Part shown: piece after piece, positions 1-64,000 of the stretch
How the letters are laid out: each line of letters starts with the position of its first letter
Numbering within the stretch: the stretch's first letter is position 1
DNA from: Carettochelys insculpta
Taxonomy: Eukaryota; Chordata; Testudines; Carettochelyidae
DNA length: 64,000 nucleotides
Assembly: GCF_033958435.1 (NCBI RefSeq)
Contig: NC_134137.1
Coordinates: 251,518,501 to 251,582,500, forward strand
Direction: 5' to 3'
Position numbers and translations under genes: made by a program
The notes under the pieces: generated by a model
What the model was told of the DNA's origin: nothing
Database searches by the model: none
The model's input: the letters and a program-made list of their open reading frames with translations, nothing else

Positions 1-941
1 TTATATATTTACAGTTAAAAAAAAAGTTCTGAAAGAAAAACCAGTTTGAGTTCAGCCACAAGTGCGTGCTGTCATTTGTCCAGGAAAAGTGGGAGGGGGG
101 TGCGGTGGGGTGCTCCATGGTGTGGGCGTTGGGGCAGGAGTGTGGTGGAGGAAGGGGCGGGCAGTGGGGGGCCTGGCAGAGTTCACCCCGCGGCCTCATC
201 ATTGAAGTGGGCCCGCAGGGCCTCCCGGACCCGGGTCCCTTTGGGGTCCACCTGCCGACTGGGGGCAGCAGGTGGCTGGACATCTGCCCTGCCGGCCTCC
301 ACAGCCCAGCCCTGGAAAAAGGTGTCCCCCTTGCTCTCCACCAAATTGTGCAGGGCGCAGCAGGCACCCACAATCTGGGGGATGTTGTTGGGGCCCGCAT
401 CCAGGCGGGTCAGGAGACATCTCCAGTGTCCCTTCAGGCGGCCAAATGAGCATTCCACCACCTGGCGCGCATGGTTCAGGCGCTGGTTGAAGCGCTCCTG
501 GCTAGCGGAGAGATGGCCCGTGTACGGGTGCATGAGCCACGGCCGGAGGGGGTATGCCGCATCTGCGATGACGCAGAGGGGCATGGTGGTGTCCCCCAGA
601 GGGATCTCCCGCTGGGGGATGTAGGTCCCCGCCTCCAGCCGGCGGCACAGGCCCGAGTTCCGGAAAACCCGGGCGTCGTGGGTGCTGCCAGGCCAGCCCA
701 CATGAGTGTCCTGGAAACGTCCCCGGCTGTCCACCAAGGCCTGGAGGACGACAGAATGGTAGCCCTTGCGATTCAGTTATCGTCCTCCACTGTGATGCGG
801 GGCGCGGATGGGAATGTGAGTCCCATCCAGAGCCCCGAAGCAGTTGGGGAAGCCCAGGGTGGCAAAGGCCGCGATGGCGGCATCTGGGTCCCCCAGCCTC
901 ACGAGCCTGTGCAGGAGCATGGCGTTGATGGCACGCACAAC

Positions 942-1208
942 CTGCAGAGAAAGCACATGGGACAGCACCAATGAGGGGTGAGCAGGGTGTGCGTGGCCCT
1001 GCCCTGCCCTGCCCTCCCCTGCCCTGCCCTCCTCTGCCCTCCCCCACCCTGGCCTCCCCTCCCCTCCCCTGCCCTCCTCTGCCCGGGCCCCCCTCCCCTG
1101 CCCTGCCCTCCTCTGCCCTCCCCCACCCTGGCCTCCCCTCCCCTCCCCTGCCCTTCTCAGCCCGGGCCCCCCTCCCCTGCCCTGCCCTCCCCCCGTGGGT
1201 TCTCTTAC
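942..1208 (-). repeat. C-rich minisatellite filling the transposase intron (copy A)
   Basis: Imperfect tandem copies of CCCTGCCCTG and CCCTCCTCTG occupy about 989-1195 between consensus splice sites. Long apparent open frames through this block encode only Pro/Cys/Leu- or Gly/Arg-rich repeats and are not proteins. Confidence 0.85.
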
Positions 1209-1669
1209 CTCCATGAGGACAGCCCCGACGGTGGCCTTGCCGACACCAAACTGCTGCCCCACGGATCGGTAGCTGTCTGGAGTGGCCAGCTTCCAGACAG
1301 CGATGCCGACCCGTTTCTCCACAGGGAGGGCATGCCGCATGGCAGTGTCCTGGTGCCTGAGTGTGGGGGTGAGCCACTGGCACAGCTCCATAAATGTCTG
1401 CCGGCTCATCCTGAAGTTCCTGAGCCAGCGGTCGTCGTCCCACTCCCCAAGCACCAGCCGCTCCCACCAGTCGGTGCTGGTGGGGTAGCTCCACAGCCGC
1501 CGGCGTGTGAGGCGGGGGGGTGGGGCGGGGTGCTGCAGGGTTAGGGGTTGAGCCCTGCTGCCCTGGGGGCAGCTCCTCCTCCGGTGTAGCAAGGAGGTGC
1601 TCAGCTGCCTCCCGCATGGCATGGAGCAGAGCAAGCCCTGCTCCTGCCGGGAGGGTTGGGTGGACCTCT

Positions 1670-1676
<7 letters not shown>

Positions 1677-1714
<38 letters not shown>

Positions 1715-1717
1715 GGG
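1677..1717 (-). repeat. CAG repeat (polyglutamine) at transposase N terminus, copy A
   Basis: Fourteen CAG codons directly follow ATG GAC CCC. The homologous tract has 16 units in copy B and 10 in copy C. Confidence 0.9.
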
Positions 1718-2121
1718 TCCATGACTGCGGCGCCCGGGGTCTGTGTGCCTATGGCTCTGCAGACCGCGTGCTGTGCAGGCTGAGTGTGTCTGGGAGGGGC
1801 CCTTTAAGGGAGCGGCTAGCTGTTGGCCCGGAAGCGCTAGTCCGCCCTGTGACCCTGTCTGCAGCTGTGCCTGGCATCCCTATTTCGATGTGTGCTACTT
1901 TGGCGTGTAGACGTTCCCTCGCTGCGCCTATTTCGATGTTGGGCTGCGCAACGTCGAAGTTGAACATCGACGTTGCCGGCCCTGGAGGACGTGTAGACGC
2001 TATTCATCAAAATAGCCTGTTTCGATGTCGCTACATTGAAATTAGCTATTTCGATGTAGCGTGCACGTGTAGACGTAGCCAAGGAATGAGAACCCAGTCC
2101 ACCTTCTCTTTATCAGCCATT

Positions 2122-2398
2122 GGCTACGTCTACACGTGCCCCAAACTTCGAAATGGGAATAAGGGGCTCATGGGAATGAGCTCATGGGAATAAGGGGACT
2201 TCGAAGTAGGTGGCGTCCTTTCGAAAAGGAGCCCCGTCTGGACGCGCCGCGCGGCAGCAAGGAGCATCAATTTCGAAGCGCGGCTGCCGCCCGCATGCTA
2301 ATGAAGCGCTGAATATGCATTTCAGCGCTTCATTAGTAAACTTCGAAATGGCCATTTGCATGGCCATTTCGAAGTTTGGGGCACGTGTAGACACGGCC
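2122..2398. mobile_element. Palindromic MITE with one shortened arm
   Basis: The ends are GGCTACGTCTACACGTGCCC and its near reverse complement GGGGCACGTGTAGACACGGCC, flanked by the 3-bp duplication ATT (2119-2121 and 2399-2401). The right arm (2181-2398, 218 bp) has the same length as in the complete palindrome at 42458-42893. The left arm keeps only 59 bp, so about 160 bp are lost. The interior carries TTCGAA motifs and the gaatatgcatttcagcgc block shared with the other two copies. There is no coding capacity. Only the outermost bases match the large Harbinger elements, so mobilisation by the same transposase is inference. Confidence 0.85.
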
Positions 2399-2845
2399 AT
2401 TCTTTTATGTACATTTGTTAGGTTCCTTCTGCCTCCCCTTCCCAGTACTGACAGTTTTTCTGGTTGCTTTTCATACAGAAAACTTTCCATTTATTTATTT
2501 CTCCTCTGTTCCTTCTGTTATGGTAAAAGGTTTTAATAGCTCCCATCAAAAGACTATCATAGCACTCCTGAAAGTCAAGGTGCATGCCAAGCACTTTTTC
2601 AGACTCAAATGAATGAACAATGAAGCCCCTCCATACAGAAATTAAGAGCTGTGAACAGCGACTGAGAATTAAACTGGGTGAGTGGCAGAGATATGCACAA
2701 AGGGGTTAGGTGGGCATTGTGTTTGCGTATGTGATGACTTGGAGAAGAGCAGTGACCATGGTTGTAAAAGGCAGCATAGGCAAGTCTTCTGGAGCATATA
2801 TGGGGGATTTTTGAGCAAAGAAACTGGCTGTTGTGTTTGTTTCTA

Positions 2846-3166
2846 CAGGTTGAACCTCACTAATCCAGAATTATTTTGTCCGGCATCATTCATAATGTGG
2901 CATAATTATAGTTACTTGGACAACCATTTATCATGGATGTGGCCAAGCTTCCCAAAGTGAGCTAAAGTTTGTTTTCTGACACCAGTCCTAGCTCTCAGTG
3001 GTCTTTATTTACCTGTAGTTTATCTCTAACTGTCTTCTAAGAGCCCAGTAAGCAGTGGAAGTGTTGGTAATGCAGCTAGACAATACTGACCTCCCCTGGT
3101 CTGGCAAATTCTCTTGCCCAACACTCATCAGGTCCCAAGGGTATTGGATGAGAGAGGTTCAACCTG
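2846..3166. mobile_element. Pogo/Tigger-like MITE, copy 1
   Basis: Inverted ends CAGGTTGAACCTC and GAGGTTCAACCTG are directly flanked by TA on both sides (2844-2845 and 3167-3168). This matches Tc1/mariner/pogo-type insertion. It is 321 bp long and has no transposase. A second copy lies at 53307-53660. Confidence 0.75.
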
Positions 3167-3729
3167 TACAAGTAGTCAGTGAAACAAGGTTTTATGCACT
3201 AACAATATTGCACCAAAGAATACACCTGGTTTATATAATCCCTGATTTCTTATCCTAACAGAAACAAATTCTGCAAAGCCCTGAATTGCTAGAGTCAAAG
3301 GAACAACCTCTCACAACATCTACATTGTTCACCTCCAGATGCTCTTTCCCTCCCCCTATTTCTGTTTGTATCTTTTTTTTGAGGTGGGGTGAGCATACTG
3401 GAACCCAGTTTCCCATCTGAAGCTATGCCATCGATTTACACCGTGGCACTGTGATATTTTCAGTATATGTCCTAATCCAGTGTTTCGAGATTATAGCTTT
3501 TTGTTTGCTTTTTTGGCTGTTGCACAATCAATAGAGGTTTTCCTTGATCTTGGCTGCTCTCTGAATTTGCTATATCTGAAGAAGTGAATGCCATCAGACT
3601 TCCTTGAAGACCATAGTGTAACTAGAGGGGAGCCATTTTGGGGTCCAGGATTGAGTGGGCCTGAGCAGGGTCTTATGAGGAGGGGTTGTCATGTCATGAT
3701 GATTCTGTGGCCAGATAGGATTAAAGTAT
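3167..3729. other. No gene seen (spacer)
   Basis: AT-rich spacer between the pogo-like MITE and the CR1 insertion. No coding, RNA or repeat signal was recognised. Confidence 0.5.
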
Positions 3730-4797
3730 CAACTTGTTCATCAATGATCTAGAAAATGAGGTAAGCAGTGAGGTGGCAAAGTTTGCAGATGACACCAAGT
3801 TGTTCAGGACAGTCAAAAGCAAAAGGGATTGTGAAGAACTACAAAAAGATCTCAGCAAACTGAGTGATTGGGCAGCAAAATGGCAAATGAAATTTAATGT
3901 GGGTAAGTGTAAGGTAATGCATGTTGGAAAAAATAACCCAAATTACACGTACTACATGATGGGGTCAAATTTAGCTACGACAGATCAGGAAAGGGATCTT
4001 GGAGTTATAGTGGATAGTTCTCTGAAGACATCCACGCAGTGTGCAGCGGCAGTTAGTAAGGCAAATAGGATGTTAGGAATTATTAAAAAAGGGATCGATA
4101 ATAAGACAAAAGATATCATACTTCCCCTATATAAAACTATGGTACGCCCACATCTCGAGTACTGCGTGCAGATGTGGTCTCCTCACCTCAAAAAAGATAT
4201 ATTGGCATTAGAAAAGGTTCAGAAAAGGGCGACTAAGATGATTAGGGGCTTGGAAAGGGTCCCATATGGGGAGAGGCTAGAGAGACTGGGACTTTTCAGT
4301 TTGGAAAAGAGGCGATTGAGGGGCGATATGATAGAGGTATATAAAATCATGAATGGTGTGGAGAAAGTGAATATAGAAAAATTATTTACCTTTTCCCATA
4401 ATACAAGAACTAGGGGACACCAAATGAAATTGATGGGTAGTAGGTTCAAAACTAATAAAAGGAAATTTTTCTTCACACAGCGCACAGTCAACCTGTGGAA
4501 CTCCTTGCCGGAGGAGGCTGTGAAGGCCAGGACTCTATTAGGGTTTAAAAAAGAGCTTGATAAATTTTTGCAGGTCAGGTCCATAAATGGCTATTAGCCA
4601 GGGATAAAGTATGGTGCCCTAGCCTTCATAACAAGGGCAGGAGATGGATGGCAGGAGATAAATCACTTGTCTTCTGTTCTCCTTCTCTGGGGCACCTGGC
4701 ATTGGCCACCGTCGGCAGATGGGATGCTGGGCTTGATGGACCTTTGGTCTGACCCAGTATGGCCATTCTTATGTTCTTATGTATGTTCTTATCCTTT
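3730..4797 (+). mobile_element. CR1 LINE, 5'-truncated, copy 1
   Basis: Homology with the CR1 at 13.4-15.2 kb begins abruptly at 3730 (caacttgttcatcaatgatc) and runs without an indel to the tail, at a constant offset of 10,411. The element ends with TTCTTATG octamers, slightly disordered by an inserted TATG. Strong 5' truncation and an octamer tail instead of poly(A) are typical of CR1. By eye only about three base differences separate it from the longer copy, so both insertions are young. Confidence 0.92.
3734..4597 (+). pseudogene. CR1 reverse transcriptase, C-terminal 287 residues
   Basis: An open frame of the CR1 ORF2 protein, which copies LINE RNA into DNA at a nicked target. The start is inside the protein, not a native initiator. 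The fragment begins at FINDLENE, has the catalytic FADDTKLF box near residue 18, and continues through the thumb and C-terminal region ([38 protein letters not shown]) to the stop. It lacks the endonuclease and most of the fingers and palm. The residues are identical to the end of the frame at 13356-15008. Confidence 0.9.
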
Positions 4798-5230
4798 GGC
4801 TACGTTTACACTACAGCGATCTGTCAACAGAAGTCACTGTCGGAAGAGATTTCCTGACCAAACTTCTGTTGACAAAGTGGGACCACACACAAAAACCCAC
4901 TGTGCTCCACTCTCTCAGACTGCCTGGCTGCTCTCTTGACAAAACAGGCACCCAGAAGCACAGCAGACAGGGCTACCCATTGTTCTATAAACCCTGTCTG
5001 TCGAGAGAATGGCCCCCAGAGCATCCACACAGCTTTTTGGCAACAGGATCTGTCGACAGCAGCGTTATGCCTCATGGCTGAGAGGCACGACACTGCTGAC
5101 GAAAATGCTGACTTTTGTCAAGATTTGTTGACAAACTGTTGACAAAACACATTTTGAGTGTGGACGTTCCACCGGTTTTATCAACAAAACGAGGGTTTTG
5201 TCTGCAAAACTCACTTTTAACCATAGCCTT
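4797..5230. mobile_element. MITE-like non-autonomous DNA element
   Basis: The stretch is bounded by GGCTACGTTTACAC on the left and AACCATAGCC on the right, an imperfect inverted end. Its body repeats TGTTGACAAA/TCTGTCGACAG words in both orientations. It abuts the tail of the CR1. I could not find a convincing target duplication, so the superfamily is unknown. Confidence 0.5.
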
Positions 5231-5719
5231 CAAGTATTGGAACTCTGAATCTGAATGTGCTCGCAATCCAGTTATGAGACATCGCTCTTATTGACACAGA
5301 TTGGAATGTGATCAAATAGTGGCAACGCCTTCTGGAATAACAAAAGAATTTTAAACCCAGAGTTGTGTTTCAGGGCCTCATCATCCCCCCACAGGCCGAG
5401 TTGGTCCCGGAGCTCAGGCTCAGTTCAGATCAGGTGCCTTCTTTTCCAGGCCTGGCTGGCATCCTGGGAGCTCTGTTGAGCACTGCCCTGGGATCCCTGG
5501 GAGACACAGGGGTGTTGGCTGCTGGCCATTGCTCCAACAGGCGCTTTGCTCTCATCATCAGGGTTGCTGGAGGGCGCGCGGCTGCAGGCACATGTGGTTG
5601 TAGCTGCCAGCATGCTCTCAGCTTCCTGCATGGGGTTTACGGGTCCTTGCATCTTTAAAAGCATCTGAAGTCAGTAACCATAGAGCCCTGCTGGTGCTGG
5701 CTAAGGCATCTCTGCACTC
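5231..5719. other. No gene seen
   Basis: Moderately GC-rich sequence. The open frames here show no recognisable domain. Confidence 0.4.
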
Positions 5720-5985
5720 CAGCTGGCCGGCACCATGGAGGACTCACTCTTTCGAAATAGCAGCCTGTGGCACGACTACACATTTTCTTTCAAAAGTAAT
5801 TTTGAAATGAGGCGCTTTTCCCAACACGGGGCGGAGCAACCATTTCAAAAGGCTGGCCCCGTTCTTTTGAGATTAATTTCGAAAGGCGCTATTTCTGTTT
5901 AGTTGCTCCATGGCAAATTTTGAAATGTCCCCTGCTTTAGGAATTCTTTTTTAAATTAATCCCTAGTGTAGCCACGGCCAAAGAG
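5720..5985. mobile_element. Decayed MITE with TTTCGAAAT motifs
   Basis: Contains ctttcgaaatagc, tttcaaaagta, atttcgaaaggcgc and a right end ctagtgtagccacggcc resembling the Harbinger-family ends. No clear left end or target duplication. It is probably an old relative of the palindromic MITEs. Confidence 0.4.
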
Positions 5986-6800
5986 TGGACATGTGTCCTT
6001 CATATAAAGGATATAGCAGGGGACAGCAAGTAAGCCCTTTTCCACAAGTCAAAAAAAATGTGCATTTGTGTTCCATGTAAGGTCAGTCACATTTCCCCAC
6101 ATTGAACCTTATCTGCTACTGCCCAATATTTTACTTTCCTCTCCTTTATAGTCATTTTGATCTTGATAGTCACTTGTTATCTTGAAAACTAGCCCAAAAC
6201 GTGTAGCATCAGCCTGGGAATGAAACTGTTGCGGTAAGAGAGCTCTTATCGGGACAGCTCTCATGACCATGCTTCCATTTGCCTGGTATATGGCTTCTGG
6301 CTCACACCCCCTTTGATTTGACAGGCATCTGGCGATGAGGGGGGATATTTTGCACAGCGTTAGCGCTGCACCTGGGATAGCATGTCAGTGCCGGAAGTTT
6401 TGAAGCCACCTAACCTTCACTCTTCCCCTCAGCTCAAACCCTCTTCGGTTGCAGGGCAGGTCTACGTTACAAACACACACCTGTGCAGCTGCACCACAGT
6501 AGCGCACCTGTGACAATGCTCAAAGGCAACAGAAGAGAGCTCTCCCAGCACCTGAATAATTCTGCTTCCCGGAGAAGTAGTAGTTGTGCATGTGGGAGAA
6601 GCTCTTCCACTGGCAAGAGCTGTCTATACATGTGGGTTAATGTCAGGATAATTACCTCATTCAGGACTGTGCATTTTTCATGTCCATTAGAGATGTACTT
6701 ATACCGAAATTAGTGCATAGTGTAGCCCAAACCTCAGTTTCTAGCCCCTAGTACACCTGTCCAGTGGTCTGCTGCTCCGCTATCTTAGCAACACCGGCCA
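5986..6800. other. No gene seen
   Basis: Unique-looking sequence without recognised features. Confidence 0.4.
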
Positions 6801-6965
6801 GAGTGAACATGGCTCTTCAGTGGGGCAGACAGCCACACTGGGCCACTGGGCAAGGTGAGGGCAGGGCGCTGATCCATGCCTCTAGAAGAGGTGGAGCCTC
6901 AAATGGAAGGGTGGGGCTGGGGCAGCCAGCCCTCAGCACTGTCTGGACTGTGGCACATTTGCATG
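6801..6965. repeat. Dispersed repeat shared with 62985-63250
   Basis: The text 'ggcaaggtg...gtgg(a)gcctca...ggctggggcagccagccct' occurs here and again in the KCNJ8 intron near 63.0-63.1 kb. The class of the repeat is unknown. Confidence 0.5.
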
Positions 6966-6975
6966 CGCACGCACG

Positions 6976-6976
6976 T

Positions 6977-7018
<42 letters not shown>
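6976..7018. repeat. (CA)n microsatellite
   Basis: About 19-20 uninterrupted CA dinucleotides. It is a typical polymorphic microsatellite. Confidence 0.97.
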
Positions 7019-7022
<4 letters not shown>

Positions 7023-7199
7023 ACTCTCCATCCCACAGGGCCACCTGGATCATGGCACTCAAGCAACAATTTAAAGGGCCCAGAGCTCCAGGACCTTTTG
7101 CATCCCTTGCTATTTTCAGCACGATTATTTCCCTTGGTTTTTCCAGTTCAGATAAAGATTCAGGGCTAGGCTCATCTCTAATTAAAAGCCCATTATTTT

Positions 7200-7896
7200 G
7201 AAATATAGAAGACCCCCCCCACTTTCAAAGATCATAATGCAGTAAAAGTGCATCTCTGGTATGTTTGGAGTCTTGCAACAGAACACCAGAAATTTCAACA
7301 CTTAAGAAGCCAATGATTTCATTATATGTTTCATTGTAATTTATCATTTGCATTAGAGCAGTTCCCCAGCCTGCCACAAATGATACAAACAGGTAAGAAA
7401 GGCAGTCTCTGCCCCAGATAACTCACAGAGCGGGGCAGTTTTCCCCACCTAATGAAAATTTGATATACATATTAAAAATTCTCAGTCCAAATTTGGATGA
7501 AAAAAAATCAAAAGCAACATTTTTTGCAAACCAAAAATTTGAAAAAAAAAATCAGTTTGATCAATGGAAACATTCTGTTTTGATAATTCCAGAACTTGAT
7601 ATTGGCCATTTTTGGTAGCAAAGTCAATTTTAAATTTTGAAATAGAAAGTTGTTTTGACCAGGAAAATTTGGATTTTTAGTTTGGGAGGATGTGACGTGA
7701 ACAGTTTTAAGTCATTTTTCTGAAATTTTTTTTATCAGGAAAATTAATTGAAATTGATCCATTCAAACAAAAGTCAGTTTTAGTGAATCATCATTTTCTG
7801 ATGAAAAATATATAATTGAAAAAATTCCAAGCACATTTTCTCACATTATATAATATCAGTTTCTTTCTGTTGGATTATTCATCTCGCTGTGTTTCT
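7200..7896. other. AT-rich stretch without genes
   Basis: Rich in A and T runs with repeated words such as aaaattt, ttttggat and gaaaatt. No coding or RNA signal. Confidence 0.5.
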
Positions 7897-7899
7897 AAG

Positions 7900-8580
7900 G
7901 CCGCGTCTACACGTGCATGCTACTTCGAAGTAGTGGCGCCAACTTCGAAATAGCGCCCGTCATGGCTACACGTGTTGGGCGCTATTTCGAAGTTGAAATC
8001 GACATTAGGCGGCGAGACGTAGAAGTCGCTAACCCCATGAGGGGATGGGAATAGTGCCCTACTTCGAAGTTGAACGTCGAAGTAGGGCACGTGTAGACGA
8101 TCTGCGTTCCGCAACATCGAAATAGCGGGGTCCGCCATGGCGGCCATCAGCTGAGGGGTTGAGAGACGCTCTCTCGCCAGCCCCTGCGGGGCTCTATGGT
8201 CACCGTGTGCAGCAGCCCTTAGCCCAGGGCTTCTGGCTGCTGCTGCAGCAGCTGGGGATCCATGCTGCATGCACAGGGTCTGCAACCAGTTGTCGGCTCT
8301 GTGGATCTTGTGTTGTTTAGTGCAACTGTGTCTGGGAGGGGCCCTTTAAGGGAGCGGCTTGCTGTTGAGTCCGCCCTGTGACCTTGTCTGCAGCTGTGCC
8401 TGGCACCCTTATTTCGATGTGTGCTACTTTGGCGTGTAGACGTTCCCTCACAGCGCCTATTTCGATGTGGTGCTACCCAACGTCGAAGTTGAATGTCGAC
8501 GTTGCCAGCCCTGGAGGACGTGTAGATGTTATTCATCGAAATAGACTATTTTGATGTAGCGTGCACATGTAGACGTAGCC
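7900..8580. mobile_element. Internally deleted Harbinger derivative (element D)
   Basis: Ends GGCCGCGTCTACACGTGCA and TGCACATGTAGACGTAGCC are flanked by the 3-bp duplication TAA (7897-7899 and 8581-8583). The left 320 bp match the left subterminal and Myb upstream region of elements B and C (ccatggcggccatcagctg, gttgagagacgctctc). The right part matches the transposase start region (CTGCTGCTGCAGCAG, then gatccat) and the right subterminal region. Both genes are gone. It is a classic deletion derivative that depends on proteins made elsewhere. Confidence 0.88.
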
Positions 8581-8780
8581 TAAATGTGATCTTTCCTCCA
8601 TGTAGATGTTTTGTAAAACTTTCCTTTTATAGCTGCTATGCACTTGCTGTGATGTTAATAGCTTTGGCAGCTTTACTTTCATTCCAAGAAGAGGGGAAAT
8701 TTGCAGATGATACAAAAATTACTCAAGATAGTTAAATTTGTAATATTTATATAAATATGTAAATAGAACCCACTTCTGCA

Positions 8781-8863
8781 GATGAATGGAGTGAAGAAGT
8801 GGGTCTTACCCACAAAAACTCATAACCTCATAAATCTGTCACTCTCTAAGGTGCTACAGGACT
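8781..8863 (+). repeat. Dispersed repeat fragment ('gaagaagtgggt...ctaaggtgc' family)
   Basis: Carries gaagaagtgggtcttacccac and ctctaaggtgctacaggact. Related copies lie at 11490-11564, 34998-35092, 36128-36200 and 61955-62186. The repeat is widespread in amniotes, but I am not sure of its class. Confidence 0.6.
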
Positions 8864-9034
8864 GATTATTAGTCATTGGTTATGATAGTTAAGTCTAAAA
8901 GCTGATTGTGTAAGCAAAAGGATTTTCCGAAACTGCAGGACTGAGCAACAAGATGAAAAATGAAATTCCGTGTTGATAAAGGCAAATATATATATATATT
9001 TTTGGCAAACTTACATATATGTATATGGCCCCTT

Positions 9035-11504
9035 TCATCTTGATAGACGGTGGTTAGCAGCGGTGGTGAGGATCTCTGGGTAGTGTTTGAGTCTGCAGCT
9101 TCTCTCGTGGCTTATCCATCCAATACTGGATTTGCACGGTCGATTGCAATAACCATGTCTGTCTATTTCGGAATTCTTGAGTCTGAGAGTTTTTCCTTCT
9201 AAGATGAAGTTCTTTGGCATGGTGTGCCCATATGCTATTGAATGATGATGTGCCCTATTGTAGCAATCATCGCCAGGTATTTCAATCTGATGATGTAGAT
9301 TCCCAGGATTTTGGATGGATCGTGAATTTTTTCATGACATTTTTGCATGCATCCACAAATCTTAGGTTTGGTCTTCCTCTTGTTCTCAACACACATGAAA
9401 GTTCACCAAAGAGGATTTCTTGGGGAAGACATTTGTCACCCATTCTTCTCACATGACCAAGTCATTGTAGTCTTCTGCTGTTGAGGATTGCTATCAGGCT
9501 GGATATGCCATATCTTGGTAGGACATCTGCATTTGAAACTTTATCTTGTCAGTTGATATTCATAATTCTGCAGAGGCAGCAAAGATGGAAGCTGTTCACT
9601 TTTTTCTCCTGGTTCAAGTAGGTGGTCCATGCCTCAGAACCAGATGCTAGGTTACTCAATACACACGCTTGGTAACTTAGTATCTTTGTTTTCACTGTCA
9701 GTTTAGGCTTGTTCCATGCTTGTTTTGTAAGTCTGCCAAAATAGTAGCTGCCTTCCCGATTCTGATGTTCAGTTCTCCATCCATGCATAGGTTTGTGGTG
9801 ACAGTAGATCCAAGGTAACAGAATTGTTGAGCCATATCTAATGGGCTGTCATCCAGAATGACATTGGGTCGCTGAGGTATACTTGAGTGAATACAACAGT
9901 TTTCTTCATGTTTATGACAAAGGAAAACAACTTGCAGACTCCAGACAGAGAATCCATCAGTGACTGTACCATGTCTTCATTATGAGAGATAACAGCTGCA
10001 TCATCTGGGAAGAGGAGTTCTCTAATGAGGACGTTCTTGACCTTAGTTTGGCCTTGAATCTTGCCAGGTTGTAGAGAGAGCCATCTAATCTTGTGTGGAG
10101 AAATACATCACTGGGTGAGTTTTTAAATGAGCAATTTAGTAGAACTGAGAAGAACATGCCGAAGAGGGTAGGGGCAAGAACACGCCCTTGTTTTACTCCA
10201 CTGTTCATTGCAAATGGTTCCAATGCAGATCCATCATTTTGAACTGTTGCTTTCATGTTTTCGTGAAAGGATGTTATGAGCTTCAGTGTGCTCGGTGGGC
10301 AGCCAATCCCGGTTAATACTCTGTATAGTCCTGATCTATTAACTGTGTCAAATGCTTTTGTTAAGTCCACAAATGCTATGAGTAACATCTTTTCTTGTTC
10401 TCTGCATTTTTCCTGTGGTAGTCGAAATGAGAAAATCATGTCGATTGTTGGCTGCCGGCCCTGAAGCCACATTGTGTTTCTGGATAGACTCGATCTGTGA
10501 GTTTTTGCAGTCGTTTGAGAATGACACGGGCAAATGCCTTGCATGTGATGCTCAGTAACAAGATGCCTCTGCAGTTGTTGCAGTCACCCCGTCGCCTTTG
10601 TTTTTATAGAGAGTGACGATGTTTGCCTCCTTCATGTGATGTGGGATGTCTCTTGCTATCCAACATTTTACAAGTAAATCATAGAGGAAGGGGAGGAGCA
10701 CAGCTTTGTTTGCCTTCGGGACTTCAACTGGAATTCTGTTGTTTCCCGGTGCTTTGCCATTGGAGAGATCATCAAGAGCTTGAGAAAGTTCCTCCTCCGT
10801 AGGCTCTGCATCTAGCTCATACCTTTTCGGAAGGGTTGGGATGAGGTTGTTAAGTTCAGGTTGTGTTGTACACTCATGGAAATAAAGACTTGAATAGTGT
10901 TCTGCCCATCTGGATATCTGCAGCTTTTTGACTGTGATCACCTGTCCATTTAAATGCTTCAGTGAGGGACTCTGGTAATGTTTGGTCCAAGTGCTTTCTT
11001 CAATCCATCATACATGGTTTTCAGGTCACCCAAATCAGGTGCCTTTTGAATATTAGAACATAGATTGGCCCAATACTTGTTCGCACACCACCTGGATTCT
11101 CTCTGAGGAACAAATCTTGCATGTTGAAGTTGATCTCTTGTGCTTTGAGATGAGTTCTTTATGTTATTCAGATGTACTTTGTGTTTTCCTTCAAGAAGAG
11201 GCCTAAGAATGTCAGCATTTTCATCAATCCAGTCTTTGTTACAGAATTTACATGTTCCAAAGGCAGATTTGGCCCATTCGTATATTGCATCTCTCAGCAT
11301 GGACCATGTTTCATCAGTGATTTGTTGGGCAGGTTTGTGTTCCATTTTGCGAGTGAGATCACCTGTGAAGACTGAGCATTTCAGCGCATCTCTGGTGTTG
11401 AGGATATTGATTACTGACTTATTGTACTCCTTTGTCATATTCCTGTCGCATTGTGTAGACGAGACTGTAGAATAGTAACAGAGAGAAGAGGGTCTGTACC
11501 ACAA
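9035..11504 (-). mobile_element. Decayed non-LTR retrotransposon (non-CR1 type)
   Basis: Minus-strand LINE ORF2 broken into several frames. 11504-10959 and 10941-10552 hold the linker and the start of the RT domain (EEELSQALDDLSNGKAPG, then HHMKEANIVTLYKNKGDG). 10544-9957 holds the RT core (LLIAFVDLTKAFDTVNRSGL; SGVKQGRVLAPTLFGMFF). 9788-9549 holds the connection region (GRLTKQAWNKPKLTVKTKI), followed by a stretch near 9480-9400 that reads like a WLGHV-type motif when frames are shifted. The expected FADD box is scrambled. The clade is uncertain. It is the same family as the fragment at 50843-51357. Confidence 0.75.
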
Positions 11505-11564
11505 AAGCTCACCTAATAAATTATTTTGCTAGTCTTTAAAGTGCTACTTGACTGCTTTTTGTTT
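11490..11564 (+). repeat. Dispersed repeat fragment, same family as 8781-8863
   Basis: Text accacaaaagctcac...ttgctagtctttaaagtgctac followed by a T-rich end. Confidence 0.55.
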
Positions 11565-11573
11565 AGACTGTAG

Positions 11574-12420
11574 AAATATTTCTTACACCTCACTTATGTT
11601 CACCACTAGATGGTAGTAACAGCATTTTATTTCCTGTTTTTGACCATTACTATTCAAGAGATAGGAGTGTGCGGTTCTGAGTGAGATGTTGACAAAAAGC
11701 CCACCAAACTTTCCTTGTCCAACACAAATCCCAAATATAGTCCTATGGTGGGAAAAAATGCTGCTTTTACCCTAACCACAGTTATATACTGCAATCACAA
11801 AAAACCCACAGAAGATAAAAGAGCCAGTGTGAGTTATAGCAAAACAGTGGGGCTCAGGTGGAGATGGAAGGGGAGAAGAGTTAACGACAATAACATAAAG
11901 CACATCGATTTTAAATATTTTAAGGTTAAAAATGAGTGGTTAATATAGTTCTCATGCACTAGCACAGTACCATTTTGTGTTTGGGGTTAAAAAAACACAT
12001 GATGGGTATGTTCAAAAATGAATACTCTTTTAACTGAATAAATAATAATAATAATAATAGTTAACGATAATGATGAATAAAGGTCTCGCTAAAGCATTTC
12101 TGTTCATTTTGGCTTTAGTAATCTTCTTCTGAAGCTCAGGCCAGATTGTCAGCTGTTGTGAGTCAGCACAGTTACATTGAAGTCAAATGACATGCGCTGA
12201 GGAACTGACCCATCAACTGCACTCCAGCTAAATCAGCTTTGTTGCCTTAGGGCTAAGTTTGTTCAAGTGACAATTTCACCACTACTCTCAGTAAAAAATC
12301 AAGAAAATAAACCTTTAGTCACATAAATTAATACCCTGCTACCACACCACCTGCCAGGGGGCGATTGATTCAGAGCCCCCTTTCTCTTAAAGAGCAGTGT
12401 AAACTCATGGCCAGAGGCAA
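11574..12420. other. No gene seen
   Basis: AT-rich unique sequence with a short (AAT)n microsatellite at about 12037-12059. No other signal. Confidence 0.5.
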
Positions 12421-12424
12421 TACG

Positions 12425-12598
12425 AACCCTCTCTGCAGGGCAGTGATGCTAGCAGCCAAAGTCAATAAAGTAAGACCCTCCTGTCAGGGCAGTGTGGTCT
12501 AACAGCTGGAGTCTACACAGCAAAGACCCTTCTCACAGGCCAATGTAGCCTGGGGGCCAAAGTCTGTGGACCAAGACCCTTCTTTCAGGGCAGACCCC
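12425..12598. repeat. 51-bp tandem repeat, about 3.4 units
   Basis: Units start at about 12425, 12475, 12526 and 12576, each opening with accct(t/c)ct and containing cagggcag, then agc(c/t)aaagtc or gctggagtc, and ending in (c)aaag. The spacing is 50-51 bp. Identity between units is moderate. It may belong to a retroviral LTR or a local satellite seed; no other landmark decides this. Confidence 0.7.
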
Positions 12599-12599
12599 C

Positions 12600-13355
12600 A
12601 TACGTTGGGGGTTGGGAAAGGAGTTGGGAGACGTGGGCCCCCTATGCTCCACCAGGTCACAGCCCAGGGCCCTGCCAGTGGTGGGGGTGGCCCACTACTG
12701 ACTTGATGGGGGCTCCAACTGAAACACACCAAATTACCAGGGAATGTTCCCTTCCCCGGGTTGCTTCCTGTCTGCCTTCCCAGTCATCCTTTGTGATGTC
12801 CCTTACTGGCATGGGGATTCACCAGTCATCCTTGGCTGACTAGCCTCTGTGGTGTGGTCTGCAGGCAGATCCCTCTCTGGAGTCCCACAGGCACCTCCTT
12901 CCCTGGCAATGGCCAGCCCTGACTGACCAGCTCCACAGGCCTTCATAGCAAGGGTGAACAAATTTCTTACTTCAGGTCCCACTTTTTCATTACTGCAATG
13001 AGCAACTCCCACTTGTCTAATGTGATCTAAAAAAATGGAAATTTCAGTTATGGTCATATGAAAAAAAGCCTTTCCATGTATGGAAGAAAATAAATCTGTA
13101 GAATGTAAAAACTTTATTAATCAGTATATAAATGTGAACACACATATGTAAAAACAGATGAACCTGAGACCAAGCTGCTGATTGTACTGTGCCTCCCTTA
13201 TGAAATTTCATGTCCCGCCCCCACTTTGTGCACCCCTACCTACAGCTGGGAACATGACCAGCAAGGCTGTAGGGATGGTGCCTCCTTGGCCAGGTGAGCT
13301 AAATTAGCCTGCTCTGACTCAATGCAGGGTTGATACAGCCCATCACACTACCCAA
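12600..13355. other. No gene seen
   Basis: GC-moderate sequence rich in cctt/ggga words. It contains a short repeated phrase ccagtcatcctt at about 12780 and 12811. No recognised coding capacity. Confidence 0.4.
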
Positions 13356-15008
13356 ATGTATACTTTGAGACTCTCTGCAATCCTACCAAATCCCTTGGCA
13401 TGTCCAGAATACAAACAACCATACGGGCCAAAGCAGACTCCTGTAAATCACATTCAAATGCACAACAAATCTGAGGAACTCACTCAGATTGAAGTGACAT
13501 TAGAGGAGGTTTTGGAATTAATTGATAAGCTGAATAGTAACAAGTCTCCAGGACCAGATGGCATTCACCCAAGGGTTCTGAAAGAACTCAAATGTGAAAT
13601 TGCGGAGTTATTAACAGTGGTTTGTAACCTATCCTTTAAATCCACTTTGGTACCAAATGACTGGAAGACGGCCAATATAACACCAATATTTAAAAAAGGC
13701 TCTAGAGGAGATCCTGGCAATTATAGACCGATAAGTTTAACATCAGTACCAGGTAAATTAGTAGAAACACTAGTAAAGAGTAAAATTGCAAGGCACATAG
13801 AAGAGCACGAATTGTTGGGCAAAAGTCAGCATGGTTTCTGCAGAGGGAAGTCGTGTCTGTCTAATCTATTAGAATTCTTTGAAGGGGTTAATAAACATGC
13901 GGACAAGGGGCACCCAGTGGACATAATATACCTAGATTTCCAGAAAGCCTTTGACACGGTCCCACACCAAAGGCTTTTATGTAAATTAGGTGGTCATGGG
14001 ATAGGAGGAAAGGTCCTTTCATGGATCGGGAATTGGTTAAAAGACAGAAAACAAAGGGTTGGAATAAATGGTAAATTTTCACAATGGAGGGGGGTAACTA
14101 GTGGTGTTCCCCAGGGCTCAGTCCTGGGACCGATCCTGTTCAACTTGTTCATCAATGATCTAGAAAATGAGGTAAGCAGTGAGGTGGCAAAGTTTGCAGA
14201 TGACACCAAGTTGTTCAGGACAGTCAAAAGCAAAAGGGATTGTGAAGAACTACAAAAAGATCTCAGCAAACTGAGTGATTGGGCAGCAAAATGGCAAATG
14301 AAATTTAATGTGGGTAAGTGTAAGGTAATGCATGTTGGAAAAAATAACCCAAATTACACGTACTACATGATGGGGTCAAATTTAGCTACGACAGATCAGG
14401 AAAGGGATCTTGGAGTTATAGTGGATAGTTCTCTGAAGACATCCACGCAGTGTGCAGCGGCAGTTAGTAAGGCAAATAGGATGTTAGGAATTATTAAAAA
14501 AGGGATCGATAATAAGACAAAAGATATCATACTTCCCCTATATAAAACTATGGTACGCCCACATCTCGAGTACTGCGTGCAGATGTGGTCTCCTCACCTC
14601 AAAAAAGATATATTGGCATTAGAAAAGGTTCAGAAAAGGGCGACTAAGATGATTAGGGGCTTGGAAAGGGTCCCATATGGGGAGAGGCTAGAGAGACTGG
14701 GACTTTTCAGTTTGGAAAAGAGGCGATTGAGGGGCGATATGATAGAGGTATATAAAATCATGAATGGTGTGGAGAAAGTGAATATAGAAAAATTATTTAC
14801 CTTTTCCCATAATACAAGAACTAGGGGACACCAAATGAAATTGATGGGTAGTAGGTTCAAAACTAATAAAAGGAAATTTTTCTTCACACAGCGCACAGTC
14901 AACCTGTGGAACTCCTTGCCCGAGGAGGCTGTGAAGGCCAGGACTCTCTTAGGGTTTAAAAAAGAGCTTGATAAATTTTTGCAGGTCAGGTCCATAAATG
15001 GCTATTAG
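13356..15008 (+). pseudogene. CR1 ORF2 fragment with complete RT domain
   Basis: A 550-codon open frame with all RT blocks in order: [19 protein letters not shown], then [88 protein letters not shown] (catalytic Asp pair) and the thumb and C-terminal part [14 protein letters not shown]. The N-terminal APE-type endonuclease is missing, so this copy cannot move by itself. The first methionine may belong to flanking DNA. No stop or frameshift is present over at least 500 codons, so the insertion is recent. Confidence 0.93.
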
Positions 15009-15208
15009 CCAGGGATAAAGTATGGTGCCCTAGCCTTCAGAACAAGGGCAGGAGATGGATGGCAGGAGATAAATCACTTGTCTTCTGTTCTCCTTCTCTG
15101 GGGCACCTGGCATTGGCCACCGTCGGCAGATGGGATGCTGGGCTTGATGGACCTTTGGTCTGACCCAGTATGGCCATTCTTATGTTCTTATGTTCTTATG
15201 TTCTTATG
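13356..15208 (+). mobile_element. CR1 LINE, longer copy 2 (young)
   Basis: A 5'-truncated CR1 whose 5' edge lies somewhere in 13356-13480. It ends in at least four TTCTTATG octamers at 15177-15208. The 3' UTR contains gggcttgatggacctttggtctgacccagtatggcc, a signature I associate with turtle CR1. The last 1.05 kb is nearly identical to 3730-4797. Confidence 0.92.
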
Positions 15209-16402
15209 TAACACTCTGATTATGGTGAAGTTAACATACACAGCTGAGTCATCAGCTGCTATAAATTAATATGACTCCATTATACTTAATGGTGTGTTGA
15301 ATGGTACAATATATAACATAGGAACTGACCAAATTTGAAGCTGAAAATCATGTCATGGAAATCTGGTCTCCCCTATAAAATATGGTCTCTGATCATCCGG
15401 CTCAGAAGGCAAAGTGGAGAGCGGTGAGTAACATGCTCACATCTCCACTCCTGCCAGCAAGGGGAGTTTGAGAAAGACATTGGAGAAATCATGTATTTTT
15501 CAGAATTTGCTGATATCACAAATAATTGCAAAATTTTCTATTGATGCGGTGACCAAAATATGAAAACTGAGTGATTTCTAGGCAATTGAGGTGGACTCCT
15601 CTATAGAAGTCAATTGAATGGAATTTATTCTCATTGAAGGTGTAGCTCATAATTTCTATAGAAATACATGGAATGGTAAAATGTTCTGTTTTATTTTCAT
15701 ATAAAAAGTATGATAAAGCGCATTCAAATTGTGCGTTGGTGCTGGGGGAGCCTTTGGTGTGTCAGTACCTCAGGAAATATATATTTTCCCTCATGGTTTA
15801 CACTGCATAATTTTTCTTCTCATTTTAATATTGCTCTTATCACTTTTATTTACTGTGCTTTGATTTTAATCAATAAAGTCTGCTGGGGCTCATTTTGGAG
15901 GAGACACTATATAAAATCAGGGTGCATAATATTATATGGTTTCAGATGAAATACCGTTCACAGAGGAAAGTATTTTACGTGCTGCATATTTTTTTTTTAA
16001 ATAAAGGATTTTTCAGTTTGTCGTCAAAACTGTGCTGAAGCCTATACTTTTATAGCCATAGGACATATGCTTTCAGTAGGGTGTATTGTTTTAATAGGGT
16101 GTATTTTATGTTCATGTGTGAATAGTGATTGTACAGTTTTGAAATTTATCTGGTGCAGCTGGTCTGTAATTTAGACTAACTATTGGGTAAACATACACCA
16201 TGGGTTTGAAAAATGCTTATCTCCTCAAATGTTTACTCCCTGAGCATATACCTGATTCCCTGCCAATTTCCTGCAGTCTTCCTCCAGTGTAATTCCCATG
16301 AAATCAATGGCGGTGCAATAAAACTGGAGTAAAGCAGTGCCAGAGCAAATCAAGTGTGAAACATGAGCATCTGAGCACTGGTGTAAAGCTAGAATAAGGC
16401 AT
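15209..16402. other. No gene seen
   Basis: AT-rich unique sequence between two CR1 insertions. No recognised signal. Confidence 0.5.
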
Positions 16403-18935
16403 TATAGAATCATAGAATCATAGAACACTAGGACCGGAAGGGGCCTCGAGAGGCCATCGAGTCCAGTCCCCTGCCCCGATGGCAGGACCAACCACTATCT
16501 ACACCATCCCTGATAGACATCTATCTAATCTGTTCTTAAATATCTCCAGCGAGGGAGATTCCACAACCTCCCTTGGCAACTTATTCCAGTACTTGATCAC
16601 CCTGACAGTTAGGAACTTTTTCCTAATGTCCAACCTAAACTTCCCTTGCTGCAGCTTAAGTCCATTGCCTCTTGTTCTCTCCTCAGAGGCCAAGAAGAAC
16701 AAGTTTTCTCCCTCCTCCTTATGACACCCTTTAAGATATCTGAAAACCGCTATCATGTCTCCCCCCTCAATCTTCTTTTTTCCAAGCTAAACAAGCCCAA
16801 TTCTTCCAGCCTTTCTTCATAAGTCATGTTCTCCAGACCTTTTATCATTCTAGTTGCTCTTCTCTAATTTCTCCACTTCTTTCTTGAATTGGGGTGCCCA
16901 GAACTGGACACAATATTCCAGATGAGGCCTAACCAGCGCAGAATAGAGCGGCAGAATGATTTCTCGTGTCTTGCTCACAACACACCTGCTAATGCATCCC
17001 AGAATCATGTTTGCTTTTTTTGCAACAGCATCACACTGTTGACTCATATTTAACTTGTGATCTGCTAGAACCCCTAGATCCCTTTCTGCTGTACTCCTTC
17101 CTAGACAGTCTTTTCCCATTCTGTATGTGTGAAACAGATTATTCCTTCCTAAGTGCAGCACCTTACATTTATCTTTATTAAACTTCATCCTGTTTACTTC
17201 AGACCATTTCTCCAATTTATCTAGATCATTCTGAATTATGACCCTATCCTCCAAGGTAGTTGCAACCCCTCCCAGCTTGGTATCATCTGCAAACTTAATA
17301 AGCGTACTTTCTATGCCAATATCCAAATCATTAATGAAGATATTGAACAGAACTGGTCCCAAAACAGACCCCTGCGGAACCCCACTTGTTATGCTTTTCC
17401 AGCAGGATTGAGCACCATTAACAACTACTCTCTGGGTACGATTAGCCAGCCAGTTATGCACCCACCTTATTGCAGCCCCATTTAAGTTGGACTTGCCTAG
17501 TTTGTCGATAAGAATATTATGCGAGACCGTATCAAATGCTTTACTAAAGTCTAGGTATACCACATCCACTGCTTCTCCTTTATCTACGAGTCTCGTTATC
17601 GTGTCAAAAAAAGCTATCAGGTTGGTTTGACATGATTTGTTTTTTACAAAACCATGCTGGCTGTTCCCTATCACTTTACTACCTTCCAAGTGCTTGCAGA
17701 AGACTTCCTTAACTACCTGCTCCATTACCTTTCCTGGCACAGAAGTTAAGCTGACTGGCCTGTAATTTCCTGGGTTGTTCTTATTCCCCTTTTTGTAGAT
17801 GGGCACTATATTTGCCCTCTTCCAGTCTTCTGGAATCTCTCCTGTCTCCCATGACTTTCCAAAATGAGAGCTAACGGCTCAGCTACCTCTTCTATCAGCT
17901 CCTTGAGGATTCTAGGATGCATTTCATCAGGCCCTGGTGACTTGCAGACATCTAATTTTTCCAAATGGTTTTTAACTTGTTCTTTTTTTATTTCAAAACC
18001 TAACTCTATCCCTTTTCCACCAGCATTCACTATGTCAGGCATTCCTTCAGACTTCTCTGTGAAGACCGAAACAAAGAAGTCATTAAGCATCTCTGCCATT
18101 TCCAAGTTCCCCGTTACTGTTTCTCCTTCCTCACTGAGCAATGGCCCTACCCTGTCCTTGGTCTTCCTCTTGTTTCTAATATATTTGTAAAAGGCCTTCT
18201 TGTTACCCTTTATGCCTGTAGCTAGTTGGAGCTCATTTTGTGCCTTAGCCTTTCTGATTTTACTCCTGCATTCCTGTGTTATTTGCCTATGTTCATTCTT
18301 TGTAATTTGTCCTAGTTTCCATTTTTTATAGGATTCCTTTTTTAGTTTGAGATCATGCAGGATCTCCTTGTTAAGCCAAGGCAGTCTTTGCCCATATTTA
18401 CTATCTTTCCTACATAGGGGAATATCTTGTTTTGGGGCCCTTAATAATGTCTCTTTGAAAAACTGCCAACTCTCCTCAGTTGTTTTTCCCCTCAGTTTTA
18501 ACTCCCATGGGATCTTACCTACCAGCTCTCTGAGCTTACCAAAATCTGCCTTCCTGAAATCCATCATCTCTATTTTGCTATTTTCCATCCTACCAGTCCT
18601 TAGAATTGTGAATTCTATGATTTCATGATCACTTTCACCCAAGCAGCCTCCCACATTCAAATTCTCGACCAAGTCCTCCTTATTTGTTAAAATCAAATCC
18701 AGAACAGTTTCTCCCCTGGTGGCTTTTTCAACTTTTTGGAATAAAAAATTGTCTCCAATGCAGTCTAAGAACTTATTGGATAGTCTGTGCCCCGCTGTAT
18801 TAGTGTCCCAGCATATATCTGGATAGTTAAAGTCCCCCATCACCACCAAATCCTGGGCTCTGGATGATTTTGTTAGTTGTTTACAAAAAGCATCATCCAC
18901 CTCATCCTCACCTCTTCATTGATGAATCAGGTCCT
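16403..18935 (-). mobile_element. CR1 LINE, second subfamily, minus strand
   Basis: The 3' end lies at about 16403-16425 with ATTCTATG octamers (seen here as catagaat). The 5' truncation is near 18910-18935. The 3' UTR reads ggcaggggactggactcgat...ccttccggtcctag, the classical CR1 tail. It differs in tail octamer and protein from the two young copies and carries several frameshifts, so it is older. Confidence 0.9.
16850..18900 (-). pseudogene. CR1 ORF2: partial endonuclease, linker and RT, frameshifted
   Basis: 18900-17806 encodes the C-terminal half of the APE endonuclease ([37 protein letters not shown] with the catalytic SDH) and the linker to [21 protein letters not shown] 1-base shift near 17806-17860 moves the frame. 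17806-16850 carries the RT domain ([82 protein letters not shown]). Another shift at about 16850 separates the end of the protein, which continues in frame at 16756-16499 (SEERTRGNGLKLQQGKF...KYWNKLPREVV). The element is not functional. Confidence 0.9.
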
Positions 18936-19449
18936 GGATTTTCAAAGCACCTTATTTAGTGCATTTACAAATAATACAGAGAAGGTAGGATAATTAAGGC
19001 CCACGAGTGCTTTGCCTCCCTTCCCCCCAGTTTGAAGTGGTTTCCATTATATACAGGGTTTCCAGCTTGGCTGAACAGTTCTCATCACCCCAGCTATAAA
19101 TAATTTTCTAGCACCCCTGTTAAGGCCTAGTCTATCCTTTTAATTAAGGTCAGCAGAACTACAGGGCTCATATTCATGAAAAATGCACATCCCATAGTGC
19201 CATAGCTATACTGACCTAGCTCCCGTCCCCGCATGTAGATGCAGCTATACCAATGGAAGTGTGCTGCTGTGTCTAGCTAGCTTCTGTCACTTGGGTAGGA
19301 GAAATTCCTACAGTGATGGAAAAAATCCCTTCTGTTGCTGAAGGCTGCATCTACATCATGAAGTTATGCAGGCCTGGGCCCCTATACATAGCTAGTTTAA
19401 AGCTGGGCCACTATAGTCCTTGTAGTATGGGCATGGACCAAGAATCATG
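18936..19449. other. No gene seen
   Basis: Unique-looking spacer containing mild MITE-like words (ctacatcatgaagttatg). No firm feature. Confidence 0.4.
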
Positions 19450-19985
19450 ACTTAAGGCTTGTCTACACTTTCTGGGAGATTGACGCTCAAGAAAGCAACC
19501 TCTCAGGGGTTGATTTAGCAGGTCTAGTAGGGATGCAGTAAATTGACCGTTGCTTACCCTATTGTCCATCCCCATACTGAAGAGGCTCTTGAGGAATAAG
19601 AGAAGTTGATGGAGATCTTCTCTTGTTGATACCTGCTGTGGGGACGCTGTGGTCAGTCAAACTAAGGTTATGTCTTCATTGCCTGCAAAACTGACCTGGT
19701 CAGGGTCAATCTTCTGGGGTTCAATTTTGTGCAGGTAGTGGGGATGCATGAACTTGAACTATCAGGGGTCAACAGCCAATCAGTGAGGACGGCCAGGTAA
19801 GTGGAATGTAGACACATCAATTCCAGCTGCATAATTGCCATAGCTGCAACTGTGTGTCTACAATTGACTTTAAGGTCTAGTGTATACATGGCCTCAATTC
19901 TGTCAACTCCAGCTATGCTATTCACATAGCTGGAATTGCATAACTTAGTTTAAACTTTGCTCCCAGTGTAGACCTGCTCTAAGAA
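19450..19985. mobile_element. Two adjacent MITE remnants with 'gtctaca' ends
   Basis: The first runs from aaggcttgtctacacttt at 19453 to about 19670. The second runs from aaggttatgtcttcattg at about 19662 to agtgtagacctgctct at 19980. Short inverted ends of this type mark hAT-like MITEs in vertebrates. The superfamily is inferred, and target duplications were not resolved. Confidence 0.45.
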
Positions 19986-19989
19986 CAAC

Positions 19990-20725
19990 AGAGTAAATCA
20001 GTCACTGCTTTGCACTGAGAAACCATAATAGTTAATTTAATCCTTATTAATAAGTCCATCCTAAAGAAAGTCAAGAAACTGTGAAAAATGTGCAAGTGAT
20101 CTAGAAACTCTGGTCTCCAAGGCTGCTTTTGATCTATTGTGCAGACGTCTCTGAAACAGCCCTCACAGTTAAAACTGTTGAGAGTACTGGCTCAAATAGA
20201 AGCCTAGCCAGCCTTCTGAAGGCTGGAAATGTAACTGCACTATGCAGCCATCACAGAAAAATTGATAAGGTGCTGTACAACGTGCTGTTTTGTTATTTGG
20301 CAGCTGGCACTGAAATACTGTGTCAAATGCATTTGGAGGATGCTGCAGGAATTCAGCCCAATGTAAATATCTGCTGTAAAACATCTCCTAATAATGTCAG
20401 CGCAAACTTACTGGAAAGTCTCATTTCCTTTGCATAAACAGTCACTTCAGAAAAAAGAAAATAAAAACCAGTTTTATTAGCTGAGCAGTTTATTAAACAT
20501 TTTTCCTTGCAAAAATTTGCACCACAGCTAATAAAAAATGTGAGGACACTCGCTGAGTTTTCATCCCTGTCACCTGCAAAATACCTTTCATCTTGTCCTT
20601 GCTCAGCAACATCTGAGTTATGACAAAACAGTAGTTAATAAAGGTAACAGTTTAGGGAAGTAAATACTATCATCTCCTCAAGGTTAACAATAGATGGACT
20701 GAGGAGATGCAATATGAAGCATCTC
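19990..20725. other. No gene seen
   Basis: Unique sequence left of Harbinger element B. An open frame at 20129-20437 has no recognisable domain. Confidence 0.4.
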
Positions 20726-20728
20726 CTT

Positions 20729-20990
20729 AGCTGCGTCTACACGTGCACGCTACTTCGAAGTAGCGGCACCAACTTCGAAATAGCGCCCGTCACGTCTACA
20801 CGCGTCGGGCGCTATTTCGAAGTTAACTTCGACGTTAGGCGGCGAGACGTCGAAGCCGCTAACCTCATGAGGAGATAGGAATAGCGCCCTACTTCGACGT
20901 TCAACGTCGAAGTAGGGACAGTGTACACGATCCGCATCCCGCAACGTCGAAATTGCCGGGTCCTCCATGGCGGCCATCAGCTGGGGGGTT
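20729..20990. promoter_or_regulatory. Left subterminal region with TTCGAA/ACGTCGA motif cluster
   Basis: Within 260 bp, motifs such as cttcgaagtag, cttcgaaatag, atttcgaagtt, acttcgacgtt, cgtcgaag and caacgtcgaa recur in both orientations. Equivalent clusters occur in elements C and D and, as TTTCGATG words, at the right ends. They are plausible binding sites for the Myb-like protein or the transposase. That role is inference. Confidence 0.5.
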
Positions 20991-21036
20991 GAGAGACGCT
21001 CTCTCCAGCCCCTCAGCTCACTGGTGGCCGCATGGA

Positions 21037-21062
21037 GCGGCCCCTTAAAGGTCCCCTCCCCC
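21037..21062 (+). promoter_or_regulatory. Putative promoter motif of the Myb-like gene
   Basis: CCCCTTAAAGGTCCCCTCCC lies about 100 bp upstream of the ATG at 21151. Nearly the same string (CCCTTAAAGGGCCCCTCCC) lies upstream of the opposing transposase gene at 25411-25430 on the minus strand. Confidence 0.5.
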
Positions 21063-21150
21063 GCCCTGACTGCAGGAGGCTGAGGCAACGTGCAGGCTGC
21101 AGCCTGCACACGCGGGCAGCCTGCCGAGCCCTCAGCCCCTGAGACTGGCG

Positions 21151-23223
21151 ATGGCTGCCCAGCAGCCCCCCCAGCACCCCCAGGGGACCCCCCCCAAGGG
21201 GAGCCAGGGCAGCCAGCCGAGCCAGAAGACCTGCCAGTCTGGGAAGCGGCAGCGGGGCCCCTCCTGGACGGAGGCCGAGCTGCGGGACCTGCTGGGGCTC
21301 TGGAGCGAGGAGGAGGTGCTCCAGGTAATGGGGAGCAAGAGGCGGAATGCGGATGCGTTCGGTCGGCTGGCCGACGGCCTGGCTGCCCGGGGTCACCCTG
21401 CCCGCACTCCGGACCATGTCCGGAGTAAGGTCAAGGAGCTGCGGCAGGGTTATGCCCGGGCCCGGGATGCGGCCAGCCGATCTGGGGCCGCCCCTGTCAC
21501 TTGCCCCTTTTACAGGGAGCTCAGGGACATCCTGGGCCCCCGGCACACCTCCTCCCCTCCGGCCACCCTTGACACCTCGGCTGACAAGCCCCAGCAGGCC
21601 CTGCAGCTGGAGTCCGACCCGGAGGCAAGCCCCGCACCCCGGGGGCCCCCCCCGGAGGCCATCCCTGGGACATCGCGGCAGGAGGAGGAGGAGGAGGAGG
21701 AGGGGGGCTCCTCCTCCGCAGAATCCAGCCTGCAGATGCTCCTCCTGCCATCCCGGAGCAGCAGCAGGGCCTCCGACCCCCGGGGATCTCCGGACCGTGG
21801 GAGCGGACCCACAGGTAGGTACCCCTCTCTGGTGGACACCCCGGGGCTGGAGGGGCAGGGGTAACAGAGATGTGTCCAGGGCCCCCCACACGCTCACATG
21901 GCCGTGGCCCCAAGGACACCAGGGCCATGGCCCTCACAGCACTGCAGCCATCAGCCCCTGCCCCCCCTCACCCTGCATGACAGTGCCATGCCCCATCCCC
22001 GGGCCAGGGGGGAGCGGAACCTCGAGGGGCCCCCGGGCGGAGGGGGTGGGACACCCCGCAGCAGCAGCATGTGATGGAGTGGGGGGAGTGCCAAAGGGAG
22101 ACTCAGCCTACATATGAGCCACCCGAGCCGAGGAGCTCCCAGGGCCAAAGGAGGATCCTGGGGCTACAGCTGGCAGGTGACACCTCTGCCCTGAGCAAAC
22201 AGGGGGGAGGAGCCGAGCTGGCTTGGAATTGGGGGGCGAGGGCGGGGGCCACAGGTAGAGGCTAGGGGAAGGGAGAGCTGGAAGGCAGCCAGCCTGAGGA
22301 GGGGGAAAGCTGCATCCCAGAGGGGCCCCCCTTGGGGTCCTCTCCCCACGACGGGTTGGAAGGACTGTCTCTTCCGACAGCTGGTGCTGTCACTCCTGGG
22401 AGAAACTGGGCATCTGTGGCCTAAGAAACCTCTCCTGCTCTCAGACCCTGCAGGGTGAAGTGAGAGTCGCTCCCACCAGGGGACGGGGTGCAGGGCAGGG
22501 GGACCCCTGAACCCCATCCATCACAGCAGCATCTCCCGGGGACGGGGATGGGGAACCTGCAGCACAGGGCCGGGGGGACAAAGGCCACGGCTCGGGGCCC
22601 ACACTAACGCCTGTCTCCATTCTTCTTTCCCCCCTCCTCTGCTGTGTCCTGCACCTGCACCCGCACCATCCGAAGGACCGGAAGAGAGCGCTGGCGAGGC
22701 CTCGGTTGTCCCGGAGAGCCCTCCGGGACCCTCGCTCCAGGGCAGCCCCTCGGCCGAGGAACGACCGGCCCCGCGGAGGGCCAGACGGCGGACCCCGCGC
22801 CTGCTACCGGCGGCGGCCACGGACCCCCAGCTGCTGGCCATCCTCCGCCGGCAGCTGGAAGTGTCGGAGCAGCACCTCCGGCTGCAGGAGCAGGCGCTGG
22901 CCTGGCGCAGGGAGGCATGGGGGGCCTATATGGAGACCATCAACCGGCTGGTCGACTACCTGGCCCCCCATGCCGCGCCGGCCGAGCCACCGCCCGCCAT
23001 GCCCGCTCCTGCAGCCCCACCACCAGCTGCTCCAGCCGTCGCCGGGCCGTCCGCCATCGCCCCACCACCTCCCCGCGAGGGCCACCGCGCTGAGGGACCC
23101 CTGGAGCCACCCGAGACTCGCCGGCGCCGCTACCTTCCGGTGAAGCCCGCTCCCACCCAGCCGCGGACCAGACTGCAGGCCCGGCGGAGCTCCCGGCCGG
23201 GCACACCCACTGCTGGGCTGTAG
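21151..23223 (+). CDS. Harbinger Myb/SANT-like DNA-binding protein (two exons, intact)
   Basis: Partner protein of Harbinger transposons; in characterised systems it binds subterminal sites and helps bring the transposase to DNA in the nucleus. Exon 1 is 21151-21814 (CAG|GTAGGT donor) and exon 2 is 22676-23223. Together they give 404 codons with the stop and no internal stop. The trihelix/Myb-like domain spans roughly residues 34-106: GPSWTEAELRDLLGLW, VMGSKRRNADAFGRLADGL, TPDHVRSKVKELRQGYARAR. It is followed by CPFYRELRDILG, an acidic run (EEEEEEEGG), a Ser-rich segment and a C-terminal amphipathic region (ILRRQLEVSEQHLRLQEQAL) with a Pro/Ala-rich tail. The acceptor used in element C is mutated here (CTGCAC), and the next AG (22674-22675) restores the frame. 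The ATG is the one conserved with element C. Confidence 0.82.
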
Positions 23224-23397
23224 GGGCGAGGGGCCCGGGACGTGGCCCCCCCCCTTGTTGGACAGACTTTGGGGACTGCTTTATGTTGGTGCCCCTGTTT
23301 GCCCCGTCCCCCCCCTGTAAATAGTTCTCCCCATTCTCCTCCCTGCTTTTCTTTTTTGTTGATGGCGCACAGTTCTTTGCTTTGTTGTTGTATATTG

Positions 23398-23480
23398 TTT
23401 TATTTGTGCACATCTTGCTTTTGTTGAACGTTTGTCCCTCCTTTTTGGTTTCTGTTTCACATATTTATTTATTTACAAAA
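23398..23480 (-). terminator. Possible poly(A) signals of the transposase gene
   Basis: Minus-strand AATAAA words occur at about 23398-23403 and again in the tatttatttattt block at 23461-23474, 170-250 bp past the transposase stop codon. No signal as clear was found for the opposing gene. Confidence 0.4.
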
Positions 23481-24407
23481 AAAAAAAAAAATTCGTTAAG
23501 ACAAAAAAAACATTTACGTTCACCCACAAGTTCGTGCTGTCATTTCTCCTGGACAAGTGGGGGGGGGCGGTGGGGTGCTCCATGGTGTGGGCGTTGGGGC
23601 AGGAGTGTGGGGGAGGAAGGGGAGGGCAGTAGGGGGCCTGGGCAGAGTTCACCCCGCGGCCTGTTGCTCGAAGTGGGCCCGCAGGGCCTCCCAGACCCGG
23701 GTCCCCTCTGGGTCCACCTGCCGACTGGGGGCAGCAGGTGGCTGCACGTGTGCCCTGCCGGCCTCGGCGGCCCAGCCCTGAAGAAAGCTCTCCCCCTTGC
23801 TCTCCACGAGGTTGTGCAGGGCGCAGCAGGCACCCACAATCTGGGGGATGTTGTTGGGGCTGGCATCCAGGCGGGTCAGGAGACATCGCCAGCGTCCCTT
23901 GAGGCGGCCAAATGAGCGCTCCACCACCTGGTGCGCACGGTTCAGGCGCTCGTTGAAGCGCTCCTGGCTGGCGGAGAGGTGGCCCGTGTAGGGGCGCATG
24001 AGCCACGGCCGGAGGGGGTAGGCCGCATCCGCGATGATGCAGAAGGGCATGGTGGTGTCCCCCAGAGGGATCTCCCGCTGGGGGATGTAGGTCCCCGCCT
24101 CCAGCCGGCGGCACAGGCCCAAGTTCCGGAAAACCCGGGCGTCGTGGGTGCTGCCAGGCCAGCCCACGTAAATGTCCTGGAACCATCCCCGGCTGTCCAC
24201 CAAGGCCTGCAGGACGACTGAATGGTAGCCCTTCCGATTGAGGTATCGGCCTCCACTGTGATGCGGGGCGCGGATGGGGATGTGAGTCCCATCCAGAGCC
24301 CCGAAGCAGTTGGGGAAGCCCAGGGTGGCAAAGGCGGCGACAGTGGCATGTGGGTCCCCCAGCCTCACGAGCCTGTGCAGGAGCATGGCGTTGATGGCAC
24401 GCACGAC

Positions 24408-24824
24408 CTGCAGAGAAAGCACATGGGACAGCCCCAATGAGGGGTGAGCAGGGTGTGCGTGGCCCTGCCCTGCCCTGGCCTGCCCTGGCCCCCCTGCCCT
24501 GCCCTGCCCTACCCTGGCCTGCCCTGCCCTGGCCTGCCCTGCTCTGCCCTGGCCTGCCCTGGCCCCCCTGCCCTGCCCTGCCCTGCCCTGCCCTGCCCTG
24601 GCCTGCCCCGCTCTGCCCTGCCCTGCCCTGCTCTGGCCCCCCTGCCCTGCCCTGCCCTACCCTGCCCTGCCCTGGCCCCCCTGCCCTGCCCTGCCCTACC
24701 CTGGCCTGCCCTGGCCCCCCTGCCCTGCCCTGCCCTGCCCTGCCCCCCCTGCCCTGCCCTGCCCTACCCTGGCCTGCTCTGGCCCCCCTGCCCTGCCCTG
24801 GCCTCCCCCTGTGGGTTCTCTTAC
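24408..24824 (-). repeat. Expanded CCCTG minisatellite inside the transposase intron (copy B)
   Basis: About 350 bp (24460-24810) of CCCTGCCCTG, CCCTGGCCTG and CCCCCCTG units between proper splice sites. Higher-order runs such as ctggcccccctgccctgccctgcc recur. The intron is 417 bp here, against 267 bp in A and 128 bp in C. Confidence 0.88.
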
Positions 24825-25279
24825 CTCCATGAAGACAGCCCCGACGGTGGCCTTTCCGACACCAAACTGCTGCCCCACGGATCGGTAGCTGTCCGGAGTG
24901 GCCAGCTTCCAGACAGCGATGCCGACCCGTTTCTCCACAGGGAGGACACGCCGCATGGCAGTGTCCCGGTGCCTGAGTGCGGGGGTGAGCCACTGGCACA
25001 GCTCCAGGAATGTCTGGCGGGTCATCCTGAAGTTCCTGAGCCAGTGGTCGTCGTCCCACTCCCCAAGCACCAGCCACTCCCACCAGTCGGTGCTGGTGGG
25101 GTAGCTCCACAGCCGCCGGCGTGTGAGGCGGGGGTGGGGCGGGGTGCTGCAGGGGTAGGGGCTGAGCCCTGCTGCCCTGGGGGCATCTCCTCCCCTGGGG
25201 CAAGAAGGTGCTCAGCTGCCCCCAACATGGCATGAGCCAGGGCAAGCCCTGCTCCTGCCGGGAGGGCTGGGTGGACCTC

Positions 25280-25281
25280 TA

Positions 25282-25330
<49 letters not shown>
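25280..25330 (-). repeat. CAG repeat (16 units) at transposase start, copy B
   Basis: CAG codons directly follow ATG GAC CCC. This is the longest of the three copies. Confidence 0.9.
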
Positions 25331-25331
<1 letters not shown>

Positions 25332-25407
25332 GGGTCCATGACTGCGGCGCTCGGGGTCTGTGTGCCTATATGGCTCCTCAGACCGCGTGCTGTGCAGGCT
25401 GAGTGTA

Positions 25408-25432
25408 TGTGGGAGGGGCCCTTTAAGGGAGC
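25408..25432 (-). promoter_or_regulatory. Putative promoter motif of the transposase gene
   Basis: On the minus strand CCCTTAAAGGGCCCCTCCC lies about 80-90 bp before the ATG at 25339. It is conserved at 1796-1815, 8335-8355 and 42160-42182 in the other copies. Confidence 0.5.
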
Positions 25433-25825
25433 GGCTAGCTGTTGCCCCGGAAGCGCTAGTCCGCCCGTTGACCCTGTCTGCAGCTGTGCCTGGCATCCCT
25501 ATTTCGATGTGTGCTACTGTGACGTGTAGACGTTCCGTCGCTGCGCCTATTTCGATGTTGGGCTGAGCAACGTCGACGTTGAACATCGACGTTGCCGGCC
25601 CTGGAGGACGTGTAGACGTTATTCATCGAAATAGTCTATTTCAATGTCGCAACATCGAAATAAGCTATTTCGATGTTGGCTGCACGTGTAGACGTAGCCC
25701 TTGTGTTTCTTATTCAAGCAAAACCTTTAGGGACACATTTCTAAGCCATTCGGGTGACTAAAAGTGCAGATAGATGCTCAATGACATTTGTCTAACGTGC
25801 CTACGTGCAAAACTCTAGTGGATGT

Positions 25826-26045
25826 GGGAACAGTGTTCTCTCTAATTTTTTCCCAGTCTGTGGGTGGAATGAATTTTGTTGTGTGCACCAAGATATGTGA
25901 AGATGTGTGCCACCAGTAGAAACACAAGCTGCTGGCTGTAGGTGGCTATGAATGCTCTCCTAATCAGCTGGGTAGCCTCCGAATTTGCCATGTGGCTACC
26001 CAAGCACTCAGTTTCCACGGAACACTGTTTGGGACATAAGATACC
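25826..26045. repeat. Dispersed repeat shared with 43300-43455
   Basis: Both stretches contain gtgtgcacc(a)...tgtgcaccacaagtaga-like text, followed by tcagctgggt. It is an old interspersed repeat of unknown class. Confidence 0.5.
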
Positions 26046-26552
26046 TATGCACTTTTGATAATCCATTAAGTGCCTTTCTTAAGCCACCTAGACACATTTT
26101 TAAAAAAACACTCTGGCTCTTGCTGACATAAAAGGAGCTCGGAATCCTGGACTCAGGTCTTCACAGTTAAACAATATTATTGCAAATCATCTTTAATGAA
26201 TTTGTTAAGCTAATATTTAGTATGATGAGGAAATAGATTATTTTGTGTCGTGACTTGTGAGATCTGGACCAAATATTTATATTTTGCCTGTATTCCCAGG
26301 GCTATTGTATGGCACTCTCCAAAGGCATCAGTTTCAGATGCTGTATGTGTGTGCAGCTTGCTCATTGGCCTTAGTGGGAGTTCTGACTGCAAGAGGGCAG
26401 AAGAACTAGCAGCCTACAAAGGCTGGCTATGTGCTTCGTGTAGTAAAATAATTGCATTTTTTCCCACTCTTGAAATCGGCTTGTTATCTGTTAAACAAAC
26501 AATAATGGTTCCCTCTCCTTTTACTCTCTTTATTGTCCTGTTTCAAAGTGTA

Positions 26553-26588
<36 letters not shown>

Positions 26589-27755
26589 GTTTTGGTCTAA
26601 CATTTCATGGGGAAAATGGATTTTCATCTATTTTTTCCCAAAAAATCGTTTTGACTCCTCCTCCCCCACTCTTTGTTCTCTGACAGATGCCAATGTTTTC
26701 CATTTGGCGTAAGGAAACTCATGATGGCCTCTATGCATTACTGCTTTAAGGAAATAATCAGAGCTACATGCGAATATTAATATTTACACTTATGCTGTTA
26801 TGCTGAAAGATTTGACCTGGAATGATTACATAGCACATTGTGCTAGGCTCAGTAAGTAGTAAGAACACCCGCTGCCTCAGACAGCTTATTCTCGTGAGGA
26901 GACAAAAAGAAATGAAGGTGAGGGGGAATGGGATACAGTATACAAGCAATATAGTAAAGGTGGTGACTTAAGCCTTGCTCGTCTTTTCAGCTCAAGACAA
27001 GCAGTATACGAAGCAGGGTCAGGTGTTAGAGGAATACCATCAAACCCTCTGAACGGGCTAGATCCTTACATGGTGTGATTTGGAGCCACTCCAATGACTC
27101 CAGTGGGTCTAAATTGACTTACACTAGCAGAAGATCTGGACCAATAATATGATACATTACATACCTTCTAAAAAAGAAAAAAAATCAGAATATATCAACT
27201 TTACCCCCTTGCACGTTATCTACCCATTATCAGTTGGTCAGTTCATTGTAAGAATTTCAGAAACTGGTTTAGTGATTTAGTTGTTATTTTATCCCTGACA
27301 ATGGCTCAAGTACTTGTGGCTACTCTTGAGTAACGCGTGACTGGCATTATTGCTGCCGTACCGGCTTGTTACATGACAGAGTGAAACAAATCTCAGCTTG
27401 TGAGATTTTGGGCTGTTGTTGTCCTAGAATCCCATTTAGAAATGGTTATTTAACACTTCAGCATAGCTTGGTGACCTCTTTGTAATCATGAACATACATG
27501 AATAAGATACATCTATATTTATATTTTAGAAAAGTGGATCTATTTGTGAGTCTGTTTGTTCATGAACTCCTCCTAATCCATAAGAGCTAGGACCACCAAA
27601 TTTGGCAGGCAGCTTCCTCTTATCCTACCTTGAGCAAGGCCAGAGTTTGGGTGTGCCAGGACAACTAAATTTCTCTTATAAAGACAAAAAAAAGGACAAT
27701 GGGTTGTGCATGAAATGTGATTGTTTCATATCGAATGGAGAGGGACAGATGGGAG
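26046..27755. other. No gene seen; contains (ATT)n microsatellite
   Basis: Unique AT-rich sequence. An (ATT)n array lies at about 26552-26589. No coding or RNA signal. Confidence 0.5.
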
Positions 27756-27765
27756 GGCAGGGACT

Positions 27766-27855
27766 GTTACACTCACACATGACCACAGGGGGCAGCAAGC
27801 ACCCAAGACAGTTATACTCATGAATGACCACATGGAGGCAGCAAGGGTCCCAGTG
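27766..27855. repeat. 45-bp tandem duplication
   Basis: Two units, gttacactcacacatgacca... and gttatactcatgaatgacca..., each with (ggaggca or gggggca)gcaag. About 80% similar by eye. Confidence 0.6.
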
Positions 27856-30484
27856 ACTGCTCGCTGGCTGGTCAGATGTCCCCTGCCACCCTAGCCTGCC
27901 CTGGTGAGCATCTACGGCCTACCCCATGGCCCTGCTGCCCTGGGCTGGCCATGGGGAGCATGGGTGGCTGGCCTGTGCAGTCCCCTCCTGCCTCAGGCCA
28001 GTTCCAGGAGAAGCCAGTGGCCATTGTGCACCCCCCTGCCTTGAAAAGCAGCCAGCAGATGGGGCACACACCCAATCACTCCTGCCCTGGGCAAACCCCA
28101 GAGAAAAGCTGGAGGACAGGCTACACCCCCACCAGACCCAGACTCTGGCAACGCTGGGTCAGCCTACTAGAGCACAACTACATCTACATGAGGAAATAAA
28201 AAATAAGCATTTCTCAGGTTCTTTGTCTTTATTTTTCTTCTCTGTTGTCTAAAGAACTTCCTTTTACTCACTGCAGCTTTACATTCCTATCCTCCTGCAG
28301 TTTAAGAACTCTGTGGTAGCACTTCATTTAGCATCCAAATATTATTACTAACTGACGAGCTTTCTTTTCATTATTTTGAATACAAATGTATTGACAGTGG
28401 TGGGGGATGCTGCTGTGCCCTAGTGAACAGAATCGGTGCTGCTCAAACACATTTCCTACAGGGCAAACGGCTACCAGAAATTCTCATTTGGAACAAGTGG
28501 CAGGGTCCTTTGCATTTTTAGGTAGTCCCATGAAGTCTTAACTTACTGGATTTCTTAAAAAGTATGGCTTTCCCATTATTTTTTTTTACTCTAAGCTCCT
28601 GTCTGCTCAGGCAACGGTGAAACTCACCGCAGTAAATGATAAACGAAAAGGTTCATTTCTTGAAGTTTTCAAATTAAGCCAAGATGCCTTTCTGGAAGAA
28701 AAGCTTTACTCATGTACAACTTATTGGGCTCAGTGCAGATTATTTAGTAGCATCTTCTGACCTTAAAATTTATAAGTAGCAGGTCATGGTCATTTTCCAT
28801 CAACACATTCTAATACACTTTCCTGAAATAACTACAGATCTTTCAAAGAATTAGCCATAAGTGTGTGCACTGAGGCTGTTTACTTGTATATTTAGGAGCT
28901 AGTATTTGCATCTAAAAACAGGAATTTAATGGATGAGAACTTGTCCTGCAACTTAAGGCTCCAATCCTGCAACTTAATGTGTGCATGCATAAATCCACAT
29001 TGATTTCAAGCTGCAGCATCCGAGCCTAAGGTTGAAACTAACTTAACTTGTTTTCATTAAATCTTCCCTCCTGAAATGTCACTTGCCACCTCTTACCCTA
29101 GAAAAACATATTTTTTCTCCCAGAGAAGTATGGAAGTGATCACACAAGGAATTCTAAAGACATGGTGCTTCCAAAACCAAGTGATCCTTGGTTTTTTTAT
29201 ATGTTTTTCCAGTGTTGTTCTTTAGGAATCAAGTTTCTCAAAAATGGCTCAGGCAACACACATTAAAAGTATCTAAATTGCTGAGTTTGTCAAGAGAAGT
29301 ACCTTTTAATGAATTCATTCAAGCTTTATGTGCATACAGAAAACCCATTTTTTTATGGAGGTGTACACTTATGGCTGTTTGCAGCTGATTTTCCTTGATG
29401 AACCTTATGTTAACCCTCACTTCAAACTTTTTAGATAGAAGTAAGATCTTCTGATGTTTTAGGGCAGCTTTGTTTTTATTCTATCAGCATAAAAGAATGA
29501 GATCACCTCTCTGGCTCCTTTATGCTGGGTAAAAAGGCTAGAGGAGTGTAAAAGGGTCGTAAAAGCTCCAGATCCAGCTGTGGGAAGATTCCTTCGATGA
29601 AGAAATTATAGAAGATGCAGCCTCTTAAGCACAGCATCTATTCACCCAACATGATTGGACTGTCATTGTTTAAATAGCAGCCTCTTTTCCCAGCTGGGCT
29701 GCTCCAAGGAGTTTACCACTGACTCCCCACCAGTTTTTGTCCAAACAGTGCCGCTGATATTGGGCAAGATTCTGGCTCCCATGTCCCCCCCACGCTCTCT
29801 CCCGTTCTTCAAGTCAGTGGGAATTTTTATGACTAAAGACAACGTCAACACTTGGGATTTGGCTCATTGTCAACACGTCTCTCCAGTAATTTCCCAATAT
29901 TGTCTGGAATATCCCACAGGAATCCCTCAGGCAATCACACTCCATAACTCGGCACCGAGAGAGCCCCAGGAAATAGTCTTATCCTCAACAAACATCCACT
30001 GACACACTGTCCAAAATCCCCACAAAGCAATCTGCCTGGCACTGTTTGGGAGAACATTCCTGATTAATGGCCTGTGTGGGTACAAACTGGGTGTTAAGGT
30101 TAGTGTCAGAACTATTTATCTAACCTTAGCTTGTGAGTCGATGAGTTTTTAAAGTTTGGGGCTTTTTTATGGCTGTGTTTTAATAGCATGCCTTCTTTTG
30201 AACTGCACTTAGTAACCTTATCTCAGTTTGTTTGGGAATAGTTAGTCCTGCATCCCCAAAAGACTGAGCACTGCTTTTTCTTGTGACTTCTCTCTGCCTT
30301 GGCAGGTTGTTAAACAAACAGGGACCAGGATTGTGAAATGCTTTGTAAGGCAAGAACCAGGAAAACGGCCTTCCACATGATATTGAGTATTTCTACTGTG
30401 CCTGCATGGAAGCAGTCATTTCACTCAAAAACTTTCCATCGAATTAGGTTTGTCTTGTACTTGAAGCAGAGGCCATTCCAAATA
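27856..30484. other. No gene seen
   Basis: A GC-richer patch at 27856-28150 has open frames without recognisable domains. The rest is AT-rich unique sequence. Confidence 0.45.
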
Positions 30485-31168
30485 CAGTAAACCCTCCAAA
30501 TGCGTGAGTTCGAGTTGCACTTAACTTACATTAATACAAACTAAACGTAACTCAAAATCTCGCTCTCCCTGGCCCTGGCTCAACCCCCCGGTGGCCCCAT
30601 GCAGGCTTGGTTCAACCCCCTGCCAGCCCTGCTCACCACCCACCCACAGCTTTGGCTGACCACCCGTGCCCAGCTCTGGCTCTGGCTCCAGCTCACCACC
30701 CCTCACACGTGGCTCCAGTTCACCTCCCCCATGGCCCTGATTCAACCCCCACCCCGGGGCTCCAGCTCAACCCCTCTACCCCAGTTCAAACCCCCTGTGG
30801 CCCGGTTCACCAACTGAGCACAGTTCCAGCTCACCACCCCCTCGTGAAACTTTAGCTCAACGCTCCGCACCCCAGTTCAACCGCCCCCCCACGTATGGCT
30901 CTGCCTCATCTCCCCCCACCCCCCCCAGCAGCCCTATCCCACCCCAGGTTTAACCCCCCTGGCCCCCTCCCATGGCCCCAACCCACAGCCAGCTGCCCCC
31001 CAACCCCGGCACTCACCTTTCAACAGGAACTCCAGGTGCTCCTGCTGCTTCCCCATCTGCTGAATACATGTTCTGCCAGGGAACAAGCCACCCCCCCAAC
31101 TTACGTGAAATTTGAGTTATGCCAGGGTGCATGGGACCACAACCCTTGTGTAAACTGAGGCACTACTA
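30485..31168. mobile_element. Pogo/Tigger-like element with a C-rich repeat interior
   Basis: The left end ta|CAGTAAACCCTC and the right end (reverse) ta|TAGTAGTGCCTCAG resemble pogo-type ends with TA flanks. The interior (30570-31000) is a degenerate array of cagctcaaccccc and cagttcaaccccc-like phrases with no coding sense. Assignment is tentative. Confidence 0.45.
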
Positions 31169-31170
31169 TA

Positions 31171-34100
31171 CCAATTGGCTTTATATGGCCAGTGCCCTGA
31201 GTAATTATAAAAAATGACCCAGATTTGGACTGATCATCCCTGGAGTGGACTACAACAAAGTGTCATAGTTCTCAGCCCGTTATTTGTTCTTTTTTAAACA
31301 AAATGATCATTGGTTCCCTGCTGAGAGGGAACAAATTCAAGAACCCAGCTTAGAAATTCAACAGGCCAAAACAAACAAAGAAGAAAGGCAACAAACAAAT
31401 GAAGAAAAAGGTGGAAGGGCTGAACTGCAACCGTATCATAGTTAGACCATTCTAATTCAGTCACGGGATTGTGATCTGTTCCGTTAGGATGATAATAAAG
31501 AAACAGGAATCTACTGTTATGTTTGGATGACGGAAAGATTTAAGCAAAATTATATCTGGTCACTTTAACCAGTTGCCTTAAAAATGACCCTGCAATAGAG
31601 AGTTCATTGTCTTCTTACAGTTGGTAGTCAGAGATAGGTTCACCACAAAGGCTCAAACAATCCGTTCAGTTGAGATAAGAGTCAGGGTTGCACATGAAAC
31701 ATACCTCTTTGGTTCACACTAGACCTGGGCCCCAGCCTGAAATGTGAGATCTGAATCCTGGTCTCAGAGCTGAACATTGTGGCTTAGATCTCTGTAATAG
31801 GCGATGCCTAGAACATGATATCCTCTTGTGCCAACTTTGGGGAGATTGGGATCTAAATCTGGCCTTGAACTCTGTGTTTCAGGCCCATGGCTCCTTCCAA
31901 CAAACATTTCCAGCGCCTTTAGTTCACATAGTTATTCAGCAGTTGTGTTTCACTGCATTTCAGATATATTCAAGTCCAATATGTCCAACATAAAACTAAG
32001 AGCCCCATTCTCCCCTAGGCATGAATAACCCAGATCAAGAACTTGGTGTTACCTATGGATCTTTCTGCTGGTGTTTTGACTCCCTAGGGTCATGTGCATA
32101 GAAACTAGATATCTTTCCTCCATTGCAGCATTTCCCAAAGTGTGGTCCGCAGCCCAGTACTGGTCCTTGGAAATAAAATACCAGTCATTAGAAAATATAC
32201 CAATTATCACTATATATATATTATTATTATTGTGAATAAATAACAAACAATGAAAAATTATTCATTTTTCATTTTTCATTTTTTATATGTGTTTATATTT
32301 TTGGGCCACAGAAAAGGGTACTGAAAAAAACTGGATCCCAGCTATATAAGGTTTGGGAAACCCTGCTCTACTGCAAGCCTCATGGGCTTTTGCTGGCTCC
32401 AGGAAAGTTCAGCTCCTATGGAGTCACGCTTCTATGTGTAACCTCGAGGCACTGAGCCCATTGAAAAGGGAGAGTGAAGTCTGCTCTACAGTCTTAGATG
32501 AGAGCCAGCTGGCTTTTAATTCATGCTGTGCAGGCATACGGCTTTAGCCCACAAGGTCACAGGTTCAGTGCCTCCTGATATTGAGCAGGGTCAGTCGGCC
32601 TTACACAAGCATTCCATCAGTTATGAGTGCACCTTGAGCAACCACTATCCAGGGTTTCATGAAGTGGTGAGGGAAGCATGCACATAAATACAGCCTCAAG
32701 CTGTGTTAATTAATACGATCTTCTCTGTGGGCTGCAGAAAGGGTAGCTCAGAGAAGCCACGCTGTGAAAGCCAAAACACACCAGAGTCCATCTGGAATGT
32801 TACTATAGGGATGGAAGGAAGCACATCTACAGTATAGGCTCCCCTCTGTGTGGAGTAGCACCGAGTCTGTGACTGGAACCTCTCAGGTTATGTGCCTTGG
32901 AGGCAGTGGCTAACTTGATTGAAAGAGACGAATGATCATGAAGAGGAAGTCGGGAGGCCATGAGTGAAGACGTCCTGGTCTTAAAGAGCTTCAGCCCCTC
33001 TGCAGTTCATCAACAAGTCTGTATTTGTGTGTATGTTCACTGCAACATAGTGGCGTGAGTATGAATAGTGTAGTAATGGGTCTGGCTGCCAGGGAAAGGA
33101 AGAGCACCCTATAGTGGTGACATGCTCATGCCATACCCCCTTTTGCAAGTAGCCAAGGAAAGCCCTGAGCACTGGCAGTAAGGAGACATCTTCAGAAGCA
33201 ATGCCTCCCCTTGCCTGAGCCATCCTTCTCCTCCATCTTCCTGACATCTGGAAAGAGACAAGAATAGAAGTAAGTAAAAGCACCAAGTGGGGAAAGAAGA
33301 AACCTCCATATTCCCTGGCTCACTCTGTTGATGTTCTCTTAGAGGACTGAAGTTACTTCAGACAGTGTATGGCATACCTAAATAAAATACTTTCTTTGTC
33401 TTTTTACGTTGTGTGTTCTTCAGGACTGGAACTTTCTCTTCCTATGTATGTTTACTGGACTTAGCACATTTTTGGGTGCTACCAATAGTATTAATAATAG
33501 TGGAGATGGGTCCAAATCAAAACACCGAAATCCAAGCCCCGGGGAAGGTTGTATCCAGATATAGCACCTGACCCTCATCTGTATAGTCAGCTACAATGAA
33601 AAGAATAGGTCTCAGTATTCCTGAACTTTAGGATATGAACTTTGTGGCACTGGTCCAACTCAGATACTTGGCTGTTCTTGTAAGTAATGTGGCCAACTTT
33701 AACTGACTGAAAGCAGGATTTTGTCCCCTTTCTTCTCTGCTGCAAAGGACAAGTAGCCTTTAAACTGATTCATTCATGCAGTTGCTATTCTGCTGTCACT
33801 TAATAAACTTCCCACCCACACATCTAGATGGCTTCCCTCAACATGTGGAACACTAAGAATAAAACAAGTTAACTGTCTGCCAAGTTGTAATTTGTCCCCT
33901 TGGAAAAACAGTGTTGGTGTGAGTGGAGCAGTCTGTATCTCAGTGTGCTTTAAAAGCTTTCAGGGAACCAGTAGTTGACATGCATGTTAGTTCAGCTTAG
34001 AAAAGGCAGCAAAGGCATGTGGGAAACAGGGAAACAGACCTACGGTATTCACTGTGAACACAACAGATTACAGGATACACTTCTTTTCCTCCTGTCTCCA

Positions 34101-34997
34101 CTTGTGAGTCAAGTTTTTACCCATGAACTGGAGAGAAATATTTGATCTTGAACTGGCTTCTGGGATAGGTCACACACTGTTTGGAGAACACACACATGGA
34201 GAGATCATATGGCTGTGCTTAGGGATCAAGAACTTAGGGCTTAGGAAACGAAGATAGGAAAGCCCATGCAATAAATAAAATAAATATATTTGTCCCCATT
34301 TCTGCTGTAATGGTCTCCCACGGTCTACAGGGACAGCTGAGAACTTGGAAGAAAAGACTCCATTGTAATAATAGCTTCTTCCTTTGTGTTACTCAGACTT
34401 AGAAAGAGGAAGAAAAAAGACTTTGAGCATCTGGTGGGTACCATACATGTGCTTGTGACATTGTAAAACATTGTCTGATGTGAAGCAGAAGTAGGTGGCA
34501 TCAGTCCAGAGTGTAGTGCTGGAAACATGGCCAGTAGGTTAAGGGAGAATGAAATGCACAGGTACACAGGAAAAGTGATAATATTCTAGGTGCAGGGGGT
34601 GGCAACGAAAGAAACGAAAACAAAGCAAAGAGTGTTACAGTAGCTATAATGTTTATACTCATGGCCACTGATATATACTAGTATATACTAGTATATAAAA
34701 TATACTAGTAATGTTGGAGTGCCAGAGGTGATGGAGGAGTTAATGAAGATTTCAGCCCAGGTGCACATTAAGGCATGGGGATTCACAGTCTCCATTAATG
34801 AGATGATGATGATGATGATGATGATGGGCCAGTTTAAAGACAGGAGTTGAGAAGGAAAGTTCAGGACTAATATCACTGCAAGGAAAGTAACAGAGAGAAA
34901 GCCTTGATCACCTTGATAATTTTTTCTCAGATTTGTCAGCCTTGATTACTATTTTTGGTTTTCTGTGCCTTAAATATGGAGTCTGTTCTGGTCTGGC
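31171..34997. other. No gene seen
   Basis: Unique AT-rich sequence. Short repeats are (GAT)n at 34802-34826 and a small ACTAGTATAT array at about 34676-34710. A tRNA-like B-box string at 32560-32580 was not convincing. Confidence 0.5.
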
Positions 34998-35092
34998 TAT
35001 GCTCTGAAGAAGTGGGTCTGCCCATGAAAGCTCATCACTTGTTAAATTATTTTGTTAGTCTTTAAAGTGCTACTTTACTGCTTTTTTGTTTT
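34998..35092 (+). repeat. Dispersed repeat fragment, same family as 8781-8863
   Basis: Text ctgaagaagtgggtctgcccatgaaagctcatc...gttagtctttaaagtgctac with a T-rich end. Confidence 0.65.
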
Positions 35093-36127
35093 CAATGGAA
35101 GGAAATAAGAGTTGTGAGTCAAAAAGGGAAACAGTATTTGAGGATTCTTCCGTTCCCTGAGAGAAGCACTTTTATCTCTGAGATACTTTGCAGAAGGAAT
35201 TTGAGATGGCTATAGCTTTCTTAGCTATGAAGAGAGGAAAGTAGGCTAAGCAGAGTCCAAGGAATAATAAAATATCACCTATGATGCTCACAGTGATGTT
35301 AAGAGGCTCAATTATAAGACATTTCTACACATGCCACTTTCTCTGAAAGTGGCACACTAATAAATGACCTGAAATATGCTAATGAGGTGTGGATGTAAAT
35401 TCCCTGTACCTCATTAGCATAAGGTCACATGATTTGGAGTCCAGGAAGAAGCGGCCTCCGGAATGAGGACTTCCTTCTGGAAGACCCCTGGGGGCCATGC
35501 TTCTACATGCTGTTTTGCAATGTAAAACTCACATGAGAAGTGTTATAGGGGAGCTCAGCATATAAGTTTGTCCCCTTAACCTGAAGGCAAGTAGCAGACA
35601 AGAATAGATTCCATTTTACTGTAATTTTTGGCATCCCTGTCAAAAATCAAGAGGCCAAATCCTCAGCTGGTATAAATTAGCATAGCTTTATTTGGGTCAA
35701 TGAAACAACACCGATTTATGCCAGAGGAGTGCTCCTGGGAATTGCTCTCATAAGCTTTATGAAGAGCTTTTAAAGAGACTTCAAATATTCTGTTTCTTGC
35801 CAGCTATAATTGGAAAAAGTCTGGATGAGAAGCTGAAGTATAGAAAATGGCTCTGTAAAATGGCATCATGTTGTTTATTGTCTCACAGTGCCTAAAGATG
35901 CTCAGTTCATAAGACAAATATACTGTTTTAATAATAGCCATCTCTGCAAGCTTAGCCTGGCGTTTGAGAATCAAGCAGCATTTGTTACATCTCATTTATG
36001 AGAAGAACAATTGCGGAAAAAATTAAATTATTTGCCATTGACTTTGAGGTCAAAATTTCAATATTTAAAGACATTTCAGTCAGCTCGGTGACCTTTGTTT
36101 CCCCCTTTGTCTATGTCTGTACTACAG
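35093..36127. other. No gene seen
   Basis: Unique AT-rich sequence. At 35315-35420 a short region with caacatgccactttctctgaaagtggca looks like a small inverted repeat. Confidence 0.4.
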
Positions 36128-36200
36128 ATATATCAGAGGGGTAGCCATGTTAGTCATGACCATGCAAAAACAACAAGAAGTCCTGTGGCACTTTCATAAG
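36128..36200 (-). repeat. Dispersed repeat fragment, reverse orientation
   Basis: Contains tatcagaggggtagccatgttagt and acaacaagaagtcctgtggcac, the reverse of the end of the copy at 62083-62186. Confidence 0.65.
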
Positions 36201-38054
36201 CCTGGGTTGTGGTTCTAGGGTATAGTAACTGTCTCATCCAGTTAGGTCATTCAGCTGGGTTTGAGGACTGGTACAAAGTGTTAAACTAGAATTAATTTAA
36301 TTTTAATGTTACGTGGTGCATGCTCTTTGAGGCCAGATGGACCTATGCCATGTTATATTAGCTGAGGATCTCACTCTTGCTAAATGGAAATAAAATCGGG
36401 CATCATTGCACCTTTGGATAACTTTTTCTGGGTGTCCATTTTAAAACCATGCTACTTCTTTTGCATTGGATTAAAAAATAACATAGTTATGCAGCTGAAC
36501 AGATGTTTGAGTGTTTATAATGACAACTATTCAGCCTTTTCTTTGTGGGATGGAAGAGGGATGGGAAAAAAGACAATAATGCCCCATTATCATTAATAAG
36601 AGTAACCTTTATAAAGCTCATTGTGTTGTATGAGAAAATAAACTGTGTGTGCTGATCATCTTGAATATCAGAAAAGGTAAATTAGAAAGTTAGTGACATG
36701 GATTTTCCTCTGAGTGACACTGGTATAAATCTTAAGTAACTCTGGTAACGTCATTGGAGTTAGCAAGAGTATGTGTTAATGTAACTGAGGCAGGAATTTA
36801 TTGTCCTATTTAAAAAAATGTAAGAGTAGTAGAAAAGTTAAGCATAAATATCATGAAAAATCCATTTTCCAGAGGTTTTAACTTTGTCTTTGTGGGTGAC
36901 CTTTTATATATTTATTTACTTATTTCCAAACTGAGGTTTTTATGGTCATTGACATAAATTTTCCAGCTTTTCTAATACAGAACATCTGTGGTCACTACGC
37001 AGAGTCCCCTATAGGTCATGGGAAAGCTTTATCTGCCTAATATACTCCAACCCGCCATATATTCAAGCCCATTTGACAGAGGCCAAGCACGTTTATAAAT
37101 AAATATTGTCTTATAATGACCATTTCCTTTTGTCCCTGAGGAAGAGATATTTAGTCCTTACAACTTGGCAGGTTGCCTCTTTTGTAGCAGTGAGAACAGT
37201 TTTACCACATCTGCTTGACATTTGCTTTGTGTGGAAATGAGCTCCCCAAAATGACAGGCGAGTAATACTGAAAAATAGAACTACTTCAAGCCAGACCAGT
37301 TTGTTCATTCATCCCTTATTTTCTGAGAAAACGATGAAGTGTATTTATACATAATATGACTGGGAATATGGATGTGTCATGGACCAAAGCAGAGATGAAG
37401 TTAATAAGCATTGAGTCTAATTTAAAGCCTGTTATGTAATATTTCAGTCAGAGAACCTAGTATTAGTGGAGTAAAGGATGCTAAACTGAATGAAAAATTC
37501 AGGACCTGTGTTGCAATGAGAACTACAGCTGGTGGCCTGCCTTGGAGGGAGCACTTAACTTTTCATGTGATCAGAAGGAAAAAGAGCTCTCCATTAGCTC
37601 ATTCTACTCACTCCTGATAACACACCTTTTAGCTGACAAGCTCTGCCTCCTTGGAGAAGGATGGCCAGCATGGCAAAATAAGAAAGTGATCATGTGGTGC
37701 TTCTGGCATGACTTTTGATGACTTCTGTTCTCTCAATGTAGCGGAGGACAAGACCCAGCCTTTAAAAAGTGCACATGTTGAAACAGATTAATTGCAATGT
37801 TTAATGTGCCAGTACTCAGTCCAGGTCTAATGTAATGCATTTTATTTACCTGGCTAAATTTAATCTTCTCTATCTCATATTTTTTCTCCCAAACTGCATG
37901 TGTAGCAATATGTATATGCAGCATTGTTGGAACCTTGTTGGTCCCTGGATATTAGTAAGACAGAGTGGGTGAGATATCTTTTTTTAGACCAGCCTCTGCC
38001 AAGACAGACAAGTTTTTGAGTTTATGCAGTGCTGAGACTTGAAGAATAGCTCTG
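36201..38054. other. No gene seen
   Basis: AT-rich unique sequence with no supported feature. Confidence 0.5.
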
Positions 38055-38057
38055 TAT

Positions 38058-38442
38058 GGCCATGTCTACCCTAGCCCCAAACTTCAAAATAGCCATGCAA
38101 ATGGCCATTTCAAAGTTTACTAATGAAGCGCTGAAATGCATATTCAGTGCTTCATTAGCATGCAGGCGGCCGCAGCACTTCGAAATTGACGTGCCTCACT
38201 GCAGCGCGTCTCATCCCGACGGGGCTCATGGGAATAAGGGGACTTCGAAGTAGGCGGGCTCCTTTCGAAAAGGAGCCCCGTTGGGACAAGCCACGCGGTA
38301 GCGAGCCACGTCAATTTTGAAGTGCCGCGGCCACCCACATGTTAATGAAGCACTGAATATGCATTTCAGTGCTTCATTAGTAAACTTTGAAATGGACATT
38401 TGCGTGGCTATTTCGAAGTTTGGGGCTAGTGTAGACGTAGCC
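38058..38442. mobile_element. Palindromic MITE, centre partly deleted
   Basis: Ends GGCCATGTCTACCCTAGCCCC and GGGGCTAGTGTAGACGTAGCC are flanked by TAT on both sides (38055-38057 and 38443-38445). The right arm starts at 38224 and is 219 bp. The left arm is 166 bp, having lost about 52 bp next to the centre. It is the same family as 2122-2398 and 42458-42893. Confidence 0.88.
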
Positions 38443-38933
38443 TATAAGTTTGAAAGTTGGTCCAATTAAAGATATTAGCTCACCCACCTTGTCTCTCTAG
38501 CCGCGTCTACACGAGCCGGCTACTTCGAAGTAGCCGTGCCAACTTCAAAATAGCGCCCGCCGCGTCTACATGTGGCAAGCGCTATTTCGAAGTTGAAATC
38601 GACGTAAGGCGGCGAGACATCAAAGTCGCTATCCCCAACAGGAGATGGGAATAGTGCCCTACTTTGACGTTGAACATCGAAGTAGGGCACGTGTAGATGA
38701 TCCACTTCCCGCAACATCGAAATAGTGGGGTCCTCCATGGCGGCCATCAGCTGAGGGGTTGAGAGACGCTCTCTCCAGCCCCTGAGCTATATGGTTGCTG
38801 CGTGCAGCAGCCACTTAAAGCTCCCTGCCCCCTTATTTCCTGTGCAGGAAGCTGAGAGCTCATGCAGGCAACAGCACAGCCACGTGCTCAGCCTGCACGT
38901 CTCTCAGTAGCAGCAGCACGCCACCCTGCACTG

Positions 38934-40431
38934 ATGGCAGCCAGCCAGCCCCCCAAGCGCCCCCAGAGCACCCCCCCCAAGGGGACTCAGGGCTCCCAGG
39001 CTGGCAGCCAGTGGGGGAAGAGGCAGCGGGGCCCCTCCTGGACAGAGGCCGAGATCCAGGACCTGCTGGGGCTCTGGGGCGAGGAGGAGGTGCTCCAGGT
39101 AATGGGGAGCAAGAGGTGGAACGCAGATGCGTTCGCTCGGCTGGCCGAGGGCCTGGCTGCCCGGGGTCACCCTACCCTCACTCCTGACCACGTCAGGAGT
39201 AAGGTCAAGGAGCTGCGGCAGGGTTACGCCCGGGCCCGGGATGTGGCCAGCCGATCTGGGGCCGCCCCCACCACTTGCCCCTTTTACAGGGAGCTCAGGG
39301 CCATCCTGGGCCTCCAGTACACCTCCTCCTGCCACCTGGCCACTCTTGACACCTCAGCCGACGAGACCCAGCAGGCCCCAGAGACGGAGTCCACCCCGGA
39401 GGCAAGCCCTGCACCACAGGGGCCCCCCCGAAGCCCACCCCTGGGATGCCAGAGGAGGAGGAGGGGGAGTCTGCCAGTGATGGGGGGCTCCGCATTGCCC
39501 TCCCGTCCCGCAGCTCCAGCAGGGCGTCCGCCCAATGGGTGTCCCCCGAACATGGGAGCGGACTGTCAGGTATGTACCCCCCCGGTGCACACATGAGACA
39601 TGACCAGGGCCCTCCACACGCCCAGATGACAATGGCCCCAAGGACAGCAATGGCATGTCCCTCAGAAGAGTGCATCAGCCCCTTTCCCCCCCAGCAGGAC
39701 AGCGTCATGCTCCATCCCTGGGGATGGGGGGAGCGGAACCTAGGGTCCCCTGTGGGGGGGGTGGGACACCCATCAGCAGCAGCAGCATCTCCAGGGGATG
39801 GGGAACCAGTAGCAGAGGGGTGGGGGGACAAGGGCCACGGGTCAGGGCCCACACTAACGGCTGTCTCCGTTCTTGTTCCCCCCTGTGTTCTGCAGCTGCA
39901 CCATTGGAGGGCCCGGAGAGCACCGGCGAGGTGTCCGTGGTCCCAGACAGCCCACCGGGGCCATCCCACCAGGCCAGCCCCTCGGCGGAGCACCGACCAG
40001 CCCCAGGACGAGGCCGATGGAGGAGCCACCTGCGGACGGCCATGGACCCCCAGCTGCTCACGACCCTCCGCCGTCAGCTGGAGGTGTCGGAGCGGCACCT
40101 GCAGGTGGAGGAGTGGTGGCTAGAGCTCCAGGAGTCAGCGCTGGCCTGGCGCCAGGAGGCTTGGAGGGCCTTCATGTGCACTTTCAACCGCATTGCGCAG
40201 CACCTGACCCTGCCTGCTGCTCCGCCCGCCGCTCTGCCTGCTGCGCCACCCGCCACTCCACCTGCCGTCCCTGCACCGTCCGCCACCCTGGGGCCTGCCG
40301 CCAAGGGGGACCATGGGCCTGCGGACACCAGCCGGCTGTATTTGCCGGTTCTCCCGGCCCCCATCCAGCCTCGACCAGGGCTCCGGCCGAGACATGGGTC
40401 GTGCCCCCCAACACCGGGCGCTGGACATTAG
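38934..40431 (+). pseudogene. Harbinger Myb/SANT-like protein, copy C (frameshifted)
   Basis: Exon 1 is 38934-39569 (CAG|GTATGT) and exon 2 is 39896-40431 (TGCAG acceptor). The Myb-like domain is intact: GPSWTEAEIQDLLGLW, VMGSKRWNADAFARLAEGL, TPDHVRSKVKELRQGYARAR, CPFYRELRAILG. A C7 tract at 39423-39429 has one C fewer than the homologous C8 tract of element B. This moves the acidic segment (MPEEEEGESASDGG) out of frame. The spliced length is 1172 nt, and one more base would make it 391 codons. Exon 2 keeps LLTTLRRQLEVSERHLQVEE. The only visible lesion is this 1-base change. Confidence 0.85.
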
Positions 40432-40728
40432 GGTGCGGGGCTGAGGACGTGGCCCACCCCCCCTTTGTACATATTCCCCCATTTGTAAATAGTTTTTGTT
40501 GGACCCCTGTTTTAGTAGCTGCCCCCCATGTACATAGTTCCCCCCTTTTCTTCTGTTAATAACAAGGTTGCACAGTTTTGTTTGAAACAACATTTCCATT
40601 TATTTCAAAGAAAAGTGTGGGGGTGTGCACTCTCTGGTGCTCTATGGTGTGGGCGTGGGGGCAGGGAGTGTTGTGGAGGATGGGGGGGGTGCAGTGGGTG
40701 GCTCGCCCGCAGCTGGCCCTGCCAGCGT

Positions 40729-42055
40729 TCACCCTGCAGCCTGGTCGAAATGGACCCGCAGGGCATCCCAGACCCGGCTCCCCTCAGGGTCGACCTGGCG
40801 ACTGGGGGCAGCGGGTGGCTGGATGTCAGCCGTGCCAGCCTCCACAGCCCAGCCCTGGAAGAAGGCCTCTCCCTTGCTCTCCACCAGGTTGTGGAGTGTG
40901 CTGCACGCGCCCACAACCTGGGGGAGGTTGGTGAGGCCTGCATCCAGGCGGGTGAGGAGACACCTCCAGTGCCCTTTGAGGCGGCCGAAAGTGCGCTCGA
41001 CCACCTGGTGCGCATGGTTCAAGCGCATGTTGAACTGCTCCTGGCTGGCTGTGACATGGCCTGTGTAGGGGTGCACAAGCCAGGGCCGGAGGGAGTACGC
41101 CGCGTCTGCAACAACACAGAGGGGCATGGTGGTGTTCCCCACAGGGATCTCCCGCTGGGGGATGTAGGTCCCCGCCTCTAGCCAGTGGCACAGGCCCGAA
41201 TTTCTGAACACCCGGGCATCATGGGTGCTGCCAGGCCAGCCAACATAATTGTCCAGGAAGCAGCCCCGGCTGTCCACCAAGGCCTGGAGGACCACGGAAT
41301 GGTATCCCTTCCTATTGAGGAAGCGTCCTCCGCTGTGCTCCGGGGCATGGATGGGGATATGGGTCCCATCCAGAGCTCCAAAGCAATTTGGGAAACCCAG
41401 GCTGGCAAACCCCGCGATGGCAGCATCTGGGTCCCCAAGCTGCACGAGCCTGTGGAGGAGCAGGGCATTGATTGCACAGATGACCTGCAGGGGAAGGACA
41501 TGAGAGAGCACCAGTGAGGGGTGTGCAAGGTGTGTCTGGCCCTCCACCCCCCGGGCTCCTCCCTCCCCCCGAGGGCTGCCCCCCCAGGGCTCCCCCCCCC
41601 AGGTCCTCTTACCTCCATGAGGACAGCCCCAATGGTGGCCTTGCCCACGCCGAACTGCTGCCCTATGGATCGGTAGCTGTCTGGAGTGGCCAGCTTCCAG
41701 ACAGCGATGCCAACCCATTTCTCGACAGTGAGGGCACGTCGCATGGAGGTGTCCTGGTGCCATAAGGCAGGGGTGAGTCACTGGCAGAGCTCCAGGAAAG
41801 TCTGCTGGCTCAACCAGAAATTCCGGAGCCAGTGGTCATTGTCCCACTCACCGAGCACCAGCTGCTCCCACCAGTCCAGTGTGTGCAGCAGGGGGGTGGG
41901 GGGGAGCGGGGGCTGGGAGGGCAGCAAGGTCTGGGCCTGCTTCCTCATCCCCTGGGGGCAGCTCATCTTCCTCAAATAAAAGATGGTCAGCTGCCTCCTG
42001 CATGGCACTGAGCAGGGCAAGCACTGCTCCTCCAGGGGCAGCTGTGTGGACCTCT

Positions 42056-42088
<33 letters not shown>

Positions 42089-42096
42089 GGTTCCAT
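40729..42096 (-). pseudogene. Harbinger DDE transposase, copy C (disabled)
   Basis: Exon 1 is 42096-41613 (MEP plus 10 Gln; LDWWEQLVLGEWDNDHW; VEKWVGIAVWKLATPDSYRS) and exon 2 is 41484-40729 (GALDGTHIPI, VVADAAYSL, VVERTFGRLKGHW). The intron is only 128 bp (41612-41485) and lacks the CCCTG array. Defects are a 1-base frame change in the G-tract region 41891-41904 and a TGG-to-TGA stop at 41778-41780, right after FLELCQ. Exon 2 is fully open. Confidence 0.9.
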
Positions 42097-42457
42097 GGTG
42101 CTTCCATGGGGTGTGCGTGCTTGTGGCTCTGCAGACCGCGTGCTGTGCAGGCTGCATGTGTCTGGGAGGGGCCCTTTAAGGGAGTGACTTGCTGTTGCCC
42201 GGGAAGTAATAGTCCACCCTGTGACCCTGTCTGCAGCTGTTGCCGGCACCCGTATTTCGATTTGGGCCGCTTTGGTGTGTAGACGCTCCCCTGCAGCACC
42301 TACTTCGATGTGGTGCTACCCAACGTCGACGTTGAACGTCGATGGCACCAGCCCTGGAGGAAGTGTAGATGCTATTCATTGAAATAGCTTATTTCGATTT
42401 CGCTACATCGAAATAAGCTATTTCGATGTAGCATCCCCGTGTAGACGTAGCCTCTAT

Positions 42458-42893
42458 GGCCGTGTCTACACTAGCCCCAAACTTCGAAATAGCCACGCAA
42501 ATGGCCATTTCGAAGTTTACTAATGAAGCGCTGAAATGCATATTCAGCACTTCATTAGCACGCGGGCGGCCGCGGCACTTCGAAATCGACGTGCCTCGCC
42601 ACCGTGCAGCTCGTCCCGGCGGGGCTCCTTTTCAAAAGGACCCCGCCTACTTCGAAGTCCCCTTATTCCCATGAGCTCATGGGAATAAGGGGACTTCGAA
42701 GTAGGCGGGCTTCTTTCGAAAAGGAGCCCCGTCGGGACGAACCGCGCTGCGGTGAGGCGTGTCGATTTCGAAGTGCCACGGCTGCCCGCGTGCTAATGAA
42801 GTGCTGAATATGCATTTCAGCGCTTCATTAGTAAACTTCGAAATGGCCATTTGTGTGGCCATTTCAAAGTTTGGGGCTAGTGTAGATGTAGCC
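42458..42893. mobile_element. Complete palindromic (foldback) MITE, 436 bp
   Basis: Two 218-bp arms meet exactly at the centre ATGAG|CTCAT (42675/42676) and are reverse complements along nearly their whole length. The ends are GGCCGTGTCTACACTAGCCCC and GGGGCTAGTGTAGATGTAGCC. TAT flanks both sides (42455-42457 and 42894-42896). The left TAT shares its first T with the TCT duplication of element C, so the two elements touch. Confidence 0.92.
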
Positions 42894-42896
42894 TAT

Positions 42897-45800
42897 GTAA
42901 CACTGTGGCATTCGTATTCTGCACCTCTGTTCATCAAACATTATGCAATTTGGGCCAAAGGGAACCTGTGTGATTTTTACATGGCTTGATTTACGGTAAA
43001 ACCCTCTCTGACGACTATCTTCCAGTACTGCCCACTGACAGTAATGGAGACCTATCTTTGGCTATATTCATTGTGTTTCTATCAGACTCCCAGCTGGACT
43101 GTACAAATGATGGGCCAGCTTTGAGATGAAAACCATAAGAAATATCTGAAATTTTCAACTAAGATTCAAGCATGAATCCAAACATATTTAGAGGTTGAGA
43201 AGACACTCATTTCTATTTGTCTCCTCCTTCTCTCCACATTTATGATTCTTGATTTTAGGTGGAAATAAAAATTATAGAAACTTATTAGAGACCCTGCCAA
43301 TGTTTCCCCTAATATGCATGCGTGGATTTTCTCCACCCATGTGTGGAATGCATTTTATGTGTACTGAGACTTGTGCAAATATGCACCACAAGTAGATACG
43401 AAAAACCTCATTGTGATCACTCTGAATCAGCTGGGTGACATTTGAATCCTGCTTATGTTTATGAGATTCCCATTCCATTTCTAGCTGAAGAAATTCTGTG
43501 AAGAGTTGCTTGGCAGCATGACGTAGAGTTCCCATCTCATCTAGGAATAAACACAGCAAATCCTGCACTAAAAGCCTGAACAGCAAGAGAGAAGAAATGG
43601 AAGTCAAACTTGACCCCACCCCCCAAAATGTTCTTGTGAGATTTGGACTCTTAATTGGAACCAACATGGTGGATGTTTATTGGAAATAAACTGTGTCTTT
43701 GGATTTTTTTAGCTCAGCTGATTGACAGCACCTTGTTGCACACATATGCTCTGTTCTACTCCTCATCCAGTAGAAGAACTGGCCTAAGCCACCTCCTACC
43801 CCCAAGTTGCTAATAAAGTGTCGCTTAATTGGGACTGGACAGTAGAGACAGATGGAGGGAAAGAGCAAAGCTGACAGTACGCAGAGGAAGAAGTTGAGTA
43901 CTGTTGTGGGTGTTTGTGAAAAGAGGAAAGGTGGCTGGGTTACAGTGAAGAGAAAGGGTTTATCTGGGGAAGCATTTTTTCGACAGTACTTCAGCAAAGA
44001 TAGCTGAGGAAAAGTGCACTGTACACGTCCTCAGCACTTCAAGGGCTAATCATTCATTTAGTGAGCAAACAATGCATCAAAATAAGACGTTTTAGATCAC
44101 AGATAAATTCTCACTTACACAACAGCCACCAATTTAGCTAACACAAAGGGCTTCCATAAGGCTCCCAGTTCTGGATCTCAGAACATCTAGCAGAACAAAA
44201 TTCATCAACATCCAAAGACACCATTTCTTTCACTACCTGTCCATTATATCTACATCCTCATCTCCAGTGACATACTTGCATTGGGGTCATGCATGCAATG
44301 GGCTCATGTGTGAAATTTGTTCCTGCCCATTATTGGACAAGGTTCCACACTGAAGTTATAAGACAAGTCCTTCTTTTTTAAAAGACAAATGGAAAAACAT
44401 GACATCTGGGAAACTTCACCAAAATAAACGTTATTATTTTTTCTTTTAAGGCCTGTGAACTAGATAACAAGGGGGAAAACATCCACACAGAAAGTCCTCA
44501 TCCAGCTATTATTTTTGGGCTCAGTTCAGTTTTCTGTTATGTAAAAGTGTGATGTCCTTGCTTTCTGCTGCTGGGAATTCATCTGAAGAGAAATCTGTCT
44601 CTTTCTTCCTTTGGGAATTTTCAGAACTCTGGAGCCAAATTTTGTCTGAAGCTCTGCTTCTCAAATGACACTTTTGATTCTTAGATACACACTGTGGGTG
44701 GACCAATATTTGTTGGTAAGAGAGATGAGCTTTTGCAATTATAGAAGCTCTTCTTTGGGTTGTTTGATTCCTCTGCATTACTCATGTGACACAAATAGGT
44801 TTTTTTTTCTTTCACATTTGGTGGCGTATGTAGGTGCTTAACTATACTGTTCTTTCTTCCACTTTTTAGGATGAATCTACACAGCCACTCTTTGCTTTGA
44901 GACCAAGGTAAGTACCATTAGAGGGAGTCATACACACTGTGCAATTTCAATCCACTGATGGTGTTACATATCCCCTAAAGTGTGCAATCCACAGAGATTG
45001 TGACTTTAGGAAAGTCGCCTGCTTCCAGAGCTATTCCAAGCTTTAGATTATGATGCTTCTGACTTTGGAAATACTTATGTTTCAATCACTGGTGCATCCT
45101 CCAATATGACGGCCATCATGTACGTGACGGCTTGCCTGGGCCTCAGAATCTTGGGGGGGAAGGAGCATGCTCTGTCCAGAAGTATGTAACTTACTGGTAA
45201 GTGAGTGTTTCGTGTCCTCCCCAGTACCCAATCCACAGATGACATAAGTTTGTTACACTTCTTCTCTCAAGAGCCTGAATCTTCAGTTCAGACTTTGGGA
45301 GAGACTCATATTTTTGGCTTTGGAGGTCCCCTGTTCTGTCATAGGCATTGATCACCTGGCAGATGTCACATTTTCTCCAGAAGAATCTGGGCCACATCCT
45401 CAGCTGGTCTCAGAATAGCAATGGCAACATTAGTGGAGCTATGTGTGACCCTAGACCCCCTAGTCTTATTAGAAATATTATTATAATATGATTATAGCAT
45501 GACAGAGATACATTTTTGCAAGACTGGTCTTGTGAGGTATCATTTGAAAGATTATGTTTTACAGAATACGAGTATCTTATTTGTATATCGGTTTCTATTA
45601 TTTTGGCCTCTAAAGTTAGAAATATTGACTATACCTCTGTGCTACAAGAGAGCACCTGAGGAATGCCTGCCAGACAAAATGCAATCAGTTTGGCTAGCTA
45701 CATGGGGACAAGTCAATGGACCATTATGGAGAATAATTGATCTTTGAAGACGCTCATCTCTCACCTTCTTCAGAAGCTTTCCTGGGACGCTACAGGCAAA

Positions 45801-47450
45801 CTCATCGCTGACTTGATGCTTCAAGGCCATATGATTAAGTACCTATTAGTGGACTCCATGATGGAAAACCAGTACTTTTCCACTGTGTGGGGGTGGAGGT
45901 GAAGGGCGGATGCACACTGGTAAACAAAGATTTCCCATCATATGTAAAACCTATATAAGACAGGGATGTGAGATAGTTGGGGGTCATTCTTCACTGACAC
46001 TCCACCCAAGATGACAGAAGAGAACATCCAAGAAACAAAGACAATGTGGCAGAGAGGGGTGAGAAGGAGTGAGCCCAGGCTGGACAAGGTGTCTGGCCTG
46101 TGAAAGAAATACCAGGAGCTGAAAACTCCGATAAAGAGAAGTTGACCTTAAAGAAGCTATGATTTGCTTAACACAGCAATTAGAGTGAGAAACCACTGCT
46201 CGTAACCAGTTTCTTTAAGCTGAGGGTGTGTTGTATGTGTTCAGTAATCTTCTTTGATCTGTTTGCTGTCCCTTATAACTACTTAAAATCTATCTTTTGT
46301 AGTTAATAACCCTGTTTTTGTTTTCTCTAAAACTAGTTTGTGGAATTCATAACAGGCGGGGCAAAAAGCTATCCATATCTTCCTCCACAATGCGGGAGGT
46401 GGTAGATCTCGTGAGTTTATGCTGTTCAGTTCTCTGCACAGGGCAAGAGACCTTGTAGGGTTTGGGATTATGCTCCACAGGGGATGGCACTTGAGTGCTG
46501 AGCAATTTCTTAGCTGAAGCCTTCCCATGCAGTGCTATCTTCAGTGTCTGTGTCTTTCTGCAGCTGGCTGTGTCCCTATGAGTGTGTGTTTTGGAGCATG
46601 TTTGAGAGTGCCTGGCTCAACAAGACATTGTAAGCAAGCCCAGGCTGGTGGAACAGGTGGGATCAAAGTGGTATCTCAATGCATTGGGGGCACCTTGGAA
46701 GTGGGTTGTGGGGGACAATCCTACATGCTATGCTGATTTACACTTGAAGTCTAGCCTCATTTGTTTTTTCTTTGATATAAAACTCATCATGACTGAAAAT
46801 ACATTTCTTATCTATGGAAAACATAACATAGTTTTAGCAAATTGGATTAATTAAAGTTGTCAGAATTGTAGCTCTGCAGACTCAAGTCCTTTATTTATAG
46901 GGGCAAATTGTGCCAGTGAGGGCTGAAGAACCATAGGTTAGAAAAAGTGTCTGAGATTAGATCAGGGTTATCTAACTGAGATCTAATCTATGTTCTTCTC
47001 TGAGTTAGATGGGAAAAGGGACTTTCTAATTAATTGCCTGCACTCATAAAGGTAGCAGGAGGCACATAGAAAGATCAGAGAGAAAGCTGGGCTCTGAAAA
47101 GACAGACCAAACAGTAGATACAAATGCATTTTCATTGTACTTAGCAAGCTGTAGGAACAGGATTCATATCAGAAATGACTGCAGACTAGTGTAATTCAGC
47201 CATGAGTCACCAGTATGATTTTCCAATAAGCCGAGCATTAAAGTAATCACAGACTTAGCATTTAAAGGAATGTAAAAATGAAGAGCACCTCTGGAAATGG
47301 AAACTTTTCCACGATTAGTCCATGAACAGTATAATCTTACAGAAAGAGTGTAACTTAAAGTACATTTTTAATGGCACAGTTTTTGAAATCTCTCATTTAC
47401 CTTTTTAACCTGCTGGCAAATTTTCTCCCTCCTTGACATGATTCTTCTAA
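42897..47450. other. No gene seen
   Basis: Unique AT-rich sequence, apart from a repeat at 43300-43455 that is related to 25826-26045. No coding or RNA signal was recognised. Confidence 0.45.
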
Positions 47451-47539
47451 ATGTTATTCAATGGAATTATGCATCCCCTTTTAATTGACTTGCGTTCCTT
47501 ACAAGTCATTAATAACTCTCCTTCTTTTATTTTTTTAAA

Positions 47540-47714
47540 GGAAGCAGGGGCTTTTGCTAAAAGGTATCCAGCTGCATCAGTGGAGTATCACATCCATTTT
47601 GTTATTTCAAATGGTTCCAACCTGTCCTGCAGTGGCCAAAACTCTGTCATTACTGGGCGGGAGACTTCATTGCATGATTTCAAAACCAGCATTGAATCTG
47701 GATGTAAAAGGTAG
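47540..47714 (+). other. Weak candidate exon
   Basis: A T-rich tract ending in tttttttaaag precedes an open stretch ending gtaaaag|gtagag. The reading frame gives EAGAFAKRYPAASVEYHIHF...ITGRETSLHDFKTSIESG. The splice-like edges and open frame are suggestive only. I recognise no protein family, and a chance frame is quite possible. Confidence 0.12.
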
Positions 47715-50700
47715 AGGGAAAAAAGCACATTTGCTTGATTACTGAAATACTTTTCTAATGCTGATTTAGCTCCAGTATCTAAATGAGTTTCCTATCTTTT
47801 TTCATAGCATAACTTCTATGGAGGGGGAAAGAAAATCCACAGCTTCAAACAACACTGTACTTTTAAATTTGATAATGATTTACACAGAAATTTTGTATGT
47901 AATTTTTTTTTAATGTATTACTTTTATTTTGTCAGCCTCTGTGGTGTCTTCCTATATAAGTCCTGGATCTCGCACTGAGGTTCACAGAAACTTTTTTTTT
48001 TTTTTTTTAATAGAGCCAGATCCTGCAAACACTCAGACTATGTATAGATTGCAAGGTTTTTTTGACAAAATAGACACTGAAACATTTTTTAGCATGTTTG
48101 ATAATTGTTAGTTGCATGGGTGGCCAATTTTAGATTTCACATTATTTCCAGATTTATACGTTATAAGAAGAGACAGTTTATGGTCAGCCTTAGCCAGTGT
48201 TTCTGAATGGCATAAACAAGAGAATAGTCATGACAGATCAGATTAAATTGATTGTTGTAAATGTTATTTTTCCATACACAGTCTCTCTCAGTCTAAATTA
48301 TTTTCATTTTAGATTAATGGAAGCTATGAAAAAGAAATAATAAGATCTCTGAAACAGATCCTTCCTGTACACCAGACACTTTTCACCACTTGGACACAAA
48401 CAACAAAAAAATTAATGCAAAAACTGAATCTGCCTTTTGCAAAATGTTTGGCCAGGAAAATTAATTTAAACTCGGTGTTTATATCCTGTATCTTTCACCA
48501 ATGAAAGATGGTCAAATAAAAGATATTATCTCACCTTCCTTGTCTTTCTCATATCTTGGGACTTACATGGCTGCAAAAATACCACCAAAAAGTTTTAGCC
48601 TTTCAAATAACTGATATTTTTTCTGAGCATTTGTGTTTCCAAGTGTGGTTCTAAATGTCTCACTGGCAGTCATTTTTTTTTCCTGTAAGAATAATACTGC
48701 ACATCTGCTCAGATAGTAGTTCAGATATTGTGATTAAAAATAGTACAACAAAATCAATATATGAGTGAGTTCATATTTTCCAGAATTGCATGATTACAGT
48801 GTTATTGCTTCTGAAGCAACACAGTGATTCTTCGAAGTTCTGTGATCAACAGCATTAATATCGTCTTTCTTTCCAACATGCTGATTCTCTGTAGATAAAT
48901 TAGATCATGAAATGCCTGTTGGTTATTAGTGACTGGTGGCCCCAAATATCCACATTGATGGCCACTTGTAATTACTTAGTCCCTGATTCATCTACATGCT
49001 TAAGCTCCTGCTTAACTTTAAGCATGTGAATAATCCCATCCCTATTTACAAAGTGTTTAAAAATGTGCTTACCTTCAAGGTAAGGCTTAACACCTCGTCT
49101 ATAGACAAAGGTTTTCACCAATTTAATTAAACCAGCTTTGAAACCAATGGTGAAATCTTAGGCCCACTGAAGTCAGTTCACCCCAAGTTAGTTAAATCAA
49201 TGTAATACCCTTGGGAGGCCACTCTTACATTGGTTTAGCTAAATGTGTGTAGAAAAGTTCTAAGACACATTGGAATTTAAACTCTGCTTAAGTGCTTTGC
49301 TGAATCAAGTGCTAAATGACGCAAGCAAAGTTGATGGAGAAAAGCTAATTATGCAGTACATTACAATGATATAATATATTTATTCAAAAACAGAATAAGA
49401 AGAATGTTATTAAAGTTGCAGAACAGAGGCCAGAATTAAGATTGCCAGAGCAACTATATTTCTGCCCTCTTGTATGAATACATTTTGATAGAATTTTTAA
49501 ATACCTAAGCACTGGACACTCTCTTGTTCAGCCGAGGGTGGATGGTGTTCAGTGATTTCTTTTTAATTGTCCTCCTTCAGGAAAATGGCTGAGCCCTTTT
49601 GGATTAGCTTTTCAAAAAAGGTAACCTCACTCATATATCAAGCAGTGCAAAATTACATATTAAATCTTCTCAAAGATGTAACTAATTCAAAACAGCAAGA
49701 TGAAATGGCATGTGTTTGGCAACCACACGTCCGGCGACCTGTTGACATCAGTGAGCTTTGGCTCAGGTCTCTGATTAATGTTGTTTAGGATTATCAATTC
49801 CTCAGAGCAAGGGCATAAAACTAAGAAAAGGCGAAGTTAAGATAACTACCATCACACTTTTTTTGACAGTGAGATCTAGTGAACAGAAGAATCACCTTCC
49901 AAGTGGGATTGGTAGAAGACTCATTGCTATGGATGTTGAAGACTTGACTGGGCAAAGCAATTGCAGAAGTACAAGAGAGCGTCATCCTGATCTGGCCGAG
50001 ATCAGTTAGACGATTTAACAGATCTTTCTGATTTCCAATGTCCACCTCTCTCTATGATTCTATTTCCTTAGCCATAACTAACCATCTTTTTATTATTATT
50101 ATTTTCTGCACATTACGTGATTGGCTGTGCCCAACAATCTAGTTTCACGTCACCAGGAATCACAGATACAAGCTAGGGACAGAGCTCTATGGTGCTTTCA
50201 TACTTAATACAGTTGTATATATTATTACATTCTTTCCTTTTTCTACTTTCTGCAGAGGACTATTAATACAGCAGTACATTCCTTAACTAACTCTGGTGTA
50301 TATTTTCAAATCAACAAAGAGAAGCTGATTTAATTTCACATTTATGTAAATAAAAGACAAAAGTCATTGCAAGGCAAGATTTGGTGGTAGGTATTCTCCA
50401 GTTCATGTTTCATTTTCAGTCTGGGGCCTTCTGAACACCAGCAACAAAAACTTTTCTGTGTATTTTTAGAAAAAATAAACCTAACAAGAATTGTCTTGTC
50501 CCACAAAGCCTCTCAATTTCTTTGGAGAGGGAAATATACTCATTTTAATTACCTATCCCCTTGAAATGCTCTCCCAACTTTGATCTGAAATAGCTCAAGC
50601 CTCTTACCTTCTAGGAAGGCTACATTGCCCACGAGTTCCAGCAAACATAGGAGGAGGCTAATGAATTGGAAGGTTGAATTTCTTGGTTTCAGGAACATGA

Positions 50701-50842
50701 AATGGGGAGGAGGGGGTGTGACTGTTAATCCTCGTTAGGCCATCTTAGCAATGATTAGTACATTGGGAGACTGTACAATAGTAGGCATCCTTCAGTTTGC
50801 ATAGACTATGGATCACACCCTTTATAGTTTAAATTGAGGACT
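47715..50842. other. No gene seen
   Basis: AT-rich unique DNA. 49085-49265 has MITE-like ends (cgtctatagacaaag... and ...tgtgtgtagaaaag). Confidence 0.45.
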
Positions 50843-51357
50843 TCATTTACAGCATCTACTGTGACTATGAAGACCCACACAAGAGTGACAGTCCTTCCTG
50901 CATCTCTTGCACATGTGGTGGGTGTCTGGCAAGTCCTTAGTGTGCTTTCTGTGTGCTTGCTTCTCCTCTGCTAGCTGTCTGATCCTCCTCTCGCCCTTCT
51001 GAAGGCCCCTGTGTAACCCCTGCCTCCATCTGCTGCGGTCGTCTGCTAGTTCTTCCCAGTTGTCCAGATCGATGTCTACCTCCCTGAGGTCTCTCTTGCA
51101 GACATCTTTGTAGTGCAACTGGGGGCATCCAGGAGGTCGTTTGCCAGAGGCTAGCTCACCATACAGGATGTCTTTTGGAATCCTTCCATCATTCATCCTG
51201 TGGACGTGGCCAAGCCAGCGGAGTCGATGCTGCCTGAGGAGGGTGTGCATGGTTGGGATTCCAGCTTGCTCAAGGACAGCGGTGTTGGTCACTCTGTCCT
51301 TCCATGATATTCCAAGGATGAGCCTGAGGCAGCGCAAGTGGAAGACATTCAGCCTCT
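50843..51357 (-). mobile_element. LINE 3' fragment (same family as 9035-11504)
   Basis: An open frame of 164 codons from the C-terminal end of a non-LTR ORF2: MRCLRLILGISWKDRVTN, then LRQHRLRWLGHVHRMNDGRI, LYGELASGKRPPG and a terminal Cys/His motif (CKRCRKDC...HSHSRCC). The match begins abruptly at about 51357 next to a T run that follows a tRNA-like gene, and the stop is at 50843. It is clean of stops and therefore younger than the 9-11.5 kb copy. Confidence 0.82.
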
Positions 51358-51374
51358 TTTAAAAACACACTTGC

Positions 51375-51446
51375 CTCCCCATCAGGGGATCAAACCCCAG
51401 TCTCCCACCTGACAGGTGGGAATACTTACCACTACACTAACAAGGA
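51375..51446 (-). tRNA. tRNA-Asp(GTC)-like gene or young pseudogene
   Basis: The minus strand gives a 72-nt cloverleaf close to vertebrate tRNA-Asp. The acceptor stem TCCTTGT pairs with ATGGGGA (with G-U pairs). The A box is TAGTGTAGTGG. The anticodon stem CCCAC/GTGGG holds loop CTGTCAG with GTC. The T arm is TGGGG TTTGATC CCCTG, and the discriminator base is G. About eight changes from the usual tRNA-Asp, including TTC to TTT in the T loop, suggest a pseudogene or a weak gene. There is no CCA in the DNA. A pol III-type TTTTT lies about 10 nt after the 3' end. Confidence 0.62.
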
Positions 51447-52085
51447 GAATGACAAGAAGTGTGCTGGTTTTGTAATTGAGTTTTGCTTTTAATTCTTTGT
51501 GGTCTGTGCTTTTGGCTGTATGTCCCAGACACTAAACATTCCTTAAGGAACTTCCTTTAATTGGAATTTTAAAAAATGAATTATTAAATTATTTGTTCAA
51601 GGAAGGGCATGAATTAAAACTGAATTAAGATTTTCTTAGATTCAGCCCAGTGACTTCAATGCAAGACCAGCTTTACCTGTTATATCTTGTGACAAAACGC
51701 CTGTCAACAGATCGCTTTCAGACACCAGGGCTCATTGAAAGAGCAGGCCACCCTGGCAGCTGTCTTTGCAAAGCCACCACCCACAACCACGTCACCCAGG
51801 GCTGCCGGTTACCAGTTCATTCCAAGAGCAGGTGCTGGAGCCCTGCAGAGACTCATGCTTAAAGGGACCCCTCCAGGCAGCTGTTCCCTGACCTTGCTGT
51901 GGGCTTGTCTACCCCTGTGAGGTACAGCAGAGCTCTCACAGTGCCTGCTGTGCTTGCCCAGCATTGATGGTGACACAGCTGGTCCCTGGGTGCCATGCGG
52001 CCTGAGCTGCCCCTGAGCTTGTGATGGCCCCACACAGACATGCTGCAGCTTGTGCTGAACTTTCTGGCAACCGCCCTCCTGTTCC
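51447..52085. other. No gene seen
   Basis: Unique-looking sequence. From about 51900 it may already belong to the old Harbinger copy (gtctacccctgtgaggta). Confidence 0.35.
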
Positions 52086-53160
52086 TCGGTGGGAGATCAC
52101 CTGTGGGCCCTCACCCTGGCTGCAGGAACTACACACCTGCATCCACCCTCCCCGGTGCAAAGGTGGCTCTGGATGCACCGTACCAGTTCAGACTGGTGGG
52201 GCCAGCAGGTCATGGACCACTGGGATGACGAGCACTGGTTCCAAACCACCTTGAGATCTGTGCCTGACTCACCCCTGCCCGCTGGAGATGCTACACCCAG
52301 CTGCAGCTTACCATCCCCAAGGAGAAGTGGGTTGCAATTGCCCTCTGGAAGCTTGCCACCCCCAACAGCTACTGGTTGGTTGGCAGCCAGTTTAGTGTAG
52401 GGAAGTCCACCGTCAGGGCCATCCTCATGAAGGTAACACAGCCTTGGGCTGCAGTCTGCACAGGGGCAGGGGCCACGCCCTGCTAAGGAGGCACCCTCAG
52501 GCAGCGAGGTTGGAGGGTGTGAAGGGTGGAGGAGAGTGCAGGTGAGGCCCCATCCCCAAGGGATCATGCCATCCCGCCCTCACACAGCCCTGCTGCTGGG
52601 GGACAGTCTCACAGGGTGGGTCCCAGACAGCTTGGGGGGAGTGGATGGTAAGGGGCTGGGAAACCCCCCCAAGGGCCCAGGCACTCCCTCCCTCAGTCCT
52701 GACATGTGTGTTCATTCACCTCCCGCTGCAGGTGATGAGGACCATCAACTTGATCCTGCTGTGGAGGGTCATCCATCTGGGGGACCTTGACTAGGTTGTG
52801 GCTGGATCTGCTGCCCTGGGGCTCCCAAACGGCATTGGGACTATCAGCGGGACCCATATCCCAATCCATGCCCTGGAGCATAGCACAACCAAGTTCATCA
52901 ACAGGAAGGGCTACTTCTCCATGGTGCTGCAAGCCCTGGTCAGCCACCATGGACTGTTCGTAGACATTTATGTCAGGTGGTCGGGCAGGGCGCACGACCT
53001 CCACGTGTTCCACAATTCCAGCCTGTGCCAGAAGCTGGAGTCAGGCACATTCATCCCCTGATGTGAGCTGGCTGTTGGCGATGTGCAGATGCCCACCTTC
53101 ATCATGGGGGACATGGCCTACTCCTTCATGCTGTGAATCATTCACGCAACACATCCCCTG
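52086..53160 (+). pseudogene. Old divergent Harbinger transposase fossil
   Basis: A plus-strand relative of the three transposases. Exon 1-like text covers about 52190-52432 (EKWVAIALWKLATPNSY, then VGKSTVRAILMK, in shifting frames). An intron of 299 bp (52433-52731; aag|gtaaca and tgcag|gtgatg) follows at the same place as in A, B and C. Exon 2 continues MRTINLILLWRVIHLGDLD, stop, then 52798-53061 with GTHIPIHALEHS, NRKGYFSMVLQALV and IYVRWSGRAHDLHVFHN, and after another stop MGDMAYSFML. The first catalytic Asp is lost (ISGTHI in place of LDGTHI). Several stops and frameshifts mark it as ancient. Confidence 0.85.
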
Positions 53161-53306
53161 AGGTGGTGCCTCCCACCACGAGCAGTGACCAACACCCCCT
53201 GGGACAAGGGACCGGGATGTCCAGGGAGCAAAGCCACTGAACTAAATTTATCAAACTATATCAACAATTGGGTGATGCATAATCATGGGTTATCTTAATT
53301 GTGTTA

Positions 53307-53660
53307 CACATTGAACCTCTCTAGTCTTGCACCCTCAGGACCTGACCAGTGCTGAACAAGAGAGTTTGGCAGGTCTACCTGGTGGAAGGGGAGTGTCATG
53401 GGAAGAATTGTCTAGCAGCATTACCAACACTTCCACTGCTTAGTGGACTCTTAGAAGACATTTAGTGGTAAATTACAGCTAAATAACTGCACAGAACACT
53501 GAGAGCCAGGACTGGTGGCTGCAAACAGACTGTGGAAGTATGGGAAATGTGGCCACACCCATGATAAGGGAAAGTTGGCCACACCCATGAAAAGTGGTCA
53601 CCCAGCTAACTAAAAGCATGGTAGATTAAAGATGTTGACAGACTAGAGAGGTTCAACCTG
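53307..53660. mobile_element. Pogo/Tigger-like MITE, copy 2
   Basis: The left end is ta|CACATTGAACCTCTCTAG and the right end is CTAGAGAGGTTCAACCTG|ta. It is 354 bp with TA flanks and no coding capacity. It is related to 2846-3166. Confidence 0.75.
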
Positions 53661-53662
53661 TA

Positions 53663-54705
53663 TTAAGTTACTAGTCCAGTAAGATCCTAATCCAAAACAC
53701 ATTAAAGTAAAAGGGAATTTTTCCACAGGGTCAGACAGATTTTAAGGCCTGAAGGAACCATTAGCTCATATAGTTTGACCTCTTGTATAACACTGATCAC
53801 ATAATTTCACCCCATGAATTTGTGTTTGGCTTAAAATAGCTTCCCAAAAGGCATCCCATCTTGATATGAAGACTTCAAAAGACATATAATCCAATGGATA
53901 ATCACTCTTCCCATTAAACTATAATTACAATGTATGGGGGAAGAGTTGGTACAAAACCTGTTCATATGATTGTTCATGTGAGGTCTTCCTCTTCACGTTC
54001 AAACAAGACTTAAAGGGAAGCAAGAAAGCATTCTTTTCTAAACACAGTTTAAATACATAGGCAGGTTCAGAGGGTGGAGAGGTTATTGTCTGGGAGTGCG
54101 TTGAATGTATTACCACATTAAAACCTAAAGTGAGGGGGAAGTTAGGAAGAAAAAGGGGTTAATTACTATTTTGGCTATGCAAACATCATTAAAAAAAAGA
54201 GACCATCTTTACATGCAGGATGATTTTATGTTAGCAGTCTATATGGCCTTTATACAGAGGAATGATTTCTAGTAACCTCTGCGTAGGATTAATGACATAT
54301 TACCCATATAGGAACTTGCTAGACTTCTAATATAAATCTTCCTGGTTTGATACCTGAAACAATATCTATACTACACTTTCTCAAGGTTCCTGGCAATATG
54401 ATTAAATACAGGTCCTGGCTGACACTCTCAAGTGTCCAGTTACATTGCTTTGTCATTGGTTCCTACTATTCTCCCCAGGAACTCAGACATCCAAATCTGC
54501 TTGCAGCAATTCTTAGATTAGCTTCCATGCAGTCTGGCCTTCCTCTGCACTTCTGAGGCCATTTCTTGAATGCCTTCTCATTATTGGGTAACCCTGTTCT
54601 GTTCTGGGTTGCCTCACTTAGAACATCTCTGGTCTGGAATTGGTGAAGAATGCGTAGTAAATTGGTAACCAAGCCAGGATTAGAATTTAGGTGTTCTTGA
54701 CCCTC
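53663..54705. other. No gene seen
   Basis: Unique AT-rich sequence. Confidence 0.45.
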
Positions 54706-54707
54706 AG

Positions 54708-54980
54708 GCCAGGTCTATGCTAGAGCTTAAAGTTGATCATAGATATGCAAGTCCAGCTATTGCAATTGCTTATCAGCTTATTCCTCTTATCTATGATCGA
54801 TTTACCTGGCCATCCTCACTGAGGGAGGTCAACTGGACAAACTCCCCCATTGACCTCCATTACTCTTTATGATACGTACATGGGTCGACTATTGACCCGA
54901 TAGTTCGATTTTGCACGTCCCCACTAGGAATGCAAAATTGAACCCTGGGTCGATCTACTGGCTAGTGTAGATGTACCCTC
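54708..54980. mobile_element. Possible hAT-like MITE remnant
   Basis: Begins ccaggtctatgctagag and ends ctagtgtagatgtaccct, weak inverted ends around an interior with ttgatcatagatat/atctatgatcgattt complementarity. Confidence 0.4.
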
Positions 54981-57371
54981 AGTTTCATTTTCATGGCCCT
55001 ATGCTTTGTTCCCATTTGGTATCTCCATTCCTATGGACCCGTGTTGGCTGCAACTCAAAAAAACTCTGTAAGTGAATAGCTTCCTCATTCATTGTGAATC
55101 CCAGAGCCATCCTTTCTGTCATAGCAAGAAGGTTTGAAAAATTCTGATTAAGCATGTGTCTTTTTTCTGATAAAACATGAGCACGTGGTCCACTTGTACC
55201 ACACAGCTTTTCTTCAAAATGCTGGAAATGGACATGTTGTTCTTGTGAAACGGCACACAACGATTGCTCAGCACAAAAACCGAAGCTTAATTGTGTACGG
55301 TTTATTGCTGGGAGTGTACTTCCAAATCTTTAGAAACACCAGACGCTCCTTAGAGAATAGTAGAGAACATAATTTGTCAGAAATAATGAAAGTTGTCTTC
55401 CTTTTGTCATTTATTAAAAAGTTTCGGTCCAGCCAAAGCTCCATTCTGGTCTCATACTAACAGCTTTTTCAGCAATCATTTACTAATAATAAGCCCTTAA
55501 GAATTTGGAAGATGATTTCACAAAATGTCCTCAAGCTTATTTCCTTGTGGAAGAAAAGATATCCAAAATTGGTGCTCCAGTCAGCAGTGAAGACTATGTG
55601 AATACCACTATCTTGATTAAAAGCATAAAGAAAAACATAATGTTCTGCAGGAATCAGTTTTAATAATAAAATGAAGCCATGTGTTCCTCGAAAATAAGTA
55701 AAGACAGGCATGAGGCGCATGCTGTCCCATGCGTTGTGAAAAATGTAAATAATAGTTGAGACTTTGTGTTAAAATGAAGGGCTAGTGAACAAATCAGACT
55801 TTGCCTGGAACTAGATATACTTCTGTACCTAGTATGCATTAGGGGTCATAGAAAACCTGTTCAGGGCTGGAGTGGGGCCACTATACCAGCGTGAGCAATC
55901 TGCTCTCGACTAAGGGCCTGGTGCACCGACTGTACATACCACTTTGCCCTCATGATCTATCCAGGGATGGGGAACCCCCAGCCTGTAGTCTGAATCCAGA
56001 CTGCAGCTTGTCTGGATCCAGACACTGAGGCTCGGGGCTCCCCTCTCCAGCATCTGACCCACAGTGGGGTGTGGGGTGGGGAGCCCTGAGCCTCACAGAC
56101 CACATCAGGGAAGCCAGGGTCAGCTCCAGGCCACAGGCTCTACTGGGGAGGGGGCAGGAAGTGACTCTGTACAGTGCCGAGTGGGGGCGGGGAGCAGCAG
56201 CAGAGGGCTTCCTGGAGGCTTTATGCAGGCAATCAGAACAGTGGACAGAGGTCTCTGGGAGTGGTGGTGGTGGGGGCAGAGCCATCTGCATCCTGGGGTG
56301 GTGCCCAGGGAAACTGCACTCCCACTGCCCAGACCCCACACCCTTACACCACTCCTGCTCCCTCCCTCCTGCCCAGACCCACACTTACACCCCCCTTCCT
56401 CCACCCTCTTTCTCACCCCATCTCCCCATCCAAACTCTGTTTATTCCCTCTCCCTGACCCCTTCCTTCCAGATGCCACATCTCAAACCCTCCTTTACTCT
56501 TCCTCTCATCCGGACCCTGCACTCCAGCCCACTGCTGCACCTCATTCCTACCCAAATCACCCACCCCCAGCCTGCTCCTGCACCCTCCCTCCTCCCAGAC
56601 TCCACACGCCAAGCCCACTTCCTGGAAGCCCCCCCTCCCACACTGAACCCCTCATTCCCCTCACACACCAGTCACAGAGACTAGAGGGGCCCACAAAATC
56701 TACTACTCTGGGCTCCCCCATGCATTGGGGCTGATTTGTGAGGGGAATGAGGGGGATGCCTTTTTTTCCCAGTTTTAGGCCACGTCAGTGAAGTCTGATT
56801 AGTCTATGGGTCAGTGACTCCTGACCTGAAAAAGGTTCCTCATCTCTTCTCTGTGCACACACAGCAGCACTAAGATTAGCTCAGATGTACAAAGTTATTT
56901 AGGCACCTACATTTGCAGATAGGTGTCTAACCTGTTTAGGTGCTTTTGAAAATCCCACTAAGAGCCTATCTGCATCTTCCAGCACTAACTTTATTACTCT
57001 AGTTCATTCTTCCTGCTTTATGCACAAGCTCTGTGCTGCCTTTTCTGGAGGTTCAGCTCCCTCACCAGCCTCTGCTCAGGGCTCTGGCACCAAAGCCACC
57101 ACCTAGCTCTTCGGATTTTATTTTTAAAGACCTGACACCCTAAATGATAATGCCTCCCTCTCAAAATCCATGCACCATTCCAGGCATTCTTTGAACTGCC
57201 TTGTTGACCCTGTGGGAACCATTCCACTAATCTGGCATTTTTTTAACACTCCAGGCATCCACTGTTACCGATGTTAGAAGAAAACATTTAAGGCCAAAGG
57301 ATATGATGGCAGTAGCCGAGCAGACACATTTCCATTACATTTGCATTTTACCATACCCCTTACCACAGTCA
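54981..57371. other. No gene seen
   Basis: A GC/CA-rich patch at 56020-56700 gives long proline-rich frames of low complexity. No domain is recognised. The rest is unique AT-rich DNA. Confidence 0.4.
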
Positions 57372-57500
57372 GATCATAGAATTTGCCAGACTGGCTCAGA
57401 CCCAAGCTCCATCTAGTCTAGGATCCTATCTCCAACAGTGGCCAGTACCAAATGGTTGAAAGGAAAGTGCACAAAACATCAGGAGAAATTTCCTCCTCAC
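57372..57500 (-). mobile_element. CR1 3' end fragment (old)
   Basis: Text agatcatagaatttgccagactggctcagac...ccatctagtctaggatcc...tccaacagtggccagtacca is the reverse of the CR1 3' UTR seen at 4690-4790. The element lies on the minus strand with its tail at 57372. Confidence 0.75.
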
Positions 57501-59940
57501 CATGTTACTCAGAGATTTGTGTATACCCTGAAGCATTAGGCTTTGTAACCCTTCCAAACTTTAGGTGATTTGAAAAAAAATTACTTTTGCCACCTTGGAT
57601 GTTTTGTTTTCCATGCAGATGATATTCTTTCTTTACATTTATTTTAAAAGGGGCAGAATAAATATCTATGTAATTCAAGAGAAGAGTTTAAAGATACTAC
57701 ATCTGCTCTTGAATGCCCTAGCCAATTTTTGTGGCTTTGGAATCACACTTCACTCTCTTCTGAAATGTTTTCCTCTCCCCCTGCTGCTGTGTGAAAGACT
57801 AAACCAAAGACAGTGAAATCTGACTGACCATTCTAAGTACCCTCACTTTTATTACACAAAAAGTTCTGTCAAATACATAATCTAAATGAGCTGGAAAAAA
57901 GAAAGACTGATAGTTTTCCTTTAATATCTTTCACTTATACTAACCCAATGTGTTAGGAATGATAATACTGGGCACAAAGAATTCAGAGCGACGTGTGTTC
58001 ATATTTAGACGACTAAGTAAATGGACACATTTCCAAAAGCACTGACTTCAATGGGTGCTGATGGATGCTCCAAACTTTTAAAAGTCAGGCTGCTGACTTA
58101 GGTCCCTACTAGGACATTGGAAGCTAACAAGCACCAGGTTTTTGAAATCTTCACTCTGAGTTTTAAGTTGATGGTGCCCTTTCCCTGCATATGACCTGAA
58201 GCTTGATAGAGGGCCAAACAACCCTTCTCAGGAGCAAAACCAGTGGCAGGGTGAAAAAAAAAAAATTCTTCAGAGACCGTGGCATAGGAGTGGCCAACTC
58301 AGTCCTCCTCAGCAGGTTGTGGTTTGTGAGGCAGTGTGTGAATCCGTGTGGATCCCCTATGGTCTGCTGGGAAAGCTACCCCGAACCTCATGGATCTCTG
58401 GTGTTGTCCTGAATGCTGTGGGAGCTATGCCAGCATCTCTGCATTGCTCCCTAAAGCACTCTCACCCAGCATTACATTGCTCACTCAGGAACAGTGCTGT
58501 CACCCTGCTGGCTGAGTTCACCTGGATTTTGATGGTGCCACCTGCAAAGTTACCAAGTGTCTCTAACTCACCCTCTAAAATATACTCTCCATCTATATAT
58601 GAAGGATGAACTGGACTGGGCAGGGGGTCTCATTCCAGAGAAGGCAGAGCACCCAGAATGCTAGAAGTGGAATGGGAAGAGGCGCAGGGAGGGATTGAAA
58701 TGGGAGTCTTTTTGTTCGGTGTTTGTACAATGCCTGCTAAAATGGAGTCCTGGTCCGTGGCTGGGGCTCCTCGGTGCTACCACAATACAAATGGTAAATA
58801 ACAATCAACATGATATTGGTAGAATGATGGGGCTGATGGGAAAGGAGAATGAGAGAGACTATACTAGCGGTCAGAGAGAGAGAGAGAGAGAACCCAAACT
58901 GGAGTACAAAATGAGATGGAAGGTTTTGAAGAAAACAGTAAACCTCAGCAAAAATATTTAGGGAGTAAAATGATATAGAATCATTAAACTAAGAGACCCT
59001 GGCAAAGGCCAAAGAAAGGAACAATCAAGACAGCTTGAAGAATAGTGAATAGAATGAGGAAAAGGGTAAGAAGGGAGGGGAAAAAACCCCAGGGAGGCAA
59101 AGTAAGTCACTATAACTATTCTTTTGTTTTATGGTAGATTTGTTTTCATACAATAGCTGATAGAATGGTGCTTAGTAAGCAAATGGGCAAACAAACAGTT
59201 GTGAACAATTTGATAGCTGTGGGCTTGGATGCAAGGTGGTGAGATACAGGAACCCAGACTGGCACCAAGTACAGGGATCAGGGAATGGAGGACATCATCC
59301 CTTACCCACCAGGTTTTGGGACTTGCTCAAAGTTTCATAGGCCACAGAGTTGGTGGGTTGGGGTCACGGCACAACTACATTTAAACTGTGGTCCTGTGGT
59401 CAGTCAGTACTGAAATTGCCAAAGAGCGCTAGATAATGGAGTTTCTATTGCTTTAATTTAGTTTGTTTGAGTCTCTGTCATTAATGACTTTTTCATAAAC
59501 CACTGGGACTGAGATTTTAAAAATTGGGAGTGAAATCCTGGCTTCATTGGGGTGTTTTGTCATTGACTTCTGTGGAGTCAGGATATTCGGATCCCTTCTT
59601 CCAACAGACTTTATAATGGGCAAACAGAATAAACTCCAAACCAGTTATAGTTATTTTTATATGCAAATGTGTGTGCATATATATACTTGTGAGACATGCA
59701 CTTCATGCTTTAAAAGGACCAGTTTCACAGAGCTGAATACAATTCTGAGGCAAATCAGATGGGAAGAAAAATGTAATCAGACTACACTGAAAGATAATGG
59801 GACTTGTTTATGAGCTCTTTACATAATTTCTGAAAAAACAATGCTGTGGCCACTGGGGTTAATGTGATCCTTGGACACATAAAGTGGGAATCTTGAAGAA
59901 GAGTAGAGAGATTATTTTATCTCTGTATTTGGCATGGCTG
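57501..59940. other. No gene seen
   Basis: Unique DNA with an (AG)n microsatellite at about 58872-58891. No coding signal. Confidence 0.45.
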
Positions 59941-59949
59941 TGATTACTG

Positions 59950-60310
59950 CTAGAATGCTGCTTCTTATTCTGATGCCCACAGTTTAAGAAGGATGTCGAT
60001 AAATTGGTTCAGAGAAGAGCCACAAGAATGATTAAAGGATTAGGAAACATGTCTCATAGCGATAAATTAAACAAACTGCGGTGCTTGAGTCCATCTAGGA
60101 GAAGATTGCGGTAACTTGAGGAAATTTTATATTTACCTACAAGGGGAATAAATATATGATAATGGGATCTTCAGTCGAGCAGACAAAGACATAACAGGAT
60201 ACAATGGCTGGAAGCTGAAGCTAGACAAATTCAGACTGGAAATAAGGCATACTTTTTTACAGTTGGGGTAATTTACCAAAGTCACGGCCTATCTTCCATG
60301 AGTGGTAATA
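59950..60310 (+). mobile_element. CR1-like RT C-terminal fragment (old)
   Basis: The run aagaaggatgtcgataaattggttcagagaagagccacaagaatgattaaagg encodes [18 protein letters not shown], matching the segment after the CR1 thumb ([20 protein letters not shown]). Later text resembles the region before the stop. Frame is lost after about 60110. Confidence 0.75.
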
Positions 60311-60679
60311 CATCCCACATAAATAATTGGAAGTTGGGAGAACAGTGCTATTGAAAATCAGCCCACTGTCTGGCAGTGTATAATCCAAAAATAAAAAGTA
60401 AAACAAAGGTTATGAGTCTGTGGAAAAACATCAGATAAATTTCCTTTAAAGGAAAAAAATAACATGCCCTTGACACACATATTAAAACAAAATACATAAC
60501 ATGAGTGAACTCATAACATGAGTGCGGCCTTTACTTGGCGTGCCATTAATTAACATGCCTTGTGCTATAGTGTTTTCTATCGCTGTTATGTGATGCTTTC
60601 ATTGAGTAATAGAATAAATAGCTCCAGTACAGTTCTATTTTGCATATGTTTCTGTAAAACCACTTTCGGCTCCTCAACC

Positions 60680-60685
60680 TTTATT
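60680..60685 (-). terminator. Poly(A) signal candidate for KCNJ8
   Basis: AATAAA on the minus strand 30 bp past the stop codon. This is very close to the stop. The known 3' UTR of the gene is longer in other vertebrates, so other downstream signals may be used. Confidence 0.35.
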
Positions 60686-60714
60686 AAAGAACCAACCTCA
60701 TGTGAGGTTGTATA

Positions 60715-61641
<927 letters not shown>

Positions 61642-61937
61642 TTATCCCAATACCTCAAATAGAAAAGTTAACTGCATACACTGAATACGAAACAACTGAA
61701 GGGCTCATTCTTGCAGTTGTTGCACACTTAAAACTCCCATTAACTTCAATGGCACTTTGCATGCTCAACATTTGCAGGAACAAGAGCCCCTGTTTAATGG
61801 GCAAAGGACAGACCTGAGAGTTGGAAATCCTGAATACCATCACTGAGTCTCTCTCTGGCCTTGAACAATTCTCCAAACCCCTCTGCTTAATTGTCCATGT
61901 TCTTCTCCACGCCAGCAGGCAGAAAGCTCTGACTCTT

Positions 61938-62560
61938 AGGGGTACGTCTACACATCAAAAATAACAAGCAGTCCTGTGGCACCTTATAGACTAACAGATA
62001 TTTTGGAGCATAAGCTTTTGTGGGCAAAGACCCACTTCATCAGATGCATCTGAAACAGTATGCATATGATGAATCAGGCCTCTGCCCACGAAAGCTTATG
62101 CTCCAAAATATCTGTTAGTCTATAAGGTGCCACAGGACTTCTTGTGGTTTTTGAAGATACAGACTAACATGGCTACCTCTCTGATACTACACAGCAAAGT
62201 TATTCTGGAACAGCTTATTTAGTTATTAGTCCAAAATAAGATATTCCAGAATAATGCAGCTACACTATAGGAAAGCCCTGAAATATGCAAATCTTATTCT
62301 GAAATAGAAGCCTATTTCAAAATAGAGCCATTGCAGGCACTTTGGCTTATTTTGAAATAGGCTCTTTTACCTGTCTACACAGCCCCTATTTGAAATAATA
62401 GGCACCATTCCTCATACAATGAGGTTTACCAATTTTGAAATAAGCCATCCACTATTTTGAAATTATTTTGAAATAACGGTTGTGTTGCGTAGACGCTAGC
62501 AAAGTTATTTCAAAATAGCAGCTGTTATGTCAAAATAACTTTGCTGTGCAGACCTACCTT
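61938..62560. mobile_element. MITE interrupted by a second element
   Basis: The left end GGTACGTCTACACA and the right end (reverse) GGTAGGTCTGCACAGCAAAG frame a body rich in ttattttgaaataa and tttcaaaatag words, a CpG-poor version of the TTTCGAAAT motif of the other MITEs. The body is split near its left end by the insertion at 61955-62186. No target duplication of the MITE itself was resolved. Confidence 0.65.
61955..62186. mobile_element. Inverted twin of the dispersed repeat, nested in the MITE
   Basis: Arms 61971-62026 and 62083-62138 are 56-bp reverse complements with one mismatch (cagtcctgtggcacc... and ...ggtgccacaggact), separated by 56 bp. The insertion is flanked by the 7-bp direct repeat CTACACA (61948-61954 and 62187-62193). 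Copies at 8781, 11490, 34998 and 36128 belong to the same family. Class uncertain; inverted partial copies would fit a Penelope-like or other target-primed element. Confidence 0.75.
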
Positions 62561-62984
62561 TGGAGTGTTCTTTTCTTTCCCTCCACCCAGTGATGCCTCT
62601 ATGTGAGGAGCTCCACACTTTCCAATTCCACGGAGTTGGCAGTGGCATGGAGGAAAGAGAGTCGGGGAGACAACTGACTCATCTAGTCTCTCCTACTCTC
62701 CAAACCAGAGTGGGGAAACTGTGCCATTAGTACAGCCTGAGTTAACTTATACTACTGCCTCCCCCACACCTGTAGCCCCGTGAGAGGGCTACGGGGGACA
62801 GTCACACTAGTGGAAAGTCTAGAACCATGTCTCCTGCAGCAACCATGCTGTTCACAAGTGACAGTAAATCAGAGAGGCCTCTACCCTCGTTCCTTCAGCT
62901 CCCAAAGATTGGGGATGGTTCAAGATTAGGCCAGCTGCAAAATTCTAGTCTGGATCAAGGTTTGTAACTTATATGTGAATGTTA

Positions 62985-63250
62985 GGCACAGGGGAGCCGA
63001 CATCCTCTGCGGGCCCCTGGGCAAGGTGCATGTTTGGGGGCCTGGCTCCACCCCTCCAAAAGGGGCAGGGCCTCAAGGGAAGGAGGAGGGCTGGGGCAGC
63101 CAGCCCTAGTGCTACTCAGACTGCAGTGCACTCTCCCAGCCCTTTGAGCCACGGGGACTGCATGACACAGTACCAGTGGATGGGAGCACTGGACCCCTTG
63201 AATCACCAGGCCTGTGGGCAACTGCCCTCTGCCTCCACCCTGTCAGTGGG
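62985..63250. repeat. Dispersed repeat shared with 6801-6965
   Basis: Text gggcaaggtgcatg...ggctggggcagccagccct matches the copy near 6.85-6.93 kb and then continues into cacagtaccagtggatggg. Confidence 0.5.
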
Positions 63251-64000
63251 CCTGGTTACATAAATAGTATGTGGATTACTTAATGGACATGCCATACATG
63301 GAATCTGATATTGAGGCACATGAATGAATACAGCAATAGCTCCTTTCATATATTACTGTTCACCCAGATGTAACATCTACATACATAAAAGAGCAATCTC
63401 TTAATGAACTATGTATGCCCTTTCCACAAAGGTAGATCTGAGTCACCCTTTGTTTCAAGGGAGAACAAAACCTGATCAACTCTTAACTAACTCTTTGAAT
63501 GTGTCTTCAGGATAAGTTGGAACTGTCCTTTGAACTCCTAGTAATCATGAAGAGAATCCAAAATGCTTTGTAGCACATACAAAGTCAGGGAGACTTTTTC
63601 TATGGAAAGAGAAAACATCTTAAAGACAGTGATTCCCAATAACAAGACCGTTGAGTTCTTACTGGCTCTAATCCAAATTCGATACGAGTATTTTAAAAAC
63701 AGGGGTTTTTAAAAGCTCTTCATTCTTGGGAGCCACCATCAAAGTGTGCTTTTTTGGGGGGGGGAGGTGTTTGTGTTTTTTGGGTTTTTTTTCATATCAT
63801 TTTAAAGAATTCAGAGATGATTCAGGATTTAATGGAGTTAGCAAAAGGGTTAATATGGTGATGCATATTCACCACATGCAGAGTGAAGTAGGAAGTAATT
63901 CTGATACTCCAATTTCCTTTAACAATGATTTATTTTAAAAAGAATCCACATTTTTATAGTGTAAACGCAGCCCTTTAAGAAACTGTGGTCTATCAGGCTG

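Follow-up and report, generated by a model that had tools for sequence, protein, structure and literature searches.

The window analysed here is a stretch of 64,000 nucleotides from the turtle Carettochelys insculpta. It contains a 4971 bp Harbinger element at positions 20729 to 25699 (plus strand), which is a well-preserved, autonomous-type two-gene PIF/Harbinger transposon. The 5' terminal inverted repeat is AGCTGCGTCTACACGTGCAC (20729 to 20748, plus strand; compared with the other window elements), and the 3' repeat, as read on the minus strand, is GGCTACGTCTACACGTGCAG (25680 to 25699). The first base of the 5' repeat is A in this focal element and in an older relative (copy 3), and G in four miniature elements. 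The target-site duplication CTT is found at 20726 to 20728 and again at 25700 to 25702. The element has a G+C content of 66.8% and a CpG observed/expected ratio of 0.52; the corresponding values for 37.8 kb of other window sequence are 41.8% and 0.22. A first-pass annotation of this DNA had described the same ends and duplication, as part of a near-intact Harbinger with convergent, intron-containing genes. That description is borne out: the ends, the duplication and both genes are present.

Several relatives are found in the same window. Copy 1 (1 to 2080, plus strand) is the 3' part of a close relative which is cut by the window edge and has a stop codon in exon C of the transposase gene. Copy 3 (38499 to 42452, plus strand) has both ends and a TCT/TCT duplication, with a stop codon in exon B. 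The DNA distance of the focal element to these two large copies is about 6-10% and 25%. There is also an internally deleted, MITE-like derivative of 682 bp (7899 to 8580, plus strand), which keeps both ends and the subterminal motif arrays described below and is flanked by TAA/TAA. All six window elements with both ends have a perfect 3-bp duplication: CTT, TCT, TAA, TAT, TAT and ATT. Two direct repeats, 3729 to 4792 and 14140 to 15207, are 99.3% identical and flank the 682-bp derivative. They were considered as LTRs of a young provirus; this was rejected, as open reading frames and Pfam show LINE-type reverse-transcriptase frames. A recent date for the derivative was therefore dropped.

The plus-strand gene encodes a Myb/SANT-like protein. 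Exon 1 (21151 to 21814) starts with the ATG at 21151 and contains a Myb_DNA-bind_4 domain (PF13837; E 3.3e-12, residues 38-126). It is followed by an 861 bp GT...AG intron (21815 to 22675) and by exon 2, which runs to the stop (22676 to 23223) and was defined by its reading frame and by alignment of homologues. The spliced product is 403 aa without a stop, so that the gene is open, as first proposed, once it is spliced. The exon junction is spanned by 42 of 55 Myb homologues, which align over residues 200-250. Among twelve predicted relatives looked at, the same join is used in P0121-P0124, P0126 and P0131; P0125 and P0130 join slightly differently. Four helices are seen in the predicted model of exon 1. 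The fold that resembles it most is the DNA-binding domain of Arabidopsis GT-1 (Foldseek probability 0.96, E 0.8); none of the 42 Foldseek matches reached an E of 0.001 or better.

The transposase gene is on the minus strand. Exon C (23652 to 24407, with the stop just below 23652) carries the catalytic DDE_Tnp_4 domain (PF13359; E 5.3e-41). The adjoining intron (24408 to 24824, 417 bp) consists mostly of a GCCCT array (24462 to 24808), and exon B (24825 to 25211) is an open frame with its first ATG at residue 63. Both focal introns have GT/AG borders; those of the transposase intron are kept in all three large window copies, the focal one included. Two overlapping AATAAA signals (23464 to 23473, minus strand) lie downstream of the transposase stop; on the plus strand, neither AATAAA nor ATTAAA occurs between 23224 and the end of the element. 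The focal copy has 381 transposase codons without a stop. The catalytic residues, which we take from the family pattern to be D39, D127 and E163 of exon C, are all present, in agreement with the first-pass annotation. Counting the focal row, they are D in 34/34, D in 34/34 and E in 29/34 aligned rows. At residue 75 of exon C the focal copy alone has Trp; 27/34 aligned rows have R, and Trp was seen in none of 120 relatives. Residues 159 (H) and 239 (W) were rejected as focal-only changes; they are rare in relatives and have the same letters in copy 3. Structure prediction for exon C yielded no usable model (mean pLDDT 44.6). In searches of PDB sequences, the single sequence gave one unconvincing hit, to Repressor protein CI (E 0.5), and two alignments gave none.

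The N-terminus of the transposase is less clear. An upstream open frame which begins with MDPQ and contains poly-Gln (25136 to 25339, minus strand) is out of register with exon B at a C tract (25130 to 25134, minus strand), the length of which varies among copies. This tract had been regarded as the only visible defect. The frame break is there in the assembled sequence, where it may conceivably be an assembly error, but the Trp at residue 75 is peculiar to the focal copy as well, and the mismatch between MDPQ frame and exon B is common to all three large copies. The two frames join in none of them, so that any transposase start is provisional. It is conceivable, if unlikely, that the MDPQ frame lies outside the transposase of this subfamily; the protein would then start at the first exon B ATG or in another upstream frame, and the C tract would be no defect. 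The shared mismatch points this way. Copy 1 has a different upstream frame, in which the annotated protein P0001 begins and which runs into exon B. For 11 of 120 relatives, the exon B methionine (query position 63) is the first residue of the local alignment. No MDPQ-bearing protein was found among 314 candidates, nor any homologue of residues 19-66 of the segment. On the other hand, the MDPQ frame is protein-like in the focal element, copy 1 and copy 3, which differ in length by only three bases between the CAG repeat and the tract, and P0010, a Chrysemys transposase, has about 80 residues ahead of a shared WW motif. The tract lengths of the focal element and copy 1 differ by a number of bases that three does not divide; whichever model holds, one or both of these copies must be shifted. 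The MDPQ frame is the probable N-terminus of the ancestral transposase. The focal copy does not have two uninterrupted proteins, as an autonomous element should: the Myb frame is still open and the transposase is broken at the C tract, unless its start lies downstream. It is probably now unable to make the full transposase.

Both ends carry subterminal arrays of a 12-bp imperfect palindrome centred on TCGA. There are eight motifs in the 5' array (20751 to 20954), which includes inverted repeats (20771-20795/20800-20824 and 20887-20901/20903-20917), and seven in the 3' array (25500 to 25677), which includes one (25624-25647/25652-25675). Eight TCGA cores are found in the 5' 272 bp and seven in the 3' 220 bp; the 4400 internal bp have three. 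In 300 dinucleotide shuffles per end the maximum was 6 (5') and 5 (3'), below the observed numbers. The deleted derivative has 12 cores in the 663 bp scanned (7899 to 8561), against a shuffled maximum of 6.

The element belongs to the PIF/Harbinger (PHIS) superfamily by its DDE_Tnp_4 domain with D, D and E at the presumed catalytic positions, its Myb/SANT-like second gene, and its terminal inverted repeats with a 3-bp duplication. The duplication given for the PIF/Harbinger group proper is TWA (PMC4482050). Only one of the six window elements has such a duplication (TAA), and the focal CTT does not fit; we accordingly assign the element at superfamily level only, outside the narrow TWA group. 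NuwaI, NuwaII and Pangu, also of the superfamily, are described with 3-bp duplications CWG, TNA (within C-TNA-G) and ANT, and NuwaI and NuwaII with both domains of the focal element (PMC4482050). The duplications listed above are likewise of 3 bp, but differ in sequence from those described. Harbinger3_DR of zebrafish and Ping/Pong of rice have two genes, for a DDE transposase and a Myb-like protein; that of Harbinger3_DR binds a 9-bp subterminal motif and is required for bringing the transposase to the nucleus (PMC9710019, PMC2836001). The turtle element is likened to these systems by their descriptions; its motif, which forms arrays of 7-8, is a palindrome of 12 bp with TCGA at the centre. 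Among amniotes, Harbinger-Snek of sea kraits (Laticauda) is a two-gene Harbinger with solo-ORF and short non-coding variants, acquired horizontally within 15-25 My; one species has 269 intact copies, another a single one (PMC8437027); insertions in exons have been reported (PMC9179366). As far as these descriptions go, the turtle family differs in being layered, with older and younger subfamilies and related transposases in many turtles.

The first-pass annotation had considered intact Harbingers uncommon in amniotes. This is ill-suited to turtles: 119 of 120 transposase matches (the best 120 of 1168) bear a turtle name and the remaining one is without a name, though it should be noted that these counts are of proteins and not of elements with ends. 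Protein sets of turtles commonly include Harbinger transposases that look intact, and the focal element is thus less unusual than had been held. Repbase includes Harbingers of turtles (PMC9179366); at title and abstract level, the literature on turtle Harbingers, Carettochelys included, yielded no account of this family. In keeping with Carettochelys as the host, this species contributes 49 of the 55 Myb matches and, for the transposase, the nine best (of the best 120 of 1168). Among its closest proteins listed are P0003 (94.5% identical in exon C, 253 residues), P0122 (94.2% over 360 Myb residues) and P0138 (95.1% over Myb exon 2). These relatives are separate predicted genes, many of them partial or chimeric and some bearing the name of a host gene isoform. 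Chrysemys, Caretta, Chelydra, Gopherus, Pelusios, Pelodiscus and other turtles also have DDE_Tnp_4 transposases, with 51-62% identity among the matches listed; these represent either a different family or a split of much greater age. In the tree, 13 window and Carettochelys rows are separated from a Chrysemys row and a Pelodiscus row with support of 99/98.

Several observations fit a fairly young focal subfamily, on which coding selection acted during its spread. In exon C, dN/dS is 0.43 on the focal branch (small counts) and 0.31 on the copy 1 branch. The focal branch in the Myb tree, 0.025, is the shortest among 14 rows. In a simulation with assumed rates, the probability of 784 stop-free codons was 0.25 at 1% and 0.03 at 2% non-CpG divergence. 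What would speak against youth is that the focal branch carries more changes than that of copy 1 (70 against 43 since their split, in 1785 columns), and that it is longer than those of both P0003 and copy 1 in the exon C tree (focal 0.034, copy 1 0.029, P0003 0.022). The earlier suggestion of recent or current activity is plausible in its first part, broadly taken, given the dN/dS, the short Myb branch and the 403 and 381 stop-free codons. As to current activity, for which the first-pass annotation would have many copies above 97% identity as support, none of 97% or more was seen among the Carettochelys proteins compared (11 of the transposase, 49 of Myb; pairs with a minimum of 150 and 100 aligned residues). 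The best separate loci have a protein identity of 94.5% in exon C of the transposase and 95.1% in exon 2 of the Myb gene.

A family that is still mobile, with near-identical genomic copies supplying transposase and with polymorphic insertions, is rated as rather improbable. An open Myb frame, a complete catalytic exon, a focal branch that is short in the Myb tree and under selection, and full-length Myb genes annotated in Carettochelys (e.g. P0121 and P0125) would all suit mobility; the stops in copies 1 and 3 and the 70 focal changes would not. The absence of any locus above 95.1% weakens it further, albeit in a biased protein sample which was clustered at 90% and which, for the transposase, comprised the best 120 of 1168 matches.

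We consider it very probable that the focal element is a little-degraded, autonomous-type PIF/Harbinger with a joint Myb and transposase mechanism, a member of a fairly young subfamily under past coding selection, which has probably lost its full transposase. In the intact family, the spliced Myb/trihelix protein would bind the TCGA-centred arrays at both ends and, by analogy with Harbinger3_DR and Ping/Pong, would bring the minus-strand DDE transposase into the nucleus and to the ends. The transposase would cut at the 20-bp terminal repeats, and insertion would produce the staggered 3-bp duplication that is observed. Miniature derivatives, which in the window have the anatomy of ends only, may be moved by the same machinery. 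The subfamily of the focal copy would have spread under coding selection, and the copy still retains the open Myb gene.

Predicted turtle proteins have foreign N-termini joined at both 3' splice acceptors, that of transposase exon C and that of Myb exon 2; the fusion loci that bear host names include GLCCI1, ANKRD13C, TCTN3, LRRC2 and COA8. With its two genes facing each other, and a splice acceptor followed by a large exon at the 3' end of both, the element may act as a gene trap in either orientation. Inserted into a host intron in any direction, it would present one 3' exon in sense, to which host exons could become spliced. Numerous fusions of host and Harbinger proteins would then arise from the turtle genome, and the catalytic domain would be complete in some of them; we put this forward tentatively, as somewhat less than an even prospect. 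That one or both genes of the element itself now serve the turtle is highly improbable. The Myb frame is open and there are chimeric predicted proteins with host names, but these come from other loci, and the element retains its ends and duplications and still has related copies, as a transposon would and a domesticated gene would not.

For a turtle, such an element is nothing out of the ordinary. A well-preserved two-gene Harbinger, a miniature derivative and older relatives are found together in a single stretch of turtle DNA, a starting point for studying how long DNA transposons of turtles keep their mobility, which motif at the ends is recognised by the Myb protein, and whether host exons are captured through the convergent layout. 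If the gene-trap reading is true, fusion genes would have been generated from both genes of a single family.

The Harbinger element occupies 20729-25699 (4971 bp) and is flanked exactly by a CTT/CTT duplication. Its terminal sequences are AGCTGCGTCTACACGTGCAC at one end and, on the opposite strand, GGCTACGTCTACACGTGCAG at the other. The element is a G+C island, with 66.8% G+C versus 41.8% in 37.8 kb of the remaining window, and a CpG observed/expected ratio of 0.52 versus 0.22 in that sequence. Its two genes are convergent. The Myb gene (plus strand, exons 21151-21814 and 22676-23223) encodes a 403-aa spliced product with a Pfam Myb_DNA-bind_4 domain (E 3.3e-12). The transposase gene (minus strand) has a 5' exon B (25211-24825) and a 3' catalytic exon C (24407-23652), which form a spliced frame of 381 aa with a DDE_Tnp_4 domain (Pfam, E 5.3e-41). 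AATAAA/ATTAAA signals are seen downstream of the transposase only, not of the Myb gene. The first-pass annotation of an element with these limits, ends, duplication, Myb gene and transposase is confirmed; it is a member of the PIF/Harbinger (PHIS) superfamily, outside the narrow TWA group. A GCCCT array of about 71 units (24462-24808) fills most of the transposase intron; the introns of copies 1 and 3, the other large Harbinger copies in the window, are shorter, as judged from their borders. A perfect GCT/CAG microsatellite (25282-25330, 16.3 units) codes for poly-Gln at the probable transposase N-terminus, and its repeat number varies among copies.

Self-comparison of the window identifies further relatives. 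Copy 1 (1-2080) is truncated by the window edge and has a stop in exon C; copy 3 (38499-42452) has a stop in exon B. At 7899-8580 there is a derivative of 682 bp with an internal deletion. An old, heavily mutated transposase fragment at 52146-53141, with matches to the transposase over 52146-53121, contains stops and has approximately 52% protein identity to exon C. Miniature elements with similar ends are found at 38058-38442 and 42458-42893, which are related, and, in shorter form, at 2122-2398; these constitute a second miniature family with related ends and duplications TAT, TAT and ATT. Summed by coordinates, the element and six relatives (the old fragment omitted) add up to 12785 bp, roughly 20% of the window length. 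All six two-ended elements have perfect 3-bp duplications (CTT, TCT, TAA, TAT, TAT, ATT). One base is common to the duplication at the 3' end of copy 3 (42453-42455) and the one at the 5' end of the 42458-42893 element (42455-42457). By K2P, copy 1 lies 0.096 from the focal element in the exon C region and 0.064 in exon B plus the 3' end; for copy 3 the corresponding values are 0.270 and 0.246. The window also contains two LINE copies, 3729-4792 and 14140-15207, which are presumably CR1-like and share 99.3% identity along 1068 bp. RVT_1 is found in the longer frame of the pair (E 1e-35). A stop-to-stop open frame of 566 residues (13308-15008) contains the second copy, and these features suggest a young LINE. 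Another LINE-like stretch (9957-11528, minus strand) is split across three overlapping open frames, with RVT_1 (E 5e-12) in the one frame scanned, 9960-10583.

Residues D39, D127 and E163 of exon C, which we take to be catalytic, are all kept in the focal element. Across 34 aligned rows D39 and D127 are invariant, and position 163 is E in 29. Apart from a frame break at a C tract (25130-25134), no stop codons were found in either gene. At this tract an upstream frame beginning MDPQ (25136-25339, about 16 CAG units) and exon B are out of register. This had been regarded as the only visible defect, a single base. The break is present, but register is also lost in copies 1 and 3, where length variation of the stretch gives a different offset; either the tract is a hotspot or the transposase starts elsewhere. 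The focal exon C also differs at residue 75, where it alone has W (R in 27 of 34 rows, H in four, C in two); this W is absent from 120 relatives. Residue 159 is H (R in 25/34) and residue 239 is W (R in 22/34, six gaps; W in 3 of 92 relatives). Neither is private to the element, as copy 3 has the same letters.

Transposase relatives were taken as the best 120 of 1168 matches. Carettochelys insculpta supplies the nine top matches and 11 of these 120; 108 carry other turtle names and one row is nameless. Myb scoring was limited to the 7990 candidates sharing most words, and the 55 matches comprise 49 from Carettochelys and six from Pelodiscus. These neighbours make Carettochelys insculpta the most probable source of the window. 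Intact Harbingers had been considered uncommon in amniotes; this does not fit turtles, in which lineage such transposases are common (119 of the best 120 of 1168 matches carry turtle names). In the C. insculpta genome paper, DNA elements are put at 310 Mb, or 14.23% of total length, in a main text that does not use the word Harbinger (PMC10960847).

With copy 3 as outgroup (1785 columns), 70 changes since the split from copy 1 fall on the focal branch and 43 on the copy 1 branch; 23 are unresolved. Exon C counts are small: the focal branch carries 15 replacements and 12 silent changes (dN/dS 0.43) and the copy 1 branch 10 and 11 (0.31), with seven changes unresolved and two codons with gaps. 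From these ratios, much of the divergence seems to have accrued while the line was coding. In the 15-row exon C tree the element joins P0003, a predicted fusion protein, with support 100/98; its branch (0.034) is longer than those of P0003 (0.022) and copy 1 (0.029). In the 14-row Myb tree (the element and 13 of the 55 matches) the element has the shortest branch, 0.025. When sequence change was simulated under assumed rates (CpG eightfold, transitions two to one), 784 codons stayed free of stops with a probability of 25% if non-CpG divergence was 1%, and of 3% if it was 2%. Taken together, these results favour a fairly young copy. Among the focal, 11 transposase and 49 Myb proteins (pairs of at least 150 residues for transposase and 100 for Myb), no separate loci exceed 95.1% protein identity; P0006 and P0007 are 98.8% identical and are both named isoforms of one gene. 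This ceiling would speak against current activity. Of the suggestion that the family is recently or currently active, a near-intact and fairly young-looking element remains, but current activity is unproven.

The element ends are rich in TCGA cores, with eight in the 5' 272 bp and seven in the 3' 220 bp compared to three in all in the 4400-bp interior. Imperfect 12-bp palindromes, TACTTCGAAGTA and AACATCGAAATA among them, contain these cores. In six end stretches from the focal element, copy 1, copy 3 and the derivative, observed counts were never matched in 300 dinucleotide shuffles per stretch. Given this excess over interior and shuffles, the arrays are the best candidates for Myb protein sites; by analogy with related elements, the protein would bind them at the element ends. 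Passages in PMC9710019 and PMC2836001 describe a Myb-like protein of Harbinger3_DR which recognises a subterminal motif of 9 bp and without which the transposase does not enter the nucleus; for the rice and zebrafish elements both proteins are described as necessary. The model of Myb exon 1 has four helices and a mean pLDDT of 62.6, high over the domain only. Its closest fold is the Arabidopsis GT-1 domain (probability 0.96, with a weak E-value of 0.8).

Gene predictions join foreign or host N-termini to both genes. Among the 11 Carettochelys rows in the best 120 of 1168 transposase matches, five predicted proteins from four genes have 147 to 373 foreign residues joined to the first exon C codons: P0003 (GLCCI1), P0005 (ANKRD13C), P0006 and P0007 (tectonic-3) and P0009 (unnamed). 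Eight predicted Myb fusions among the 55 matches, all from Carettochelys, have 15 to 169 foreign residues joined at query positions 215-222, which is at the exon 2 start or at most seven residues before it (five of eight at 221-222). These are P0138 (EF-hand), P0140 (RING), P0143, P0150, P0154, P0156 (LRRC2), P0163 (COA8) and P0173. The predicted fusions agree with use of both Harbinger splice acceptors. Because the genes are convergent, one acceptor would be in sense whichever way the element inserted. Harbinger sequence in exons is among the findings described for sea kraits (PMC9179366). The kind is thus known; what is new is the two-way layout.
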